64,000 nucleotides of DNA, taken from assembly GCF_000147715.2 (NCBI RefSeq), contig NC_017934.1, forward strand, positions 868,001 to 932,000, in the 5' to 3' direction. This DNA comes from Mesotoga prima MesG1.Ag.4.2. GTDB taxonomy: Bacteria > Thermotogota > Thermotogae > Petrotogales > Kosmotogaceae. The translations under genes were made by a program, and so were the position numbers. A model generated the notes under the pieces. It made no database searches and was not told where the DNA came from. It saw only the letters and a program-made list of their open reading frames with translations. Every line of letters starts with the position of its first letter. The stretch's first letter is position 1. Positions 1 through 64,000 of this stretch are shown one piece after another.

Positions 1-1191
1 ATACTGGGCGAGCTTCAAGAGCTCGCCCGAACTGCCGGTTATTATGTAACGGAAAGCGTCGTTCAGAATCTTGATTATCCCGATCCAAGACACTACCTTG
101 GAAAAGGAAAGGTTGACTTTGCGAAGAGAATGATTGAAGCCTTTGGTGTATCTCTTGCGATAACGCGACATGAGTTATCGCCGTCTCAGGCGATGAATCT
201 TGAAAGACTGCTGGGGATACATGTCATAGACAGAACGCAGTTGATTCTTGAAATCTTCGCTGAACATGCGACAACCAAAGAGGGAAAACTCGAAGTAGAG
301 CTCGCCAGCCTTAAGTATCAACTTCCGAGACTGAAGGGATTTGGCAGGATGCTTTCACAAACCGGAGCAGGTATAGGTACAAGAGGGCCTGGGGAGAAGA
401 AACTTGAGATAGATAGACGGCAGGCTCAGGACAGAATCTCTCGCCTCAGAAAAGAGATCGAAGAACTCGCGAAACGGAGAGAAATATCACGCAAGAAGAG
501 ACAGTCATCTTCGGTACCTCTTGTTTCTTTTGTTGGCTATACAAATGTTGGGAAATCATCGTTAGTCTCCGAGATTAGCAGCGAGGATCTAATCATAGAG
601 GATAAGCTTTTCGCAACGCTCGATACCCGAGTCAGGAAAGCGAAGTTGCCGGCTGGAATGCAGTTACTGGTTTCCGACACAGTTGGATTCATAAGAGAAT
701 TGCCACACGAGTTGATGGAGAGCTTCAAATCCACGTTGGACGAAGTGAAGTACTCCGATATCCTTGTGGTAGTTTCCGATGCATCTGACATGGCAATCAA
801 AGACAAGTACTCCGTAGTAGACCGTACTCTACGTGAAATAGGTGCGGGAGAGATCAGAAGAATTCACGTTCTGAACAAGATCGATCTCTGTACGAATGAA
901 AGACTGGCCGAACTGGAAGGATCCTTTCCAGATTCAGTAATGGTAAGTGCACTGAGAAGCTACAACATTGAGGGCATACTTAATGAAATCACAAGGAAAC
1001 TCTTTGGTGAGAAGTCCAGAAGAACGTTGAGATTGACTCCTGCCGAGTTTTCGAATTTCATGAGATTTAGAAACTCCGTGGAAGTGCTTTCTGAGAGCTT
1101 TGACAGAGAGCTCATCGAGATCGTATATTTGTCCTCCGATGAGATAAATGAACGGCTCATTTCTTCTATATGTGAGGAGGGAAGAAAATGA
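1..1191 (+). CDS. hflX: GTPase HflX (5' end cut by window edge)
   Basis: HflX is a ribosome-associated GTPase that splits stalled or heat-damaged ribosomes. The frame is open from base 1, and the first 43 codons already show the HflX N-terminal pattern (ELQELARTAGYYV, then PDPRHYLGKGKV), so the gene begins left of the window and the ATG at 130 is internal. Seen downstream: the GTRGPGEKKLEIDRR linker, a helical stretch, Walker A GYTNVGKSS, G3 DTVGFI and G4 NKID. The stop overlaps the next start by 4 bases (ATGA), so the two genes are probably translated together. Confidence 0.95.
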   Translation: MLGELQELARTAGYYVTESVVQNLDYPDPRHYLGKGKVDFAKRMIEAFGVSLAITRHELSPSQAMNLERLLGIHVIDRTQLILEIFAEHATTKEGKLEVELASLKYQLPRLKGFGRMLSQTGAGIGTRGPGEKKLEIDRRQAQDRISRLRKEIEELAKRREISRKKRQSSSVPLVSFVGYTNVGKSSLVSEISSEDLIIEDKLFATLDTRVRKAKLPAGMQLLVSDTVGFIRELPHELMESFKSTLDEVKYSDILVVVSDASDMAIKDKYSVVDRTLREIGAGEIRRIHVLNKIDLCTNERLAELEGSFPDSVMVSALRSYNIEGILNEITRKLFGEKSRRTLRLTPAEFSNFMRFRNSVEVLSESFDRELIEIVYLSSDEINERLISSICEEGRK

Positions 1192-2201
1192 AGAGGTTAT
1201 TATCGGTCATACTGGTAATTCTGACTACTGGAATGTTGTTTTCGGCGACACTTCTTTTTCCTTTGAAGAGGGCACCGGAGATAACGGGCTATTTTGGCGA
1301 GTTTAGGGGGAATTCCAAAAATATCAACTATCCCGAGCATTTCCACATGGGAATGGATTACTCAACTGGAAGTATTGTGGGACTTGATCTTCGTTCTCCA
1401 GACGATTCGTATGTGCACCAGATCTATATAAACCATCCTATATATGGCATTGGGATAGCCCTTACGCTTCCTGAAGTCACGAATATTCTTACTAATGAGG
1501 AAGGTATCAATGTGATCTTTGCGCACGTTAATGAAGTCGGGGACACTTCTACGTTAACGGGAAGAAAACTAAATGATCTTTATCACCAGCTAATTTCTGA
1601 GTTTGGAGATCAGTATGTCGAAGTAACCTTTGACCCTAGAGAGCTTCTTTTCAGAAAGAGCGATGTTGTCGCAAAGTCAGGAAACAGCGGTAATGTTCCT
1701 CCTCATCTTCATCTGGAGGTTAGGGATTCAACAATGCAGACGATAATCAATCCGGGATTCTTTTTCGATACAGGTTCTCCAACTCCAGCAATTGAAATAC
1801 TTGACATAAGAGCGGGCGGAAAAACGTACTCATTTTCGGAAGGTAAACCAACGATAGAAATGACTCCGAACACTCCACTGGATCTTCACGCAAAGGTGCA
1901 GCTGAGGCATCCGATAAGTCCCAAGACTATTGAGCTGTACGTAGAGAACAGTTTGATCTACCAGATAGATTTCGTATCATTTGAATTGGACGAAGTCGAT
2001 AAGGTTCGCGAAATATATTCATCACCATCAACGGAATCGGATTATTGGTTCAACTTAAACTCGAGGATTTCGCTCAGTGTCCTGCCAATAAACATCTGGG
2101 ATGACATCGACTGGACAAATCCTAGAGATGCGAGAGTGGTAGTTCGAGATCACTGGGGGAACGAGGCTTCGAAAGACTTCAGAATTGAAATGAGGAGGTA
2201 A
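1188..2201 (+). CDS. M23-family metallopeptidase, exported
   Basis: A 337-aa protein with a clear signal peptide (MKRLLSVILVILTTGMLFS). Residues about 25-190 resemble the M23/LytM endopeptidase fold that cuts peptidoglycan cross-links: HFHMGMDYS supplies the HxxxD zinc ligands and HLHLEVRD the HxH motif. The C-terminal 140 residues look like a beta-rich domain with no obvious family. The start overlaps the hflX stop, with GAGGAGG just upstream. Activity is inferred from the motifs; the spacing between the two is longer than in small LytM domains, so it may be a divergent subfamily. Confidence 0.8.
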   Translation: MKRLLSVILVILTTGMLFSATLLFPLKRAPEITGYFGEFRGNSKNINYPEHFHMGMDYSTGSIVGLDLRSPDDSYVHQIYINHPIYGIGIALTLPEVTNILTNEEGINVIFAHVNEVGDTSTLTGRKLNDLYHQLISEFGDQYVEVTFDPRELLFRKSDVVAKSGNSGNVPPHLHLEVRDSTMQTIINPGFFFDTGSPTPAIEILDIRAGGKTYSFSEGKPTIEMTPNTPLDLHAKVQLRHPISPKTIELYVENSLIYQIDFVSFELDEVDKVREIYSSPSTESDYWFNLNSRISLSVLPINIWDDIDWTNPRDARVVVRDHWGNEASKDFRIEMRR

Positions 2202-2206
2202 TTCAG

Positions 2207-2512
2207 ATGTTTTTCAAGAAGAAGCCGCGCGATATTGGCAGGAATCCCTTTTACGACAACGGGAACACTGTGGTTGTGCACTTTCAGTGCAACAAGTGCG
2301 GAGAGAAATTCAGAAGCCATCTTAGAAAGTATTACGATGTCAGTGTAAACTATGGAAAGGGTAAGGGTGCTTACAGGCTCGACAAAGAGTTCATTGGCAG
2401 CAACTGTCAGAACAGGATTCAGATCACTGCTGAATTCAATAGAGCTTTCAAACCTTTGTCTTTCGAAATTGTTGGCGGTAGATTCATTTCCAAAGAAGAA
2501 TATGAAGAATAG
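2207..2512 (+). CDS. conserved small protein with CxxC motif, function unknown
   Basis: A 101-aa cytoplasmic protein. The centre carries CNKCGEKF (one CxxC knuckle) and a later single Cys in GSNCQNR, which may hold a metal, although a full four-ligand zinc ribbon is not visible. The N-terminus is basic (MFFKKKPRDIGRNPFYDNG). It lies 5 bases after the M23 peptidase and 22 bases before metK, so it belongs to the same operon. I do not recognise the family; the length, the in-operon position and the codon use like its neighbours support a real gene. Confidence 0.7.
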   Translation: MFFKKKPRDIGRNPFYDNGNTVVVHFQCNKCGEKFRSHLRKYYDVSVNYGKGKGAYRLDKEFIGSNCQNRIQITAEFNRAFKPLSFEIVGGRFISKEEYEE

Positions 2513-2534
2513 ATTCATTTTGTAGGAGGCAGTT

Positions 2535-3716
2535 ATGAAGACTTGGTTGTTCACCAGTGAAAGTGTTACGGAAGGCCATCCCGATAAGATGGCCGATCAG
2601 ATTTCCGATGCAATTTTGGATGCAATGTTAACACAGGATGAGAACTCGAGGGTCGCAGTTGAGACTCTTCTTGCTACAGGGGTTGCAGTAGTTGCTGGAG
2701 AGGTAAGTACAAAAGCCTATGTCGATATTCCGAGAGTTGTCAGAGACACAATTCTCGATATTGGATACAACAGGGCTAAGTTTGGTTTCGATGGGGAAAC
2801 CTGTGCAGTTCTCACAAGTATAGACGAGCAGTCACCGGATATAGCTCTTGGAGTTGACAGGTCCTATGAGGCAAAGAAGAATGATGTAGATAGATACGCA
2901 CTTATTGGAGCCGGTGATCAGGGTATGATGTTTGGTTACGCAACGAACGAGACGCCGGAAATGATGCCTTTGCCTATCGTTCTCGCCCATAGACTTGCCA
3001 GAAGACTCAGTCAGGTTAGAAGGGATGGAACCGTCCAAGGCTTCAGGCCTGATGGAAAGACCCAAGTTACCGTTAAGTATCAAGACGGAAAACCGGTTGG
3101 TGTGACTGCTATTGTAGTTTCAACACAGCATGATCCCGATCTGACCAGTCACGAAATCGAAAGACTTGTCGTTGACAATGTGGTAGCTCCGGTAATCGAG
3201 CATGATCTATTGCTTGAGGGCGTCGAAATCTTCGTGAATCCAACCGGGCGTTTTGTCAAGGGTGGACCTTCGGCCGATACTGGTTTGACCGGGAGAAAGA
3301 TTATTGTCGATACCTATGGAGGCTGGATACCTCATGGCGGAGGCGCCTTTAGCGGTAAGGATCCGACGAAAGTTGATAGGTCGGCCCATTACATGGCCAG
3401 ATACACCGCGAAGAACATCGTAGCCGCCGGATTGGCGGAACGAGTAACACTTCAGTTGGCTTATGCAATTGGAGTTGCAAAACCCGTGTCGTTCATGATA
3501 GATGCTCACGATACGGAGAAGGTGGATCTCGAGAAATTAAGGAAGGCCGTTCTAAAGGTTTTTGACTTCAGGCCCGCTGCCATCATAGACCGTTTGAATC
3601 TCAGGAGACCAATCTACAGACAGATAGCCGCATTTGGTCATTTCGGCAGGATTGATGTTGATCTTCCCTGGGAAGAAACCGATGCGGTAGACCAATTGAA
3701 GAAAGCACTGGATTGA
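2535..3716 (+). CDS. metK: S-adenosylmethionine synthase
   Basis: Makes S-adenosylmethionine from methionine and ATP. The 393-aa length is normal for bacterial MetK. Signature motifs are all present: [17 protein letters not shown] at the N-terminus, [12 protein letters not shown] (ATP/methionine loop) near residue 120, and [19 protein letters not shown] (phosphate-binding loop) near residue 265. TAGGAGG sits 8 bases before the ATG. No SAM riboswitch is visible in the 22-base gap upstream, so expression probably depends on the hflX-M23 operon or on an internal promoter. Confidence 0.97.
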
Positions 3717-3760
3717 TGATACAATAAACAGGTAAATCTCGAAAGGAGGAGAAGTGATAA

Positions 3761-4039
3761 GTGCCTAACAATGCATCAGCAAAAAAGAGAGTAAGACAGA
3801 CCGCCAAGAAAACAATGATGAACAAGGCTGTCAGAACGAAATTTAGGAATGCTTCAAAGAAGCTGTATAAAGCTATAGAAGAGGGTGAAGATCCAAAGCT
3901 CGTTTCGTCCATGCTCAGTGAAGTATATTCTACTCTCGATAAGGCGGCTAAGTCCGGGACGATACACAAGAATACGGCTTCCCGTAAAAAGGCTAGATTG
4001 ACCTCAAAAGTGAAAACATACGTCGAAACGAGAGGATAA
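3761..4039 (+). CDS. rpsT: 30S ribosomal protein S20
   Basis: Basic, helical 92-aa protein of the 30S subunit (binds 16S rRNA). The start MPNNASAKKRVRQTAKK and the A-rich, K-rich helices are typical of S20. The start codon is GTG at 3761, chosen because AGGAGG at 3744-3749 lies at a workable distance and the Pro-Asn-Asn start matches the family. A strong terminator follows directly, so rpsT ends this transcript. Confidence 0.96.
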   Translation: MPNNASAKKRVRQTAKKTMMNKAVRTKFRNASKKLYKAIEEGEDPKLVSSMLSEVYSTLDKAAKSGTIHKNTASRKKARLTSKVKTYVETRG

Positions 4040-4053
4040 TACAATCAAAAATG

Positions 4054-4083
4054 AAAAAAGGTGGCTTTAGCCACCTTTTTTTG
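4054..4083. terminator. bidirectional rho-independent terminator
   Basis: Perfect stem AAAAAAGGTGGC / GCCACCTTTTTT with loop TTTA. It has a T run on both strands, so it can end rpsT (plus) and the ABC ATPase gene (minus), which converge here. Confidence 0.92.
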
Positions 4084-4099
4084 CTGTCAACAGCAGCAA

Positions 4100-5239
4100 T
4101 CAAAGATTCTCTGGAGTTGCGTCCTGATGTGTCCCAGCGAGGACGTTCTCTTCAGTCTCAGGATCGAACAAATGCATCATCGACATATCGAAAACAAGAT
4201 CCATCTTGTCACCGGCAACCGCTCTGCTCTTTGGGTCTACTTTCGCCACAATGTCATCTCCGTGAATGTTAGCATGGATAAGCGTTTCGCTACCTAGAGG
4301 TTCAACAACGTCTACACTGCCCTTGACTGTATACTCATCCTTTGGCGCGACGGCGTACATCTTGTCGTATATATCCTCCGGTCTTATGCCGAATGTGATG
4401 TCCTTACCGACCAAACCTTTAACTTTGTCAACCTTGTCTTCAGGGACCAGAAGTTTCATGTCTTCTTTGACGACCCAAACACTACCGTTTTCGGATACAA
4501 GCTTTGCGCTTATGAAGTTCATTGCTGGAGTTCCTATAAACCCCGCGACAAACTTATTTCTCGGTTCAAAGTAGACCGAATAAGGATCACCTATCTGCTG
4601 AATAATGCCATCTTTCATTATGACAATCTTGTCTGCCATTGTCATTGCTTCAACCTGGTCGTGAGTGACGTAGATGATCGTTGCCTGTAGATTCTGGTGG
4701 AGCCTCTTCAGTTCCGCCCTCATCTGCACCCTCAGCTTCGCATCCAGGTTGGATAGAGGTTCGTCAAAGAGGAAGACTTTTGGCTTTCTAACTATCGCTC
4801 TTCCAACGGCAACCCTCTGTCTCTGACCACCGGAAAGCTGCTTTGGCTTTCGATCAAGTAGCTGCTCTATTCCAAGGATTCTGGCAGCTTCCCTGACTCT
4901 TTCCTCAATCTCGGGCTTGGGTGTCTTCCTAAGTTTCAATCCGAATGCCATATTCTCATAAACAGACATGTGCGGGTAAAGAGCATAATTCTGGAAAACC
5001 ATAGCGATGTCTCTATCCTTAGGTTCGACATCGTTAACGACTTTACCACCGATTTTTATTGTTCCCTCGGTGATTTCTTCCAATCCGGCTATCATTCTCA
5101 ATGTCGTTGTCTTTCCACAGCCGGAAGGGCCCAGTAAAACAAGGAACTCTTTGTCTTTTACTTCCAGATTTGCATCCAAAACAGCTTTGACTCCATTTGG
5201 GTAAGTCTTACCTACCTTCTCGAGGATAACTTCTGCCAT
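4100..5239 (-). CDS. carbohydrate ABC transporter ATP-binding protein (MsmK/UgpC/MalK type)
   Basis: A 379-aa ATPase that powers sugar-type ABC importers at the inner face of the membrane. Seen: Walker A GPSGCGKTTT, Q-loop FQNYALYPHMSVYENMAFG, signature LSGGQRQRVAVGRAIVRKP, Walker B VFLFDEPLSNLDAKLR, H-loop VTHDQVEAMT, and a C-terminal regulatory MOP/TOBE domain (about residues 240-370: GIRPEDIYD, VEPLGSETLIHANI). No permease or binding protein lies beside it, as with MsmX-like shared ATPases that serve several sugar transporters; that shared role is an inference. Confidence 0.92.
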   Translation of the reverse strand: MAEVILEKVGKTYPNGVKAVLDANLEVKDKEFLVLLGPSGCGKTTTLRMIAGLEEITEGTIKIGGKVVNDVEPKDRDIAMVFQNYALYPHMSVYENMAFGLKLRKTPKPEIEERVREAARILGIEQLLDRKPKQLSGGQRQRVAVGRAIVRKPKVFLFDEPLSNLDAKLRVQMRAELKRLHQNLQATIIYVTHDQVEAMTMADKIVIMKDGIIQQIGDPYSVYFEPRNKFVAGFIGTPAMNFISAKLVSENGSVWVVKEDMKLLVPEDKVDKVKGLVGKDITFGIRPEDIYDKMYAVAPKDEYTVKGSVDVVEPLGSETLIHANIHGDDIVAKVDPKSRAVAGDKMDLVFDMSMMHLFDPETEENVLAGTHQDATPENL

Positions 5240-5251
5240 CTTACACCTCCG

Positions 5252-5512
5252 TCAATCATCGTCGACTTGAACAATAAGATCCTTTATTTCAACATCCATC
5301 GCTTCATCGCCAGCGTCCATTAAATAGAGATCATAAACCCTCTCAAGAAACCTGTTGAAGAGCACGTACTTGCGATAGTCCATCACTACAGCCTTGGGAA
5401 GACCGTTTTTTGTTATAATTATATCGGCCTTCTCACAATCGTCAACGACCTTTGAAAAGTGTGTTTTTGCTTCGGCCAGAGAAAAAAAAGAGAGCTCATG
5501 TAATCTTGACAA
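5252..5512 (-). CDS. solitary Phd/YefM-like antitoxin-type protein
   Basis: A Phd-type domain: SFFSLAEAKTHFSKVVDDCEKADIIITKNGLPKAVVMDYRKY matches the usual pattern of a helix that lines up the strand pair followed by a 'KNGKPvAVl' strand. Phd proteins bind DNA as dimers and neutralise a toxin with the C-terminal tail, which is acidic here (VDDD). I chose the TTG at 5512 (86 aa) because GAGGTGG lies just upstream; longer forms from ATG at 5548 or 5542 lack a ribosome site. No toxin gene is next to it, so it may be an orphan regulator. It is divergent from the Nqr-like operon. Confidence 0.7.
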   Translation of the reverse strand: MSRLHELSFFSLAEAKTHFSKVVDDCEKADIIITKNGLPKAVVMDYRKYVLFNRFLERVYDLYLMDAGDEAMDVEIKDLIVQVDDD

Positions 5513-5530
5513 AGGAACCACCTCGGGACC

Positions 5531-5560
5531 ATTATACAGCATGACCATAATTATAGTCAA
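5531..5560 (-). promoter_or_regulatory. possible promoter for the Phd-like gene
   Basis: On the minus strand TTGACT (5560-5555) is followed after 18 bases by a perfect TATAAT (5536-5531). Transcription from it would start almost at the Shine-Dalgarno of the TTG start at 5512, giving a very short leader. A perfect TTGACA on the plus strand at 5506-5511 overlaps that gene start but lacks a well-spaced -10 element. Confidence 0.4.
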
Positions 5561-5578
5561 GCTTTGGAGGTGCCAGAG

Positions 5579-6502
5579 ATGGCGAAGAAGTTTTTCTTGA
5601 AACAACCAATGATGAGAAAGGTAATCTACGCTCTCCTTCCAATTCTGATCTTCGCTGTCGGTAATTTCGGCTGGGTAGTGTTTTCCAAGGTTTTTCTATC
5701 CATTCTCATCTCGGTTTTTGTCGAATGGTTATTCGAAAAGAAAAAGGGAAAACCCGTCAGCGAGGCCTCAATAGTCACCGGCTTTCTGATTGGCCTGATT
5801 CTTCCACCGGCAGTGCCCTTCTGGATTGTAATTGTTGCCTCTTCATTTGCGATGATCTTTGCGAAAATGGCCTTCGGGGGTTTCGCGAAGAATCTCTACA
5901 ATCCGGCCTTGGTAGGAAGGGCCTTTGTCTATATTAGCTTTCCCGCAGCCGTTCAACAGAGCTGGACGCCGGCGGTTCAAAGCTGGGGACAGGGATTCGT
6001 TCGCTGGATCAGCTCCGATATCATTACCATGGCTACTCCAGCGAATGTCATCAGAAGTGGAGGAAGTGTAAGTGCGTGGAGGATGATATTTGGCAATATC
6101 TCCGGCTCATCAGGTGAAACAGCAAAGTGGTTGATAGCAGCTGCAGCTGTGTACCTTATTATCACCAAAGTTGCTTCGTGGAAGATAATTGTCTCGACGC
6201 TTTTGTCAGCATTTGTCATGTCAGGGATTGTCTATATATTCGACCCTTCTAAAATGAGCCCGTTTCACTGGATTATTGGAGGTAGTATATTGTTTGGGGC
6301 AGTATTCATGGCCACCGACCCTGTAAGCGCTCCGAAGAAAGAAAAGTCGAAATGGATATATGGAGCTATGATCGGTTCACTAGCGGTGATAATAGGGTCT
6401 TTCTCTCTTTTCGGTGCGGGTCTCATGTTTGCTGTTCTCATTGCAAACACGTTTGCGTCTCTTCTAGATTACCTTAACACCCCGAAGAAGGTGAGGGCAT
6501 GA
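5579..6502 (+). CDS. Na+-translocating oxidoreductase subunit NqrB/RnfD
   Basis: Integral membrane subunit that carries covalent FMN in Nqr and Rnf pumps. About 307 aa with eight or more hydrophobic segments; VTGFLIGLILPP, FAKNLYNPALVGRAFVYISFP and GAVFMATDPVSAP are family landmarks. The usual S-G-A-T FMN site appears as T-M-A-T (ITMATPANV), so the acceptor Thr is kept but the Gly is not. Start ATG at 5579 is set by TTGGAGG at 5564-5570. The stop overlaps the next start (ATGA). It is shorter than NqrB of Vibrio (about 410 aa) and closer to RnfD. Confidence 0.88.
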   Translation: MAKKFFLKQPMMRKVIYALLPILIFAVGNFGWVVFSKVFLSILISVFVEWLFEKKKGKPVSEASIVTGFLIGLILPPAVPFWIVIVASSFAMIFAKMAFGGFAKNLYNPALVGRAFVYISFPAAVQQSWTPAVQSWGQGFVRWISSDIITMATPANVIRSGGSVSAWRMIFGNISGSSGETAKWLIAAAAVYLIITKVASWKIIVSTLLSAFVMSGIVYIFDPSKMSPFHWIIGGSILFGAVFMATDPVSAPKKEKSKWIYGAMIGSLAVIIGSFSLFGAGLMFAVLIANTFASLLDYLNTPKKVRA

Positions 6503-7119
6503 GTGGCAGATTGTACTCAGTAGTATTTACCTTTGTTCTCACGACGATCTTCGTTTTATGTCTTGCTGGCATTAACGCTTTGGCTTCCGGCACGATCGAG
6601 AAGAATGAACAACTCGAGTTCCAAAGATCTCTCGTTTACGTGTTTAATCTCGCAGAAGACATCGACTCAGTCTCAGATGAGGAAATTCTAGGGCTTTATG
6701 GCAACAGGATTGAAGAGATCACCGGGGATCAGACAGTTTACATTGTCAACAAAGATGGCTCAAAGGAGTTAGCCTTTACAGTACAGAGTCCGGGTTTGTG
6801 GGGGACAATTACGGCACTTATTGCATTCAATGAGGAGGGAACGAGGATTACCGGAATAGATTTCGTCAGCCACTCGGAGACGCCCGGTCTTGGAGGTAGA
6901 ATTGACGAAAGTCGGTTCAAGGAGCAGTTCAGAGGAGAGCAGATCTCTTCAGATCCCTCTGCAAGAGTGGCTGTGGTTACGGGACAGGATACTGTCTCTA
7001 AAGAAGATGCTCGAGTTGACGCAATTACGGGAGCCACCAGAACATCTGAATCAATACAGATCCTCTTGAACAAGGCGATTAATTCTGTATTACCCGTCGT
7101 TCGCGAGGTGGTGAAATAA
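6499..7119 (+). CDS. Na+-translocating oxidoreductase subunit NqrC/RnfG (FMN-binding)
   Basis: 206-aa protein with one N-terminal membrane anchor (FVLTTIFVLCLAGINALAS) and an outward FMN-binding domain. Landmarks: ITGIDFVSHSETPGLGGRI (HxETPGLG) and DAITGATRTSESI, where the Thr of TGAT is the expected covalent FMN acceptor. It is coupled to the gene before it by a 4-base overlap and separated from the next by one base. Confidence 0.92.
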   Translation: MSGRLYSVVFTFVLTTIFVLCLAGINALASGTIEKNEQLEFQRSLVYVFNLAEDIDSVSDEEILGLYGNRIEEITGDQTVYIVNKDGSKELAFTVQSPGLWGTITALIAFNEEGTRITGIDFVSHSETPGLGGRIDESRFKEQFRGEQISSDPSARVAVVTGQDTVSKEDARVDAITGATRTSESIQILLNKAINSVLPVVREVVK

Positions 7120-7120
7120 A

Positions 7121-7720
7121 ATGGCTGATTCCAAGAAGACGGTCTTTCTTGCAAACATCTGGAAGAATAATCCGGTAATAGTGCAGATTCTGGGGATCTG
7201 TTCTGCTCTAGCAGTCACAAACAACCTGACAAACACTCTGATTATGGGAGTAGGTCTAATCTTCGTTACCGCTTTCTCTTCACTGACCATCTCCGCTCTC
7301 AGAAAACTGATTCCAAGAAACGTGCGGATGATGATTCAGGTTCTTATTATTGCAACTTACGTGATAATTCTCGATATTGTCCTCAAAGCATATCTACCCT
7401 CTATCAGCAAGGCTCTTGGTCCTTATGTTGGGTTGATAATAACGAACTGTATCATTATGGGACGAGCAGAAGCCTTTGCCCAGTCTCACGGTCCGATTCT
7501 TTCCTTTCTCGACGGCGTCTCCGCGGGAATTGGCTATTCGCTGATTCTTCTTGCCGTAGCCTTTATAAGAGAGCTTCTGGGTTTTGGCACGATTTTTGGA
7601 GTGAGAGTTATGCCGGAAAGTTTCACTCCTTGGGTGATAATGATAATGGCTCCCAGCGCCTTCTTTATTTTAGGTGCGATAATCTGGATCGCGAGAACGC
7701 CGATCGTCAAGAAGAAGTAA
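7121..7720 (+). CDS. Na+-translocating oxidoreductase subunit NqrD/RnfE
   Basis: 199-aa membrane protein with about six hydrophobic segments. ENPV-like start (FLANIWKNNPVIVQILGICSALAVTN), then LITNCIIMGRAEAFA, matches the RnfE/NqrD family, which forms the transmembrane iron centre with the RnfA/NqrE subunit (conserved Cys in GICSALA and TNCIIMGR are both present). It sits in the middle of the operon. Confidence 0.93.
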   Translation: MADSKKTVFLANIWKNNPVIVQILGICSALAVTNNLTNTLIMGVGLIFVTAFSSLTISALRKLIPRNVRMMIQVLIIATYVIILDIVLKAYLPSISKALGPYVGLIITNCIIMGRAEAFAQSHGPILSFLDGVSAGIGYSLILLAVAFIRELLGFGTIFGVRVMPESFTPWVIMIMAPSAFFILGAIIWIARTPIVKKK

Positions 7721-7732
7721 GGGGGGGTTTAG

Positions 7733-8326
7733 ATGGGAGTTCCACTTAATCCATTTGTAATAATGATAGCGGCGGCATTGACAAGTAATATGGTGCTGAG
7801 CAATTTCCTGGGGATGTGCTCTTTCATATCGGTTTCTAAAGACATAAAAACTGCCAATGGGCTTGGTATGGCAGTGACATTCGTTCTTACGCTTACTTCT
7901 GTTCTCAACTACATAGTCTACTATTACATATTAGTTCCTCTGAATCTCGATTATCTTAGGTACATAGTGTTCATTGTTGTAATCGCTGCTTTTGTGCAGT
8001 TCCTGGAAATGATCATTGAAAGATTCTCTCCGACTCTCTACATCAACTTGGGAATCTTCTTACCCCTCATCACAGTCAATTGCGCAATTCTCGGTGGAGT
8101 TCTCTTCATGATAATCAGAGAGTACAGCCTCATCCAGTCTCTGTTCTTTGGGTTCGGTTCTGGTGCTGGCTGGTGGCTTGCGATAGTCGCACTGTCTGCA
8201 ATGCGCATGAGAATGAGAGAGAATGATCTACCTCCTCAATTGGTTGGCCCAGGCATTACAATGATAATTATCGGAATCATGGCACTTGCCTTTATGGGTT
8301 TTTCGGGCATGTTGCCCGTTCAATAA
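7733..8326 (+). CDS. Na+-translocating oxidoreductase subunit NqrE/RnfA
   Basis: 197-aa membrane protein, pseudo-symmetric partner of the preceding subunit. Seen: SNMVLSNFLGMCSFISVSK and LPLITVNCAILGGVLF, each with the conserved Cys expected to ligate the membrane iron site. Hydrophobic throughout. Preceded by a G-rich ribosome site (AAGGGGGGG) 8 bases before the ATG. Confidence 0.93.
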   Translation: MGVPLNPFVIMIAAALTSNMVLSNFLGMCSFISVSKDIKTANGLGMAVTFVLTLTSVLNYIVYYYILVPLNLDYLRYIVFIVVIAAFVQFLEMIIERFSPTLYINLGIFLPLITVNCAILGGVLFMIIREYSLIQSLFFGFGSGAGWWLAIVALSAMRMRMRENDLPPQLVGPGITMIIIGIMALAFMGFSGMLPVQ

Positions 8327-8339
8327 GGTGGTGTTTTGA

Positions 8340-9440
8340 TTGCAAATAGTCATATCAGCTCTTGTGATCGGAGGAATTTCGGCGCTGCTTGCTGCAATTC
8401 TCACTATTGCGGATGCCCTTGTGAACAACTATGGAGAAGTTAGTATAAGAGTAAATGATTCGAAAGACTTGAAAGTGAAAGGCGGAGCGACGCTTCTGTC
8501 TACGCTTGCAAGTGAGAAGATCTTCATTCCCTCTGCATGCGGAGGAAAAGGCAGCTGCGGACTTTGCAGGGTAAAGGTTTTGACAGACGTCGGGCCCATT
8601 CTCCCGACAGAACTACCATATCTTTCCGAGAAAGAGAAGAAAAACAACATTAGGCTTTCGTGTCAGATTAAGGTTAAGAGTGATATATCAATCGAGATCC
8701 CTGAAGAATTGTTCAATATAATGGAATACATCGCTAGTGTTTCATCGATAACGGATGTGACACACGACATCAAGGAAGTCTTCTTTGATTTGGAAGATGA
8801 GATCGAATTCAAGGCAGGTCAGTATGTGCAGCTGATAGTTCCAGCTTATGGAGATATCAAGGGTGAGACAATGAGGGCATATTCGATGTCCTCGCAACCC
8901 TCGGTTAAGAGCGGTGTCGAATTGCTGATAAGACTTGTCCCGAACGGGATTGTCACAACTTACGTTCACAAAATGCTAAAAGTTGGAGAAAGAATTAGGA
9001 TTCTTGGGCCTTTTGGCGACTTTTACTTGAGAGACACCGATTCAGATATAATATTCATTGCGGGTGGCTCTGGAATGGCTCCCATCAAATCAATAATTTT
9101 TGACATGATGGAAAGAGAAGTGAAAAGAAATGCCTATTATTTCTTTGGAGCAAGAAGCAAGAGAGATCTGTTCTACCTTGAGGAGATGAAAGAGGTTGAA
9201 AGAAAGATGCCCAATTTTCATTTCATTCCAGCACTGTCTGATCCACTGCCAGAAGATAATTGGGAAGGGGAAACTGGATTGATAACAGATGTTGTGGACA
9301 GGTATCTCTCCGAGCAAGGAGACGAGATTGACAGAGAAGCGTATCTCTGTGGCAGTCCGGGAATGATAAATGCCTGCATACGTGTCTTGACTAGACACAA
9401 AGTACTCGAAGAAAAAATATTCTACGACAAATTCGGATAG
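8340..9440 (+). CDS. nqrF: NADH-oxidising subunit NqrF (2Fe-2S and FAD domains)
   Basis: 366-aa electron entry subunit: one N-terminal membrane helix (about residues 1-30), a plant-type [2Fe-2S] domain (CGGKGSCGLC, then Cys in RLSCQIKV; four Cys ligands visible), an FAD domain (RAYSMSSQP) and an NAD-binding domain (FIAGGSGMAPIKSI, YLCGSPGM). The start is TTG at 8340 after AAGGTGGTG. It is slightly short of typical NqrF (about 405 aa). NqrF makes this an Nqr-type rather than a pure Rnf cluster, yet no NqrA gene is present. Confidence 0.93.
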   Translation: MQIVISALVIGGISALLAAILTIADALVNNYGEVSIRVNDSKDLKVKGGATLLSTLASEKIFIPSACGGKGSCGLCRVKVLTDVGPILPTELPYLSEKEKKNNIRLSCQIKVKSDISIEIPEELFNIMEYIASVSSITDVTHDIKEVFFDLEDEIEFKAGQYVQLIVPAYGDIKGETMRAYSMSSQPSVKSGVELLIRLVPNGIVTTYVHKMLKVGERIRILGPFGDFYLRDTDSDIIFIAGGSGMAPIKSIIFDMMEREVKRNAYYFFGARSKRDLFYLEEMKEVERKMPNFHFIPALSDPLPEDNWEGETGLITDVVDRYLSEQGDEIDREAYLCGSPGMINACIRVLTRHKVLEEKIFYDKFG

Positions 9441-9455
9441 GGTGGAGGTGAGAAA

Positions 9456-9914
9456 ATGAAACAAACTCCGGATTTCGACAGAATTCAAGAAAATATGAGA
9501 GCGGGAAATATCACCGGTCCTGGTTTTTTGGGTGATGATGACAGGAATCTTGTTGATATAATCAGTGAAGACCAGATAACCGTCAAAGAACTTGGCCTTA
9601 CAAACGAGATTATCGCAGACAAGCTGGAAATGCTGATGAAGGAGGGTGAAAGAGGATTCGGCTCCCCCGTGAAGGTCGACGATCGTTTTGTAGTGATTGT
9701 GGAGGAAAGCAGAGGTTACATTCCATGTCCATTTCGCCATGGTCATCTTTCAAAGAAGGTAAACGTCAATGTGAGAAATATCGCTCTGAAGGAAGAGATC
9801 GATTATTCACCGATCTCCATTCACTTAATACGAGAACATGGATTTTTTCAGGGCAAAGGTTCACCTTATAGACTTGATCCCACAAGAATTGCGAAGATTC
9901 TAGAGCTGGTTTGA
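9456..9914 (+). CDS. conserved hypothetical protein following nqrF
   Basis: 152-aa soluble protein, no signal peptide or membrane segment. Visible: an N-terminal acidic helical half (ISEDQITVKELGLTNEIIADKLEMLMKEGERG) and a C-terminal half with CPFRHGHLSKKVNVNVRNI and a single cysteine. It starts 15 bases after nqrF with GGGTGGAGGTGAG upstream, so it is in the same operon. I do not recognise the family. Its place in the operon suggests an accessory or assembly role in the pump, which is only inference. Confidence 0.7.
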   Translation: MKQTPDFDRIQENMRAGNITGPGFLGDDDRNLVDIISEDQITVKELGLTNEIIADKLEMLMKEGERGFGSPVKVDDRFVVIVEESRGYIPCPFRHGHLSKKVNVNVRNIALKEEIDYSPISIHLIREHGFFQGKGSPYRLDPTRIAKILELV

Positions 9915-9920
9915 CTGCAG

Positions 9921-10541
9921 ATGGGAATTTTGAATTCAGGCAAGAACGGTAAGAAATATTCCTCGAGAAACAGAGCCCTGTTTACGGTCTTCTTTGTGGT
10001 ATTGCTTATTGCCTTTGTATCGTATTATGCCTTTGGATACAAGATAGAAGTTGTAGTTCCCTCTGAAGAAGTGAACCTTTCCGATTTGACTTTCAATGAC
10101 GATGTTTTCTCTCTTCTTGGAGAAGCGCCGTTTCCGCCTGACCAGGGTCTCGCAAACGGAGTCTCTGTGGACCGAGAAGACGGGGAGAGCATACGCGTAT
10201 TTTACCCACCTGAGGATAATTCGGTTGTCTGCCTTCAGTTTGAGCTGAATTCCAGAAATATCAATGTGTATATTTGGAAGACATTTTCAGTTGATTCTGC
10301 AAGAAGCGTTTGGGACACGTTGTTCCTCGTGGAAGCGTCTGTGCTAACCAGGGATCTCGGAAGGATAAAAAAACCAGACTACTATTACGCAAAAATCGTC
10401 AGATTTGGGGGACGGGATCAAACTCTCATCTGGCAGAAAGGGAAATGGGTCGTGCTGGTAAAGAGTCCAGGATTTACGCTTGAAGAAGATGAAGAGCGGC
10501 TAATTCTAACGGAGCTTTTCGATTCTAGTATAAGAAGTTAG
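9921..10541 (+). CDS. membrane-anchored hypothetical protein
   Basis: 206 aa: a basic start (NSGKNGKKYSSRNR), one membrane helix (ALFTVFFVVLLIAFVSYYAFGY, about residues 18-40) and an outside domain of about 165 residues without a recognised fold. It follows the preceding hypothetical by 6 bases and ends the operon. Its last 17 bases overlap the 3' end of the convergent DUF523 gene, and no terminator is visible between them. Confidence 0.65.
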   Translation: MGILNSGKNGKKYSSRNRALFTVFFVVLLIAFVSYYAFGYKIEVVVPSEEVNLSDLTFNDDVFSLLGEAPFPPDQGLANGVSVDREDGESIRVFYPPEDNSVVCLQFELNSRNINVYIWKTFSVDSARSVWDTLFLVEASVLTRDLGRIKKPDYYYAKIVRFGGRDQTLIWQKGKWVVLVKSPGFTLEEDEERLILTELFDSSIRS

Positions 10542-10977
10542 TCTCATCTTCAGAGTAGACTTCGATACCGTTCTTTAGAAGAAGTTCCGCAGTGATTCCC
10601 ATACCGTCAACCATTACTCCACTAAAGGTTCCGTCATAAATGCCCCTGCATCCACAAGAGGGGCTTCTTGATTTCAGTATAGCTATGTTAACTCCAGATA
10701 GTTTGGCTATTTTTAGCACCTCTTCCGCCCCCCGTAAATAGTTTTGAGTGACATCATTTCCAAACTGATCTAACACCAACTTCGCTGCCCTCCAATCAGC
10801 AGAGGTTGTGACTTCCGCTCTTGGACGAGGTGTCGGAAGTCCTCCAAGCTGTTCCGGGCATACTGGCAAAAAAACAAACCTGTCAACAAGCTCTAAAAGC
10901 TTTAAGGACAGGTTATTATCTCCACGGTATGTGCAGTTCACACCAATCAGGCAAGCACTAACAAGTATCTTTGTCAT
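10525..10977 (-). CDS. DUF523 family protein
   Basis: 150 aa with the three DUF523 landmarks: LVSACLIGVNCTYRGDNN, PVCPEQLGGLPTPRPRAEV and LKSRSPSCGCRGIYDGTF. The family is widespread, cysteine-rich and biochemically unassigned here; the conserved Cys suggest metal or sulfur chemistry. Its start overlaps the stop of the LysM-M23 gene by 4 bases, the first of several such links in this minus-strand chain. Confidence 0.9.
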   Translation of the reverse strand: MTKILVSACLIGVNCTYRGDNNLSLKLLELVDRFVFLPVCPEQLGGLPTPRPRAEVTTSADWRAAKLVLDQFGNDVTQNYLRGAEEVLKIAKLSGVNIAILKSRSPSCGCRGIYDGTFSGVMVDGMGITAELLLKNGIEVYSEDETNFLY

Positions 10978-11822
10978 TTACCACCGGCGGCAGTTCCATC
11001 GTCCTCTCTTCTAATTACGTACATCAGATCACGTGTGGGAAGCATTGATAATGGATTCATTGTGTTTGCTCTTGGATCTCTTACTTCGAAGTGAACGTGA
11101 GGCCCCGTAGAGACCCCAGTGCTTCCTACCCGACCGATCAGTGATCCCGCATCAACCCTCTGACCAACATAAACGCTGATTTTGCTCATATGACCGTAAC
11201 GTGTCAAGTAACCGTTATCATGTTGAATCTCAACCATGTTTCCGTAGCCGCCATTTACACCAGCAAAAACAACCGTACCTCCAGAACCCGCAAATATCGG
11301 CGTCCCTTCCGGTGCGGCGATATCAAGTCCTGAATGGAAAGAAGGTTGCCCGGTAACAGGGTGGGTTCTCCAGCCGTAGTCTGATGAAATGACTCCGTAT
11401 ATTGGCCACCTGAAAGGCGAGCTTTGGGGAATATATTGGTATAGATTGACCAACGACATAGGAATGAAGATTCTTTGTCCCGGATTGATAACGGAATCAG
11501 GCTTAAGATTGTTGGCTGCAATTAGTTCATCAACGGGAGAAAAGAAAAGTTTGGCGATATAGTCAAAGGTGTCGCCCGACTGAACTTCATAGATCAAACC
11601 ATCCGGCTGGGGTATTCGAAGCGTATCCCCGGCCTTTATACTGTTGGGATTTTTAAGACTGTTGAAATCAATAATAGTTGAGATGCTAACGTCCAAGTCT
11701 CTCGAAATAGTATGAATCGAATCTCCCGCTCTAACCACGTATGTAACAAGAAAATACGCGAAACTGCGAGTCATCAACAGCGAAGACATAAATAAGAATA
11801 ACAGAATGACCCGACGGTTCAT
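10974..11822 (-). CDS. LysM-M23 cell-wall endopeptidase
   Basis: 282-aa exported protein: signal segment (RRVILLFLFMSSLLMTRSFA), two LysM peptidoglycan-binding repeats (YVVRAGDSIHTISRDLDVS and YEVQSGDTFDYIAKLFFS, about residues 27-130), then an M23 domain (about 140-270) with HSGLDIAAPEGTPIFA (HxxxD), GYGNMVEIQHDNGYLTRYGHMS and HVHFEVRD (HxH). All zinc and catalytic positions are visible. Expected to cut peptidoglycan cross-links at the wall. Stop/start overlap with the DgkA-like gene. Confidence 0.93.
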   Translation of the reverse strand: MNRRVILLFLFMSSLLMTRSFAYFLVTYVVRAGDSIHTISRDLDVSISTIIDFNSLKNPNSIKAGDTLRIPQPDGLIYEVQSGDTFDYIAKLFFSPVDELIAANNLKPDSVINPGQRIFIPMSLVNLYQYIPQSSPFRWPIYGVISSDYGWRTHPVTGQPSFHSGLDIAAPEGTPIFAGSGGTVVFAGVNGGYGNMVEIQHDNGYLTRYGHMSKISVYVGQRVDAGSLIGRVGSTGVSTGPHVHFEVRDPRANTMNPLSMLPTRDLMYVIRREDDGTAAGGK

Positions 11823-12250
11823 TCCCTGCCACCTCCAAAAAGCCCTAAAGAAAAGAAGACAACCAAAATGATTATACCAAAAAGCAGTCCAACGGCAAAA
11901 TGCGAACCAAAAATCGTTTGTAAAATAATGGATAAACCTATCAGTACTGAGACCGCACTTCCTAAGAGTACCACGGAAGCCGCTGTGTCCTTCAATACTC
12001 GTACTCTTTCGTCATAGTATGGTCGCAAAATGTCTGCAAGCTTCTCTATTAGAGTGTTAATTCCTTCCAGTAGTAATACCATAAACGTACAGAAAAGCAG
12101 CCAATAATAATCATTCTTATCTACTTGGATCAGCGCACCAAGAGAGAGAATAACGGCCCCAATCACAAGCTGGATCCTGAAGTTCCTCTCTCTTAGAAGA
12201 TGTTTTATACCGTTAGTAGCGTTCCCAAGGCTTCTAACAAACTTTCTCAT
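11819..12250 (-). CDS. DgkA-family lipid kinase (diacylglycerol or undecaprenol kinase)
   Basis: 143-aa membrane protein: N-terminal amphipathic stretch (SLGNATNGIKHLLRERNFRIQ), then hydrophobic helices with the catalytic pattern LLLEGINTLIEKLAD (ELxNTAIE-like Glu) and VLKDTAASVVLLGS (K-D-x-AA). Phosphorylates diacylglycerol or undecaprenol; the Gram-positive-like form usually uses undecaprenol, but substrate cannot be told from sequence. An extra C-terminal hydrophobic segment (GLLFGIIILVVFFSLGLFGGG) extends past the usual end. Overlaps both neighbours by 4 bases. Confidence 0.85.
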   Translation of the reverse strand: MRKFVRSLGNATNGIKHLLRERNFRIQLVIGAVILSLGALIQVDKNDYYWLLFCTFMVLLLEGINTLIEKLADILRPYYDERVRVLKDTAASVVLLGSAVSVLIGLSIILQTIFGSHFAVGLLFGIIILVVFFSLGLFGGGRE

Positions 12251-12858
12251 TCGAATCCCCGGCCGACAGAATCGATTCTTTCTCTTCTAATACTGTAAGA
12301 CTTCTCTATTAGTGAGTAACCGAAATCAATCGCCTGGGCATTCATTTCAACATATTTCGCTTTAATATGTTTCGTCATGGCCTCTTTAAGGGACTGAGTA
12401 GTCACGAAACTTCCCGCTCTGGCTATTAGGCCCAATCCGACCATGTTTGCTGGAAGAGTGCTGCCAAATTTTTTTTCAGTAAGCTCGGTGACTGGTTTCT
12501 GAATAATCTTTCTGGTCATTCTTACTCCTTCTTTTGGAATAGAACTGACCAGGGTGGAGTCGACTATCAGTACTCCGTTCACATGTAAGAGAGGGACATG
12601 AGCGTTTACAGCCGTCTGATGCATCGAGTAAATTAGTTCGAAGGAATGAGCTTTGGGATAGTCGATTGGTTCACTGTTAAAAAGCACATCACAATACGAG
12701 AGTCCGCCCCTCACCTGAGCCCCGTAGGATTGGGTTTGAACTACCCAATTTCCTTGAATAATAAGGGCTTCGGCAAGAATTATTCCCATCAATACGTTGC
12801 CTTGGCCTCCAATACCCGAAATCCTTACTGAATGAGGTTGTGTGAACGCTTGTTTCAT
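12247..12858 (-). CDS. 2-oxoacid:ferredoxin oxidoreductase, gamma subunit (KorC-like)
   Basis: 203 aa. GIGGQGNVLMGIILAEAL and QTQSYGAQVRGGLSYCDVLF are typical of the gamma subunit/domain of ferredoxin-dependent 2-oxoacid oxidoreductases, which turn 2-oxoacids plus CoA into acyl-CoA, CO2 and reduced ferredoxin. Paired with the beta subunit (overlap of 4 bases). No alpha (pyrimidine-binding) subunit gene is adjacent. Confidence 0.9.
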   Translation of the reverse strand: MKQAFTQPHSVRISGIGGQGNVLMGIILAEALIIQGNWVVQTQSYGAQVRGGLSYCDVLFNSEPIDYPKAHSFELIYSMHQTAVNAHVPLLHVNGVLIVDSTLVSSIPKEGVRMTRKIIQKPVTELTEKKFGSTLPANMVGLGLIARAGSFVTTQSLKEAMTKHIKAKYVEMNAQAIDFGYSLIEKSYSIRRERIDSVGRGFE

Positions 12859-13691
12859 CCATTGTCACCTCTTTCTGCCTTCATCAATTCCTCGATCTTT
12901 TTTCTGTAGCTATCGCTGTATGTATCAGCATTCTTGTTTACGAATTCACCGGCCACGATTTTATCGGCCAATTCCTCAGGAGACATTGTCCTAGCCTTGT
13001 TAATTTGTACTGTGTTCTTCTTGAAATAGGCAAGCATGTCTTCAGGTTGTGACATGGCGTTATATCTACCGTAGTATGTGTGACAGTTGGTCATTATTTC
13101 TATTACTGCCATACCTTTGTGATCGAGGGCTTTCTGGATGAGTTGAACCATCTGTGCATAGTGAAAGACGGTTGATCTTGCGACGTATGTCGCTCCCGAG
13201 GCAAGTGCCAGATTGACAATGTCAAATGAGTTCTCTACATTGCCGTACGGAGAAGTCGATGCGATTTTCTCATGAGGTGTGGTTGGAGAGTACTGCCCTC
13301 CGGTCATTCCATATATATTGTTGTTGAATATTATCACCGTTATATCCATATTCCGTCTGCAAGCATGAATGAAGTGATTTCCGCCAATTGCGAGAATATC
13401 TCCGTCCCCACCCATCACAACAACTTTAAACTCAGGTCTAGCAAGCTTTACTCCCGTTGCGAACGCAATTGCTCTACCGTGAAGAGTATGCATAGTATTG
13501 AAGTTAAGATAGCCCGTTACCCTTGAAGAACAACCAATTCCCGAGACAACAGAGACTCTGTCTGGATCGAGGGCATTTTTGTCGACAGCATCTATGAATG
13601 CTTTCATAATGACACCGTTCCCACAACCGGGACACCAAACGTGAGGCATTCTATCCTGCCTCAAATACTTAGTTAGCCTTGCGATAGCCAT
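12855..13691 (-). CDS. 2-oxoacid:ferredoxin oxidoreductase, beta subunit (TPP-binding, KorB-like)
   Basis: 278 aa. Thiamine diphosphate site: VVMGGDGDILAIGG ... IIFNNNIYGMTGGQYSPTTP. Probable 4Fe-4S ligands: HVWCPGCGNG, GIGCSSR and MTNCHTYYGRYN. Most like 2-oxoglutarate- or branched-chain-type beta subunits. GGAGG sits just before the start. It is followed by the gamma gene; 14 bases upstream lies dCMP deaminase rather than the alpha subunit usually found in korAB-type operons. Confidence 0.9.
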   Translation of the reverse strand: MAIARLTKYLRQDRMPHVWCPGCGNGVIMKAFIDAVDKNALDPDRVSVVSGIGCSSRVTGYLNFNTMHTLHGRAIAFATGVKLARPEFKVVVMGGDGDILAIGGNHFIHACRRNMDITVIIFNNNIYGMTGGQYSPTTPHEKIASTSPYGNVENSFDIVNLALASGATYVARSTVFHYAQMVQLIQKALDHKGMAVIEIMTNCHTYYGRYNAMSQPEDMLAYFKKNTVQINKARTMSPEELADKIVAGEFVNKNADTYSDSYRKKIEELMKAERGDNG

Positions 13692-13704
13692 GATTTCCTC
13701 CCAT

Positions 13705-14211
13705 TCATTTCGTAAATTGTGTCATCGTGACATTTGTTTTTTCAAACATGAACTCGGTCAATGGGTCAGGATATCCCTCAGAAAAAACGACCCTCTTTAT
13801 TCCAGCATTTATGATAAGTCTAGCGCAAACCGAACACGGACGATGAGTTACATAAATAGTTGATCCATTGGTCGCTATTCCAAATTTCGCTGCTTGTGCA
13901 ATCGCGTTTTGCTCGGCATGGGCCGCATAGCAAATTTCCTGGTTTTGACCGGAAGGTATTCCAAGAGCGTCTCGAATGCACTCGGTTTCATCGCAGTGTG
14001 GAAATCCCGAAGGTGGTTGGTTATAACCCGTAGATAGTATCCTGTTCTCTCTAACAATCAAAGCTCCGACCTTCCTGTGGTGGCAGCTGGACCTTTCCCG
14101 AACTTGGTAGGCAAGTCTCATGAAATATGAATCCCAGCTCTCCGTTTTACTTTCCGGTTTGTGTGTGGAGAAACCCTTAAGAAAATCCGACAGATCTTCT
14201 GCAGACATCAT
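13705..14211 (-). CDS. dCMP deaminase (ComEB-like)
   Basis: 168 aa, zinc-dependent deaminase that makes dUMP for thymidylate synthesis. Seen: HAEQNAIAQAAKFG (zinc His and catalytic Glu) and RPCSVCARLIINAGIKRVVFSEGYPD (two zinc Cys). An extra CHHRKVGALIV near residue 45 is typical of the family. Stop/start overlap with the ferritin-like gene. Confidence 0.93.
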   Translation of the reverse strand: MMSAEDLSDFLKGFSTHKPESKTESWDSYFMRLAYQVRERSSCHHRKVGALIVRENRILSTGYNQPPSGFPHCDETECIRDALGIPSGQNQEICYAAHAEQNAIAQAAKFGIATNGSTIYVTHRPCSVCARLIINAGIKRVVFSEGYPDPLTEFMFEKTNVTMTQFTK

Positions 14212-14657
14212 ATCATTCCCTTCAGAAGTTCAATATGGTTATTCTCTTCTTCGATAATCCTCTTAAGGGCATCTGCTGTGGTAAATCTTGCGTTTTTTTG
14301 AATGCTTTCGTAGAATGCTATGCTTTTCTTCTCAGCTTCAATTGCAAGAGAAATTATCTTCTGATAATCGGAACTGCTCATAGAATCATGAAGACTTCTG
14401 GAGAAAACACTACCATTTGCCAGGTCTTCAACGTATGCCTCTGAATCATCCCAGTTTATGAGTTCGAGGGACTCCTCTTCAAATTTCCTTAGCAGAAACT
14501 TGAATGTCTCTACATGTCCTTCTTCTTGCTTCGAAAGATATCTAAAGAGTGAACGCTTATTTTCATCCTCAACGTTTTCTGCAAGTTCCCTGTAAAAGCT
14601 TACCCCGACTTCTTCGATTTTCATTGCCAACTCAAGTATTTCATGTGGAGAAAGCAA
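14208..14657 (-). CDS. ferritin-like diiron protein (rubrerythrin-type)
   Basis: 149-aa four-helix bundle protein. Two half-sites: EEVGVSFYRELAENV with EEGHVETFKFLL, and AEKKSIAFYESIQ with EENNHIELLKGM; these give the E...ExxH / E...ExxH iron ligands. No C-terminal rubredoxin knuckle is present, so it is the short (erythrin) form. Probably peroxide or oxygen defence in an anaerobe. It overlaps the 3' end of hemW by 17 bases. Confidence 0.88.
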   Translation of the reverse strand: MLSPHEILELAMKIEEVGVSFYRELAENVEDENKRSLFRYLSKQEEGHVETFKFLLRKFEEESLELINWDDSEAYVEDLANGSVFSRSLHDSMSSSDYQKIISLAIEAEKKSIAFYESIQKNARFTTADALKRIIEEENNHIELLKGMI

Positions 14658-15780
14658 TCACCATCTCCTCCTTGATATCGATAAGCTTCTCCAGAACGCT
14701 TCTAGAAAAGTCCATTCCATTATCGTTCAATCTTATTCGACTGTTATCTGGCGAAAGGTAGTCACCAAGATGAGCTCTAAGCTCGGAGACCAAAGTATTA
14801 TTCAACTCATCAGGAAGTTCCAGCTTTGATAAATCAACGCCTTCCATCAGTCTTAGTCCCATAAAAAGCGTTTCAAAAACCTCTTGAATGACTGAGTTCT
14901 CCCTCAATTCAAAAACCGGTCTCCTTCGAAGATTAACGAGATATCGATACTCAAGGAGATCGGAAGTATTCACGTACCTCTTTCTATCGAAGTGACTACC
15001 GGCTGAAACGCCAAAGCCCATATATTGCTCGTTTCGCCAATACTTGAGGTTATGAAGACACTCACGACGTCCTCTCTCCCATGATGAGATCTCATATCTA
15101 CTGAACCCCATTTTGCTTAAAGAATCAAGAATAATATCGTGAAGGCCTTCTACTATTTCTTGTCTCGGTAAATCAATGATATCATCATGGACAAGCCGCA
15201 TCAATTTAGTTTCGTGGTCAGAATCAAAAACATAGTACGATACATGATCCGGATTTATGGCGCTAATCATTTCAAGGTTTCCGGCAACGTTGCTTTCGTT
15301 TTCTCCAGGCAACCCTAGAATGAAATCGAGATTAAGGTTTTCAAAGATATCTCTGCTGGCCATCAGTCTGTCTCTGAGATTCTTAGGGACCGGTCTATCG
15401 CATCGTTCGAGGATCTCCCTTTCCGATGATTGTATACCGATCGAGAGCCTGTTGAATCCAATATCCCTCCACTGCTTAAGGTTTTTTAGATTGAGTTCCC
15501 AAGGGTTGGCCTCTATTGTAACCTCCACTGGCGCGGCATCAAATGAGCAGGAAATGAACGACATCAAATCCCTAAGAAGCTCAACAGGATATAAGGAAGG
15601 CGAACCTCCTCCAAAGTAAAGAGTCTCAACCCTCTCTGAAGCTGGATACATTTCTACTTCCTTCTTCAGCAAGTCGTGGTATTGTCGTACGAGATTACCA
15701 TCATACTCAACCGTGCAAAAGTCGCAGTATGAGCATCTCCTCGCGCAAAAAGGAATATGGATATAGAGTCCCATACCCAT
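14641..15780 (-). CDS. hemW: HemW-like radical SAM protein
   Basis: 379 aa. YIHIPFCARRCSYCDFCTVE holds the CX3CX2C cluster motif plus the extra Cys of this family, followed by LYFGGGSPSLYP, EANPWEL and RLSIGIQSSEREILE. Family members were long called oxygen-independent coproporphyrinogen oxidases but HemW acts as a heme chaperone; the C-terminal HemW domain is present (about 290-379). Which role holds here is not known, as few heme genes are in view. Confidence 0.9.
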   Translation of the reverse strand: MGMGLYIHIPFCARRCSYCDFCTVEYDGNLVRQYHDLLKKEVEMYPASERVETLYFGGGSPSLYPVELLRDLMSFISCSFDAAPVEVTIEANPWELNLKNLKQWRDIGFNRLSIGIQSSEREILERCDRPVPKNLRDRLMASRDIFENLNLDFILGLPGENESNVAGNLEMISAINPDHVSYYVFDSDHETKLMRLVHDDIIDLPRQEIVEGLHDIILDSLSKMGFSRYEISSWERGRRECLHNLKYWRNEQYMGFGVSAGSHFDRKRYVNTSDLLEYRYLVNLRRRPVFELRENSVIQEVFETLFMGLRLMEGVDLSKLELPDELNNTLVSELRAHLGDYLSPDNSRIRLNDNGMDFSRSVLEKLIDIKEEMVIAFST

Positions 15781-16601
15781 CAGAAAATAAGCCTCATGAA
15801 GATCCCGTTGAGATTGAAGTTTGTTACCGAGATTCCAGCAAAGATTGAATCATCACTCCCGAGTTTCGAGATAAGTATTTGAGCGTCAATTCCACGCATG
15901 CTCACCATTACGGTAGGAGAAAGCATAAGCCTCAAATCGCCTGCGGGAACAATAAAGCTGCCTGCGAAGGCCAGTCCGGGATCGAAGGACAAGTAGTTCA
16001 TTCCTATACCTATACCATATCCAACCTCGCCTAGCGAGTCGTTTGTTTTAAGGTCAACAGTTGCGACAACATTGCTTTCCATGTTTCTAATTCTAAGACT
16101 TCGCTCATATTCTTTTGCATAAAGGTATAGACCAACATCGTTGAATGAAAAAGAATCCTCTCCGTGAAGAAAGACACTTAATCCTCCGTTAAGCTGACCT
16201 AAAGGGAGTCGAACCCAGTTTCTTACAAGATACTTCATCTTACTAACCGTCGAAAGTTCCAGTTCAAGAGCTGTGTGAGAGAAGATAGGAATCTGATTAG
16301 TGTTAGACACATACCTGACTCCCATAAATAGACCTTCGTGACTGGCCAACAACGATCCTCTGAAAACGCCGTCCTGGATTTTCAACTTCAAAAATCCGGT
16401 AGAGTACTCCTCCCAACTGTCAACATACGTGACACCAACGTAGGGAATTCCCGTAGCCAATGCTAGAGTCAAATAGATGTCCTCGTAAGCCCTGATATCT
16501 GCTGAAACACTCCATCCTGCGTTGTTGAGCTTTAACTGGGTTTCGGAAAGAAGAAGAATCCCAGAAAGCAATACAAGTGACAGACATAAAACTCTCTTCA
16601 A
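15780..16601 (-). CDS. exported beta-rich protein, possible outer-membrane (toga) protein
   Basis: 273 aa with signal peptide ([19 protein letters not shown]). The rest is alternating hydrophobic/polar strands with many Gly and aromatic girdle-like residues, and the chain ends in Phe (IFMRLIF), as outer-membrane beta-barrels often do. No family recognised. Its stop touches the hemW start and its start overlaps the gatB stop by 4 bases. The barrel call is inference from strand pattern. Confidence 0.6.
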
Positions 16602-18052
16602 CCTTTGAGCACCCTCCTTGCGATTTCATTGACTTTTGATGGATTTGCCTTACCTCTCGTTGCCTTCATTACAGCTCCTACGAAGTAACCAAGAACACCT
16701 TCTTTCCCCTCTCTAAACTGCTTCACGGCAGCGGGGTTGTTAGCCATGGCCTTTTGAAGGGCATCTTCGATTACCTCAGCATCGTCTATTTGTTCAAGCC
16801 CCTTCTCTTTTACTATCTCTTTGGGCGACTTCTTTTCTTCAACAACTGTCGGGAAGATATCTTTGGCGATCTTGTTGGAGATCTTTCCTTTATCCATTAA
16901 ATCGAAAAGCTCTTTGAAATGCTCCGGACTTACCTTAACCTCTTCGATGGTAAGTCCCTTGTCATTCATGAGTCGCAATACCTCTCCCATTATCCAGTTC
17001 GAACTCTCTTTCGGCTTTCCAGTGACCTGAGCGACTTCTTCAAAGTATGAAGCGATGTCCCCGTCTGAAGAGAGTACACTTGCGTCGTACCTCGGGAGCG
17101 AGTATTGCTCAACAAATCTGTCGATCTTCTCCCATGGTAGCTCGGGAAGATTCCCCTTGATCCTTTCGATGACTTCATCACTGACTACCAGAACTGGAAG
17201 ATCCGGTTCAGGGAAGTAGCGATAATCGTTTTCTTCCTCCTTCGATCTCATTGAAAAAGTCTCTTTGGACGAAAAGCTCCAGGATCTTGTTTCTTTTGCA
17301 ACATCTTCCCCAGAAGCGAGCGCCTTTGAGATTCTCTCCTGCTCGAATTCAAGCGCCTTCTCAACAAACTTGAATGAATTGATATTCTTTACCTCTACTC
17401 TGTTAGAGCTTCGTCCCGTTTCATCTACCATCGAGATATTAGCATCACAGCGTAATGCTCCCTTCTCCATATCTCCAGAGCATACCTCCAGCGCCCTCAG
17501 AGTGTCTCTAAGAAGCTCCATAAAGATTCGGGCTTCGGCGGGACTACGGAGGTCGGGCTCGGTTACGATTTCTATCAAAGGAACACCGCATCTATTGAGA
17601 TCCACGAAGCTTCCCGATGATCCGGTTATAGAATCCGTTCCCTGATGCACCATTTTGCCAGCATCTTCTTCAATGTGTATCCTGCGAATCCTCACTTTTC
17701 TTTTCTCTTCCTCGTTCTCCAGATAGAGATAACCGTGTTCTGCAATCGGAAAGAAATACTGTGTTATCTGGTAACCTTTTGGTAGGTCAGGATAGAAGTA
17801 ATTCTTTCTATCAAAGACAGAACGTTTGTTTATAGTGCAGTTCATAGCGATTCCCGCCAAAACTGCGAATTCTACTACTTTCTTGTTAAGCACCGGTAGA
17901 GTACCTGGCTGCCCTGTGCACACTGGGCAAATTGCAGTGTTAGGTTCGAGATCGAAAACATCGGCTCTACAGCTGCAAAAGGCCTTCGTTTCTGTTTTCA
18001 GTTGAGCATGAATCTCCAGTCCGATCACAGTTCTGAGCATTACTCTGTCCAC
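16598..18052 (-). CDS. gatB: Asp-tRNA(Asn)/Glu-tRNA(Gln) amidotransferase subunit B
   Basis: 484 aa. Binds misacylated tRNA and the kinase step of the amidotransferase. Seen: [45 protein letters not shown] (zinc Cys), [22 protein letters not shown] and [13 protein letters not shown], with the YqeY-like tail domain (about 330-484). Overlaps gatA by 13 bases. No gatC is in the window, so the third subunit must lie elsewhere. Confidence 0.97.
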
Positions 18053-19449
18053 CTTTCTGCTATGATCGCCAATCCATTACTAAAAGAGGGAGACAAATCC
18101 TCAATTCCTTTGGCGGCATCAAGTATGGAGACATCACTGAATCTCTTGCCCGTTATCAAAACACCTACTGGCATTCCATTAACAAAACCTGCAGGAACTG
18201 AGATCGAAGGCAATCCAGCGACATTTGCTGGAATCGTATAGATGTCCATCAAGTAATACGCCAGTGGGTCGTTTATTTCGCCTATCCTAGGAGCGACTAC
18301 AGGAGAAGAAGGATTCAAGATGAAATCATACTCATCTAGCACTTTGCTAAGTTCACCGGCCATTACTCTTCTAGTCTTCAAAGCCTTTCTATAGTAAGCA
18401 TCATAATAAGTCGCACTCAAGGTGAATGTACCAAGCAGGATTCTTCTTTTAACTTCCTTCCCAAAACCCCTGTCTCTGCTCTTGCTTGTCAGACCTTCAT
18501 AATCCTCCGACTGCTGCCTCGGCCCAAACCTTATTCCATCATAGCGTGAGAGGTTTGAACTGGCCTCTGCAGGAGCAATCAGATAATATGTGGCAACGGC
18601 GTATTCGACAGAAGGTACGGATATTACTTCAACATCGGCACCCGATCTCTCTATATCTCTTGTTATGGAAAGAAATTTTTCCTTCACCTCTTCATCTAGA
18701 CCGGGATAGCTAAGCATTTCCGAAGGGACAGCGAACTTCAGGCCCTTCAAATTTCCTCCAAGCGAAGTATCGAAGGACAGAGCGTGTCTTATTGTATTTG
18801 AGTCACGAGAATCATGTCCAGAGATCATCGACATCACGTCTGCGGCGTCTTGCGAACATCTTGTCATTGGGCCTATCTGATCAAGGGAAGAGGCAAATGC
18901 AACCAGGCCATATCTCGATACAAGTCCGTAAGTAGGTTTAAAGCCGACGATTCCACACATGGAGGCCGGTTGCCGGACTGAACCGCCCGTATCGCTTCCA
19001 AGCGCAAAAGGTGCGAGACCTGCCGCAACTGCTGCGGCACTTCCTCCACTACTACCACCCGGTATACGATTCAGATCCCAGGGATTTCTCGACGGTCCAA
19101 ACGCTGAGTTCTCGGTTGATGAACCCATTGCGAACTCATCCATGTTCGTCTTGCCTAAAAGCTGTCCACCTTTGGAATTCAATTTCTGAGTTACTGTTGC
19201 GTCGTATGGTGAATCGTAGTTTTCGAGTATTCTGCTCGCACAAGTCGTCCTTGTCCCTACCGCAAGAATATTATCCTTTATGGCGTAGGGAAAGCCCTGT
19301 CTTTCTTCTGAAAAGGTTCTTACCTGAAGGAATGCATTGAGTTCATTGTTGTATTTGTCAATTCTCTCTCTGTAGAACTTGTAAGTGTCTCCGAGAGAAA
19401 TGATTTCCGAGAGCCTCAGATTTAGCGGGTTCTTTGTCACGAAAGCCAC
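18040..19449 (-). CDS. gatA: Asp-tRNA(Asn)/Glu-tRNA(Gln) amidotransferase subunit A
   Basis: 469-aa amidase that releases ammonia from glutamine. Ser-cisSer-Lys triad: FPYAIKDNI (Lys), then [34 protein letters not shown] with both Ser. [21 protein letters not shown] is also typical. It is the first gene of the minus-strand chain that runs to the DUF523 gene; GGAGGT lies before the start at 19449. Confidence 0.97.
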
Positions 19450-20257
19450 CTCCAGATATTCATGACAATTCTAACATTTTCAGGACACTTCTAACAGAAG
19501 AGAGCAACTCGAATATACTGAAGGCCGGAAGCTGAATCTTATTACATCTACCAATAGTGAGAAGTTATCAGCTGCTATGTGCACGCTTTAACGAAACTCT
19601 GTTAGTTGCGCTCGAAAAGGGAATAATGGTTCTCGGTTGTCCTGACAAGAGCGATGCCATTTTTCGGCGCATTTTCCGTAGACGACTATCTCTGGTAATG
19701 GCTGTGGTAAGCATAAGCATCTGGCTTCCATTTTTTGCCATTCCATTAGCGAACCAAACTCCTCGGAAAGGATCTTACTCGGTTGATATTATCGAAAAGA
19801 GATGCTGAAACAAGTTCAGATGACCGAATCAAGAGGGTTCTCGCATCCGGAGTCTAGGGGTTTGTGAACAGAGGCGGTTGACCCACGAGGACCTTCAGGG
19901 CTATCGAGGCTGTTATCAAGTATTACTCATACTAATTCCTTACTTTGTCATACTGTGGAGCCTACCCTGAAATTTTCTTGTTCAGGGTCATCAGCAATTC
20001 AGTTCGGGATCTGGGTCATCAAAAATCGTTTTGGAAGCGGAAATAAAAAGAAGCTGATTCTCCGTTAGCAGAAAAGGATCCATGGTACAGAGTCTGTGGA
20101 GACTACTTACAAATGCTCTAGCAACTTGCAGTTGTTCTTTCAAGAGAACGGAGAACCGTTATTAGTTAACTGATTGTCCTGTTCTAAGTGCTACTTGTCG
20201 GTACAGTGATCTCTCAATTTTAATCCCTCTTCTGAGCTTTCCACATCCTGGCACTCT
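19450..20257. other. 808-base gap, no supported gene
   Basis: An 83-codon open frame exists at 19557-19808 (plus) but has no ribosome site, odd composition and no family resemblance. The stretch may be decayed coding DNA beside the broken AraC regulator. No RNA gene or clear terminator was seen. Confidence 0.5.
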
Positions 20258-21151
20258 CTAATGAAGGTCGTTAGCTATGTATCCACTCTCAGGCAGGCAA
20301 ACATCGTAAAGCCAGTTCCACGACTGAGCACACTCGGTTGAATCCATTTCGAAGTGTGCGACCGCATATCCCCCTGCAGGAACAATCATCTTTCCAATAT
20401 CACCGTCTACTCTTGTGTCTTGAGGAACTGTAATGCACATGCTCAGTCTCAGCTTTTCCTCTTCAGTCACTTCCGGATTATCGTGGTAAATGATGAGAGA
20501 ACTTGCGCTCTTCTTTTCCAGAAATCCTCGAGGACCTGCCCAGGAACAGAGTTTGTTGAACAAGGTTTCGAATAGTTTCTCATCACCGGCACAAGGACCT
20601 ATGTAGCGGACATAAGCAACCGTACTCTCCTCAAAATTCACGGTATCTACTCTCTCGGCTTTTTCCCATATTCATCCTCCTAAAAAAACTGTCGATGCTA
20701 CGATTGTGGAGGCGGGAAAGAATGTTGGGCGATCTACATTGCCTTCGAAAATACCTAAATTGCTTTCAGTCACTCCGCTATTGATCTTATTGGGTTTCTC
20801 ATTTTTCCACTGGAGTGGATTCATTCCAAAACGCTTCTTGATACTTCTGCTGAGCGATGATCCGCTGGCGAAACCGCACTGATCTGCGACCTGAGCAACT
20901 GTACTATTGGGATCGTTTGTAAAGAGTGTAACAGCTTTTCCAAGCCTTGTTCTCCATATGAACTGGAAGAGGGTGTTTCCAGCGGAGGCATGGAAAATTC
21001 TGTGGAAGTGATATTTCGAGAATCCCGCTACATCTGACAGCTCATCAAGCGTGAGTGACTCTGACAGTTAATATCCTATGTAGTCCATTATCTCGTTTAT
21101 TCTTGATATGCAGACGCCATGTAAAAGGTGCTCAGGGATGAACTGATTCAT
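20258..21151 (-). pseudogene. AraC-type regulator with GyrI-like domain, interrupted by two stops
   Basis: Read from ATG 21151 (AAAGGA upstream) the single frame gives a complete AraC regulator: first helix-turn-helix (ESLTLDELSDVAGFSKYHFHRIFHA), second (VAQVADQCGFASGSSLSRSIKKRFGMNP), then a GyrI-like effector domain (STVAYVRYIGPCAGDEK to GYIANDLH). An in-frame TAA falls after MDYIGY and a TGA after TVFLGG, both inside otherwise intact family sequence and without any frameshift. The last 127 codons could still be made from GTG 20641, but that start has no well-placed ribosome site. Either recently inactivated or sequence errors; readthrough is unlikely. Confidence 0.8.
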
Positions 21152-21682
21152 ATCTTATCTTTCCTTTTGGAATGGAATGTAAGTCGAGATGCCTTGCGCT
21201 CTGCTTCAAGCATGAAGTGGATGCTATCATTAGGTAAAGGTGCAGCTTCAAGTGAAGTATCTCTTTTTTCTGGTGAATAGGATCTCTTAGCGTGAACCTT
21301 CGACAAACCAAATACCTCCTCCCGATTCAAGGCCACTAATACCAACTGGTTCTTTTACTGGACCTTCGAGCAACGAAATTACCCTTGTCCAATGCACAAA
21401 CATCTTAAATCGCCCATAGTATAACCTCAATGTTAATTAGTCAAATATATCTAGTTCTGCAGAAAGAATCAAACATTAAAACTGGCCAAATTAAAAACTA
21501 AAATTGATCCTTCTCAATACAATGAACAAATAATATACCTGAAAACTGGATAATAATTCACTTCTTCCAATTGCAGTTGCTTGATTCCATAATATATTCA
21601 GTATTTTTCTTTATATCAGAGCAAATAATTATAGTAATTCCAATAATAATTATATTTATCTAAGATTTTTTTATTTTACTTC
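21152..21682. other. 531-base gap, very AT-rich on its right half
   Basis: A 65-codon minus frame (21148-21345) ends exactly at the AraC start (ATGA) but resembles nothing and has no clear ribosome site. From about 21420 to 21720 the DNA turns markedly A/T rich, as upstream of a strong promoter. Confidence 0.4.
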
Positions 21683-21712
21683 TTGACTTTTGATTATTTT
21701 GTGTGATATATT
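21683..21712 (+). promoter_or_regulatory. promoter of the small-ORF array
   Basis: TTGACT (21683-21688), 18-base spacer, TATATT (21707-21712), preceded by about 250 bases of A/T-rich DNA. The predicted start near 21719 leaves a leader of about 35 bases to the first small ORF. Confidence 0.65.
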
Positions 21713-21753
21713 ATGAATGTAGAAGCATAGATTAATAAAAAGGAGGTGTGAGA

Positions 21754-21846
21754 ATGAGAAAAGTGATAGATCCAGCGTCCGTTGAAAGAGCAGTCAGAAA
21801 GTTCAAAGAGAAACTGGCAAGAGAGTCCTTCCCACATTACCCATGA
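21754..21846 (+). CDS. small-ORF array, member 1 (30 aa)
   Basis: ATG at 21754 follows AAAGGAGGTG at an ideal distance. The peptide begins MRKVIDPASVERAVRKF and ends SFPHYP: basic, one likely amphipathic helix (eight Arg/Lys, four acidic). Family unknown. It shares size, charge pattern and a V-E-R element with the downstream members (VDR/IDR). The strong ribosome site in a promoter-terminator unit is the main reason to call it real. Confidence 0.6.
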   Translation: MRKVIDPASVERAVRKFKEKLARESFPHYP

Positions 21847-21860
21847 AGGAGGTGAGGAAG

Positions 21861-21959
21861 ATGAGAGGAAGAGAAAGAAAGGTTCACTACAGAGAAAGGG
21901 AGATCTACTCAAACATCGTTGAAGATTCAATCAGATCAAGAGTAATGAACATCAGATAA
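21861..21959 (+). CDS. small-ORF array, member 2 (32 aa)
   Basis: ATG at 21861, 14 bases after the stop of member 1, with AAGGAGGTGAGG upstream. Begins MRGRERKVHYREREIYSN, ends SRVMNIR; nine Arg/Lys. The Y-S-N element recurs in member 3 (VYSNLL). No known family. Confidence 0.6.
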   Translation: MRGRERKVHYREREIYSNIVEDSIRSRVMNIR

Positions 21960-21975
21960 AAGAGGAGGAGCATGT

Positions 21976-22077
21976 ATGAAATTCAGAGAGAAGAGAAACT
22001 TAAAGGCAATAGACAGATTGATCTAGAGTGAGAGAGAGACTGTTTACAGCAACTTACTTATCAATCCGAGATTTTGA
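21976..22077 (+). pseudogene. small-ORF array, member 3, with in-frame TAG
   Basis: AGAGGAGGAG precedes ATG 21976. The frame reads MKFREKRNLKAIDRLI, then TAG (22024-22026), then SERETVYSNLLINPRF and TGA. It aligns without gaps to member 4 across both halves (KRN-x-K-x-[IV]DR; NPRF end), the TAG falling where member 4 has Ser. So it is a copy inactivated by one nonsense change, or a 16-aa product. A different-frame ATG at 21972 would give a 19-aa peptide. Confidence 0.6.
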
Positions 22078-22099
22078 TTGGAGAAGAGGAGGAATGAAG

Positions 22100-22192
22100 A
22101 TGAAGAAGAGAAACATGAAGGAAGTAGACAGGATGGTTTCACAGGTAAGAGAGAGTGCTTTCAGTTCCTTGATGATGAATCCCAGGTTCTAA
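22100..22192 (+). CDS. small-ORF array, member 4 (30 aa)
   Basis: Start ATG at 22100 chosen over 22094 because GAGGAGG (22086-22092) is only 1 base from the first but 7 from the second. Peptide MKKRNMKEVDRMVSQVRE followed by SAFSSLMMNPRF: a basic N-terminus, a helical middle and the NPRF end shared with member 3. Confidence 0.65.
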   Translation: MKKRNMKEVDRMVSQVRESAFSSLMMNPRF

Positions 22193-22216
22193 CTCCAAAG
22201 AGAAGGGGGTGAGATC

Positions 22217-22315
22217 ATGAGAAAGAGAAGAGAGAATTTAGCGGATGTGGATAGATACATTGACAAGATAAAGACAGATGCACTGAAGAGATACATGAGC
22301 TCTATCCACAACTGA
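22217..22315 (+). CDS. small-ORF array, member 5 (32 aa)
   Basis: AAGGGGGTGAG precedes ATG 22217. Peptide starts MRKRRENLADVDRYIDKI and ends KRYMSSIHN. It shares the basic start, the VDR element at the same distance and the length with members 3 and 4. After it, AAGGAGAGG and a TTG at 22337 could allow a further 11-codon frame ending at 22372, which I do not call. Confidence 0.6.
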   Translation: MRKRRENLADVDRYIDKIKTDALKRYMSSIHN

Positions 22316-22370
22316 AAAGAAGGAGAGGCGTTCAAATTGATAGAATCCAAAGAAATACTGGATACCAAAT

Positions 22371-22417
22371 AACTGAAGACCCATTCCATAACTTTCCAAA
22401 GGGTCTTCAGTTTTTTA
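22371..22417 (+). terminator. terminator of the small-ORF array
   Basis: Perfect 12-bp stem AACTGAAGACCC / GGGTCTTCAGTT with an 18-base loop, running into TTTTATT. It closes the unit opened by the promoter at 21683. Confidence 0.9.
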
Positions 22418-22477
22418 TTGTAGAGTCTGTGGAAAGTGATGGCCGTTTCTCTGCTATGGCAGATCAGTTATAGAATG

Positions 22478-22655
22478 CAAGACGCAATATCGGCAAAGAT
22501 CGTGCCAGGACGCAAGGCTGCCTCCGGCAGGAAGTGATGCTCGCTGGCGCGAGGAAGAAAGAAATATTAGACTCAATACGCCGAAAAGCATTGGCGGTCG
22601 CATGCCGGCGAAGAACATGCCGGGACGCAAGGCTGGCGAAGAACACGCCAGGCGG
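22478..22655. repeat. mosaic hairpin-repeat array, copy A
   Basis: A chain of short GC-rich hairpins, each about 13-19 bases, separated by fixed linkers (ACGCAA or AAGTGATGC). Long parts match the array at 32971-33256, including the AAGAAAGAAATAT-AGACTCAATA link. Stems differ in sequence but stay paired. It lies just left of the group II intron. Confidence 0.8.
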
Positions 22656-22839
22656 GTAAAAACCAAAATCCCTTACAAGAGTAAGACGTGATGACAGTCA
22701 TTTATGTCATCCTCGCACATCTGCCAGGATCTTGATCCTTGGATCGCTTTCAAGACCAGATCCCCCGATCAGTTGCATATCGGGATGACGGTCTTTTTTC
22801 CTTCGGGTCATCCTCGCTTCTGGCCAGGATCTTGATCCA
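22627..22839 (+). repeat. about 210-bp dispersed repeat, copy 1
   Basis: From GCAAGGCTGGCGAAGAACAC to GGCCAGGATCTTGATC this stretch matches 34945-35155 with scattered changes. It contains nested palindromes (GATCCCCCGAT...ATCGGGATGAC). No coding content. Confidence 0.85.
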
Positions 22840-23477
22840 AAGAACCGCTGTACGCTGAATGATCAGTTGTAAGTTGTCAGTTCTAAGTTGCAGTGTGCCA
22901 AGAAGGCGAAGAAGGAAACTTCTAGCCATGCTTAATTGAAGATGAGGGAGGGCCCCTCGAAGCCGCCATGCAGGTGGAGGCTTCAAACCACCGTAAGCTG
23001 CTGTGGTAAAGAGCCATGGTAGTGAACGTTACGGGAAAAGGCGGGACAGTGATCCCGTCAGGTGAGTACCAGAGGAGACGAATACAAGTGAACCACCGTG
23101 AACGTGTCGTAAGAACTACTAGTGTCATCAAAACCGGGGGGTGCAACTATCCCGGGATAAGTCTGGAGGAAACCTGCTTACTGTCCAGATGGTGACCGGC
23201 ATATAGGTGGCGTGACCCTGGTACAGGCTTTGATTAGGAACTTGGGAACCTGGATCTGGATGTTAAGGGAAAAGCCGCAAGTGGAAGACCCACGAGGGTG
23301 AAAGTACCGATGCCAGATTCAGGGGCGGAACAGTCCGTAGTAGTGATGAAGCTCCTGTAATGGGAGTGGAGCGAAGGGACTGTGTTATCCAGTTTTGTAG
23401 GTTAGTCAACCAACTCTGTGCAGACAACCGAAAGGGAGGAACTGTGAACAGAGACAAGGAAGGAGCCAACAGACAAG

Positions 23478-24714
23478 ATGAGGTCGTATGAAATCCCCAA
23501 GAAAGTAGTACTGGAAGCATTCAAGAAAGTGAAAGAGAACAGAGGGGCAGAAGGAATAGACGAGGTAAGCCTGGAAGAGTTCGAAGCCGATCTTGACAAC
23601 AATCTCTACAAGATTTGGAATCGAATGACCTCGGGCAGTTACTTTCCACCTCCAGTAAAAGCGATAGAGATAGAAAAGAAGAGTGGAGGCAAGAGAGTAC
23701 TGGGAATCCCCACAGTGGGGGACAGAGTAGCCCAGATGGTAGCCAAAATCTATCTCAATCCCCTGGTAGATCCATACTTCCATAAGGACTCCTACGGATA
23801 CAGGGAGGGAAAGTCAGCGATAGATGCCCTTGAAGTAACGAGGCAGAGATGCTGGCGGTATGACTGGGTACTGGAATTCGACATTAAAGGACTGTTCGAC
23901 AACATAGACCATGAACTACTAATGAGGGCAGTCAAGAAACATGTGAAGATTCCATGGCTAATACTCTACATAGGGAGATGGCTGAAAGCACCCTTTTCAG
24001 AAACCTAATGGAAGAGTCGAAGAGAGGAGCAAGGGAACGCCACAGGGAGGGGTAATAAGCCCTGTACTGGCTAACCTCTTCATGCATTACGCCTTCGACA
24101 AGTGGATGGAGAGAACTCATCCGGATAAGCCCTTTGCCAGATACGCAGATGATGGAGTGATACACTGTAGAACTCTGGAGGAAGCCCGGCTTCTTCTTGA
24201 AAGTCTCAAAGAAAGAATGGAAGAATGCAAACTAAAGCTTCATCCAGAGAAGACCCGTATTGTCTACTGCAAAGACGATAAAAGGAAGGGCGAGTATCCA
24301 AATACAAGCTTTGACTTTCTAGGATACACCTTCAGAGTCCGTAGCTGCAAAGCCAGAAACGGGAGGATCTTCTACAGCTTCACCCCTGCAGTGAGTGAAC
24401 AGGCAAAGAAGGCGATGAGACAGAAGATCCGGAGAATGAGACTTCAAACCAAGTCATACCTGAGTATTGAAGAACTCTCAGAAAGAATCAACCCGGTAAT
24501 AAGAGGTTGGATAAACTACTATGGACACTTTCGCAGATTTGAGATGTATACAGTACTGAGTCGGCTAAACAAAGCCTTAGTTCAGTGGGTAAGAAACAAG
24601 TACAAGAAAAGGAGAGGTCGTACAAAAGCGGGTAAATGGCTAGAAACTCTTGCTCGCAGGGAGCCTCGTCTATTTGTACACTGGACAATGGGGATATTCT
24701 ATACGGCTGGATAA
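23478..24714 (+). pseudogene. ltrA: group II intron reverse transcriptase/maturase, one frameshift
   Basis: The protein is about 411 aa when a single extra T in the TTTT run at 23994-23997 is removed; then LKAPFQKPNGRVEERSKGTPQGGVISP reads through correctly. As it stands the first frame ends at 24008. RT motifs: GSYFPPPVKAIEIEKK, GKRVLGIPTVGDRVAQM, FDIKGLFDNIDHE, GTPQGGVISP and the catalytic FARYADDG; maturase/domain X: RGWINYYGHFRRF. There is no HNH endonuclease domain after it. Could be a true inactivation, a sequencing slip, or slippage on the T run. Confidence 0.9.
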
Positions 24715-24717
24715 TGG

Positions 24718-24751
24718 GAGCCGGATGAATCGAGAGATTCAAGTCCGGTTC
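24718..24751 (+). ncRNA. group II intron domain V
   Basis: 34-base hairpin with the canonical catalytic layout: stem GAGCCGGA paired with TCCGGTTC and a GAGA tetraloop (ATC-GAGA-GAT). This is the most conserved part of the ribozyme. Confidence 0.9.
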
Positions 24752-25048
24752 TGAGAGAGCCTGGGGGTGAAATCCCCCTGGGCTACTCACCAGCATAAGA
24801 ACCGCTGTGCGCTGGGAAGATTAAGAATCCGTTGGCTTTTGCGGGTTGCTGTTTTCTGGGAAGAGAGTGAGAGAGTGAAGAACGGTTCTTCGTTGGTCCA
24901 GGATTACGTCATGCTTGAAATTGTTTCAGAATCCAGTTCCTGCATTGTGATTTTGGTTCCCATTCTTGCAACTGACAACTTGCAACTTGGAACTGATCTT
25001 TTGCTCTTACGAACCCCCAACTTCCGACCGGAGCCACGGCCTTACAAC

Positions 25049-25489
25049 TCATTCAAATGGAGGACCAACGTTGATCGTGAGCCAGTAATCACCAATGGCC
25101 CTGGCTACAACGAGGAATTCCTTGAAATTAACTGGCTTGACTAGGAAGGAGTTTACTCCACTGTCGTAACAGATAGCTCTGTCTCCTTCTTCTCGGGAAG
25201 AAGTAAGAACGACAACCGGTATTCTTTTCGTTAGTTCGCTTTTCTTCATCTCTTGAAGAACCTCATGCCCGGAAATGCCGGGTAGTTTGAGATCTAGCAG
25301 AACAAGATCAGGAAGTGGAAAAGCCTCTCTATCACTGAAGGGTCCGTTACCGAATACATAATCGAGCGCTCTTTCCCCAGTCTTTGCGATTTCGACGTGA
25401 TTCGTGAGCCCCACCTGCCTGAAGGAATCAAGAGTCAACTCAATGTCCATCATCTTATCTTCAACCAGAAGTATGATCGCATTTTTCAA
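25049..25489 (-). CDS. single-domain response regulator (Rcp1-like)
   Basis: 146-aa receiver: ILLVEDKMMDIELT (acidic pocket), phosphoacceptor Asp in DLVLLDLKLPGISG, VVVLTSSREE, and Lys in SFLVKPVNF. The insertion YVFGNGPFSDREAFPLP is typical of Rcp1-type regulators paired with phytochrome-like kinases. It has no output domain, so it acts by phosphotransfer or protein contact. It follows the kinase by 2 bases. Confidence 0.92.
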   Translation of the reverse strand: MKNAIILLVEDKMMDIELTLDSFRQVGLTNHVEIAKTGERALDYVFGNGPFSDREAFPLPDLVLLDLKLPGISGHEVLQEMKKSELTKRIPVVVLTSSREEGDRAICYDSGVNSFLVKPVNFKEFLVVARAIGDYWLTINVGPPFE

Positions 25490-25491
25490 GG

Positions 25492-27567
25492 CTAAACCCC
25501 CTTAATCTTCAAAGTGAATTTCGAGCCTTTCCCGGGTATAGATTCCAGAGACACGTCTCCTCCCATTAGCAAAACCGATTTCTTTACAATCGAGAGTCCA
25601 ATACCAGTGCCTGGAAACTCCTCATCAGTGTGTAGTCTCTGAAACACATTGAAAATTCTTTCGTGATACCTGTCTTCTATTCCGATCCCATTGTCTTCTA
25701 TCGTTAGAAAGACCCAACCTTTGTGATGTTTGGAGGATATTTTTACTATGGGGCGCGACCCGACATTGTGATAAGTCAACGCATTCTGAAGGAGATTAGT
25801 TACTGCTCTTTTTAGAAGAGATTGGTTTGCATAGACCGTTGGCAAATCCGTAATTATGCTTACCTCTGCCCCTTCCTCTTCAATTCTCCGGTTCAACGTA
25901 GCAATGCAGTCGTCAACGATACTTTTCAAAGGTAGTTCGTTCAGGTGAATCGATGATCTACCGATTCGGGAGTATTCTAGAAGGCCGTCTATGAGATCGG
26001 ACATATCTCCTCCTGCTTTCGATATAAATCCGAGATACCTTTGTCCCTCTTCGGGAAGGGAGGACATATAACGATCTGAAATGATCTTTGAAAAGCCATT
26101 AATAGCCCTTAGAGGAGCTCTCAAGTCATGTGAAACAGAGTAGGCGAAAGATTCCAGCTCTTTATTAGCCGCTTCGAGCTCTTCTGTTCTATTTTTGACT
26201 CTCCTTTCTAGTTCCTCGAGCATTAGTTCTCTTTGAGTTACATCTTCAAATATCGCTACGACTTCATGTGATCTATCGGGATAGATATAATTATCGGCCC
26301 AGAAGTCTATTCTTTCATCTTTGTAGCGCCTCACTGGATGGTGCATTGGTCGGCTGGTCTTCCATACCTCGATAAGCCTCTGGTAAAGACCTAGCTCTAC
26401 AACTGATGGGAAGATTGCCTTGACACTTCTACCAAGTATCTCCTCTCGATTTACTCCAGTAATTCTGCAGCCAGATGGATTCATATCCAAGAATACGACA
26501 TCGTCACCTTCATTGATTACTCTGTATATGGCCACTCCAATGTTCATGTTCATATATAACTTTCTGAAGCGAAGTTCGCTTTCCTTGAGGGCAAGTTCTG
26601 CCTTATGTTGTTCTGTCACATCCTCAAGTATTCCGAAGATTCCTTCAAGATTTCCGTTTTCATCACGAATTGGGGCGTTGTAAACCTTTATAATGATTTC
26701 TCTTCCATCCTTCGTCCTCTGCGCAAAGCGCTCGCCTCTAACGGGAAGGCCTTTCAGAGTTTCGACGTTCATTCTCTCGTAATCTTCCTTTTGGGTTTCT
26801 AGAATGTAAGGCAGAGGTTTGCCGAGGACCTCTGAGCATTTCCATCCAAATATCTCTTCGGCCGCCTCATTCCATGATGTAACCTTATAGTCGAGATCAA
26901 GACTTATAATAGCTACCGGAGAATTCTTCACAATCACCGCGAGCCTTTCGCTCGTGGAAGCAAGTTCGCTTTCTGCTGCTTCCCCCCGCTTGCGCGCTAT
27001 TTGGCCCGTCATTGCCCAGCCTACTATCATTGTTGCCGCCGGATAAACTATCATCACGGGCAACGCTGCTATCTCAAAAAAAGTTTCTCTACTTTGAGAA
27101 GGAAGAAGAAGCATGCACAGAAGCATAAATACATGCACTACGATTCCAAATAGATACAGCTCTAGTAGTGAGCGATCACAGGAATCTCTTCGTTTATGAT
27201 GTTGCCAGATGAGACCCACAGAAACCGAACTGAGTATTGTGCTTATTCCTGGAATCGTTCCCTCGCCGCCCATCAATATCCTCAAGCCAACGGCCATCGA
27301 GGCCGAAATCATGGAGGGAATAAATCCGAAAAAGAGACCTATTAGACCGAGTGCAACCGATCTAGTATCGAAAACTACTCCGGGAGAGAGCTGCCAAGAG
27401 TTGAGCATGACGCCAACTGTAACCATTCCAAGAAGGAAGCCAGAGATGATTTGCCTTGGTATTTGTCTACTTGTTGTTGATTTAACATAGAAGACGGTGT
27501 ACAAAACCACAAAAGTAATAAGTAAAGCTGCGTTATTGACAAGCGCAAGCAGTGCTTCTTTTCCCAT
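25492..27567 (-). CDS. membrane PAS-PAS sensor histidine kinase
   Basis: 691 aa: an N-terminal membrane module of about six helices (residues 1-190, resembling 5TM receptor 5TMR-LYT type), PAS 1 (about 205-325, VIVKNSPVAIISLDLDYKV), PAS 2 (about 330-445), a coiled coil, then the kinase core: H-box FAYSVSHDLRAPLRAINGFS, N-box NLLQNALTYHN, G1 EDNGIGIE and G2 GTGIGLSIVKK. This H-box type pairs with Rcp1-like regulators, which is the next gene. Signal unknown. Confidence 0.93.
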   Translation of the reverse strand: MGKEALLALVNNAALLITFVVLYTVFYVKSTTSRQIPRQIISGFLLGMVTVGVMLNSWQLSPGVVFDTRSVALGLIGLFFGFIPSMISASMAVGLRILMGGEGTIPGISTILSSVSVGLIWQHHKRRDSCDRSLLELYLFGIVVHVFMLLCMLLLPSQSRETFFEIAALPVMIVYPAATMIVGWAMTGQIARKRGEAAESELASTSERLAVIVKNSPVAIISLDLDYKVTSWNEAAEEIFGWKCSEVLGKPLPYILETQKEDYERMNVETLKGLPVRGERFAQRTKDGREIIIKVYNAPIRDENGNLEGIFGILEDVTEQHKAELALKESELRFRKLYMNMNIGVAIYRVINEGDDVVFLDMNPSGCRITGVNREEILGRSVKAIFPSVVELGLYQRLIEVWKTSRPMHHPVRRYKDERIDFWADNYIYPDRSHEVVAIFEDVTQRELMLEELERRVKNRTEELEAANKELESFAYSVSHDLRAPLRAINGFSKIISDRYMSSLPEEGQRYLGFISKAGGDMSDLIDGLLEYSRIGRSSIHLNELPLKSIVDDCIATLNRRIEEEGAEVSIITDLPTVYANQSLLKRAVTNLLQNALTYHNVGSRPIVKISSKHHKGWVFLTIEDNGIGIEDRYHERIFNVFQRLHTDEEFPGTGIGLSIVKKSVLLMGGDVSLESIPGKGSKFTLKIKGV

Positions 27568-27754
27568 ATTGGCTCCTTTTGAGGGTTGAATGATGAAGCT
27601 CTAGAGAAAGTATAATCTGCGCTCTTTCCAAAAGAATCTATCTGCGAGAGTGTATCACTCACAGGTTTTCAAATTACGCTGAAAAGAACAGTATCTGCTC
27701 GTTCGATCATGACAGTCCTGCATGATATTATTGTTGAGTTATCGGGAGGTGTTT

Positions 27755-29170
27755 ATGGACAAGACCGTTGATGGAAATTTCTCTGATTGTTCGTCGATAA
27801 AGATACTTCTCGTAGAAGATTTGAAAAGTGATGCGGAGCTAGCGGAATTAGAAATCACAAAAGGGCTTTCGGGATGGTGCGATTCTGTTGGTTTCTTGAG
27901 GGTAGATAATCGTGAAGATTTTCTCCAGTCGATCTCTAATTACAAGCCCGACATAATCATTTCCGATTACATGATGCCTCACTTCAGCGGGATGGAAGTA
28001 ATAGATCTTGCTTTGAAGTTCTCTCCCAGTACGCCTATAGTCATTCTTACTGGTTCCATGAACGAGGAGACTGCCGTTGAATGTATGAAGGCGGGCGCCT
28101 CAGATTATGTCATAAAGGAACATATGGCTAGGCTCCCGTTCGCAGTCAAGGAGGCAATAAAAAGAAAGAAGGAAGAAAGACTCAGGGCCGCAGCTGAAGA
28201 GGCTCTTGAAGAAAGCGAGAGGAAGTTTCGGCTTATTGCAGAAAAGGCGAATGATCTGGTATATAGATATGAATTATTCCCCGAGAAAAAATTCTCGTAT
28301 GTCAGCCCTTCTGCCACAAAGATTACAGGCTATACACCGGAGGAGCACTACTCAAATCCAAATCTTGGTTTCGAACTGGTCCATCCTGATGACAGATGGA
28401 AACTTGACGGGCTTTCAGAGCAAGTGAATCAATCGCCGATTCTTTTGAGATGGATCAAGAAGAATGGAGAGATCATCTGGACCGAGCAGATGAATGTGCC
28501 CGTTTATGACGATGAAGGAAATCTTATTGCAATAGAAGGAATCGCCAGAGACGTTACTGAACGCCAAAAAACCAGCGAAGCACTGAAGGCAGCCTTCAAT
28601 TCAGTTGTTACTGTGTTGTCTGATGTGCTGAATCTGAAGGATCCATACACTGAATTCCATGAGAAGAACGTCGCTAAACTTGCCGTCGAAATTGGAAGAA
28701 AAATGGATCTTGACGAATCAACGATCGAAGCTTTGAGAGTTTCGGCAATGGTTCACGACATAGGAAAGATTATGATTCCCACCGAGATATTGTCGAAGCC
28801 CGGAAAACTGAGCGATATAGAGTTTGAAATAATAAAGAGGCACCCCGTGACAGGATACGAGATTCTTAAAAAAGTCAAACTGCCCTGGCCCGTTGCAGAA
28901 ATCGTTTATCAGCATCATGAGCGTCTCGACGGTTCCGGTTATCCTAGACACTTGAAGGAGAAGGAGATTCTTCTCGAAGCCAAGATAATTATGGTTGCCG
29001 ATGTTGTCGAAGCGATGAGCTCCCATAGACCATATAGAGCAGCACTTGGTTTTGATGCCGCACTAGAAGAAATCAGATCGAATGCTGGAAGGCTTTACGA
29101 CCCGAAGATCGTTGAGATTTGTGCTTCGATAATAGAAGGAGGATTTACCTTTTTAGAATCTGATCAGTAG
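27755..29170 (+). CDS. REC-PAS-HD-GYP response regulator (putative c-di-GMP phosphodiesterase)
   Basis: 471 aa from ATG 27755 (GGGAGGTG upstream). Receiver (about 10-130; Asp in DIIISDYMMPH, Lys in DYVIKEH), a PAS domain (about 150-275) and HD-GYP (about 290-470): VHDIGKIMIP, HPVTGYEIL, YQHHERLDGSGYPRHLKEKEI. All HD and GYP residues are visible, so hydrolysis of cyclic di-GMP is expected. Divergent from the histidine kinase, which may phosphorylate it. Confidence 0.92.
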   Translation: MDKTVDGNFSDCSSIKILLVEDLKSDAELAELEITKGLSGWCDSVGFLRVDNREDFLQSISNYKPDIIISDYMMPHFSGMEVIDLALKFSPSTPIVILTGSMNEETAVECMKAGASDYVIKEHMARLPFAVKEAIKRKKEERLRAAAEEALEESERKFRLIAEKANDLVYRYELFPEKKFSYVSPSATKITGYTPEEHYSNPNLGFELVHPDDRWKLDGLSEQVNQSPILLRWIKKNGEIIWTEQMNVPVYDDEGNLIAIEGIARDVTERQKTSEALKAAFNSVVTVLSDVLNLKDPYTEFHEKNVAKLAVEIGRKMDLDESTIEALRVSAMVHDIGKIMIPTEILSKPGKLSDIEFEIIKRHPVTGYEILKKVKLPWPVAEIVYQHHERLDGSGYPRHLKEKEILLEAKIIMVADVVEAMSSHRPYRAALGFDAALEEIRSNAGRLYDPKIVEICASIIEGGFTFLESDQ

Positions 29171-29654
29171 AAGACCTCTGTACTCTTCAAAAATCCACGC
29201 AATTTCAAAACCGATCATTTTCTAGATGCTTAGGAAGGGGAAATAATTCCTCGACCGTTGTTTAATTAAGAAGCAAAGACGAAAAAATAGAAGCCGCCTC
29301 TAATGGGCGGCAAAGAATAGGAAGTGCTAAAGTGAAAATAATAGGCATTGAATTATGATAGCATAGCATCTGCGAAAACTCATATCCTATAGAGACCGAC
29401 ATATTAATAAATCGATAAGAATTGGTTATGCTCTGCGTCGCGTTTGTTTTTTCTTGCAAGGTTTAGGATGATGTGCTGACTGTATTTTACGAGCCGGTTC
29501 ACATGGAGATCAGTTGTGCTAGGTTATAAAAGTGTCTAAAGAAGGCTCACAATCAAAACAACGCGAGCGAGAATAGAGTTCTTTGCGATCAGCTGTTAAA
29601 GCAGAGGGTTGAAAGACATCAAAGGAACTCAGAACAAAAAAGAGCTGAAAAAGC
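29171..29654. other. 484-base gap without gene
   Basis: One small hairpin (GCCGCC-TCTAAT-GGGCGGC near 29292-29310) lies after the HD-GYP gene and may act as an imperfect terminator. Nothing else supported. Confidence 0.4.
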
Positions 29655-29680
29655 GAAAATCTCCCAACTGGGAGATTTTC
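29655..29680 (-). terminator. terminator after tRNA-Glu
   Basis: Palindromic stem GAAAATCTCCC / GGGAGATTTTC with a 4-base loop; on the minus strand it runs into CGCTTTTTC, so it can end the tRNA transcript. Confidence 0.75.
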
Positions 29681-29713
29681 AATGGAACTTACGCCGATGG
29701 AGAACTAAAATGT

Positions 29714-29788
29714 TGGCAGCCCCACGGGGAATCGAACCCCGACCTTCGGACTGAGAATCCGGTGGACTAGCCGTTATCCTATGGGGCC
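29714..29788 (-). tRNA. tRNA-Glu, anticodon CUC
   Basis: 75 bases including an encoded CCA. Acceptor GGCCCCA pairs with TGGGGCT; D-arm GGAT/GTCC; anticodon stem CCGGA with loop TTCTCAG, giving anticodon CTC after U33; T-arm CGGGG-TTCGATT-CCCCG. One C-A mismatch closes the anticodon stem at 27-43. The variable loop is short. Confidence 0.95.
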
Positions 29789-29871
29789 GAACAGAAATAA
29801 TATTATCATGCTCTCTGGCTTTTGTAAACACCCCTATTGAAGAGATATAATCAGTTTGAGGAGGTGTTGCG

Positions 29872-30663
29872 GTGTTTGTTAGACGATGGTTTTCTTCGCG
29901 CAAAAGGGCAAGCGTCGTGATTTGTCACGGAATTGGCGAACACAGTGGAAGATACGACGGTTTTGCTACTTATCTTAACGGAAAGGGATTCGATGTGTTT
30001 GCGGCAGATTTTCCAGGTCACGGCATGCATTCGGGAACTCGGGGTTTCATTAAGTCATTTGACGACTTCACGTCGCTTGTAAAGGAAGTTGCCGATCGAG
30101 TGAAGAAGATTCAGCCCGAGCTTCCCCTCTTCCTTTTCGGGCACAGTATGGGAGGACTTATAGCTACAAGAGTCATAGAGGTGCATCCAGATCTTTTCAA
30201 TGCCGCCGCCCTTAGCGCTCCCCATCTTTTTTCAGCAAAGGAGTCCGTCAAGAATCTGCTTCCGTTGATTTCGATTATCAGACGAGTTGCACCAAAAACT
30301 ACATTCAGTAGTTCTTCTCGTTTCACTCCCGCTGACTTGTCAAATAATGAGAGAGCTGTACAACGATACATTGCAGATCCTTATGTGCATGATCGAGTAT
30401 CACCGAATCTCTTTTTCGGTCTTGAAGATAGTATCGAGCAGGCGCTGAAAGAGGCGGATAGAATAATGACACCTACTCTAATAGTCTATGGTTCCGCCGA
30501 CAGGGTTGTTGATCCAGTAGGAGGAAAGGAGCTCTACGAAAAGATTAACGTGGAGAAGAAAATGCTGGAAATCCCGGGGGGAAAGCACGAACTGTTTGCC
30601 GACGAAGAAAGAAGGTCTCAATTCTTCGGGGCGATTTCATCGTTCTTTCTTGAGCATATTTAG
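29872..30663 (+). CDS. alpha/beta hydrolase, monoacylglycerol-lipase-like
   Basis: 263 aa. VVICHGIGEHSGRYDGFATYL and FAADFPGHGMHSGTRGF are hallmarks of the lysophospholipase/MGL group; nucleophile in LFGHSMGGLIA, Asp in YGSADRVVDP and His in GGKHELF complete the triad. Start GTG at 29872 after GAGGAGGTG. Its last 27 bases overlap the 3' end of ribF on the other strand. Acts on lipid esters by family analogy; no signal peptide. Confidence 0.9.
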   Translation: MFVRRWFSSRKRASVVICHGIGEHSGRYDGFATYLNGKGFDVFAADFPGHGMHSGTRGFIKSFDDFTSLVKEVADRVKKIQPELPLFLFGHSMGGLIATRVIEVHPDLFNAAALSAPHLFSAKESVKNLLPLISIIRRVAPKTTFSSSSRFTPADLSNNERAVQRYIADPYVHDRVSPNLFFGLEDSIEQALKEADRIMTPTLIVYGSADRVVDPVGGKELYEKINVEKKMLEIPGGKHELFADEERRSQFFGAISSFFLEHI

Positions 30664-31548
30664 GTGTATCTCCAGCCAGCGACGGGCAACTCTTTCATCA
30701 TGTTTTATCTGTTCTATTAGCTCGCCCAGTGAGTCGAATTTCAACTCGGGCCTAATAAATTCAAGAAACTCCAGTTCAAGGTTTCTATTGTAGAGATTGC
30801 CGGAATAGTCAAAAAAGTATACTTCATACTTGACTTCTTCCGATGTGTTTACCGTGGGTCTGAAACCAACATTTAGCAAACCAAAGTAATCTCTAGAGTC
30901 AATCGTCGACATAATTATGTAAACACCCGATCTCGGTATTACTAGCCTTTCATCTCCCCGATGTATGTTTGCAGTCGGAAAGCCAATCTTGGCGCCGAGC
31001 TGTTTGTCTTTGTAAACCTTGCCTCGTATCGAGTATCTCTTTCCTAGAAGGGAATTCGTGAGGCCGATGTCCCCTTTAGCTATAGATTCCCTTATCCAGC
31101 TGCTGCTAATTCTGCGCCCGTCATATAGCGCGTCGGGTACGATCTCAACTCTCAAGTCTCCTTCTTTTGAGATCCTCTCCAATAGCTCGATATTTCCCTT
31201 TGCACCGTTTCCAAAGGTGAAATCACTTCCGACTACAATTGCTCTCATGCCTTCACTCATCAGCCTGGAGATGTAATCTTCCGGTTCAAGATACCTGATT
31301 TCTGACATGTTGACAGTTAGTACCCTTTCAATTCCGGTAGCCAGAATCAGTTCAAGTCTCTGTGCAACAGGATAGATTATCCCCGGGAAGTTTGGAAAGT
31401 AGTATCCCCAGGGATAGACAATTGAGATTGCTGTACTCTGCAAATCTAGATTGGCTGCTATGTTTACCGTCTTTTGCATGATCGCTCTGTGACCCAAATG
31501 GACGCCGTCGAAATTTCCTATGCAGGCAACATACATATCAAGCACCAA
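30637..31548 (-). CDS. ribF: bifunctional riboflavin kinase/FAD synthetase
   Basis: 303 aa. N-terminal nucleotidyltransferase (CIGNFDGVHLGHRAIMQ, SSSWIRESIAKGDI) and C-terminal flavokinase (RYSIRGKVYKDKQLGAKIGFPTANI, GVYIIMSTI, VYFFDYSGNLYNRNLELEFLEFIRPE). Converts riboflavin to FMN and FAD, cofactors for the NqrB/C/F genes in this window. Overlaps truB by 11 bases. Confidence 0.96.
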   Translation of the reverse strand: MVLDMYVACIGNFDGVHLGHRAIMQKTVNIAANLDLQSTAISIVYPWGYYFPNFPGIIYPVAQRLELILATGIERVLTVNMSEIRYLEPEDYISRLMSEGMRAIVVGSDFTFGNGAKGNIELLERISKEGDLRVEIVPDALYDGRRISSSWIRESIAKGDIGLTNSLLGKRYSIRGKVYKDKQLGAKIGFPTANIHRGDERLVIPRSGVYIIMSTIDSRDYFGLLNVGFRPTVNTSEEVKYEVYFFDYSGNLYNRNLELEFLEFIRPELKFDSLGELIEQIKHDERVARRWLEIHLNMLKKER

Positions 31549-32458
31549 GAACCTTTTCCAGTTTTGCCACTCTCTCGAGCGAATTCTTAGCTAGGAGTGT
31601 CTTGATGAATGAAGAAGTGCGCTCTGATCTTGCGACTGCCAATAGTCGTTCGTCGCTACCGATTATTCTGATTAAGTCGTTCTTCGCAAACTTTCCCATA
31701 ACACCTGCCACTCCGCTGGCATAGATCTGTTTGCCAAGGAGGACATTGCTGCTCTCAGAATCGTTTAGCAGAAGACCTGGAAGGAAGTCAATCGAATCTT
31801 CGAGTGAAATTATTGAGAAATCAGACACATCGTCGATCTGGTGTGCAGAATCAACGGAGAAATTACCCTGAGAAATCCTTCGTAGTTCAGTAACCGTTGC
31901 GCCGCAGCCAAGTTTGTACCCAATATCCATAACCAACGATCTGATGTAAGTTCCCTTTGAGACCTTAGCTGTAAAGGTGACTTTCTCATAAGAAATGCCA
32001 ATGTCATCGATAGAATAGATCTTAACCGGTTTTGGCGGAAGGTTGATTATTTTGCCCTCTCTAGCGAGTTTGTAAAGCCTCTCTCCGTTGTACTTCTTTG
32101 CAGAGTATGCGGGAGGAACTTGAAGATACTCTCCTTCAAATGATTTGAGTGCATTAAAAACCTCATTGAAACAGAAACCCGGCACCTTCCGCTCTTCAAC
32201 AGTCCTGCCCGTAATGTCAAATGTATCTGTAATTCTTCCTAGCACGAGCTCGGTCCTATATGTTTTGTCCATTTCAAGAAAGTACTCGAGAATCCGAGTT
32301 CCCTTGTTTACCCCAGAGATAACGAGCCCACTGGCAAAAGGGTCCAGTGTTCCCGCATGGCCTATCTTCTTTGTCCCCAGTCGACGTCGAAGGAGGTTGA
32401 CAAGATCATGTGAGGTAATTCCGACCGGTTTGTCTACAAGTATAATCCCATCACTCAT
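31538..32458 (-). CDS. truB: tRNA pseudouridine(55) synthase
   Basis: 306 aa. GIILVDKPVGITSHDLVNLLRRR, KIGHAGTLDPFASGLVI (catalytic Asp), YRTELVLGRITDTFDITG, YSAKKYNGERLYKLAREG and KGTYIRSLVMDIG are family landmarks. Makes Psi55 in the tRNA T-loop. Overlaps rbfA by 8 bases, the common rbfA-truB-ribF order. Confidence 0.96.
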   Translation of the reverse strand: MSDGIILVDKPVGITSHDLVNLLRRRLGTKKIGHAGTLDPFASGLVISGVNKGTRILEYFLEMDKTYRTELVLGRITDTFDITGRTVEERKVPGFCFNEVFNALKSFEGEYLQVPPAYSAKKYNGERLYKLAREGKIINLPPKPVKIYSIDDIGISYEKVTFTAKVSKGTYIRSLVMDIGYKLGCGATVTELRRISQGNFSVDSAHQIDDVSDFSIISLEDSIDFLPGLLLNDSESSNVLLGKQIYASGVAGVMGKFAKNDLIRIIGSDERLLAVARSERTSSFIKTLLAKNSLERVAKLEKVLGA

Positions 32459-32822
32459 CTTTCGTGTTTGTCCTCTCCCTTTCGATCTTCTCCAGCAACT
32501 GAGCTACTCTCAAGCTTGCTTCTATTCCAATGTCTTCTTTAAAACGGATTTCAGGGGCTTTGAACAGACGAATGTTCTTTGCAATTGCAGTCCTGAAGAT
32601 TCCCTTATCTTCATTCAGCCTTTTAACCAGCTTTTTCTTGCTTTCATCTGGTCCCATAAGACTTACAAAGACCGTTGCAAAACGCTTATCTTTGGTAAGT
32701 TCTACCCTGACTATTGAAACCATTCCTAGCGAGTCGTTGTAACTTGTGTAAGATGATAGAGTTACCGTGAGAACCTTCTTTATCTCAGACTCCAACATCT
32801 CTTTCCTGTAACTACTTGCCAT
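32451..32822 (-). CDS. rbfA: ribosome-binding factor A
   Basis: 123-aa KH-like protein for 30S maturation. Starts MASSYRKEMLESEIKKVLTV; VRVELTKDKRFATVFVSLMG and LFKAPEIRFKEDIGIEASLRVAQLLEKIE fit the family. I take ATG 32822, as the GTG at 32831 lies within the GGAGGTG ribosome site. infB, often upstream, is absent; hairpin repeats start just beyond. Confidence 0.94.
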   Translation of the reverse strand: MASSYRKEMLESEIKKVLTVTLSSYTSYNDSLGMVSIVRVELTKDKRFATVFVSLMGPDESKKKLVKRLNEDKGIFRTAIAKNIRLFKAPEIRFKEDIGIEASLRVAQLLEKIERERTNTKDE

Positions 32823-32970
32823 GGCTCTCACCTCCGGGATAATTATAACCTACAAAGCGAAGATGGGAATATGCCAGAATGAAAATGAATGCAACGGCGC
32901 TTCGGCTGGAGGCCTTCTCGGGTCCACCGTCAACGGTTCGCCGTTCTCAGAGAAGAGCATATAAGAAATT

Positions 32971-33256
32971 CGACGCAATGCCGGCGAAGATCGCGCCGGG
33001 ACGCAAGAGGCACTGAGGAGCATCAGTGGACGCAAGGCTGGCTTCGTCGGGAAGTGATGCGCCGAAAAACATCGGCGGAAGTGATGCCCGGAAAGTCATC
33101 CGGGGAAGTGATGCTCGCTTGCGCGAGGAAGAAAGAAATATCAGACTCAATACGCCGAAAAGCATTGGCGGTCGCACGCCGACGAAGAACATGTCGGGAC
33201 GCAATGCACTGAGGAGCATCAGTGGACGCAAGGCCGACTTCGTCGGGAAGTGATGC
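32971..33256. repeat. mosaic hairpin-repeat array, copy B (about ten hairpins)
   Basis: Ten short hairpins in 286 bases with a period near 27: for example CGCCGA-AAAACA-TCGGCG (33060-33077), CCCGGA-AAGTCA-TCCGGG (33087-33104), CTCGC-TTGC-GCGAG (33114-33127), and CACTGA-GGAGCA-TCAGTG twice (33011-33028, 33207-33224). Linkers are ACGCAA or AAGTGATGC. Stem sequences vary while pairing is kept; the six-base loops end in CA. Every frame is open by composition, so open frames here are not genes. Confidence 0.85.
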
Positions 33257-33283
33257 CCTTATAGAACGAGTATGTAAAGAAGA

Positions 33284-34580
33284 TTGTGTAAACCCTCTAG
33301 AATGGAAGAGAAGATTGGAGGGAAAAGAAGATGAAATTTGACAGAGAAAAGATCAAGTCGTTAATCGAGAAGAATGGATTTGAAAACGTTGGAGATGTTC
33401 AAGAGGCAATGAAGGAATTGTTTGGTGACGTAATCAAAGAAATGCTTGAAGGAGAACTGGAAGATGAGCTTGGATATTCGAAGCATGACTACAAGAACAA
33501 AGAGACTGACAATTCCAGGAATGGACATAGCAAGAAGACAGTTAGGAGCGATTACGGAGAAATAGAACTTGAGATACCAAGAGACAGGAAAGGTGAATTT
33601 GAACCGGTTGTTGTGAAGAAACACCAGAGGGACATTTCTGGTATAGAGGATCAGATAATCTCCATGTATGCAAGGGGAATGACAGTAAGAGATATTCAGA
33701 GTCATATAGAGGATATCTACGGTTCCAGATTGTCTGCAGAGAGCGTAAGCAGGATAACGGACAAGATACTGCCACTGGTCTCCGAATGGAGAAACAGACC
33801 ATTAGAATCTGCGTATGCGATAGTCTACATGGATGCCGTATTCTTCAGGGTCGTTGAAAGCAACCAGGTAAGGAAGAAAGCACTCTATATAGCCTTAGGA
33901 GTATCCCTAAATGGCCACAAAGACATTCTAGGCATGTGGATAAGTGAAACAGAAGGAGCAAGCTACTGGCTAAGCATTCTCAACGAATTGAAGAATCGCG
34001 GGGTTGAAGACGTGGCAATCTTCTCAATAGATGCATTAAGCGGAATGGAAGAAGCCATAGAGGCTGTATATCCATTCTCAGAGGTTCAGAAGTGCATAGT
34101 TCACCAGATAAGAAACACCATGAGATATGTTACCTGGAGGGATCGTAGACCTCTAGCACGCGATCTCAAGACAATTTATCAGGCACCTACAAGAGAGGCA
34201 GGATGGAATGCATTGCTTGCACTAGAAGAGAAGTGGGGCGACAAATACCACTTGTCAATAAAAAGCTGGAAAGATAACTGGGAAACTCTCTCAACCTTCT
34301 TTCAATATCCAGAGGAACTGAGAAGATTGGTTTATACAACTAATCCCATTGAATCAGTTAATAGACAACTCAGGAAGGTGACGAAGAACAAAGGAGTCTT
34401 TCCAACAGACAATTCTCTCTTAAAGATGGCTTATCTAGCAATAATGAACATAACAAAGAAATGGACAGTAAGAACTCTTGATTGGTCCAGGATCCTTACT
34501 CAACTTGTGATAAAGTATGAAAGATTAGCTAAGTACATAAGCTGATTCTTAAACCCATTACAAAAAAGGGGTTTACACAA
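33284..34580 (+). mobile_element. IS256-family insertion sequence, about 1.3 kb
   Basis: Ends carry inverted repeats: TTGTGTAAACCCT at 33284 and AGGGGTTTACACAA ending at 34580. A single transposase gene fills it. No exact 8-9 bp target duplication is visible at the flanks, so it may be old or flanked by later change. Confidence 0.85.
33331..34545 (+). CDS. IS256-family (mutator) transposase
   Basis: 404 aa, full length. ELEDELGYSKHDYKNKETDNSRNG, RNGHSKKTV, EIPRDRKGEFEPVVVKKHQ, ISMYARGMTVRDIQ and the catalytic DDE region (YMDAVFFRV; FSIDALSGM; TTNPIESVNRQLRK with the Glu) are all present. RBS GGAGGG upstream. No frame damage seen, so probably active. Confidence 0.95.
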   Translation: MKFDREKIKSLIEKNGFENVGDVQEAMKELFGDVIKEMLEGELEDELGYSKHDYKNKETDNSRNGHSKKTVRSDYGEIELEIPRDRKGEFEPVVVKKHQRDISGIEDQIISMYARGMTVRDIQSHIEDIYGSRLSAESVSRITDKILPLVSEWRNRPLESAYAIVYMDAVFFRVVESNQVRKKALYIALGVSLNGHKDILGMWISETEGASYWLSILNELKNRGVEDVAIFSIDALSGMEEAIEAVYPFSEVQKCIVHQIRNTMRYVTWRDRRPLARDLKTIYQAPTREAGWNALLALEEKWGDKYHLSIKSWKDNWETLSTFFQYPEELRRLVYTTNPIESVNRQLRKVTKNKGVFPTDNSLLKMAYLAIMNITKKWTVRTLDWSRILTQLVIKYERLAKYIS

Positions 34581-34605
34581 AAAAAGAGACAGAACCTATA
34601 GAACA

Positions 34606-34703
34606 TTAGACGCAGTGCCGCATGCGGCAGGAAGCTATTAGAAAGCCAGTCGCACTTCGTGCTGCCAGTTCCGCCTCACGGGATGATAACCTTACTCCCT
34701 TGA
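34606..34703. repeat. hairpin-repeat fragment between the two IS elements
   Basis: GACGCAGTGCCGCATGCGGCAGGAAG and neighbouring small palindromes reuse the GACGCA/GGAAG linker style of the main arrays in a reduced, partly degraded form. Confidence 0.5.
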
Positions 34704-34955
34704 GGTCATCCTGGCACGCTTCTGGCCAGGATCTAAATCTCTGAAACAGTTGCAAGTTGTTGGAATTGAAAAAACCAGATCCCGTATAAGAGCGCTACGG
34801 GATGACAATGTCAGACGATTATACGATTCTTTTGTAGGGGCGAACGGCTGTTCGCCCGAAAGAGGTCTTGGTTGGAATCTCTGCCATTTACGCGAAAAAT
34901 GGGACCATAAGGAAGTCGCAATGGGCCGGAAGGCATCAGTGGACGCAAGGCTGGC
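34704..34955 (+). repeat. direct repeat, about 252 bp, first copy
   Basis: Almost identical to 35122-35372 (one A-run difference and a handful of substitutions). Contains paired palindromes such as ATCCCGTA...TACGGGAT and GGGGCGAACGGCTGTTCGCCC. Non-coding. Confidence 0.9.
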
Positions 34956-35155
34956 GAAGAACACGCCAGGCGGGTAAAAACTAAAATTCCTTACAAGAGT
35001 AAGACGTGATGGCAGTCATCTATGTCATCCCGGCACATCTGCCAGGATTTAGATCCTTGGATCGCTTTCAAGACTAGATCCCGATCAGTTGCATATCGGG
35101 ATGACGGTCTTTTTTACTTCGGGTCACCCTGGCACGCTTCTGGCCAGGATCTAAA
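34945..35155 (+). repeat. about 210-bp dispersed repeat, copy 2
   Basis: Matches 22627-22839 on the same strand (for example TTGCATATCGGGATGACGGT in both). It bridges the two copies of the 252-bp direct repeat, so the two families are nested. Confidence 0.85.
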
Positions 35156-35372
35156 TCTCTGAAACAGTTGCAAGTTGTTGGAATTGAAAAACCAGATCCC
35201 GTATAAGAGCGCTACGGGATGACAATGTCAGACGATTATACGATTCTTTTGTAGGGGCGAACGGCTGTTCGCCTGAAAGAGGTCTTGGTTGGAATCTCTG
35301 CCATTTACGCGAAAAATGGGACCATAGGGAAGTCGCAATGGGCCGGAAGGCATCAGTGGACGCAAGGCTGGC
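35122..35372 (+). repeat. direct repeat, about 251 bp, second copy
   Basis: Second copy of 34704-34955, displaced by 417-418 bases. It is followed by hairpin units (GGCTGGCCAAGATCATGCCAGG; ATGCCCGCTTCGCGGGGGAA) at 35364-35412. Confidence 0.9.
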
Positions 35373-35488
35373 CAAGATCATGCCAGGACGCAATGCCCGC
35401 TTCGCGGGGGAAGGGCAGATGAACGCCGCTAAAAAACCACGTTATCCGTCAACGGTCCTCCGTTGTTTGTTAGAATAAGAGAGGCAGG

Positions 35489-35557
35489 GGATGCAAGATA
35501 AGTCCAGTCCTTCGTTATAGCCTGCGAGGCCCAGTGGGGCAAGAACATCTTGCATCC
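35489..35557 (+). ncRNA. candidate bridge RNA core of the IS110 element
   Basis: An 11-bp perfect stem GGATGCAAGAT (35489-35499) / ATCTTGCATCC (35547-35557) encloses an internal hairpin-rich loop (GCCTGCGAGGC...). It lies in the leader upstream of the transposase, where IS110-group elements encode their bridge RNA. A further imperfect stem (CAGGAG...) follows to about 35610. Assignment by position and shape only. Confidence 0.5.
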
Positions 35558-35668
35558 AGGAGTGTTCAGGAACGATAGTAGAATATCCGGAGCAGGAATG
35601 CTTCAGGACCAAAACAGCGGTAAACGAAACACTCAACAAACTGCCAAACAAGCAACGGAGGTGCAGTT

Positions 35669-36895
35669 ATGGAGATAGTTGGAATTGATTGGGGAAGAAA
35701 GAAGCATTACTGTTATCTTTTGCACCAGGGTAAGAAGTTAGTTTTAAGGAACAAGGAAGAAGATTTCGCGAAGCTTCTGAAGATAAAGGAGGCGGTCTAT
35801 GTTATTGAGGATGGCAATAACAGGATCGTCGATTATCTTCTAAGGAACAACAGGCAGGTGTACATACTTCCAAGCAGGAGATCGAGCGAAGCCAGGTCAT
35901 TCTTCGTGATAGAAGGCAAGAGCGATTTCATTGATTCGAAGGTAATAGCGATGACCTATGAGCATAACCCCGAATGGTGTTTGCAAGTGAAGAGGGAAGG
36001 GATAGCTTTTGAGCTGGATGTACTGGTTGAAGAGAACGCTGTGATAAATGTATCTATGATGCAGGATATAGGAAGGCTGGATGCATACCTTGAAAGGTAC
36101 TGGCCGGAGGTGAAAGAAGTTTTCAGTGGCACTTCCGCCAGAAAACTGGCGTTTATATCCATCTGTCCTACTGCAAAAGACTTTCTCTCAATGTCTGATA
36201 AAGAGATACTCCTGAAGCTTAAAGAGATGGGTTTCCTGATAAATAGCAATCTCAAAAGCAAGCTGAAGGAGCTCAGAAAAATCGCGCTTGAAAGATATGT
36301 GCCAGCTTCCATAAGGACATTGATAGTCGCTTTCTCAAGGTACGCTATGGAGAAGAAAGTGATGAAGGAAGAGATAGGCAAGCAGATGAAAGAAATCATT
36401 GAGAAAAGCGAATTCAGTGTGCTTCTCACCTTACCTGGAGTGGGAGTAATAATCGCCAGCCAGCTCATAGTTGCCTACCTAACACACAAGTTCAGTTCCT
36501 ACAGAGACCTTCAAAGGTACGCGGGAACTACTCCGACTTACTATGGAAGCGGTAACAAGAATACCACCAAGATGAGAAGTAACTGCAATCACTATCTCAG
36601 AGGGACTCTTCATATAGCCAGTCTTGCTGCAACAAATAGCTCTAAATGGATGAAAAGATTCTACGACAACAAAAAGAGCGAGGGCAAGAGCTCTGCTCAT
36701 GCCCTCCGTGCATTGGCGAACACCATCCTCAAAATCGCCTTCGCCATGCTTAGGGATTTGACTCCCTACTCAGAAGAGAAATTCTTCAAGAGGAATCCTC
36801 TTTCTGATTATACTCCTTCTAAAAAGGAGGGAAAACAGAAGCCTGAATACTCGCTGAAAGTATCTTCAGTAGCTACCTGCCGGTCTACTGCTTGA
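35669..36895 (+). CDS. IS110-family transposase (DEDD recombinase)
   Basis: 408 aa: RuvC-like N-terminal domain (VGIDWGRKKHYCYL; YVIEDGNN; KSDFIDSKVIA with the DEDD acids) and C-terminal Tnp domain (LLTLPGVGVIIASQLIVAYL; SYRDLQRYAGTTPTYYGSG; KMRSNCNHYLRGTLHIASLA) with the expected Ser. GGAGGTG before ATG 35669. Intact. Confidence 0.93.
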   Translation: MEIVGIDWGRKKHYCYLLHQGKKLVLRNKEEDFAKLLKIKEAVYVIEDGNNRIVDYLLRNNRQVYILPSRRSSEARSFFVIEGKSDFIDSKVIAMTYEHNPEWCLQVKREGIAFELDVLVEENAVINVSMMQDIGRLDAYLERYWPEVKEVFSGTSARKLAFISICPTAKDFLSMSDKEILLKLKEMGFLINSNLKSKLKELRKIALERYVPASIRTLIVAFSRYAMEKKVMKEEIGKQMKEIIEKSEFSVLLTLPGVGVIIASQLIVAYLTHKFSSYRDLQRYAGTTPTYYGSGNKNTTKMRSNCNHYLRGTLHIASLAATNSSKWMKRFYDNKKSEGKSSAHALRALANTILKIAFAMLRDLTPYSEEKFFKRNPLSDYTPSKKEGKQKPEYSLKVSSVATCRSTA

Positions 36896-37568
36896 TCCTT
36901 TCAGTCTGCCTTTTTTATAACTGTTGACATAGTAGAAGCCCTCCGAAAAAGAAGAAGAAGAACTAGAGCAGAAGTGATGGCCGGAAAGTCATCCGGGGAA
37001 GTGATGCTGCCTTCGGCAGGAGGGTCAAGACCCAGGGATTCTGTTTAGCTATAGTATTGCTTCTGACCAGCATCTCGCTCCTGGCTTTGATTCCGGTCCG
37101 GTCTGACCAAGAACGAAGAACAGTTCCTCATTCTGGAACGAATAACAGGTTCTCCTTGGAGAAAGAATAACCGTTCAACTATGGACCAGTTCTTTTGCTA
37201 TTCCTACCACGAATCTGCGACCCCCAACCCCGGTCTTTCCCATTTTTAACCCTGCCAATTTGTGTCGGGAATTTCCGATAGTCTTCTTTCAACTGCTAAA
37301 GTGCCCTCTAATAAATGTTTATAGAACAGAGTATTTCTTCAAAGAAAATTCAAGTGTTCCCCTGAACTTAGGAGTAAATGTACCCTTTGAAGGCGAAAAA
37401 CAACCCTATACTTGTTTCAGGAAGATAAGTAACGGTCATTCAGAAGAGGTCCATATTTATCATAAAGGGGCCCAGACCCGAGGAAAAAGGTAGAGGGGGG
37501 CCAATGGCCCCCCTTGTATCTGAGAGTGAATTTTTACTGATTGAAGTTTCTAGAGCGAGGTGGACTGA
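36896..37568. other. 673-base gap with repeat remnant and strong hairpin
   Basis: 36963-37030 holds two more hairpin units (GAAGTGATGGCCGGAAAGTC..., GCTGCCTTCGGCAGG). 37495-37513 is a GC-only hairpin GGGGGGCC-AAT-GGCCCCCC, 56 bases before the first propeller gene, perhaps an insulating terminator. A 77-codon frame (37260-37493) lacks a ribosome site. Confidence 0.55.
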
Positions 37569-38600
37569 ATGAAGAGAGTTGTCGTTACAGCAGATTCTCA
37601 CTTTCCATCGAAGAGCGATTGCGGCTTTGCACTGATAGACGTCAGCAATCCCCTTGAACCGGTGGTTCTAAGCAGAAGCAAGCTTCCCGATCATTGCGGG
37701 AGTTTCGCGAGCAGTAACGGCTTCCTCTATTGCACTCTTCCAGGCAGTTTCATGATCTTTGACATTTCTGACCCATTTGCGCCCAGATTGCTTTCAAGGC
37801 TCGCGGCAAACGGCGGCTGTCAGATAGTGATCTCGGAAAGAAGGAAGAAAGCCTTTCTTGCCGATTGGAAGAACGGTGTCTTAATAATCGACATAAATGA
37901 TCCCTATGAGCCAAGAATGATTGGAAGAATGGGGTGTAACGGAGATGAAAGAAACAATGGAGAAATTCACCCCTATGGCGTCTCCGGTCTTGCAGTGCAT
38001 AATGGGCTTCTCTTCGCCTCTACTATGGATTACGACATGCTCCAGAACAGAGAGGCTCTTTACGTTTTTGATATTTCGAGACCGCGCAGCCCAAAGTGGA
38101 TCGCTAGAGTGAATACTTACCCATGTCGTGGCCACGGCATAGTACTGAAAAGGAATTACGTTGTCATAGTAGGCCTGAGAAGTACGATGGTTATCGATAT
38201 CTCGAGGCCTGAAGAACCTGCAACTATCTCTTTGATAGAAACTCCCGACCGTTTTGGTATGAACCCCTGGCTTTCAGGTGATTATCTGTACGTTCCCGAA
38301 ATAGTATATGAGCCCAACAAGAAGCTTGCAGGATTGAGGATACTCGACATTTCAAATCCTCTTCACGTAGAGAGTATTAGTGAGCTTCTGATTCCCGCAA
38401 GAGCGGCCACTAACGTCAAAGTTGTGGATAATCTCGCGTATCTCTCCTGCCAATGCGGCCTGGCGATAGTCGATGTAGCCGATCCCGAGAAACCTAAGCT
38501 GCTTAATCTATGTACTCCTTGTGAAGTCGACAAAATCGCGGAAGGCATCGAGGTAATTGACTATCGGGATGAAGTGTTTAAAGAAGAAAGGGTTTCTTAG
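37569..38600 (+). CDS. LVIVD-repeat beta-propeller protein, paralog 1
   Basis: 343 aa with no signal peptide. About seven repeats of 45-50 aa of the LVIVD kind (FALIDVSNPLEPVVLSRS, FMIFDISDPFAPRLLSR, VLIIDINDPYEPRMIGR, LYVFDISRPRSPKWIAR, TMVIDISRPEEP, LRILDISNPLHVESI, LAIVDVADPEKPKLL), so a seven-bladed propeller is likely. Shared by the paralogs: HPYGVSGLAV after the third repeat, the STMDYDMLQNREALYVFD loop and CRGHGIVL. GAGGTGG upstream. Function unknown; these folds usually bind partners. Confidence 0.8.
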   Translation: MKRVVVTADSHFPSKSDCGFALIDVSNPLEPVVLSRSKLPDHCGSFASSNGFLYCTLPGSFMIFDISDPFAPRLLSRLAANGGCQIVISERRKKAFLADWKNGVLIIDINDPYEPRMIGRMGCNGDERNNGEIHPYGVSGLAVHNGLLFASTMDYDMLQNREALYVFDISRPRSPKWIARVNTYPCRGHGIVLKRNYVVIVGLRSTMVIDISRPEEPATISLIETPDRFGMNPWLSGDYLYVPEIVYEPNKKLAGLRILDISNPLHVESISELLIPARAATNVKVVDNLAYLSCQCGLAIVDVADPEKPKLLNLCTPCEVDKIAEGIEVIDYRDEVFKEERVS

Positions 38601-38642
38601 CCCATAAATCACGTTTCGAACCGATTATAGGAGGTGTTTGGT

Positions 38643-39056
38643 ATGAAAAAGGTAGCGATTCTTCTTGTAAGCCTTGTACTGTTGTGCTCAGTCAGTGTTT
38701 TGGCTAGCACGGAAACAAGGACTATTTTCGAAGGCGGCGCCGGTCCCGAAATGCTCGCAGAAAGATCTGCAGTCAACAATTACCGCGCTTCTCAGATCTT
38801 TGCCGTATACATCCACACGTCAGGAGGAGATGTTCAAGTCGCAGTTAACGGAAATTGCAGCGACTTCTGCAGTTGTGCATCTAGATGTTTGCTCTGGCAA
38901 GAAGTATGTAGGACGGCAATAGAGAGAGGCCTTTCGCTTTCAACAAGTGATAGGGTAATTGTCTTCTACATCGAAAAAGGTGTGGAGAAGGTTGCGGTAC
39001 TGGCCGCAAATGAGTGGGATTTCACGCATGATTATGGAACTACTATTGAAGCCTGA
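38643..39056 (+). CDS. small exported Cys-containing protein, family A member 1
   Basis: 137 aa; signal peptide MKKVAILLVSLVLLCSVSVLA. Start ATG 38643 set by AGGAGGTG. The mature part has AVYIHTSGGDVQVAVNGNC, a Cys cluster (CSDFCSCASRCLLWQEVC) and DRVIVFYIEKGVEKVAVLAANEWDF. It matches the next gene at HT(S/A)GGD, LLW(Q/K)EVC and DKVIVF..., so they are paralogs. No known family. Likely periplasmic with disulfides or a bound metal. Confidence 0.75.
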   Translation: MKKVAILLVSLVLLCSVSVLASTETRTIFEGGAGPEMLAERSAVNNYRASQIFAVYIHTSGGDVQVAVNGNCSDFCSCASRCLLWQEVCRTAIERGLSLSTSDRVIVFYIEKGVEKVAVLAANEWDFTHDYGTTIEA

Positions 39057-39156
39057 TTATCTCGTACTATTCAGATGACTCTCAATGGTTTTGGAAAAGT
39101 GTGTTGTTAATGATTCGATTAATCAATCAATTCATTTCTGAAGGAGGTGCAAAAGA

Positions 39157-39522
39157 ATGAGAAAGACTTTCATAATGATCTTTTTGCTGATAACGATATT
39201 TGCATCACTGGCAATTGCTAGATACGATCTCGATGGAACTGTGACAGTAACGCAAGTGTACGTCCACACAGCCGGGGGTGACTACAAACTGGACATCTCG
39301 GAAATCTGCCTGAATCTCTTCAGCAGAATAGGGATCGAAGTTCTGTGGAAGGAGGTTTGTCTGGGAGCAGAAAAGTACGGCTGCGTTCTCTGCCCCTTCG
39401 ATAAGGTAATAGTCTTCTTCAAAGACGAAACCGGTCTGGAAAGCGCGGCAGTTGTCGCCGCGGATAAAGACAGATTTGCTCAAGAGTTTTTGAACGGCGT
39501 TCCCACTTATCTTACACTGTGA
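39157..39522 (+). CDS. small exported Cys-containing protein, family A member 2
   Basis: 121 aa; signal peptide MRKTFIMIFLLITIFASLAIA. QVYVHTAGGDYKLDISEICLN, VLWKEVCLGAEKYGCVLCPFDKVIVFF and SAAVVAADKDRF parallel the preceding protein. Four Cys after the signal. AAGGAGGTG before the ATG. A terminator follows, so the propeller gene and this pair form one plus-strand group. Confidence 0.75.
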   Translation: MRKTFIMIFLLITIFASLAIARYDLDGTVTVTQVYVHTAGGDYKLDISEICLNLFSRIGIEVLWKEVCLGAEKYGCVLCPFDKVIVFFKDETGLESAAVVAADKDRFAQEFLNGVPTYLTL

Positions 39523-39576
39523 TACAAGTCTCGATAAAAAGAGTACAAAACCCTTTTCCCTTCTAACTAGAGGATC

Positions 39577-39601
39577 GGCCCGCATAGCGGGCCATTTTTT
39601 T
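39577..39601 (+). terminator. terminator after the small exported protein pair
   Basis: Stem GGCCCGC / GCGGGCC, loop ATA, then ATTTTTTT. Confidence 0.92.
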
Positions 39602-39700
39602 GATCAATGTTGGGCGAGAGACTGTTTTGGGATAGATGAAATAGATCCTTGTTAAGTATAATAATGCTGGATCAGGACCGATCAGAGAAGAGGTGCTCCG

Positions 39701-40714
39701 GTGATGAAAAGAGTCCTTGTTGTTAGCGAAAGCAATTTCCCGAAGGGAACCAAGTTCAGACTCAGTTTCATCGATGCGACTGACCCGTTCCGGTTGTCTT
39801 CGATATTTGAAATGGAGACTCATAGCTTAGTTGTATCCTTGGCATACAAAGACGGATTGATCTACTGCTCGATGTCCAAGGGTTTCTCAATATACGATGT
39901 CTCCGACCTGAATTCTGTGAAAGAGATCTCACATATTGACCTGTTTGGTGGAATCGATATGGAGCTTTCATCTGGCGGCGATTACGCTTATCTGACTTCC
40001 TGGAAGAGAGGAATCACTATCGTCGACATTCATGATCCGTATAATCCATCTTTGATCGGTAGGGCGTCGTGCAACTACCAGGTCTTGCCTGACGACGACA
40101 GTCCGTACGGACCATATGGGGTTGCAGGAATTGTGGTACGAGGAAGATACGCTTTCTGCGTGACCTGCGACTATACGGACGACAAACACAGAGAGGTCTT
40201 CATTGTTTACGATATAGCAGATCCATCAAACCCTCAGCAGAAGGTAATGATCAGCACCGCTCCCTGGAGAAGCCATGGAATGGTTGCTCAAGGAGACATT
40301 GCTTATGCCTCGGGTTTTGAAAGCATACTTGTTTTCGACATTTCAGAGCCGCTCGATCCCGTTCTCATCAACAGACATGAACAAAAGGCGAGAATGTGCT
40401 GCAACTCGGTTATCCGGGGAAACCTGCTTTACAATGCGGGGTCGGACTACGCTCCGGAAGGCTCTGCCGGGGTACTGTCGATTTTTGACATCACCAATCC
40501 CCTTCATATAAGGGAGATTGGAGAAACGCCGACAATAGGGCGTGTCAGCTGGAACTTGGCATTAGTGAAGGATCTTGTATATGTCGTAAGCGACGGTACT
40601 ATTTCGGTAGTAGAAATCGCTAACCCCGAGAAACCTGCCGTTAGAAGTCTTTGTGGGCCCTCGGGAGCAGACATGGTCTATGATGCCATTGAGATCATAG
40701 ACTTTTCTGCTTGA
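39701..40714 (+). CDS. LVIVD-repeat beta-propeller protein, paralog 2
   Basis: 337 aa, no signal peptide. FRLSFIDATDPFRLSSIFEM, FSIYDVSDLNSVKEISH, ITIVDIHDPYNPSLIGR, VFIVYDIADPSNPQQKV, ILVFDISEPLDPVLI, LSIFDITNPLHIREIG and ISVVEIANPEKPAVR give seven repeats. Conserved YGPYGVAGIVV, TCDYTDDKHREVF and RSHGMVA positions match paralog 1. Start 39701 or 39704 (ATGATG). Confidence 0.8.
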   Translation: MMKRVLVVSESNFPKGTKFRLSFIDATDPFRLSSIFEMETHSLVVSLAYKDGLIYCSMSKGFSIYDVSDLNSVKEISHIDLFGGIDMELSSGGDYAYLTSWKRGITIVDIHDPYNPSLIGRASCNYQVLPDDDSPYGPYGVAGIVVRGRYAFCVTCDYTDDKHREVFIVYDIADPSNPQQKVMISTAPWRSHGMVAQGDIAYASGFESILVFDISEPLDPVLINRHEQKARMCCNSVIRGNLLYNAGSDYAPEGSAGVLSIFDITNPLHIREIGETPTIGRVSWNLALVKDLVYVVSDGTISVVEIANPEKPAVRSLCGPSGADMVYDAIEIIDFSA

Positions 40715-40738
40715 GATCGATGAGAGGCGGGAGAGATC

Positions 40739-41737
40739 ATGAGAGACTTCGCGATTTCCATGGATTCTGATCCTGATGAGAGAGGTGACTGCGTCTTCAT
40801 GGTGGTCGATATTACTCGTAATCAGACACCGGCGCTTGTTGGCAGGACACCATGTCAAGGTTTTTACAGAGACCTGTTCGGAATCGGCAATTATCTCGTC
40901 TGTTCAGGAAATTCCGAAGTCGATATCTATAATGCAGCAATGCTGCCGGAAGTAAGTCTTATCTCTCATTTCAAGGGGTTCGGAGGGAAGAAGATCGCTC
41001 CGGATGTACACAGAGATCTCATATTCGTTCTAAACGAAGTTCAGGGTGTTGGGGTCATAAGCATAGCGGAACGAGAAGAGCCGAAGTTGCTCGGTCACAT
41101 CTACCCGGGAAATCTTTCGGAAGATCTATTAATGACGGATATCGCCTTGCTCGACAACCATCTTCTGTTGCTTGTTAATGATTTGAGCACTTCATCTCAC
41201 CGTGAATGCCTGCTGATTTACGACGTCATTTCGCCCGAGAATCCGCAAATGAAAGAAAAAGTAAGTATTGCCCCCTGCAAGGGCAACGTTCTTGCGATAA
41301 AGGGTGAGAGACTGTATATCTCTGGATTCAACAATCTTATGATCAGGAACGTCAATGACATTAATGAAAGCGGACGTTCGGCACTTGTGGAAAGGGATGG
41401 GACCAGGGGAGTTGGATTGATTGTCTACGGAGACTTAGCTTATCTTGTCGAGCATGAATGGGCTCTTAGGTCGACAACGGCCTTTCTCAATGTTGTCGAT
41501 CTGAGGGTATCAGATGAACCAAAGTTCATGGGAAAGACTCTTCTGACGATCAACTTTCTTTCCGATTATACGGACGTCTCGATGAGAAAGATCGGGGAGA
41601 GACTCATCCTCGTCTCGAGTTTCGGGCTGCGGGTCATCGACGTTAGCGATCCCGCTAATCCGGATATTACCCATCTGTTCCGCCCCTCCGACAGTTCCAG
41701 AATTGCTTCCGGACTGGAGATACTCACGGTTGATTGA
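40739..41737 (+). CDS. LVIVD-repeat beta-propeller protein, paralog 3 (divergent)
   Basis: 332 aa. Repeats are weaker (FMVVDITRNQTPALVGR, VGVISIAEREEPKLLGH, LLIYDVISPENPQMKEK, LRVIDVSDPANPDITHL), and the GPYG and HGM sites are lost (KGNVLA instead), but NDLSTSSHRECLLIYD keeps the shared loop. It lacks the usual MKR-V-V start. It ends 5 bases from the convergent next paralog, with no terminator between. Confidence 0.75.
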   Translation: MRDFAISMDSDPDERGDCVFMVVDITRNQTPALVGRTPCQGFYRDLFGIGNYLVCSGNSEVDIYNAAMLPEVSLISHFKGFGGKKIAPDVHRDLIFVLNEVQGVGVISIAEREEPKLLGHIYPGNLSEDLLMTDIALLDNHLLLLVNDLSTSSHRECLLIYDVISPENPQMKEKVSIAPCKGNVLAIKGERLYISGFNNLMIRNVNDINESGRSALVERDGTRGVGLIVYGDLAYLVEHEWALRSTTAFLNVVDLRVSDEPKFMGKTLLTINFLSDYTDVSMRKIGERLILVSSFGLRVIDVSDPANPDITHLFRPSDSSRIASGLEILTVD

Positions 41738-41742
41738 GATTA

Positions 41743-42744
41743 TTAGATATCATAGATGTGTATTCCCGAGTTCCATTTGCCTTCAGGAGCGTTTCGAGCG
41801 GAAAGCAGTCTCGGCGATTCCGGTCTGCCGATATCTACAATCGCCACGCCCGAGTCACAGACGACATAGGCTATCTCATTGTCGATCGTTATGCTGTCCC
41901 CGAAGAAACTCAACGGCAAGACAATTTCTCCAATGAGTCGAGGGTGCAGAGGGTTAGAGATATCTACTACGTCAAGAATTCCGTTGTGTTCGACGGAGCT
42001 GTGAATAACACCAACTGCAAAGAGAAAGTCATCTGCTAGCCTCGCGCTCACTAAAAAGTGATTTCCAGTCTTCAGCTCTCCAACAGTCATGGGGTCTTCA
42101 GGAATAGAGATGTCGAATGATAGAACCCCGTGCGCACCGACGGCGAAGACATAGTTGCCTTTCGAATCCATCCCGTGCGCTCTGAAGTCCGGAGTCGGAA
42201 TTTTCGTGACTTTCTTTGGATTTGAAGGATCTGAAACATCGTACATGTACAAAGCTCCCAGGTTTCTCGACGTGACATAATCCATGGTAGCTCCAAACAG
42301 GAAATTGCCTCTGAGACAAAGGCCGCTTGACATACCATATGGTCCATCATTTCCAACGGGATGAAGATCGACGCAGTCACAATCGGCGCTTCCCAGTGGA
42401 ATCGGGTCGTCCCTTTTTGAGACATCCAGGATTGCAATTCCCCGCCTCCAGTTAGATAGGTAGAGCAGCTCCTTCATTTTATCAAAAAGAATGTATCCTC
42501 CACAATATCCTTCTATTCTTTTCAGCATTCTTATGTTCTCGATATCTGTGATGTCGAAGACCTCGAAGAACTCTCTTTCAAGGCAATAGAGTCTTCCCGA
42601 ATCTACTAGGAAGGCCATACAGTTTCCCGAAGCTTTAGCCCTCGCGATTACGGATATCTTCGCCGGGTCAGATACATCTGCCAAGATGAATGACGAACCG
42701 GTATTCCAGCCAGATAGATTCTCACCGAAAACAAGGCATTTCAA
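41743..42744 (-). CDS. LVIVD-repeat beta-propeller protein, paralog 4
   Basis: 333 aa, no signal. MKCLVFGENLSGWNTGSSFILADVSDPAKI start, then FEVFDITDIENIRMLKR, IAILDVSKRDDPIPLGS, GPYGMSSGLCL, GALYMYDVSDPSNPKKV, RAHGMD, LSFDISIPEDPMTVGE, LDVVDISNPLHPRLIG and VAIVDIGRPESPRLL. GGAGGAGG lies before the ATG. 242 bases separate it from the propeller gene upstream, which may hold its own promoter. Confidence 0.8.
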   Translation of the reverse strand: MKCLVFGENLSGWNTGSSFILADVSDPAKISVIARAKASGNCMAFLVDSGRLYCLEREFFEVFDITDIENIRMLKRIEGYCGGYILFDKMKELLYLSNWRRGIAILDVSKRDDPIPLGSADCDCVDLHPVGNDGPYGMSSGLCLRGNFLFGATMDYVTSRNLGALYMYDVSDPSNPKKVTKIPTPDFRAHGMDSKGNYVFAVGAHGVLSFDISIPEDPMTVGELKTGNHFLVSARLADDFLFAVGVIHSSVEHNGILDVVDISNPLHPRLIGEIVLPLSFFGDSITIDNEIAYVVCDSGVAIVDIGRPESPRLLSARNAPEGKWNSGIHIYDI

Positions 42745-42986
42745 AGAAATTCCTCCTCCTTGATCGCGGGATCACAACACGAAAACCCAGTTCTCTTCAA
42801 GATCAGAGGAAAGCTATCTTCACCCGCAAAGTGCGTCTTATATACCAGTCTTCACCTAACAGTGCCTCTGTCTCATAATCAACTCTTGGAAAGGGATTTA
42901 GTTCAAGAAAATCATTTCATAAGGCGTAGAACAGGCCCAAAATCGCGAACCCGCTTCAAGAAATACAGGAGATATTTATAATTTCT

Positions 42987-44060
42987 TCAGTCTACTTCTA
43001 CTATTGCCGCGCCTATGTACTCCTTTGTCTGATCCAGTTCATCAAAAAGAGCTAAAACCGCAGGGTTGTTTACATCTTTAACGTCCACAGTCGCGACACC
43101 GTTAGAGCAGGCCAGATAGGCGATATCTTTATCCACGAGAAGTCCAAAGCCCTCTCCCGTGTCTATACGGGTCTCGCTCAAAAGACGAGGATGGATCGGG
43201 TTTGAAACGTCGATTACCTGAAAGAATCCATTCTGAGACCTGTCGCTCGAGAGGAGCGGCTTTGAAGACAATTTGCTGTCAGCCTTTGCAGAACTCTCTT
43301 CTTCGGCGAATTCAAGTATTCTTCCCGAGATTAGGAGTCGATTCCTGTAATCTCGGGCGAAAACGCCGAATCTCCCTTCAAGCGGCAGTTCTCCAATCGT
43401 GAGAGGCTCCTCAGGAGATGATATGTCTATTGAGAGAATTCCGCATGCACCCACTGCGAACAAGTGGCTTCCTGCTATTGCCATTCCATGACCCTTAACG
43501 GGGGTCGTGCTCAATCTGGCAGCCTTCCTGATATTTTCGAAATCGCTTACGTCGTAGACATACAGCGCTTCCCTCTCTTTTGTAGCCACATAATCCATGG
43601 CGACCCCAAAGACATAGTGTCCCCTCTTCACTATCTGAGAAATCCCGTATGGGCCGATACCAGCACCTGGTTCAACCGAGATATCACAATCACATGACCC
43701 TAGCAGAACCGGCGAAGTCGGGTTCTTGACATCAATTACGCTTATTCCATGCTGATAGCTTGAAAGGTACAGGCGCTTTTCCGACACTTCATACTGTGTT
43801 GTGTTGCCTGGATGGTTTCCCTCAAACATGGATACTCTGGAGATTTTTGGAAGGCTCGAAACGTCGAAGATTTCCAGGTGGCCAATTTCACTGCAGAAGA
43901 GAAGCCCGTTATGAGAAGCGAATGAAACGGTCGTACCCAGAGTCCTTATTCGATCTACGAAGGATATCTTGCGTGGATCGGTAACATCGAGAACGACGAA
44001 GGCCGGATCGGACGGTTCTATGGGGAGCTCGCTTTCCGAAGTGATCATGAACCTTTTCAC
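42987..44060 (-). CDS. LVIVD-repeat beta-propeller protein, paralog 5
   Basis: 357 aa from GTG 44060 (MKRFMITSESELP, as in the paralogs). FVVLDVTDPRKISFVDR, LEIFDVSSLPKISRVS, ISVIDVKNPTSPVLLGS, GPYGISQIV, EALYVYDVSDFENIRKA, KGHGMAI, LSIDISSPEEPLTIGE, FQVIDVSNPIHPRLLSE and VATVDVKDVNNPAVLAL. An insert rich in Ser (EEESSAKADSKLSSKPLLSS) is unique to this copy. Its start overlaps the stop of the 55-aa ORF (GTGA). Confidence 0.8.
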   Translation of the reverse strand: MKRFMITSESELPIEPSDPAFVVLDVTDPRKISFVDRIRTLGTTVSFASHNGLLFCSEIGHLEIFDVSSLPKISRVSMFEGNHPGNTTQYEVSEKRLYLSSYQHGISVIDVKNPTSPVLLGSCDCDISVEPGAGIGPYGISQIVKRGHYVFGVAMDYVATKEREALYVYDVSDFENIRKAARLSTTPVKGHGMAIAGSHLFAVGACGILSIDISSPEEPLTIGELPLEGRFGVFARDYRNRLLISGRILEFAEEESSAKADSKLSSKPLLSSDRSQNGFFQVIDVSNPIHPRLLSETRIDTGEGFGLLVDKDIAYLACSNGVATVDVKDVNNPAVLALFDELDQTKEYIGAAIVEVD

Positions 44061-44224
44061 AGACAATCACGCTCCTTCCAAAGAGCCAGGAGTGACTTCG
44101 AAACTTCATGTGTTAGCGGCAGTCTCTGAATGAGTTTTCGATTCAGCTCCTGTGCACCGAACAGAAGTGAACTCTTCTCGTTGAATGAGCCACTTTCAAC
44201 CTCGAAATCCACTACAATGCACAT
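44057..44224 (-). CDS. 55-aa protein coupled between MocR regulator and propeller gene
   Basis: Starts at ATG 44224, whose A is the last base of the upstream stop (TGATG), and ends with a TGA inside the GTGA of the next start. Sequence begins MCIVVDFEVESGSFNEKSS, ends ALWKERDCL; a helical C-terminal half (QELNRKLIQRLPLTHEVSKS) and two Cys. No family known. The double overlap argues strongly for real, coupled translation. Confidence 0.6.
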   Translation of the reverse strand: MCIVVDFEVESGSFNEKSSLLFGAQELNRKLIQRLPLTHEVSKSLLALWKERDCL

Positions 44225-45744
44225 CACCAGCTTGTGTATTCGAACTTCGTGACTGAGCCGAACTCGTGCTTTCTGTACCTCTCAACTGTCTTTCCTATTT
44301 CTATCAGCGCCGGTTCTATGTACTCTTCCTTAACATACAGTCCCAGTCTGAAGAAGTTGTACCCTTTTTCGTCATTGAAGAACCAGTTTCCCGGCGCAAT
44401 CTCTATGTTCTTTCTGTTGAGATTCCTTCTTATGTCGCGCACATCAAAGCCCTTCGGAAGCTCTACCCACCAGCTTGTTCCCGAATCACAGATATTGGCT
44501 TTGGCATATGACGGCAGATATCTGTTACAGGCATGGATTAACAATTCTCGTCTTTTTGTAAGTTTCTCATGGACGAAGGAAAGATGGTGATCGTAAAACT
44601 CGGAGTTGAGTATCTCATTCGTCACCAGCTGAAGTAATCCTGCGACATCTCTCTCCATGACTCTCATTGAACTCCATAATATGTCCAAAGCTTTATCCGG
44701 GCCTACTATCCAGCCTGTTGTGACTCCAGCTCCAAAGGTTTTCACTATGTCATGTATTTCGAAAACAACGTTATCTTCCTCAAAGTGGCGCATTGGAAAG
44801 GGAGTCTTTCCCGTGTACTGAAACTCGGAGCCGCCGGTCAAGTCGTCGACAATCGGAACTCTGTAACTTGCGGCAAGCCTTACAAGTTCCTGTTTCTTCC
44901 TGTCAGGCATGGTCGTACCCATCGGTTCACCCGCAGTTGACTGCAAATAGATAAGTTTCACCGAATTCTTTCTGAGAACATCTTCAAGTTGGTTTAGATC
45001 GATTCCTTCGATACTTCTTCTAACGGGAATTACCTTCAGATGAAGGGTCTTCAGAATTCCGAGCACGTTCATATTTGTGGGGTTTTCAATCACAACTGCT
45101 TCTCCCTGTCTGGTGAAGGCTTTGAAGATCAAATGCTCCGATTCGACGTTTCTGCCGCTTACGATAACATTTTCCGGCTTCAGGCTCTCCCCATTACATC
45201 CGAGTCTCATACATATTGCCTTTCGAAGATCACGCAATCCTTTTGGATGCTCCACATAGTTAACCGTCTCCATGAAGATGTCGCTTTTCATCGCTCTTTG
45301 TGTGAGGGCCTTAAGGAGCTGATGTGGGATCAGTTCATCGTCCGGCGATTCGTTATGAAAAATCACCAGGAGACCGAGCGTCGCAATTTCACTCGTCGGT
45401 GATCTCTTCTTGAACTGATGAGTATGTCTGTACCAGGTATCCAGGTGTTTGCACCAGTCGATGGGTCCGGTGTCGGCTCCCTTCTCTTTTTTGGCGCGAA
45501 TATATGTACCGCTGCCCACTTCTCGGTAGACAAGATCATCCACGTAGAGTTCGTTCATAGCTTTCAAGACAACATTCTTGCTTACGCCGAGAAGCTGTTC
45601 GATTTCTCTAACAGAAGGTAACTTAGAGCCGTCGGGATATTCACCTGAAAGGATTTTCTTTCTTAGCCTTTCGATTAACTGCAAATATAACGGAACCGTG
45701 CTGTCCTTATCCAGCTGAAAGTCGATTCTGAACACCTGTCTCAC
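44224..45744 (-). CDS. MocR-type GntR transcription regulator with aminotransferase domain
   Basis: 506 aa. N-terminal winged helix (PLYLQLIERLRKKILSGEYPDGSKLPSVREIEQLLGVSKNVVLKAMNEL, about 15-80) and a fold-type I aminotransferase domain (about 120-495): NVIVSGRNVESEHLIF, YLQSTAGEPMGTTMP, VDDLTGGSEFQYTG, and HDIVKTFGAGVTTGWIVGP with the expected PLP Lys. MocR proteins usually sense PLP or an amino compound. It probably controls this cluster. Its gene is the first of a three-gene overlapping chain. Confidence 0.88.
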   Translation of the reverse strand: MRQVFRIDFQLDKDSTVPLYLQLIERLRKKILSGEYPDGSKLPSVREIEQLLGVSKNVVLKAMNELYVDDLVYREVGSGTYIRAKKEKGADTGPIDWCKHLDTWYRHTHQFKKRSPTSEIATLGLLVIFHNESPDDELIPHQLLKALTQRAMKSDIFMETVNYVEHPKGLRDLRKAICMRLGCNGESLKPENVIVSGRNVESEHLIFKAFTRQGEAVVIENPTNMNVLGILKTLHLKVIPVRRSIEGIDLNQLEDVLRKNSVKLIYLQSTAGEPMGTTMPDRKKQELVRLAASYRVPIVDDLTGGSEFQYTGKTPFPMRHFEEDNVVFEIHDIVKTFGAGVTTGWIVGPDKALDILWSSMRVMERDVAGLLQLVTNEILNSEFYDHHLSFVHEKLTKRRELLIHACNRYLPSYAKANICDSGTSWWVELPKGFDVRDIRRNLNRKNIEIAPGNWFFNDEKGYNFFRLGLYVKEEYIEPALIEIGKTVERYRKHEFGSVTKFEYTSW

Positions 45745-45800
45745 CCACTTTTTGAGTCTAGTGTCTCTTCAACGGACTGAAGTGAAACTATTAACCAGAG

Positions 45801-45905
45801 TCATCTTGGTTTACCGGAGACTTCTGCGACATAATAATCTTGCGCTCTCGAAAACACACAGCAGAAGGAAAGCACAACGATGAAGGCCGTTGATACGCGC
45901 TTCAC
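45801..45905 (-). pseudogene. signal-peptide stub of a third peptide-binding protein
   Basis: GTG 45905 begins a 34-codon frame MKRVSTAFIVVLSFCCVFSRA ... VAEVSGKP then R and stop. It matches the first 33 residues of the next gene nearly base for base, including the ribosome-site region and 60 bases upstream that encode the end of a binding protein (compare 45900-45950 with 47632-47690). So a third tandem copy was lost by deletion, most simply by unequal recombination. Confidence 0.85.
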
Positions 45906-45919
45906 TTCTGCATCTCCCA

Positions 45920-47635
45920 TCACTCTCTCCAGACATCCCATGGTCTCCAGGGCAGTTCGAACATCGATCCATATTTCCATGGCCCATGATGGATGCTATT
46001 GTCGTACGCATAGAGAAGAAGTTGTGTAGCCGTAAAGACGATCGGCAAATGTTGGGCCATCACCAACTGGAATTCGGAGAACAATTGGCATCTCTCTTCC
46101 AGTTCAATAACGGATTTTTGCGCTTCCAAGATCTCATCTATTCTCTTCTGCCAATCGGGATAAAAATAGGTCTCCTCGGTTATGTGATCGCTTAGATTGT
46201 AATCTGGATGATAATTCCAGTAATGTCTCACCCCTCTTGAATGGTAGACCATTGTAAGGAGCCCCGGTTCAGCGCCTCCCTCTGCGAGAGTCATTGAGTC
46301 GAATGTTCCAGAATGGGCTTTGGTAACATATGTGTCCCAGTCCATGAATGCAGTAGTTGCGTTGATTCCAATATTTGAAAGTTGATCTGAGAGAACTGTG
46401 ACGATTCCCACCCACTGGCTGTTCCAAGAACACGTTAGTATCTGGAAACTCACCGGATTCCCAAACTCGTCGATACAGGTTCCGTCGCTCCTCCAGTCGA
46501 AGCCGCCACGCTTTAGCTCAAGCCTTGCCCGGGTCGGCGAAAAGTCGTAATTGAACTCCTCCACCTTGGGATCGTAATAGATGCTCGATGAAGATAATGG
46601 CCCGTGAATAGAGGCGCCCAGTCCAGAAAAGATCGTGTTGAGAATCGATTCTCGATCCATCAAATAAGCTATCGCCTTCCTGAAGTGTTCGTTTCTGAAC
46701 CACTCGCGCTTCACCGGATCGGGAGCATTGAAGTTGAACATGAGGAACTCAGTCAGCGGTCTCGGCTGACCGGCCAAAACACTCCAGCCCTTTTCCTCGG
46801 CCATCGAGAGCACACGGGGGAACTGTTCAGCCGATGGATTATAGACATCAAGTTCGCCAGCCTCGAAACGAAGAAGAGCTTGCTCCATGCTCGTGGAGAC
46901 CTTGACAAAGATCTTATCTATATAGGGCAATCTGAAGCCCGAACTGTCAAATCTCCAATAATACGGGTTCTTCTCAAGTACTATCGTATCTCCCAGGTGA
47001 AACTGCTCAATGACGAAGGGTCCCATAACCACAACTTTCTCGGTTTCTCCAATATTCCAGGCAGACGGAAAAGTCCCATTTGCGACATACTCTTCGAGAG
47101 AATGCTTCGGTAGTATGGGAGTCAGACCGATAGTCCTTGGTGCGAGGGCGTTTGGCTCGCTCCATGTGAATGAGATCGTGTTGCCCTCCACTTCCACCAA
47201 TGGCAGATCACCTGCAGAGCTCATAAAAGTACTGTTTCCGAACAGAGTCATCTCCGCGACTAAATATATCTCTTCGAAAGTCCATCTCACGTCCTCAATA
47301 GTGAATGGTTGTCCATCTGACCACTGAAGGCCCTCACGAATGACAAAACTCAATGTACACCCGTCTTCCGAAATCCACCAATCCTTGCATAGAGCCGGAT
47401 GCTCCGGGAATCCAAATTCATTTTCATCCAAAAGCGACTCTACAATGAATTTAAGTATGTTTAGAGAAGCACCGTCATTTCCGAAAGCGGGATTCAGAGA
47501 TCTGGGATCCATTCCATCAACGCTCAGTGTCCCTCCCGGCTTGCCGGAGACTTCTGCGACATAATAATCTTGCGCTCTCGAAAACACACAGCAGAAGGAA
47601 AGCACGACGATGAAGGCCGTTGATATGCGCTTCAC
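45920..47635 (-). CDS. ABC transporter substrate-binding protein, family 5 (paralog 1)
   Basis: 571 aa from GTG 47635 (GGGAG upstream); longer frames start inside the neighbouring gene. Signal MKRISTAFIVVLSFCCVFS with cleavage after SRA; no lipobox. SBP_bac_5 landmarks: LSFVIREGLQWSDGQPFTIEDVRWTFEEI and AIAYLMDRESILNTIF, DWRSDGTCIDEFGNP. These proteins bind peptides or other solutes for Opp/Dpp-type ABC importers, but no permease is nearby. Very close to the next copy. Confidence 0.9.
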   Translation of the reverse strand: MKRISTAFIVVLSFCCVFSRAQDYYVAEVSGKPGGTLSVDGMDPRSLNPAFGNDGASLNILKFIVESLLDENEFGFPEHPALCKDWWISEDGCTLSFVIREGLQWSDGQPFTIEDVRWTFEEIYLVAEMTLFGNSTFMSSAGDLPLVEVEGNTISFTWSEPNALAPRTIGLTPILPKHSLEEYVANGTFPSAWNIGETEKVVVMGPFVIEQFHLGDTIVLEKNPYYWRFDSSGFRLPYIDKIFVKVSTSMEQALLRFEAGELDVYNPSAEQFPRVLSMAEEKGWSVLAGQPRPLTEFLMFNFNAPDPVKREWFRNEHFRKAIAYLMDRESILNTIFSGLGASIHGPLSSSSIYYDPKVEEFNYDFSPTRARLELKRGGFDWRSDGTCIDEFGNPVSFQILTCSWNSQWVGIVTVLSDQLSNIGINATTAFMDWDTYVTKAHSGTFDSMTLAEGGAEPGLLTMVYHSRGVRHYWNYHPDYNLSDHITEETYFYPDWQKRIDEILEAQKSVIELEERCQLFSEFQLVMAQHLPIVFTATQLLLYAYDNSIHHGPWKYGSMFELPWRPWDVWRE

Positions 47636-47649
47636 TTTAGCATCTCCCT

Positions 47650-49368
47650 TCACTCTCTCCAGACATCCCATGGTCGCCAGGGCATTCCAAGCATCGCCCC
47701 ATAGATCCACGGGCCATGATGTATATCGCTATCATATGCATAGAGCAGTAGCTGAGTTGTCATGAAAATCAAAGGCATGTGCTCAGCCATTATCAACTGG
47801 AATTCGGAGAACAATCGGCATCTCTCTTCCAGTTCAATAACGGATTTTTGCGCTTCCAAGATCTCATCTATTCTCTTCTGCCAATCGGGATAAAAATAGG
47901 TATCCTCAGTTATGTGATCGCTTGGATTGTAATCGGGATGGAAGTTCCAGTAATGACTCGTCCCCTTTGAATGGTAGACCGTTTCAAGGAGCCCCGGCTC
48001 AGCACTTCCTTCCCCCATTGTCATTGAATCAAATGTCCCTAAATAGGCTCTGGTAACAAATGAGTCCCAGTCCATGAATGCAGTAGTTGCGTTGATTCCA
48101 ATATTCGAAAGCTGATCTGAGAGTATCGTGACGATTCCGATCCACTGGCTGTTCCAAGAACACGTTAGTATCTGGAAACTCACCGGATTCCCATACTCGT
48201 CGATACAGGTTCCGTCGCTCCTCCAGTCGAAGCCGCCTCGTTTTAGCTCAAGCCTTGCCCGGGTCGGCGAGAAGTCGTAACTGAACTCCTCCACCTGGGG
48301 ATCGTAGTAAATACTGGATGAGGATACCGGACCGTGCAGTATGACTCCCAGACCACAGTAAACTGTATCCAGGACCGATTTTCGATCCATGGCGTAGGCT
48401 ATCGCCTTTCTGAAGTGTTCATTTCTGAACCACTCGCTTTTCACCGGATCGGGAACATTGAAGTTGAACATGAGGAACTCACTCAGCGGTCTCGGTTGAC
48501 CGGTGACAGCTTTCCAGCCCTTTTCCTCTGCCATTGAGAGAATTCTCGGAAACTGGTCGGCAGTTGGATTGATTATGTCGAGTTCGCCTGCTTCAAACCT
48601 TATGAGAACCTGTTCCATGTTTGTGGAAACCGTTATGAAGATTTTGTCGAGATAGGGTAATCTGAAGCCCGAGCTATCGAATTTCCAGTAATAAGGGTTC
48701 CTTTCAAGAACTATCATATCGCCTTGATAATACTTCCCAACAACGAATGGACCCATGACGACTACTTTCTCGAATTCACCGATATTCCATGCGGTAGAGA
48801 AAGTCCCTTCAGTTACGTTCTTTTCCAGGCAGTGTTTCGGGAGAATCGGAGTCAGACCGATAGTCCTCGGTGCAAGGGCATTTGGCTCGCTCCATGTGAA
48901 TGAGATCGTGTTGCCCTCCACTTCTACCAATGGCAGATCACCTGCAGAGCTCATGAAATTACTGTTTCCGAACAGAGTCATCTCCGCGACTAAATATATC
49001 TCTTCGAAAGTCCATCTCACGTCCTCAATAGTGAATGGTTGTCCATCTGACCACTGAAGGCCCTCACGAATGACAAAACTCAATGTAAATCCGTCTTCCG
49101 AAATCCACCAATCCTTGCATAGAGCCGGATGCTCCGGGAATCCAAATTCATTTTCATTCAGAAGCGACTCCGTAATCAGGTCGAGTGTAATTGCTGATCC
49201 CCCATCCATGCCAAACGCCGGATTTAGAGACAGTGGATCGGTGCCATCGATGCTCAGCGACCCTCCCGGCTTGCCGTTACAGTCGGCAATGAAGTAATCT
49301 GGTTCTGAGGCCAATCCTGCGACAAATAACATAGTAAGCATAGAAACGAGGATTAACGCTCTTTTCAT
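47650..49368 (-). CDS. ABC transporter substrate-binding protein, family 5 (paralog 2)
   Basis: 572 aa; signal MKRALILVSMLTMLFVAGLAS. Same domain as paralog 1; whole blocks are identical at DNA level (for example 46060-46160 against 47800-47890) while others differ, which suggests recent duplication with gene conversion. The ligand-contacting middle region differs in places (AIAYAMDRKSVLDTVYCGLG). GGGAGATGGG before the ATG. First gene of the minus-strand group. Confidence 0.9.
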   Translation of the reverse strand: MKRALILVSMLTMLFVAGLASEPDYFIADCNGKPGGSLSIDGTDPLSLNPAFGMDGGSAITLDLITESLLNENEFGFPEHPALCKDWWISEDGFTLSFVIREGLQWSDGQPFTIEDVRWTFEEIYLVAEMTLFGNSNFMSSAGDLPLVEVEGNTISFTWSEPNALAPRTIGLTPILPKHCLEKNVTEGTFSTAWNIGEFEKVVVMGPFVVGKYYQGDMIVLERNPYYWKFDSSGFRLPYLDKIFITVSTNMEQVLIRFEAGELDIINPTADQFPRILSMAEEKGWKAVTGQPRPLSEFLMFNFNVPDPVKSEWFRNEHFRKAIAYAMDRKSVLDTVYCGLGVILHGPVSSSSIYYDPQVEEFSYDFSPTRARLELKRGGFDWRSDGTCIDEYGNPVSFQILTCSWNSQWIGIVTILSDQLSNIGINATTAFMDWDSFVTRAYLGTFDSMTMGEGSAEPGLLETVYHSKGTSHYWNFHPDYNPSDHITEDTYFYPDWQKRIDEILEAQKSVIELEERCRLFSEFQLIMAEHMPLIFMTTQLLLYAYDSDIHHGPWIYGAMLGMPWRPWDVWRE

Positions 49369-50078
49369 AATCCCATCTCCCTTCCAACAATTGTCCTCTC
49401 ACAATGCGGACCCGGAGGACACATTTTTCTTGCACCTGCACGCAGAAAAAGCCTTAGTTGGGCAGCAGGTTTTTGGACAAGGTTGTATGCTGTTAGATGG
49501 AAGAACAGAGTGTGAAAGAGGAGTAATAAATGAGCCAGTATCAAGCTTCGTATTCCCTTTCCCTCCATCCAGATAGAGGGACACAAATGAAAATTCAATG
49601 AAGCGACACGGCATATGTAGCAAAACATCTTTTCGGTTACACGTAGATTATATTGCATGAAGTCTATCAATCAAACAACCGATCGAACAGTAGAGCATGA
49701 TTTTTTGTAAAACAATGAAGGCACTAGAATTAAAATAAGAACAAACGCAATTGAACCTACATCTAAAATCACTCCAGTCTATGACAGAAGTCAGTCTTGG
49801 GCCTTCATGGTTGATTATGTTCACCTGATAGTCCTAATAGCGTTTTAACGATCTCTCACATGAACATTCAGGCATTTCGAGAGATGTATTCTCTGCAAAG
49901 CCAATGACTTTCTATTAAGGTTCTGTCAAATGAAAAGTATCAGTCCTGAATGCAAATCCGAGAACGTCTCTTGAGACTCTTCTTTGAAGGAGAAACGCAA
50001 TCTCATTTCGCGCTGCTTAACCTCGCGCATTCGTAAAGAAGTTATAATTTATATTGATTAAGAGTTAGGAGTGATTCA
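49369..50078. other. 710-base gap between divergent genes
   Basis: Must hold the promoters of the binding-protein genes (minus) and the amidase (plus). A perfect TATAAT at 50043-50048 stands before the amidase, but its -35 partner is weak. Otherwise AT-leaning with no supported gene or RNA. Confidence 0.45.
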
Positions 50079-50771
50079 ATGCATTCAAAGAGAAGAATAG
50101 TCCTTTCAACAATTGTAATGCTGTTTGCCACCCTGGGCCTTTCACTTACTATATGCATCGATCCCGGTCATCAGAAGGAAGCCGACTTCACTCACGAGCA
50201 GATCGCTCCGGGTTCTGAAACGACCAAGGCGAGGGTTTCTACCGGAACGCGCGGCTCCTCTACCGGGATTCCTGAATACGTCTTCAATTTGGAATTCTCT
50301 TTCATGCTGAGGGATAGGCTTCTCGAAGAGGGGTACGACGTCGTGATGACTAGAGAGAGTCACGAAGTCAACGTGAGCAACATAGAGAGGGCAGAGATCG
50401 CAAACGAGGCAAAGGCAGATCTTTGTGTCCGGATACACGCAAACTACAGCTCCGACAGCAGCCTGAAGGGATTCATGTTGCTTGTTCCTTCTTCGTCGTC
50501 CGTACACACTGCGCCGATCTACGAAGAGAGTAGGAAGGCTGCCGAGAAGATCCATGCGAGCTTGCTGCAGATAAGCGGAATAGAGTCTCTCGGAATCAGA
50601 GTTCGTGATGACATGACGGGGTTCAACTGGTCGAAAGTCCCTGTGATAATCTTCGAAGCGGGATATATGTCCAATCCTGAAGAGGATGTCCTTCTCTCCA
50701 CCCAGGATTACAGGGAAAAGCTTGTCGAGGCTCTCGTTACCGGAATCGCGGATTATTTTCTTACGAAGTAG
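50079..50771 (+). CDS. N-acetylmuramoyl-L-alanine amidase (Amidase_3), exported
   Basis: 230 aa. Signal peptide (IVLSTIVMLFATLGLSLT) then a zinc amidase: ICIDPGHQ (His), NLEFSFMLRDRLLEEGYDVVMTRE (Glu), CVRIHANYSSD (His) and VIIFEAGYMSNPEED (catalytic Glu). Removes stem peptides from muramic acid in the cell wall. Single-gene unit. Confidence 0.92.
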   Translation: MHSKRRIVLSTIVMLFATLGLSLTICIDPGHQKEADFTHEQIAPGSETTKARVSTGTRGSSTGIPEYVFNLEFSFMLRDRLLEEGYDVVMTRESHEVNVSNIERAEIANEAKADLCVRIHANYSSDSSLKGFMLLVPSSSSVHTAPIYEESRKAAEKIHASLLQISGIESLGIRVRDDMTGFNWSKVPVIIFEAGYMSNPEEDVLLSTQDYREKLVEALVTGIADYFLTK

Positions 50772-50840
50772 GTATTGCTTATCAAAAGCAGAACTCAGAA
50801 CAATTTGAATTTCAAGCCCTTTGCCGATGCTCTCAATATA

Positions 50841-50870
50841 ATAAAAATTGCTGCCCTTTTCGAGGGCAGC
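50841..50870 (-). terminator. terminator of the efp-to-MFS operon
   Basis: Minus-strand stem GCTGCCCT / AGGGCAGC with loop CGAAA, running into AATTTTTATT. It lies about 105 bases past the MFS stop. Confidence 0.8.
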
Positions 50871-50974
50871 GAAGCGGTCTGAGGGTTACTTCAGCAATTA
50901 GATTATACAACTTTATCTTCTATATTCCAAGTCAAAGTTACTCCTGGAAGCGATTTCGACCTCTTGACAAGCCT

Positions 50975-52282
50975 CTATTTTTCCTTCTCCATTGTGAGAG
51001 CGGCTTCTTTCATCTTCTTGTTTAGGGAGGCAATGTCCTTTGGAAATACCAGCGCCGCGGTCAGCAAAACCAGTCCGCATGGGAGCCAGAACAATGCAGA
51101 GACGTTCATTGCCACACCTAGAGATCCAACCGCGGTCGCAAGCGTCCCGGCAAAGAACTGCCCGAATCCAGTCCCGAGAGAATCGGTTAGGTTGAAGATG
51201 GAAAAGATTCTTCCCCTGTTTTCCGGGGCATTGACATTCATAAGCATGGTCTTCATGTTGGGTCCGGTCATAGAAGCGGAAGCGGCAGCAACCATCCCCA
51301 GCGCACCAAGCATTACGAAGCCGCCTGCTCCTTCAACGGGCGGGAAGTTCAGTGCCAGAAGAGCGACGAACGTCCCTATTATCGTCATTATTCCGCTGAA
51401 AAGAGGCATGTAGGACGGCTTCTTCTTGTAGAGCAGGCCGCCGATAAGTCCTCCAAAGAATATTCCGAGCACGTTCCCGACTCCAAAGAAGATGAATATC
51501 ATCGTTGCCGATTCCTTCGACAGGTTCTTCGAGGTTTCGAAGAAGTTCACCAGATAGTATGGAATCGCACCCCAGGGAATCGTGCCGAGGATCCCCTGTA
51601 TGAAAAGGATTAGATTGGTTTTCACTTTGAAGAGATTCTTGTAGTCCGAGAGTCTTACTTTTCCTATGTAGTTTACGCCCTTGTCGACGAGATCGCCCAC
51701 TGCCACTTCGGCTGCTCCCCTCTTTGGCTCTTCCGCAAAGAGAAAGAAGAGGAGAGCGAGGAGTATATTGGGCAGAGAGACAATTATGAACGGGATTCTC
51801 CAGCCGAGCGATGCACCGGTGAAGCCGGCTATAACCATGCCTACTATGGCTCCCAGAGAGATCGCGGTCGAAAGAAAGGAGTTTACTTTGGCTCTCTGAG
51901 ACTCTTTAAAGGCATCGCCGGCATAAGAGAAGACTACCGGAAAGAGGGCACCGACACCTATTCCCGTTAAGGCCCTGGCAACGAAAAGCTGGGGAAAGGT
52001 CTGCACGAAGGCGGAAAGGAAACAAGGAATCTCGCCCACCAGAACGCTTAAGAGAAGCAGGAGCTTTCGGTTGTACTTGTCGGCAAAGAAGCCCCAGAGA
52101 AGTGAAATCAAGGCCCCTACGATAGTGAATGAACCCTGAATCAGCCCGATGTCTGCCTTTGTTATCCCGAATTCGGCCTCGATTTCCCCCATGTTCGGAG
52201 ACATGACCATCTGGTCCGCGTTTAGAAAGACCATCATGAAGAGCAAAAGAAAGAGAACGAAAGTCGCCTTTCCCTTTTTCAT
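50975..52282 (-). CDS. MFS transporter, sugar-phosphate/spinster-like
   Basis: 435 aa with about 12 membrane helices. FADKYNRKLLLLLSVLVGEIPCF between helices 2 and 3 is the MFS motif A; PVVFSYAGDAFKESQRAKVNSFLSTA and NAPENRGRIFSIFNLTDSLG are also typical. The acidic/polar loop near residue 190 is the central linker. Substrate not predictable. It closes the long minus-strand operon, 15 bases after era. Confidence 0.88.
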   Translation of the reverse strand: MKKGKATFVLFLLLFMMVFLNADQMVMSPNMGEIEAEFGITKADIGLIQGSFTIVGALISLLWGFFADKYNRKLLLLLSVLVGEIPCFLSAFVQTFPQLFVARALTGIGVGALFPVVFSYAGDAFKESQRAKVNSFLSTAISLGAIVGMVIAGFTGASLGWRIPFIIVSLPNILLALLFFLFAEEPKRGAAEVAVGDLVDKGVNYIGKVRLSDYKNLFKVKTNLILFIQGILGTIPWGAIPYYLVNFFETSKNLSKESATMIFIFFGVGNVLGIFFGGLIGGLLYKKKPSYMPLFSGIMTIIGTFVALLALNFPPVEGAGGFVMLGALGMVAAASASMTGPNMKTMLMNVNAPENRGRIFSIFNLTDSLGTGFGQFFAGTLATAVGSLGVAMNVSALFWLPCGLVLLTAALVFPKDIASLNKKMKEAALTMEKEK

Positions 52283-52297
52283 CTAAAACCCCCCGGT

Positions 52298-53200
52298 CTA
52301 TTGAAGTTCGTCTCTTAGATTAGTGAACTCCTGTATTAAGGTATCCTTATCTCTCCACTTTTCCCGCACTTTGACGAACAGATCGAGGAAGATCTTCTGA
52401 TCGAATATATACTCGAGATCCTTCCTTGCTTCAGTGCCGATAATCTTGATCATTGAACCGCCCTTGCCGAGAATTATCGGCTTCTGGCTGCTTCTCTCAA
52501 CGATTACATCGGCCCTTATCTTCAGTATATTACCCTCGTCGCTGAACTCCTGAACAACGACTCCCACCGAGTGAGGAATTTCCTGTCTGGTGTTCTGCAG
52601 AACCTTCTCACGAATAACCTCCGATGCCATAAATCTAGATGAACGATCGGTTATGAGGTCTTCGGGGAAAAGCATTTTTCCCTCGGGAAGAAAATCGAAG
52701 ATGGTCTCCAGCAGTTCTTCAACACCGTCCCCCTTCTTGGCAGATATCAGGAAGGTGCGGCGAATGTCGTTGAAAAGCTCTTCGGCCTTTGCCTGGAAAT
52801 CCTGAAGAAGCCTTTCATTTTTGTATTCATCAACCTTGTTGATGGCAAGAAAGACGGGAATTCGGCTTTGGTTGACGTGATTGGCAACGAGCCTGTCCGA
52901 TTCGCGGAGCCCGTCAGTCGGGTCGACTATTACCAGCAGCAGGTCTGAACCGGCGAGCGACGAAGTCGCGACCTTGAGAATGTATTGCCCTAGCCTGTGA
53001 AGAGGCTTGTGAATCCCGGGGGTATCGTAGAAGACGATCTGCCCCTTCTTCGTTGTCAGTATTCCGCCTATGCGGTTTCTGGTGGTCTGCGGTTTGTCCG
53101 AGACGATAGCGATCTTCTCGCCGATGATGGTGTTTATCAATGTGGACTTTCCCACATTGGGCTTTCCCACTAACGCTACAGTCCCGGACTTCACTGACAC
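52298..53200 (-). CDS. era: GTPase Era
   Basis: 300 aa. G1 GKPNVGKST, G2 region KPQTTRNRIGG, G3 DTPGIHKP, G4 NKVDEY, and a C-terminal KH domain with GKGGSMIKIIGTEARKDLE. Essential for 30S assembly (binds the 16S 3' end). One base separates it from glyS. Confidence 0.97.
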   Translation of the reverse strand: MSVKSGTVALVGKPNVGKSTLINTIIGEKIAIVSDKPQTTRNRIGGILTTKKGQIVFYDTPGIHKPLHRLGQYILKVATSSLAGSDLLLVIVDPTDGLRESDRLVANHVNQSRIPVFLAINKVDEYKNERLLQDFQAKAEELFNDIRRTFLISAKKGDGVEELLETIFDFLPEGKMLFPEDLITDRSSRFMASEVIREKVLQNTRQEIPHSVGVVVQEFSDEGNILKIRADVIVERSSQKPIILGKGGSMIKIIGTEARKDLEYIFDQKIFLDLFVKVREKWRDKDTLIQEFTNLRDELQ

Positions 53201-53201
53201 T

Positions 53202-55238
53202 TCACACTCTCTCTTCTTCGAGAAGCAGCGAGAGGTCGCCTATTTTCAAGAAGAGCTGATCTACCGATTTGAGGAAGCCGAGTCTGTTGAGGCGGATATC
53301 TTCCTGTTCGGCCATAACAAAGACATCGTCGAAGTATCTGTCTATATGAGGCTTTAGCGATGTAAGCAGCTGGAGTGATTTCTCGAAATCGTCACGCTCG
53401 AGCGCTTCCATGACATCGTCGAAGCATTTCAAATAGTTGTTCAGTAAATCGCGTTCGGCCTGCTCGATGAACTTAGACCCGTCAAAACTGTTTCCCGAAT
53501 GACCTCTGCTTATATTGTGGACCCTCTGATAAGCAATCAGAAGGTCATTGAAATCCTCGTTCTTCACGTATTCGGAGATAGCCTCTGCGGCTCTCACTCC
53601 AAGATAAGGAAATCTCCACCACATCTTCACCGATCGAGCAATATTCATGGAGAAACCTCTTTCGAGAAGAAAGGCTTCATACCTGCTGGAGAAGAAGTCT
53701 TTCAACGAATCTAGAGTCTCTTCGGAAGTCTTGTTTAGATTGTTCAAAGCCCTTTCCAGGAGCTCGAGAAGATCGAGCTTCCATCCAAGATGATGCATGG
53801 TCCTGAATATGAAAGAGGCTTTTCTTCTCAGAGCGTAAGGATCTTTCGATGCAGACGGGATGTTTCCTATGGCGAAGTTTCCTGCAAGCGTGTCTATCCT
53901 GTCTGAGACCCCCACTACCGCTCCAGTTAGCGTCGTGGGCACGAGGATGTCACGGTAGTGCTCTTCTATGCCAAGTGCGACACCGGACTTCTCTCCCGAT
54001 GCTTCCGCATAGATTCTTCCCATGATGCCCTGAAGCTCGGGGAATTCCTGCACCACTCGGGTGATCTGGTCGGCCTTCGCCAGAAGAGCCGTTCTTTCGA
54101 CCTCGAAGAGTTCATCGCTCTTGGCCTTCAGCCTCCTCGAGATCTCTGAGGAAAGCGCTGTAGTCCTTTCCGTTTTGTCCCTCAATGTGCCGAGACCTCG
54201 CTGGAACAAGATACCCTGGAGCCCGTCCACGTACTGCTCGAAAGGTCTCTCTTTGTCCTTCTCGAAGTAGAAGAAGGCATCTTCGAGCCTAGCGTTTATG
54301 ACCTCTTCATACCCCAGTCTGATATTTCCCAGAGGGTCGGCCGGCCCGTCCTGAAAGGCAACGAAGTTGTTGGTCAGCTTACCTTCTTTGTACACTGGAA
54401 AAGTTCTCTGATGGTGCTTTATAGTTACGATTATTACTTCAGGCGGGAGTGAGAGGTACTTCTCCATGAAGTTTCCCAGAACTGCCGTTGGGTATTCTGT
54501 CAAAGAGACGACTTCGGCAAGCAGTTCTTGATCAACAGGAATCTGGCTATGAATATCCGATTCAATTCTTCTGATTTCGGAAAGTGTTCTTTCTTCTCTA
54601 TCGCTCTCTCGAGCGATCACCAGAGCATCTCTCATATTCTGAAAGTAATTCTCAGGCGATACTTCAACTTCATCGAAGAAGAAACGGTGTCCCCTGGACT
54701 TATTCGACGATCTCTTTCCGAAGAGCTCCATATCGAGGATTTCTGTGTCAAGCATTGCTGTTATCCATTTGACCGGCCTCGCGAATCTGTAAGTGCCGTC
54801 CCCCCAGCGCATCGGCTTCTTGAACTCGAGAGACCTCAGAGATTCCGAGAAGATTTGAGGCAGCAGTTCTTCCGCCATCTTCCCGATTATTTCTCTCTGC
54901 ACATAGACGTATCCGCCCTCTACGCTGACGTCTTCAAGCTGAGCGTTGCTTCCCCTGAGGAAACCCAGCAGAGCCCTGGTAGGTTCACCTTCTTTGTAGG
55001 CGATTTTCTCGGACGGACCCTTCTTCTTCTCCACAAAGTCTGATTGCTTCAGCTCAATGCCGTGAATTAGCACTCCGAATCTCCTGCTCGCCACGAAGAC
55101 CTCGAGCTCTCCGTAGCCAAGACGGTTATTGTCAAGCGATCTCTCTATTCTCTCCTTAAGCTGAGTTTTTATACCCTGAACTTCACTTGAGGGAAGCTCC
55201 TCTATTCCAACTTCCAGTAGAGCTTTGTGATCACTCAT
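53202..55238 (-). CDS. glyS: glycyl-tRNA synthetase, beta subunit
   Basis: 678 aa, usual length. [21 protein letters not shown] at the N-terminus, [53 protein letters not shown] and the tRNA-binding C-terminal helical domain (about 560-670). Works with GlyQ as the bacterial alpha2beta2 enzyme. Overlaps glyQ by 8 bases. Confidence 0.97.
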
Positions 55239-56085
55239 CTGTATCGCGCTCCTTAGCTACGTACGCTTCGGCCACTGCCTTCGCCATCTCTCTAATCGAT
55301 TTGATGTAGCTTTGACGCTGGGATACGCTTATGGCATTTCTGGCGTCGAGCAAATTGAAGGCGTGAGAACATTTGATCATGTAGTCGTATGAAGGTCTTA
55401 CTAGACCATGCTCCATGCACAGGTCGAATTCCTCCCTGTAGAATCTGTAAAGTTCGAAGAGCCTTGAGGTGTCTGCAACGTCGAAATTGTAGGCGGAGAA
55501 TTCCTTCTCGTTCTCGAGGAAGACATCGCCGTATTTGAACTCTTCATTCCAGTCTATATCGAATATATTGGCTTTCTTCTGAAGGTACATCGTAATTCTT
55601 TCGAGCCCGTAGGTGATCTCGAGCGAAACCAGGTCGACATCGATTCCGCCGACCTGCTGGAAATATGTGAACTGGCTGACCTCCATTCCATCGAGCCAGA
55701 CTTCCCAGCCCACACCCCAGGCTCCCAGAGTCGGAGACTCCCAGTTGTCTTCCACGAATCGAATATCATGTTCCTTTGGGTTTATTCCCAGAGCTTCCAG
55801 AGAACCTAGGTACAGCTCCTGAGAGTTCTCCGGGTTGGGTTTGATTATCACCTGATACTGGAAGTATCTCTGAACTCTCATTGGGTTTTCGCCGTATCGA
55901 CCGTCGGTCGGTCTCCTGCTGGGCTGAATGAAGGCAACTTTCCAGGGTTTCTTTCCTAGCGACCTGAGAAAAGTTGAAGGGTGGAATGTTCCGGCCCCCA
56001 TTTCGAGGTCGTAAGGCTGGTCTATGATACACCCCTGCATAGACCAGTATGAGTTGAGTTTCTCTACTACGTCTTGTAAGTACAT
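55231..56085 (-). CDS. glyQ: glycyl-tRNA synthetase, alpha subunit
   Basis: 284 aa from ATG 56085 (CAGGAGGG upstream; the longer frame to 56115 overlaps the previous gene). [67 protein letters not shown] and [22 protein letters not shown] are classic class II alpha-subunit motifs. Confidence 0.97.
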
Positions 56086-56107
56086 CGTTCCCTCCTGAGC
56101 TTCTTGT

Positions 56108-57772
56108 CTATTCAATGGAAATCAGGTAGTAATAATAGGGCTGTCCGCCGCTGTGAATTTCGAATTCGAAATCGGAGAAACTTCCCGAAAGAGATTCAAG
56201 CAGTTTTCCTGCGGCTTCCTCCGACACTTCCGATCCGTAGAATATCGTGACGACCTCTTTGTCGCCATCTTTTCCAAGAACGGTCTTAATCGAGTCGTGA
56301 ACGAGCTTCTCGAGCTTTCTGCCCGAGGTTATCAAACCGTCTCTACCGATTGCTATATACTCGCCTTTCCTTATCTTCTTTCCCTTCATGCTGGAATCGC
56401 GAACGGCGTATGTAATCGAGATCGGAGAAACTGCTTCAGCCGCTTCTTCCATTTCTCTTATTAGAGACTCGCTATCCATCTCGTCGTTATACACGGTCAT
56501 CGCAGCTATCCCTTCCTGAACCGTGCGTGTAGGGATTATGTAAACTTCTTTTCCCGGATTGTCGTCGTGAATTGCGTTCGCCGCCTCTTTGGCAGTCAAA
56601 ATTATGTTCGGGTTGTTGGGAAGGACAATCACTTTGTCAGCGGCAATTCTGCTGATTGCTTCGTAAAGGTCTTTAAGACTTGGATTCATCGTCTGACCGC
56701 CCTTAACGGCGTAGTCTACGCCAAGACTCTTCAGAACATCGGCAAGACCGTCTCCCGGTGAAACCACGATCACTCCGTGGTGCTTTTCCTTTCCGAACAT
56801 CTCAGGTCCTCTCGACTGAATATCTACTATGTGCTCATGCTGGACCTTCATGTTGTCTATCTTCACCTTCTGAAGGAATCCTACACCGAGGAACTTCTCA
56901 ATAACATCTCCAGGGTGGTCTGTGTGGACGTGAATCTTTATGATCTCATCCTGATGGACCATGACAATAGAATCTCCCATCTCTTCCAGGTATGCTTTCA
57001 GCAGTTCAGAGGTCTCTTCCTGGCTGTCAGACTCATCGAGTTTCACTATCAATTCGGTGCAGTATGTGAACTTGAGCTCTTCACGTACGATCTCAACTAT
57101 ACGCTCCGTTGAAGATCCCATCGCCTGCGGCATCTGCTGAAGCGGTCCTTCAAGCTCTATATCGCCTTTAGTAGCCAGCAGGAAGCCTTCAAATATGTAC
57201 GCCAGACCCTTTGCGCCGGAATCAACCACTCCGGCCTCTTTCAGTTTCGGTAAGAGGGTTGGGGTCTTCTCAACCGTATCGAAAGCGACTTCTACGAGCT
57301 TCTCGAAGTACTCGTCAAAGTCCTCTATGCCTCCGAATTCTTCGTTGGCAGTATCTGCGGAGACCTTCATGACGGTCAACATTGTTCCCTCGACCGGTTT
57401 CATTACGGATCTATAAGCGATTTCTCTAGCTTTTGTCAGACCCTCTGTAAAGGCCTTGGTGTTGACGAATTTTCTGTTTCCTATCCCCTCGGCGAATCCT
57501 CTAAATATCTGAGAGAGGATTACACCGGAGTTTCCCCTGGCGCCCATTAACATTCCAGTCTTTACCGATTCCAGAACGCTCACCAAGTCATCTTTCTTCA
57601 ATCTGTCGAGATATTCGCACGCCTCTATCATGGCGGCCGCCATATTCGATCCAGTATCTCCGTCTGGAACGGGAAAGACATTAAGCGCGTTGATCTCATC
57701 TTTATTTGCAAGAAGTCGTTCAGCGGCTTTCCGGAAGGCTGCGACAAAAAACTTGCCGTTGATACGTTTCAT
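56108..57772 (-). CDS. fakA: fatty-acid kinase catalytic subunit (FakA/DAK2 domain)
   Basis: 554 aa. N-terminal DhaL/DAK2 ATP domain ([18 protein letters not shown] with the Mg-binding Asp; [39 protein letters not shown], about 1-200), a linker, then the FakA-type C-terminal domains (about 300-554). FakA with a FakB (DegV-like) protein phosphorylates fatty acids for lipid synthesis. The partner FakB is not in view. The asp23-fakA neighbourhood is common. Confidence 0.9.
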
Positions 57773-57787
57773 CTGCTTAGCCTCCCA

Positions 57788-58135
57788 TCAATCCTGCAAG
57801 CCGACAACGTGAATATTCACCTTGATATTGGTCGCTTCAGTAAGCTCCTTCAACTTGTGAAATACGTTTTCCTGGATGTTCTCAACGACGGTGGGGATTC
57901 TAACGCCGTACTCGAGAATCAGATCGATATCAATCTCAAGCGTGCCGTCGATCTCCTCGGTTACTTTTATTCCCTTTCTAGAATCCTCTCCCGTGCCGAA
58001 AAGCTTTGTCAGAAAGCCCGTTTGGGGCGATCCGACGTTCACCGGCCCGTAAGACTCAGACACAACCTTTTTGACTATCGAAGATATCGCCTGAAGAGAA
58101 ATATCGATCTTACCGAATTCTGTAGTTACTTGCAT
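57788..58135 (-). CDS. Asp23/Gls24 family protein (first of two)
   Basis: 115 aa from ATG 58135; the GTG at 58144 lies inside the GAGAGGTG ribosome site. TEFGKIDISLQAISSIVKKVVSE, IDIDLILEYGVRIPTVVENIQENVFHKLKEL and INVHVVGL fit the family, which helps envelope stress functions. Next to fakA as in many Gram-positive genomes. Confidence 0.88.
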   Translation of the reverse strand: MQVTTEFGKIDISLQAISSIVKKVVSESYGPVNVGSPQTGFLTKLFGTGEDSRKGIKVTEEIDGTLEIDIDLILEYGVRIPTVVENIQENVFHKLKELTEATNIKVNIHVVGLQD

Positions 58136-59993
58136 TCTTTTCACCTCTCAGTTTAGAGATTCTATTCTCTATTCCCCTGGCATCCAACCCCAGCTCATTC
58201 AATACCTCTTCCCTCGTGCCGTGAGAAGAAAAACGGTCCTCAATTGCAATAATATCGATTCTACCATTGTAGTTCTGCCTTGAAGCCTCAAGCGCCACAT
58301 TGGAGCCGAAGCCTCCGCTCATTATTCCCTCTTCAACCGTCACTATCAGGTCGTAATCGGCGAAGATCTTTCCCAGAGCCGCTTTGTCGAGCGGCTTTAT
58401 TGATCGGCAGTTAAAAAGAGCGCATCCGTTCAAGAGAGCGGCCTCCCTGCTTCTGGAAACCATCGATCCCGTTGCAAGGATGGCAGTTTCCTTTCCGTCG
58501 ATCACCTTTTCCCACTTGAACGGGTCCATCTTCCTCAAGTTCGAGACAATATCGTCGATGTTCTGGAGCTCCGTCTCTCTCGGATATCTTATCGCAGTGG
58601 GATGGTCCATCCACTTCTCGGTGAAGAGAGTGAAGATCATATTCGCCAGTTCCTTCAGGCTCGAAGGAGCGAGAATCTGCATATTTGGAATCATCGAAAG
58701 GAACGATATGTCGAAGATTCCATTGTGGGTCGCGCCGTCCTGACCTACTATGCCTGCCCTGTCTATCGCGAAGAGAACCGGAAGATCCTGGAGGGCAACG
58801 TCGTGGATCAGCTGATCCAGCGCTCTCTGCAGGAAGGTCGAGTACACAGCGAAGACGGGTTTCGTTCCGGCCGCAGCCATTCCGGACGCAAAGGTAGTGC
58901 AGAGCTGCTCGGTTATTCCAAGATCGAAGAACCTTGCGGTATGTTTCGCGGCAAACCCTGCCAGGCCCGTTCCGTCGGGCATCGCTGCCGTAATAGCGGA
59001 AATTGATGGGTCTTTCTTTGCCAGTTCCGTCAGAACATTTCCGAAGACTTCACTGTAAGTAAGTTCCCCGTTTCGGGAGATCTTCTCGCCGTTTTCAGGG
59101 TCGATTCTGCTTACGCTGTGAAATCTAGTGGGATTGCTTTCGGCGTATTCGAGGCCCTTCCCCTTCTTAGTGACTATATGGACAAAGAAAGGTTCCGGCA
59201 ACTGCTTTACGGCCGAAAAAACGGCCTCCAGCTCCTGAAAATCGTGGCCCTTCACAGGACCCACGTAGTTCAACCCCATGTCTTCGAAAATATTGCCGCC
59301 GAGAATCGAGGCTTTCAATCCGCTCTTTATCTTCGAAAGGAACTGCTCGAGGCTTCCGAGCCTCATCGTCTCAAGGGCGTTTTTCAAGTCGCCTTTCATT
59401 TCTCTGTAGACGGGGTTCAGCCTTAGTTCGGCAAGAGAAGAAGAGAGGCTTCCCACGTTTTTTCCGATGCTCATACCGTTGTCGTTTACTACCACTTTTA
59501 TCTTGGAGCCGATGTCCTTCATCTGATTAAGAGCTTCAAGAGCCAGACCCGAAGTCAGGGCTCCGTCACCTGCTACGACCACTATATTCTTTGCGTTGCG
59601 GAATATGTTTTCTGCCTGCTCTATGCCCATTGCGGCAGGAAGTGCCGTTCCAACGTGTCCGGCCCCAAAGAAGTCGTAAGGGCTCTCCTTTCTGTTCAGG
59701 AAGCCGCTGATCCCGCCCTTCTTCCTGAGAGATCCGAAGGAACCAAACCGACCTGTGAGCAGTTTGTGAGTGTAAGCCTGATGCCCGGTATCCCAGATGA
59801 TTATGTCTTCGTCGGGGTCGAATACCCGGTAGAGAGCTATCGTCAGCTCGACGGTCCCCAGGTTCGAAGCGAGATGGCCCGTGTTCGAGGACACGACTCT
59901 CGTTATGGTATCTCTTATCTCACCGGCCAGAACCTCCAGCTGGGTATAAGAGTAGTCTTTTAATCGTCTGAAGAGTGGCTGTTCGTTCATCAA
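58110..59993 (-). CDS. dxs: 1-deoxy-D-xylulose-5-phosphate synthase
   Basis: 627 aa. GHLASNLGTVELTIALY (start His), WDTGHQAYTHKLLTGR, GHVGTALPAAMG, VVAGDGALTSGLALEALNQM with NDNGMSIGKNVG (TPP), DLGITEQLCTTFASGMA (catalytic Glu) and DRAGIVGQDGATHNG. First step of the non-mevalonate isoprenoid pathway. The end overlaps the asp23 gene, and its stop/start spacing to folD is 1 base. Confidence 0.97.
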   Translation of the reverse strand: MMNEQPLFRRLKDYSYTQLEVLAGEIRDTITRVVSSNTGHLASNLGTVELTIALYRVFDPDEDIIIWDTGHQAYTHKLLTGRFGSFGSLRKKGGISGFLNRKESPYDFFGAGHVGTALPAAMGIEQAENIFRNAKNIVVVAGDGALTSGLALEALNQMKDIGSKIKVVVNDNGMSIGKNVGSLSSSLAELRLNPVYREMKGDLKNALETMRLGSLEQFLSKIKSGLKASILGGNIFEDMGLNYVGPVKGHDFQELEAVFSAVKQLPEPFFVHIVTKKGKGLEYAESNPTRFHSVSRIDPENGEKISRNGELTYSEVFGNVLTELAKKDPSISAITAAMPDGTGLAGFAAKHTARFFDLGITEQLCTTFASGMAAAGTKPVFAVYSTFLQRALDQLIHDVALQDLPVLFAIDRAGIVGQDGATHNGIFDISFLSMIPNMQILAPSSLKELANMIFTLFTEKWMDHPTAIRYPRETELQNIDDIVSNLRKMDPFKWEKVIDGKETAILATGSMVSRSREAALLNGCALFNCRSIKPLDKAALGKIFADYDLIVTVEEGIMSGGFGSNVALEASRQNYNGRIDIIAIEDRFSSHGTREEVLNELGLDARGIENRISKLRGEKNASNYRIR

Positions 59994-60815
59994 TTACGAC
60001 TCCATTCTTTCGATAGATCTATAATAGTGTCTGAAAAGGAGCGCCGTAGTCACACTGCCGACTCCCCCGGGTACGGGAGTAATCGCAGCCGCTATCTGGC
60101 TTACCTCGTCAAAGTCTACATCGCCCACGAGCTTCCCATCCACAAAGTTAATTCCAACATCTATCACAACTGCGCCGGGCCTGATCATCTCGCGCTCGAT
60201 AAACTTGGCAATCCCAACGGCACTGACTACTATATCGGCGTTGAATGTCTTCTCGGAGATGTCTCTGCTCCTCGAGTGGCAGACTGTCACGGTTCCGTCC
60301 ACACCTTTCTTCAGTAAGAGCAGTGCGAGAGGCTTCCCGACAGTATTTGATCTGCCGACAATGGTTATGTCTCTCCCCTTCACTTCGATCCCGTAATAGT
60401 CAAGAATCTCCATGACGGCTTCGGCAGTAGGGGGAGCGAAGAACTCCTCATCGTTGATTATTCCGCCGAGATTCGATACGGTTCGGCCCTCAAGATCCTT
60501 TCCGGGATCGAGCGCAGCCAGCACGGCCTTTTCGTTGGCGTTCTTCAGCGGATGCATCACCATTATTCCCGCAACGCTCTTGTCTTTGTTCAGTTCAGAG
60601 ATCTCCTCGACGGGATTGCTGCCGCTATCTCTCACTATCACTTCAATGCCGAGTTTCTCCCCCTGCTTCCTTATCGATTTCATATAGGTCTTGTTGGACG
60701 GGTCCGGTTCGTCGCAGAAGAGAACTAGTGAAGGAAGCTCTCCAGTTCTATTGCCGATCTTCTCCTTTATTTCATCATATATGCTCTTTGAAACGATCTT
60801 TCCATCAAGTATCAT
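59994..60815 (-). CDS. folD: methylenetetrahydrofolate dehydrogenase/cyclohydrolase
   Basis: 273 aa from ATG 60815 (GAGGTGGTG upstream). CDEPDPSNKTYMKSIRKQGEKLGIE (catalytic Lys), GIMVMHPLKNA, FFAPPTAEAVMEILDYY, VGRSNTVGKPLALLLLKKG and PVPGGVGSVTTALLFRH. Interconverts methylene- and formyl-THF in one-carbon metabolism, paired with fhs next door. Confidence 0.96.
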   Translation of the reverse strand: MILDGKIVSKSIYDEIKEKIGNRTGELPSLVLFCDEPDPSNKTYMKSIRKQGEKLGIEVIVRDSGSNPVEEISELNKDKSVAGIMVMHPLKNANEKAVLAALDPGKDLEGRTVSNLGGIINDEEFFAPPTAEAVMEILDYYGIEVKGRDITIVGRSNTVGKPLALLLLKKGVDGTVTVCHSRSRDISEKTFNADIVVSAVGIAKFIEREMIRPGAVVIDVGINFVDGKLVGDVDFDEVSQIAAAITPVPGGVGSVTTALLFRHYYRSIERMES

Positions 60816-60825
60816 ATACACCACC

Positions 60826-62493
60826 TCAAAAGAGCCCGCTAATCTTTCCGTCCGCGTCCACATCTATCTGCTTGGCGTTGGGATCCCTGCCCAGTCCCGG
60901 CATCAGCATTATCTTTCCGGCGACAACAACTATAAACCCGGCGCCGGCAGAGAGATTTAGATCTCTCACCTTGAAAGTGTAACCCTGCGGAGCCCCCAGT
61001 TTCTTGTCGTCGTCGGAGATGGAATACTGAGTCTTGGCAACGATTATCGGTAGACGATCGACTCCCTGCTTCTTGAAGAGCCTTAACTTGCTCTTTGCCG
61101 CCGGCTCAAGATCGACTCTACCGGCTCTATATATCTCTTTCGCCAGCTTGTCCAGCTTTTCCTCGAAGGAGAGATCCATCGGAATCAATGGTTTGTAATC
61201 GCTCGGACCGTCGACAAGCTCGACAAGCTTCCTGGCGAGGTCTACTCCCCCGGCGCCGCCTTCGGCCCAAACACTCGACCGCTCGTAAGGTATCGAGTTG
61301 GACTTGCAGAGGCCGTCGAATTTCTCTCTTTCCTTCTCAGTGTCTGTCGGGAATTCATTAAGGGCAACTATTACTGGAATACCGTACTTGTGAATGTTTT
61401 CGAAGTGAACCTTCAAGTTTTCAAAGCCCTTTTCAAGTGCCGACAAATCTTCTTCCAGAATATCCTTCTTTGAAGCTCCCCCGTTCAGCTTCAGGGCTCT
61501 GATCGAGGCGACCAGAACAACTGCGCTTGGGTTCAAGCCTCCGACAGGGCAGACGAAGTCGAGGAATTTCTCTGCTCCCAGGTCTGCCCCGAAGCCCGCC
61601 TCGGTTATCACATAATCGGAAAGCTTCAGAGCCATTTTTGTCGCAGTCAGGGTGTTTGTTCCATGTGCTATGTTCGCAAAAGGTCCTCCATGAACAAAGG
61701 CAGGAGTTCCTTCAATAGTCTGGACTAGATTCGGGTCGAGAACATCTTTCAGAAGCGTGGCCATCGCCCCCTGAACGTTCAAATCCTTGACGGTAATGAA
61801 GTCGCCATCGTAGCTTCTACCAACGATTATTCTGGCCAGCCGTTCCTTTAGATCGACAAGGTTCTTCGAAAGACAGATGATCGCCATAATTTCGGAGGCG
61901 GCAGTTATTACGAAGGAGTCCTCCCTCGGATAACCGTTCGCCGACCCTCCAAGGCCTACGATTATCTGTCTGAGAGCCCTGTCATTCATATCCATGGTTC
62001 TCGGCCAGTATAACTGCGCCGGATCGATTCTCAGTTCGTTGTCGAAATTAATGTGCGCATCGATAACTGCAGAAAGAAGATTGTGTGCCAGCGAGATCGC
62101 GTGAAAATCGCCAGTAAAGTGAAGGTTAATCTCTTCCATCGGAAGCACTTGAGAATAACCGCCGCCGGCGGCCCCCCCCTTGATTCCCATGATCGGGCCG
62201 ACAGACGGCTCCCTAAGAGTAACAAAGGATTTCTTCCCTATCTTGTTCAGGGCCATCGCCAGACCGACAGAAGTGGTCGTCTTCCCTTCGCCGGCGCTTG
62301 TGGGGCTTATAGCTGTCACAAGAACCAGTTTTCCGTCTGGTTTGTCCTGCAGCTCATTAAGATACTGGTGTGAGATCTTTGCAATGTGCTTTCCATATCT
62401 TCTAATATGTTTGTCAGGGATAGAGACGGATGAGGCGATTTCGTCTATTTCTTTCAATTCTGCCTTCTGTGCTATCTCCAGATCAGTCAGCAT
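60826..62493 (-). CDS. fhs: formate-tetrahydrofolate ligase
   Basis: 555 aa from ATG 62493 (AGGAGG upstream), the usual length. [28 protein letters not shown] (ATP loop), [67 protein letters not shown]. Makes 10-formyl-THF from formate, for purines and formyl-Met. Confidence 0.97.
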
Positions 62494-62503
62494 GAAAAAC
62501 CTC

Positions 62504-62950
62504 CTATAGATGCTTTTTCTCTGTTGATGCGCACTCTCGAGCGATTTTGTCGAGAACGCCATTTACGAATTTGCCGCCCTGTTCCGAACCATACTTCTTT
62601 GCGATGTCTATTGATTCGTTCAGTGTAACTTCGATCGGTATGTCCGGCTCATAGATTATCTCGTATGCTCCAAGCCTCAGGACGTTCTTGTCGGTTGAGG
62701 CAAGTCTCTCGAAAGTCCAGTTGGTGAGGTGTTTTCTTATTATTTCGTCTATCTCATTGCGATTCTTCAAAATAGTGTCGAAATACTTTCGTGTTCTCAA
62801 TTTCATCTCCATCTCCATCGAAAAGAAGCTGAGCTCCTGTTCGAGATAATCCGATGAAGACTCCATATCTTCATTGAAGTCGAATTGATAGATCGCGCTG
62901 AAAACAATTTCTCTCATCTTTCGTCTGCTATTGTTTGGACCTGCCTTCAC
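62504..62950 (-). CDS. nusB: transcription antitermination protein NusB
   Basis: 148 aa. [75 protein letters not shown] is the standard C-terminal half. The GTG at 62950 or the internal ATG at codon 12 may start it. Binds boxA with NusE in rRNA transcription. Confidence 0.94.
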
Positions 62951-62954
62951 CTCT

Positions 62955-63419
62955 TCAAACCTCTTTCTCTCTGTCTTCGTCTTCGGTCTCTTCGACCGTT
63001 TCCTCGGACTTACTTTCTTGAAGCTCGGGCTTCACTTCGGAGTTCTCAAACTCCTCTTCCTCTTCAAACATTGCAGGTTTCTGAGCCTCTTCATACACGT
63101 CTTCAATCGTTATGGAAACGTCTTCAACCTTTATCCCGCTGAAGCTCTCCACGTCGTTCTTCAATTTCTCCTGCATCTTCCTGGCATGAGAGGGTATCGA
63201 GACGCCGTACTTAATCTTCGTATTCACGGTTATCTTCACTGTCTTGGTTCCATCGACCTTCTCATCGAGATCGATATCTACGGTCGACTTGGCCTCTTTA
63301 CGCGCTTTTGCTTCCTTAGGATCGAATTTCAAGAATTCTATGTAGGAGTGAATAGCGATATCCCGGATTACAGCCTCCGAGATCTCGATTCTGCCGAGAT
63401 CAGTCTCTTCAAAATCCAT
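62955..63419 (-). CDS. Asp23/Gls24 family protein (second of two) with acidic tail
   Basis: 154 aa from ATG 63419 (GGAGGG upstream). MDFEETDLGRIEISEAVIRDIA and VKITVNTKIKYGVSIPSHARKMQEKLKND are the family core; the last 45 residues are an acidic, Glu-rich tail (FEEEEEFENSE, EETVEETEDEDREKEV) absent from the paralog at 57788. It is between efp and nusB, a common Firmicutes-like order. Confidence 0.88.
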   Translation of the reverse strand: MDFEETDLGRIEISEAVIRDIAIHSYIEFLKFDPKEAKARKEAKSTVDIDLDEKVDGTKTVKITVNTKIKYGVSIPSHARKMQEKLKNDVESFSGIKVEDVSITIEDVYEEAQKPAMFEEEEEFENSEVKPELQESKSEETVEETEDEDREKEV

Positions 63420-63438
63420 AATTCTCCCTCCTTTCTCC

Positions 63439-63996
63439 CTATGCTCTCTCGATATATTCGCCTGTTCTTGTGTCCACACGAATCCGCTCTCCATTCTCTA
63501 CGAAGAATGGAACCGTTACCTTCAAACCTGTTTCAAGAACGGCAGGCTTGCCGCTTCCCGAAACTGTATCACCTTTATAGGCAGGTGCGGTATCCGTTAC
63601 TTTGAGGACGACAGTGTTTGGAAGTATAACGCCTATAGGTCTATCTTCATGGAACTGAAGGTCCACTTCCTCGTTTTCCTTGATGTAGTCCAGAGCATCT
63701 CCCATCTCATCTACACCAATTGTATACTGCTCGTAGGTCTCAAGGTCCATGAAATGAAAGAGCTCATCCTCCGAGTAAAGATACTGAACATGTCTGAATG
63801 AAAGCGCAGCTTCTTCAACTTTTTCGCTTGCTTGAAACGTGAACTGCCTAACAAGACCAGTTTTCAGATTTTTCATCCTGGTCCTTATTATACCGTCCCC
63901 TCTTCCCATTGAATGTTTGTTAGCTTCTGTTACAATGTAGATCTCTTCTTCAATTATTAGGGGCATTCCCTTTCTAATCTTTCCAACTTCTATCAT
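63439..63996 (-). CDS. efp: translation elongation factor P
   Basis: 185 aa, complete. [20 protein letters not shown], then the tip loop [20 protein letters not shown], and the C-terminal OB domains with [55 protein letters not shown]. Relieves ribosomes stalled at polyproline. The tip residue, usually Lys34, is Arg32 here. First gene of the minus operon as seen; its promoter is outside the window. Confidence 0.96.
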
Positions 63997-64000
63997 CTAG

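Follow-up and report, generated by a model that had tools for sequence, protein, structure and literature searches.

What does a run of five very short open reading frames, set between one promoter and one terminator in the genome of Mesotoga prima, encode? The frames lie in the window, by which we mean the whole 64,000-nt stretch of DNA that was analysed, and a first-pass annotation had described there a TTGACT-N18-TATATT promoter, a ribosome site for each frame and a perfect 12-bp terminator, all of which are present in the sequence. The features of the unit are as follows.

21683..21712, + strand: promoter, TTGACT at 21683-21688, 18-nt spacer, TATATT at 21707-21712; extended -10 TG-A-TATATT with TG at 21704-21705 (from the sequence)
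21741..21746, + strand: Shine-Dalgarno AGGAGG of member 1 (from the sequence; copies compared)
21754..21846, + strand: member 1, 30 codons, MRKVIDPASVERAVRKFKEKLARESFPHYP; kept in six other full copies and the partial copies of G009 and G001; pS.50 versus pN.09
21847..21852, + strand: Shine-Dalgarno AGGAGG of member 2 (from the sequence)
21861..21959, + strand: member 2, 32 codons, MRGRERKVHYREREIYSNIVEDSIRSRVMNIR; from conservation and pS/pN; resembles the third Kosmotoga-type peptide, K3
21963..21968, + strand: Shine-Dalgarno AGGAGG of member 3 (from the sequence)
21976..22077, + strand: register of member 3, 33 codons long elsewhere but cut by TAG at 22024-22026 in the window, for a predicted 16 codons, MKFREKRNLKAIDRLI (copies compared; the profile match at G000:C1:889976-890074 likewise contains one TAG)
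22087..22092, + strand: Shine-Dalgarno AGGAGG of member 4 (from the sequence)
22100..22192, + strand: member 4, 30 codons, MKKRNMKEVDRMVSQVRESAFSSLMMNPRF; from conservation, pS/pN and an AlphaFold2 helix
22203..22209, + strand: Shine-Dalgarno AAGGGGG of member 5 (from the sequence)
22217..22315, + strand: member 5, 32 codons, MRKRRENLADVDRYIDKIKTDALKRYMSSIHN; from conservation and pS/pN
22371..22416, + strand: intrinsic terminator, perfect 12-bp stem 22371-22382/22401-22412, then T6 (from the sequence)
22429..22442, + strand: GTGGAAAGtgATGG, a motif kept between copies and complementary to CCATaaCTTTCC, the loop of the terminator (copies aligned)

The promoter is kept in every Mesotoga copy that reaches that far and has the same form in other genera, and a whole-genome search for the pattern TTGAC-N16-20-TATATTATGAATGT returned two sites, both of them array promoters. 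Each of the five start codons of the unit is preceded by a GGAGG/GGGGG-type site, and the terminator stem and loop are kept in all full copies. Within 22383-22442, the loop is complementary to a conserved GGAAAGtgATGG right after the T-run, and homology between copies can stop exactly there; with one G005 copy it ends at 22442, at the motif complementary to the loop.

Four of the five frames are intact in the window, as ATG frames with Shine-Dalgarno sites (30, 32, 30 and 32 codons), while 1000 dinucleotide shuffles of the unit gave a mean of 0.033 such frames and a maximum of 2. Refutation had been sought in a lack of conserved frames or in drift like that of non-coding DNA; instead, all five frames recur in other copies with their starts, stops and Shine-Dalgarno sites, as does the terminator, and dN/dS is about 0.1. 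Between the window and G004, pS is 0.47, pN 0.074 and dN/dS 0.10, and dN/dS is 0.13 against G003 and 0.11 against G007. Substitutions are concentrated at third positions, and every peptide taken separately has pS well above pN; all five frames are thus under purifying selection, with dN/dS about 0.1 between species.

The first annotation, an array of five frames of 30-33 codons, holds in general but fails for member 3 of the window copy, because that frame stops at TAG (22024-22026) after 16 codons; codon 17 is TAG in the window copy only and GAG in all other copies covering it. Elsewhere, member 2 carries a 2-nt frameshift near its end in G004 and is truncated in G008, and the start of member 5 in G003 is ATT, not ATG, so that single members can evidently decay. 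Taken together, the comparisons show that 21683-22442 is one transcription unit, whose five paralogous products (four of them intact) have about 30 residues each and are held under purifying selection.

How the members are related was examined by pairwise alignments against composition shuffles. Significant links (p 0.001-0.006) join member 1 to K2, member 2 to members 4 and 5 and to K1-K3, member 3 to member 4, and member 4 to member 5, so that the paralogy first proposed for members 3-5 extends to all five. The DR element and NPRF ends described earlier are real in the sequence, and belong to a common outline of a basic start, then [IV]DR-x-[IVL]-[ED]-x-x-[KR], then a PRF, PRGF, YRF or similar end in several types. 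For proteins of 30 residues, homology was judged from profiles, shuffles and, for the ArsR-linked genes described below, position.

When 103 Thermotogota genomes were searched with profiles, clear relatives turned up in the family of the window only. Within the genus, eight of the nine other genomes contain matches to the unit (four near full-length, the rest partial, several at contig ends), the longer ones with 68-93% identity. Genus g3 (G011, G039, G040) has a three-gene array of types K1, K2 and K3, and two-gene units occur in g4 (G012, two of them) and in g2; these arrays have TTGAC...TATATTAT-type or similar promoters, Shine-Dalgarno sites of their own and usually a terminator. Genome contigs scanned for the K3 motif gave only two confirmed loci, which belong to a single Thermotogae MAG. 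Weak profile matches outside the family (G043, G092, G064 and others) look like chance, several of them lying inside long open frames, and profiles of K3 and member 1 found no confirmed relative among viral contigs. A phage origin was also considered and rejected, PHROGs giving nothing better than E 0.12 for array members.

The first-pass annotation had named no known family, in agreement with Pfam, NCBIfam, PHROGs and PADLOC, none of which gave a family above cut-off for the array peptides; the best E value in the PADLOC defence-system search was 0.032, for one peptide. A search of PDB sequences with the family profile returned short helical segments only (E 0.16 and worse). A literature search found no paper on the array peptides and no expression or proteomic data. 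A transcriptome study of K. olearia states that its isolation procedure selected against RNAs shorter than 200 nt (PMC5674127). By these comparisons, the peptides form a real, strongly conserved and previously undescribed family of tiny proteins (about 30 residues) of the Kosmotogaceae-like lineage.

The array peptides have GRAVY values of -0.7 to -1.2, 33-44% charged residues and a net charge of +2 to +5, and no signal peptide or hydrophobic segment was seen in them by inspection. AlphaFold2 modelled member 4 (G000b copy) as one helix over residues 6-26, with a mean pLDDT of 84. The suggestion that the products are amphipathic helices is weakly supported: members 1 and 4 exceed composition shuffles in maximal helical moment (p about 0.03), but members 2, 3 and 5 do not.

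A second copy of the 801-bp unit, 95% identical, is present in the window's genome (G000:C1:2162695-2163494), and two array sites were compared. Site A adjoins nagA, identified from its sequence by inspection: in five Mesotoga-type copies the array lies downstream of nagA on the same strand, and in three g3 copies the two converge. Apart from nagA, which occurs in differing orientations, no gene stays next to an array site across genera, and the adjacency of nagA may be just inherited position. The neighbours at site B, that of the window, are an AraC-type gene and a sensor kinase with response regulators; G005 and G009 share this site. Copies within one genome are 100% identical over 79 bp in G005, 97% over 221 bp in G009, 95% over 920 bp in G000 and 99% over 679 bp in G039, against mostly about 71-88% at the same site between species. 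Since within-genome copies are more alike than same-site copies between species, and both sites are old, the alignments show a unit often kept at two old sites and homogenised within each genome by concerted evolution. In several drafts the copies stand at contig ends, as is typical of collapsed repeats.

The surroundings of the arrays hold several further features. In the window, the AraC/GyrI-type regulator at 20267-21151 (minus strand) is interrupted by two stops; its G005 counterpart at that site is unbroken, with 325 codons. A group II intron occupies about 22890-24800 of the window (RF01999 at 22944-23063, domain V at 24716-24791), with its reverse transcriptase split into two ORFs (23478-24008 and 24082-24714), and this stretch was not found at the same G005 site. 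Upstream of the arrays at L048, L050 and L052 lies a divergent gene that seemingly has an Asn-rich leader peptide (INLNNNNNGPG...) and a terminator, as in attenuation by asparagine supply.

Comparison of neighbourhoods agreed with the earlier remark that no processing or export gene is adjacent: no immunity, export, modification or neutralising gene is common to the array flanks, which end at contig ends in several drafts.

Single tiny genes, X and Y, of 32-35 residues, are present in Mesotoga- and Kosmotoga-type genomes. In the window's genome the X/Y locus is as follows.

G000:C1:2015458-2015817: X/Y locus of the window's genome (L118; others are L119-L126, L155 and L157)

In nine of nine loci compared, one X/Y gene is divergent from two tandem genes of about 355 residues. 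Both proteins of the pair in the window's genome have a C-terminal ArsR winged helix (PF01022, 46.7 and 25.0 bits, cut-off 22; PF12840 above cut-off in both), while their N-terminal part of about 270 residues has no Pfam match. For one modelled protein of this type, a PDB fold search matched the C-terminal domain alone, to winged-helix structures and never with E below 0.01. Of the family's 17 genomes, 14 have the ArsR-type pair (G038 being counted for at least one clear member), and the rest of the phylum yielded one partial match. In the divergent genera represented by G012 and G038, a tiny gene is also divergent from the pair.

All these tiny-gene promoters carry a dyad, GTTTGACANNNRTCNAAC, over the -35 region (with one mismatch in G012). 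In 12 of 13 whole genomes, exact matches to it occur only at tiny genes, one or two in each; G012 has none that is exact, and the controls have none. Significant similarity to X was seen for members 4 and 5, and similarity to the G038 peptide, also significant, for member 5. These similarities show the array peptides to be related to single tiny genes that are divergent from a conserved ArsR-type pair under a putative operator of their own. At the array promoters the GTTTGACANNNRTCNAAC operator was not found, and a functional link between the arrays and the ArsR-linked genes therefore depends on the similarity of 30-residue proteins. These relatives, like the nonsense codon of member 3 and the second array copy, are absent from the first-pass annotation.

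Like ArsR-family regulators with divergent targets (SmtB/ArsR, CzrA, HlyU), the pair has a C-terminal ArsR winged helix and an operator overlapping the -35 of the divergent gene. Unlike them, it consists of two tandem proteins of about 355 residues with an unmatched N-terminal part of about 270 residues, and the only operator-bearing targets found are genes for proteins of about 32 residues.

Two observations concern these loci and their relatives. A C-rich stretch (CACCCCCCCTTTTTCCCCACGGA-like) followed by a terminator lies 3' of the ArsR-divergent tiny gene and is conserved across genera (L155 in G012, L157 in G038, L123 in G040 and L118 in G000); its complement resembles G-rich ribosome sites, and it could be an RNA element, a candidate 3' UTR regulatory RNA. 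As well, at L051/L074 (G011) and L162 (G039) an operon has, in this order, a short leader ORF with a terminator, several tiny ORFs (one of them array-family-like) and an ABC transporter ATPase gene.

What the products do can be proposed tentatively. The explanation that we favour, at somewhat less than even chances, is that they are soluble, cationic, mainly one-helix proteins of the cytosol, abundant and dose-dependent, which dock on a larger partner and so serve as mini-proteins of a regulatory or adaptor kind. The products would stay in the cytosol. Synthesis in large amounts is proposed because the promoter and the ribosome sites are strong and two homogenised copies are kept. They would act in proportion to dose, on a partner that could be protein or RNA; the ArsR-linked relatives would exert this activity in switched form, and the arrays would be its expanded and apparently constitutive form. 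Conserved frames and Shine-Dalgarno sites with changes mostly at third positions, the paralogy of five members, the 2-3-gene arrays of other genera and their like promoters, low hydrophobicity, the predicted helix at 6-26, the two homogenised old sites, the ArsR-linked relatives and the lack of an export, modifying or neutralising neighbour are in favour of docking, while the modest amphipathicity, the arrays without the ArsR operator and the decay of members (3 here, 2 in G004 and G008) count against it. A more elaborate proposal, which we regard as rather unlikely, is a self-contained intracellular control system, in which the ArsR-type pair with its unmatched N-terminal domain would control only genes for helical proteins of about 32 residues, whose transcripts carry the conserved C-rich 3' element, and in which the same family, amplified into homogenised arrays, would buffer or antagonise the circuit, possibly by binding the regulators.

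Several alternatives were weighed against docking. The peptides could be mini-proteins associated with nucleic acid or the ribosome, for example reduced counterparts of a ribosomal protein, small cationic helices binding rRNA or mRNA. In agreement with this are the basic N-termini, the high predicted synthesis and the keeping of two homogenised copies, as dosage-critical genes tend to be kept; one member-1 variant also has a weak match to bS21 (17.8 bits, E 0.003), whose first helix it locally resembles. However, that match is gone for the window's own member 1 and for the G002 variant, the member-1 profile loses it against PDB chains, and the peptides contain many acidic residues, so we consider this role unlikely. 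Membership in bS21 (PF01165/TIGR00030), the form in which the earlier option of a small subunit-like protein was tested, was rejected: the variant scores 17.8 against a cut-off of 27 bits and 16.4 against 28.95, no other member matches, and the peptides are about half the length of bS21. Moreover, bS21 is absent from all 31 relatives searched, with or without arrays, which argues against a lineage-specific bS21 replacement.

Alternatively, the five (or two to three) different helices might associate with one another as a small hetero-oligomeric coiled coil or bundle that serves a structural purpose. The co-production of several related but non-identical members, the single AlphaFold2 helix and the short helical segments that were the best PDB-sequence matches (E 0.16 and worse) would suit such a bundle, but the number of gene copies ranges from one to five, single-gene forms exist, and members decay while the array persists, all of which makes it unlikely.

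A multi-peptide leaderless bacteriocin, or a unit like the phenol-soluble modulins, would produce unprocessed cationic helices of about 30 residues that are exported and membrane-active against competitors. In aureocin A70 and garvicin KS, three to four leaderless peptides of 30-34 residues and net charge +4 to +5 are encoded together, with GRAVY values of +0.40 to +0.71 (PMC6131525). The architecture here is the same (five peptides of 30-33 residues, net +2 to +5) and, as in aureocin A70, garvicin KS and the cereucins, with their 3-4 leaderless cationic peptides of about 30 residues in one operon, each is translated separately. Where those of aureocin A70 and garvicin KS are hydrophobic, the peptides here are polar (GRAVY -0.7 to -1.2), rich in acidic (D/E) as well as basic residues and kept across genera, and whereas leaderless bacteriocins have immunity or export genes where studied, no transporter or immunity gene is common to the array flanks. 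Strong conservation across species and the regulator-linked single-gene form argue further against a strain-variable weapon, and we hold this reading to be very unlikely. The staphylococcal alpha-type phenol-soluble modulin operon encodes tandem short leaderless helical peptides in one transcript, which are exported as surfactants; the arrangement is alike, but neither the composition nor an exporter has a counterpart here.

Precursors of intracellular pheromones (RRNPP/Phr-like), from which a C-terminal NPRF, SQPRGF or HYRF would be cut off as a signal, would likewise be short and multi-copy, with a C-terminal motif conserved in several members, but inspection revealed no secretion signal, no receptor or export gene is adjacent, members 1, 2 and 5 are without the motif and the whole peptide is conserved, leaving this highly improbable. 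Least credible is that the RNA itself functions, as a structured RNA or a ribosome-binding decoy, with the frames incidental: five strong Shine-Dalgarno sites and conserved 3' inverted repeats would fit it, but it is contradicted by the codon statistics (dN/dS about 0.1 with a third-position excess), Rfam gives no match in the unit and spacer lengths vary while the frames are kept, so that it is largely refuted.

RiPP-like precursors, one of the options first listed, are disfavoured, no leader being seen by inspection, no modification enzyme being recognised among shared neighbours, no export gene being present and hydrophobicity being low. The option of short-peptide toxins, as far as secreted toxins are concerned, is disfavoured by the lack of a leader and of export genes and by low hydrophobicity. 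A comparison with toxin-antitoxin systems, covering protein genes and Rfam, found no second conserved protein gene and no Rfam RNA in the unit. The leaderless-bacteriocin, RiPP, secreted-pheromone and bS21 readings are all disfavoured, and regulatory or structural mini-proteins remain from the earlier options.

The array peptides add a family of proteins of about 30 residues, with dN/dS about 0.1, often kept as homogenised duplicate arrays and present in none of the libraries used. Genes kept as homogenised duplicates are usually dosage-critical, and loss of a whole array should therefore be costly, which makes the function testable. Finally, the regulator pair, for which tiny-protein genes are the only targets with a recognisable operator, offers a handle on the role and timing of the family.

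Follow-up and report, generated by a model that had tools for sequence, protein, structure and literature searches.

What is known of LVIVD repeat proteins (PF08309) concerns, to our knowledge, almost entirely exported proteins of the cell surface to which no function has been assigned. PMC2447325 describes named LVIVD proteins as cell-surface proteins. Other described systems that bear on the present locus are the choice-of-anchor B family (TIGR04312), a phosphotriesterase from Sphingobium sp. TCM1 with LVIVD-like blades, and the MocR subfamily of GntR regulators (YdcR, GabR), whose members combine a wHTH with an aminotransferase fold and a PLP lysine. The locus lies in a window of 64,000 nucleotides, bases 868001-932000 of contig 1 of Mesotoga prima MesG1.Ag.4.2 (genome G000), and all positions below are counted from the first base of this window. 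The central observation holds and goes beyond chance: LVIVD propellers that are cytosolic by sequence stand in tandem within a genus-restricted island.

Five paralogous LVIVD genes had been proposed in the preliminary description, and each corresponds to an open reading frame preceded by a ribosome-binding-site-like sequence: P1 (37569-38600, 343 aa), P2 (39701-40714, 337 aa, intact in the window) and P3 (40739-41737, 332 aa) on the plus strand, and P4 (41743-42744, 333 aa) and P5 (42987-44066, 359 aa) on the minus strand. A single profile retrieves all five in the genome with E-values of 4e-157 to 3e-136, the remaining matches in G000 being marginal. Pairwise identities range from 21 to 40%, and the paralogy of P1 with its sisters (33, 21, 33 and 31% identity to P2, P3, P4 and P5) supports the proposed tandem duplication. 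Judged by the whole-protein score against the curated gathering score of PF08309 (20.2 bits), P1 (87.4 bits), P2 (41.4), P4 (33.8) and P5 (35.7) lie above the threshold and the divergent P3 (14.9) lies below it, and P3 aligns end to end with the other four. In the tree, P4 and P5 group together and the branch of P3 is very long.

The neighbours listed earlier, namely two secreted proteins, peptide-binding proteins and a MocR regulator, are likewise present. The small proteins A (38634-39056, plus strand, 140 aa, with a Cys-rich NCSDFCSCASRC motif) and B (39157-39522, plus strand, 121 aa) are paralogues (33% identity) that both carry a signal peptide, and an intrinsic-terminator-like hairpin followed by T7 (39577-39593, plus strand) lies 3' of B and separates P1-A-B from P2-P3. 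A is predicted to form a small alpha/beta domain that has no significant Foldseek match and a best VIA Z of 4.7; as the model is only moderate in quality (pTM 0.59), a new fold is not claimed. In G008, a flavodoxin/4Fe-4S ferredoxin-like protein (L045:3236-4114, minus strand) takes the place of B between A and P2. The regulator (44224-45744, minus strand, 506 aa) has a GntR wHTH (PF00392, 60 bits) and a fold-type-I aminotransferase domain in which the conserved K335 aligns with the PLP lysine of E. coli YdcR, the features that define MocR proteins. Beyond it lie two family-5 extracellular solute-binding proteins, SBP1 (45920-47710, minus strand, the true start likely inside the open reading frame) and SBP2 (47650-49368, minus strand), which are products of a recent tandem duplication (window 45808-47837, 84% DNA identity over 300 nt and about 80% protein identity). 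The family is widespread in Mesotoga at 45-48% identity, and because family-5 proteins are abundant in the genus, the SBPs constitute weaker evidence of co-occurrence.

The locus is an accessory island between rbfA (32451-32831, minus strand) and an N-acetylmuramoyl-L-alanine amidase gene (50079-50771, plus strand), which are separated by about 17 kb in the window and by 182-184 bp at the empty site in G011, G006 and G009. A survey of 103 Thermotogota genomes, ten of them from Mesotoga, places the propellers, A/B and the orthologous MocR each in the same four genomes, all Mesotoga (G000, G007, G008 and G012), with the block kept in gene order; the 93 genomes of other genera lack it. Of the two outcomes that the preliminary description named as refuting, secreted propellers and neighbours not conserved beside them elsewhere, neither was observed, with 'elsewhere' covering other Mesotoga species only. 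G000, G012 and G007 share the arrangement P1-A-B-P2-P3 with convergent P4-P5-MocR-SBP after it. In G008, a metagenome assembly (7% contamination), the locus is divided between a contig that bears P1-A-P2-P3-P4 and a second that bears P4(start)-P5-MocR-SBP; B is missing, ABC-transporter genes flank the locus and the amidase gene lies elsewhere. In G010, a close relative (amidase 97% identical), the border holds a truncated SBP with unrelated genes next to it, a pattern that resembles a deletion; the SBP remnant matches parts of both SBP1 and SBP2, suggesting recombination between them. Outside Mesotoga, a scan of genome contigs with single proteins returned only a G008-like MAG, the corresponding scan of viral contigs returned nothing, and plasmids gave generic repeat matches only; because such scans depend on exact matches of short peptides or on local similarity, more distant cytosolic sets may still occur in other phyla.

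Between G000 and G007, P2-P5, A and B show a synonymous divergence of 0.24-0.67, lower than the 1.1-3.0 of P1, rbfA, truB and the amidase gene, and the G008 proteins are 96% (P4), 61% (P3) and 64% (P1) identical to those of the window. The low divergence and the disparity between P4 and P3 in G008 suggest an exchange of island genes between species, although the similarity of P4, which sits at a contig end of this metagenome assembly, could reflect a chimera. The left flank of the island holds an IS256/Mutator-family transposase (33331-34545, plus strand) and an IS110-family transposase (35669-36895, plus strand), and the left-border stretch of G007 measures about 1 kb against 4.3 kb in the window, too short for the IS256/Mutator transposase. 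Dispersed palindromic repeats (GGAAGTGATGC / CATCAGTGGACGCAAGGC) surround the insertion sequences at 32832-37060, a region that also contains a 200-nt duplication at 34770/35187 (98%). Elsewhere in the window, group II intron domains on the plus strand (22944-24791; Rfam RF01999 at 22944-23063 and RF00029 at 24716-24791) enclose broken-up open reading frames.

Upstream of P1 lies a conserved promoter-like element, R1 (37352-37412, plus strand; core AAGTGTTCCCCTGAACTTAGGAGTAAATGTACCC and, after a spacing of 21 nt, TATACT), with a 62-nt core of the form AAGTGTTCCC[AC]TNAACTTNGNNGNAAATGTACCC followed by TATACT. It is conserved in all four carriers, including G008 with its divergent P1, and 12 strong sites (46-70 bits, the next best scoring 15.5) occur in seven Mesotoga genomes and in no other Thermotogota genus of the survey. 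The genes behind R1 comprise the P1 unit in the four carriers, a secreted LVIVD protein in G012, and secreted DctP-type SBP genes in G007, G008, G010, G011, G012 and G013, and the copy of G000 is degraded. RNA folding of the P1 leaders does not outperform that of shuffled sequences (z 0.36 to 1.35) and Rfam has no match there, on which grounds a structured leader RNA was rejected; one DctP leader gives z -2.9. Since folding lends no support to structure at P1, Rfam is silent there and the reading frame of the core is not kept, R1 is treated as a DNA promoter or operator element, probably a promoter that includes a site for an activator. R1 is found in G010, G011 and G013, all without the window-type MocR (at 1e-30, G011 lacks any MocR match), so that MocR is not the sole reader of R1 and was rejected as its reader; no operator repeats common to the P1 side and the minus-strand arm were found. 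By the genes that it precedes, R1 appears to tie the propeller cluster to extracellular solute binding. The DctP-family secreted proteins near R1 (L116:5535-6920, minus strand, and L112, L115 and L114) have N-terminal (M)EARGFYREGEEE repeats before the solute-binding domain, and these repeats may be released as peptides; the corresponding protein of G000 is degraded.

The landmarks attributed to the propellers, GPYG, HGM and MDY..REA, are real, and seven residues (Y140, G141, D158, Y159, T187, H193 and G194 in P5 numbering) are invariant in all 15 sequences of P1, P2, P4 and P5. From propeller topology rather than coordinates, they would precede strand A in two successive blades and occupy a B-C loop, which probably puts them on a single face of two neighbouring blades near the channel. 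The earlier statement that P3 has lost its key sites is borne out, as P3 carries other residues in place of Y140, Y159, H193 and G194 in each of the four species and GPYG and HGM are gone; D158 is kept, and of the third landmark only a part (D..RE). The dN/dS ratios between G000 and G007 range from 0.05 to 0.25 across P1-P5, with the strongest purifying selection of the five on P1 (about 0.05, near the values of rbfA, truB and the amidase gene). The ratio for P3 is about 0.2 between these two genomes and about 0.17-0.31 overall, an indication that it is still under purifying selection despite the loss of most of the invariant set. In G012 the P2 gene contains two in-frame stops, and in G008 it is split and also has a stop; its breakage in two of four carriers marks it as dispensable or redundant.

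The reading that we favour, tentatively and at less than even odds, is that the locus is an accessory island, specific to Mesotoga, that captures an extracellular solute and handles it inside the cell, with P3 as a non-binding partner. This reading draws on the joint occurrence of the propellers, A/B, a MocR with its PLP lysine and duplicated family-5 SBPs, on the fixed gene order, on a pocket identical in 15 of 15 sequences yet changed in P3, and on purifying dN/dS, the MocR lysine and the presence of R1 before SBP genes. The solute would probably be peptide-derived or amino-containing; the SBPs, and perhaps A/B, would act outside the cell, and MocR might sense an amino-containing ligand and control the minus-strand arm. 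The P1-A-B transcription unit would be driven by R1, which elsewhere in the genus also precedes genes for secreted DctP-type SBPs and for secreted LVIVD proteins. P1, P2, P4 and P5 could serve as cytosolic ligand-binding or processing propellers with a putative top-face pocket formed by Y140-G141, D158-Y159, T187 and H193-G194, and P3, its pocket lost and selection retained, may function as a structural or regulatory partner that does not bind. Against this reading, no enzyme motif, ligand or partner was identified for the propellers, and no permease stands beside the SBPs among the listed open reading frames, the SBPs lying on the opposite arm from P1.

The persistence of five paralogues side by side in fixed order, one of them selected without the pocket, would also fit propellers that act as interaction scaffolds in a hetero-oligomeric cytosolic assembly, with ligand binding secondary and P3 as one subunit. 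Propellers are classic interaction platforms and the top Foldseek rows for P5 include peptide-binding WD40 and kelch domains; the broken P2, however, makes an obligate five-subunit complex unlikely, and invariant polar and aromatic residues that share a face of neighbouring blades would be expected rather of a small-molecule site; the scaffold is somewhat unlikely. The same components could make up an as yet undescribed solute- or peptide-sensing system, in which the SBPs and A/B act outside, the cytosolic LVIVD proteins are a small family of diverged receptors accompanied by P3 as a pseudo-receptor, a PLP-dependent MocR provides the output and R1 defines a genus-specific regulon, an arrangement that we regard as unlikely. 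Whatever their role, the island, with its cytosolic paralogues, pocket-less sister, regulator and promoter element, offers a testable setting for the function of the LVIVD family, and R1 defines a small regulon in Mesotoga, a poorly studied mesophilic genus of Thermotogota.

The fold of the propellers bears on whether they are enzymes of the cytosol that convert an imported compound, as hydrolases, lactonases or isomerases would. P5 was the propeller modelled, by AlphaFold2 with its sister sequences included, and the fold of P1-P4 follows from alignment; the model (pLDDT 84.7, pTM 0.85) is all-beta with 26 strands and, as the preliminary description had anticipated, a seven-bladed propeller, matching known seven-bladed propellers in VIA-align with Z 30-32, rmsd 2.4-3.3 and 280-316 residues aligned. 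Among the rows tied within 1 Z are 6-phosphogluconolactonases, the muconate-lactonizing enzyme and an archaeal YVTN surface-layer domain, so that no function can be read from the fold. The lactonase and muconate-lactonizing neighbours, the conserved H, D and Y on one face, and the Sphingobium phosphotriesterase as the sole sequence relative of solved structure (E 1e-5) favour an enzyme, but propeller folds are common to proteins of every function, the phosphotriesterase match covers the generic blade consensus, and no set of metal ligands was identified. Profile comparison with E. coli Pgl is non-significant (probability 3.6%), and lactonase kinship by profile was rejected; an enzymatic role is on balance distinctly doubtful.

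Inspection of P1-P5 reveals no hydrophobic N-terminus, signal peptide or lipobox, and each protein starts directly at its first strand, in agreement with the earlier claim that all five are cytosolic. Every complete Thermotogota LVIVD protein with a readable N-terminus (one locus is cut off), including a further one in G012 (G012:C26), has a hydrophobic signal or lipobox, and the contrast with these exported relatives is consistent with a cytosolic location of P1-P5. The exported relatives, the surface location of named LVIVD proteins (PMC2447325) and the secretion of A and B from the same unit as P1 could nevertheless point to export without a cleavable signal peptide and a role at the surface. 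This is very unlikely, as the ribosome-binding-site-like sequences fix the starts, no export signal is seen, and the signal peptides of A/B indicate that the P1 unit uses Sec where export is wanted. A cassette for defence or conflict between bacteria, in which A/B would be the secreted effectors and the propellers would confer immunity or act as sensors in the cytosol, would suit the sporadic occurrence, the insertion sequences at one border, the more than one genomic location and the small secreted proteins beside cytosolic paralogues, but is the most improbable reading, given that PADLOC has no match save a marginal one of the MocR HTH to Csa3 (E 0.0065), that no relatives were found in phages beyond weak matches to one PHROG of unknown function, and that A and B are not hypervariable (dN/dS about 0.2-0.25).

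Compared with known systems, the propellers share the blade consensus and propeller fold of the LVIVD repeat proteins, four of the five exceeding the Pfam cut-off, and differ from them in lacking a signal peptide or anchor, in their size of about 335 aa without another domain, in their number of five per locus, and in the score of P3 below the cut-off. Four of the five show weak profile similarity (26-30 bits) to the choice-of-anchor B family, the best score of 29.9 bits being far under the 100-bit cut-off of TIGR04312, and none has export or anchoring signals; for the 56-kDa selenium-binding protein / methanethiol oxidase family (PF05694), the best score is 16.9 bits against a cut-off of 34. 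The Sphingobium sp. TCM1 haloalkylphosphorus hydrolase / phosphotriesterase (5hrm), the only PDB sequence match, is larger (504-591 residues), and the match is restricted to the generic blade motif, with equivalent metal ligands not identified. The window MocR has the wHTH, aminotransferase fold and PLP lysine of YdcR and GabR but misses all the NCBIfam equivalog cut-offs shown, its best score being that for PdxR (197 of 320 bits), and it adjoins propeller genes in place of a PLP, GABA or ectoine pathway.
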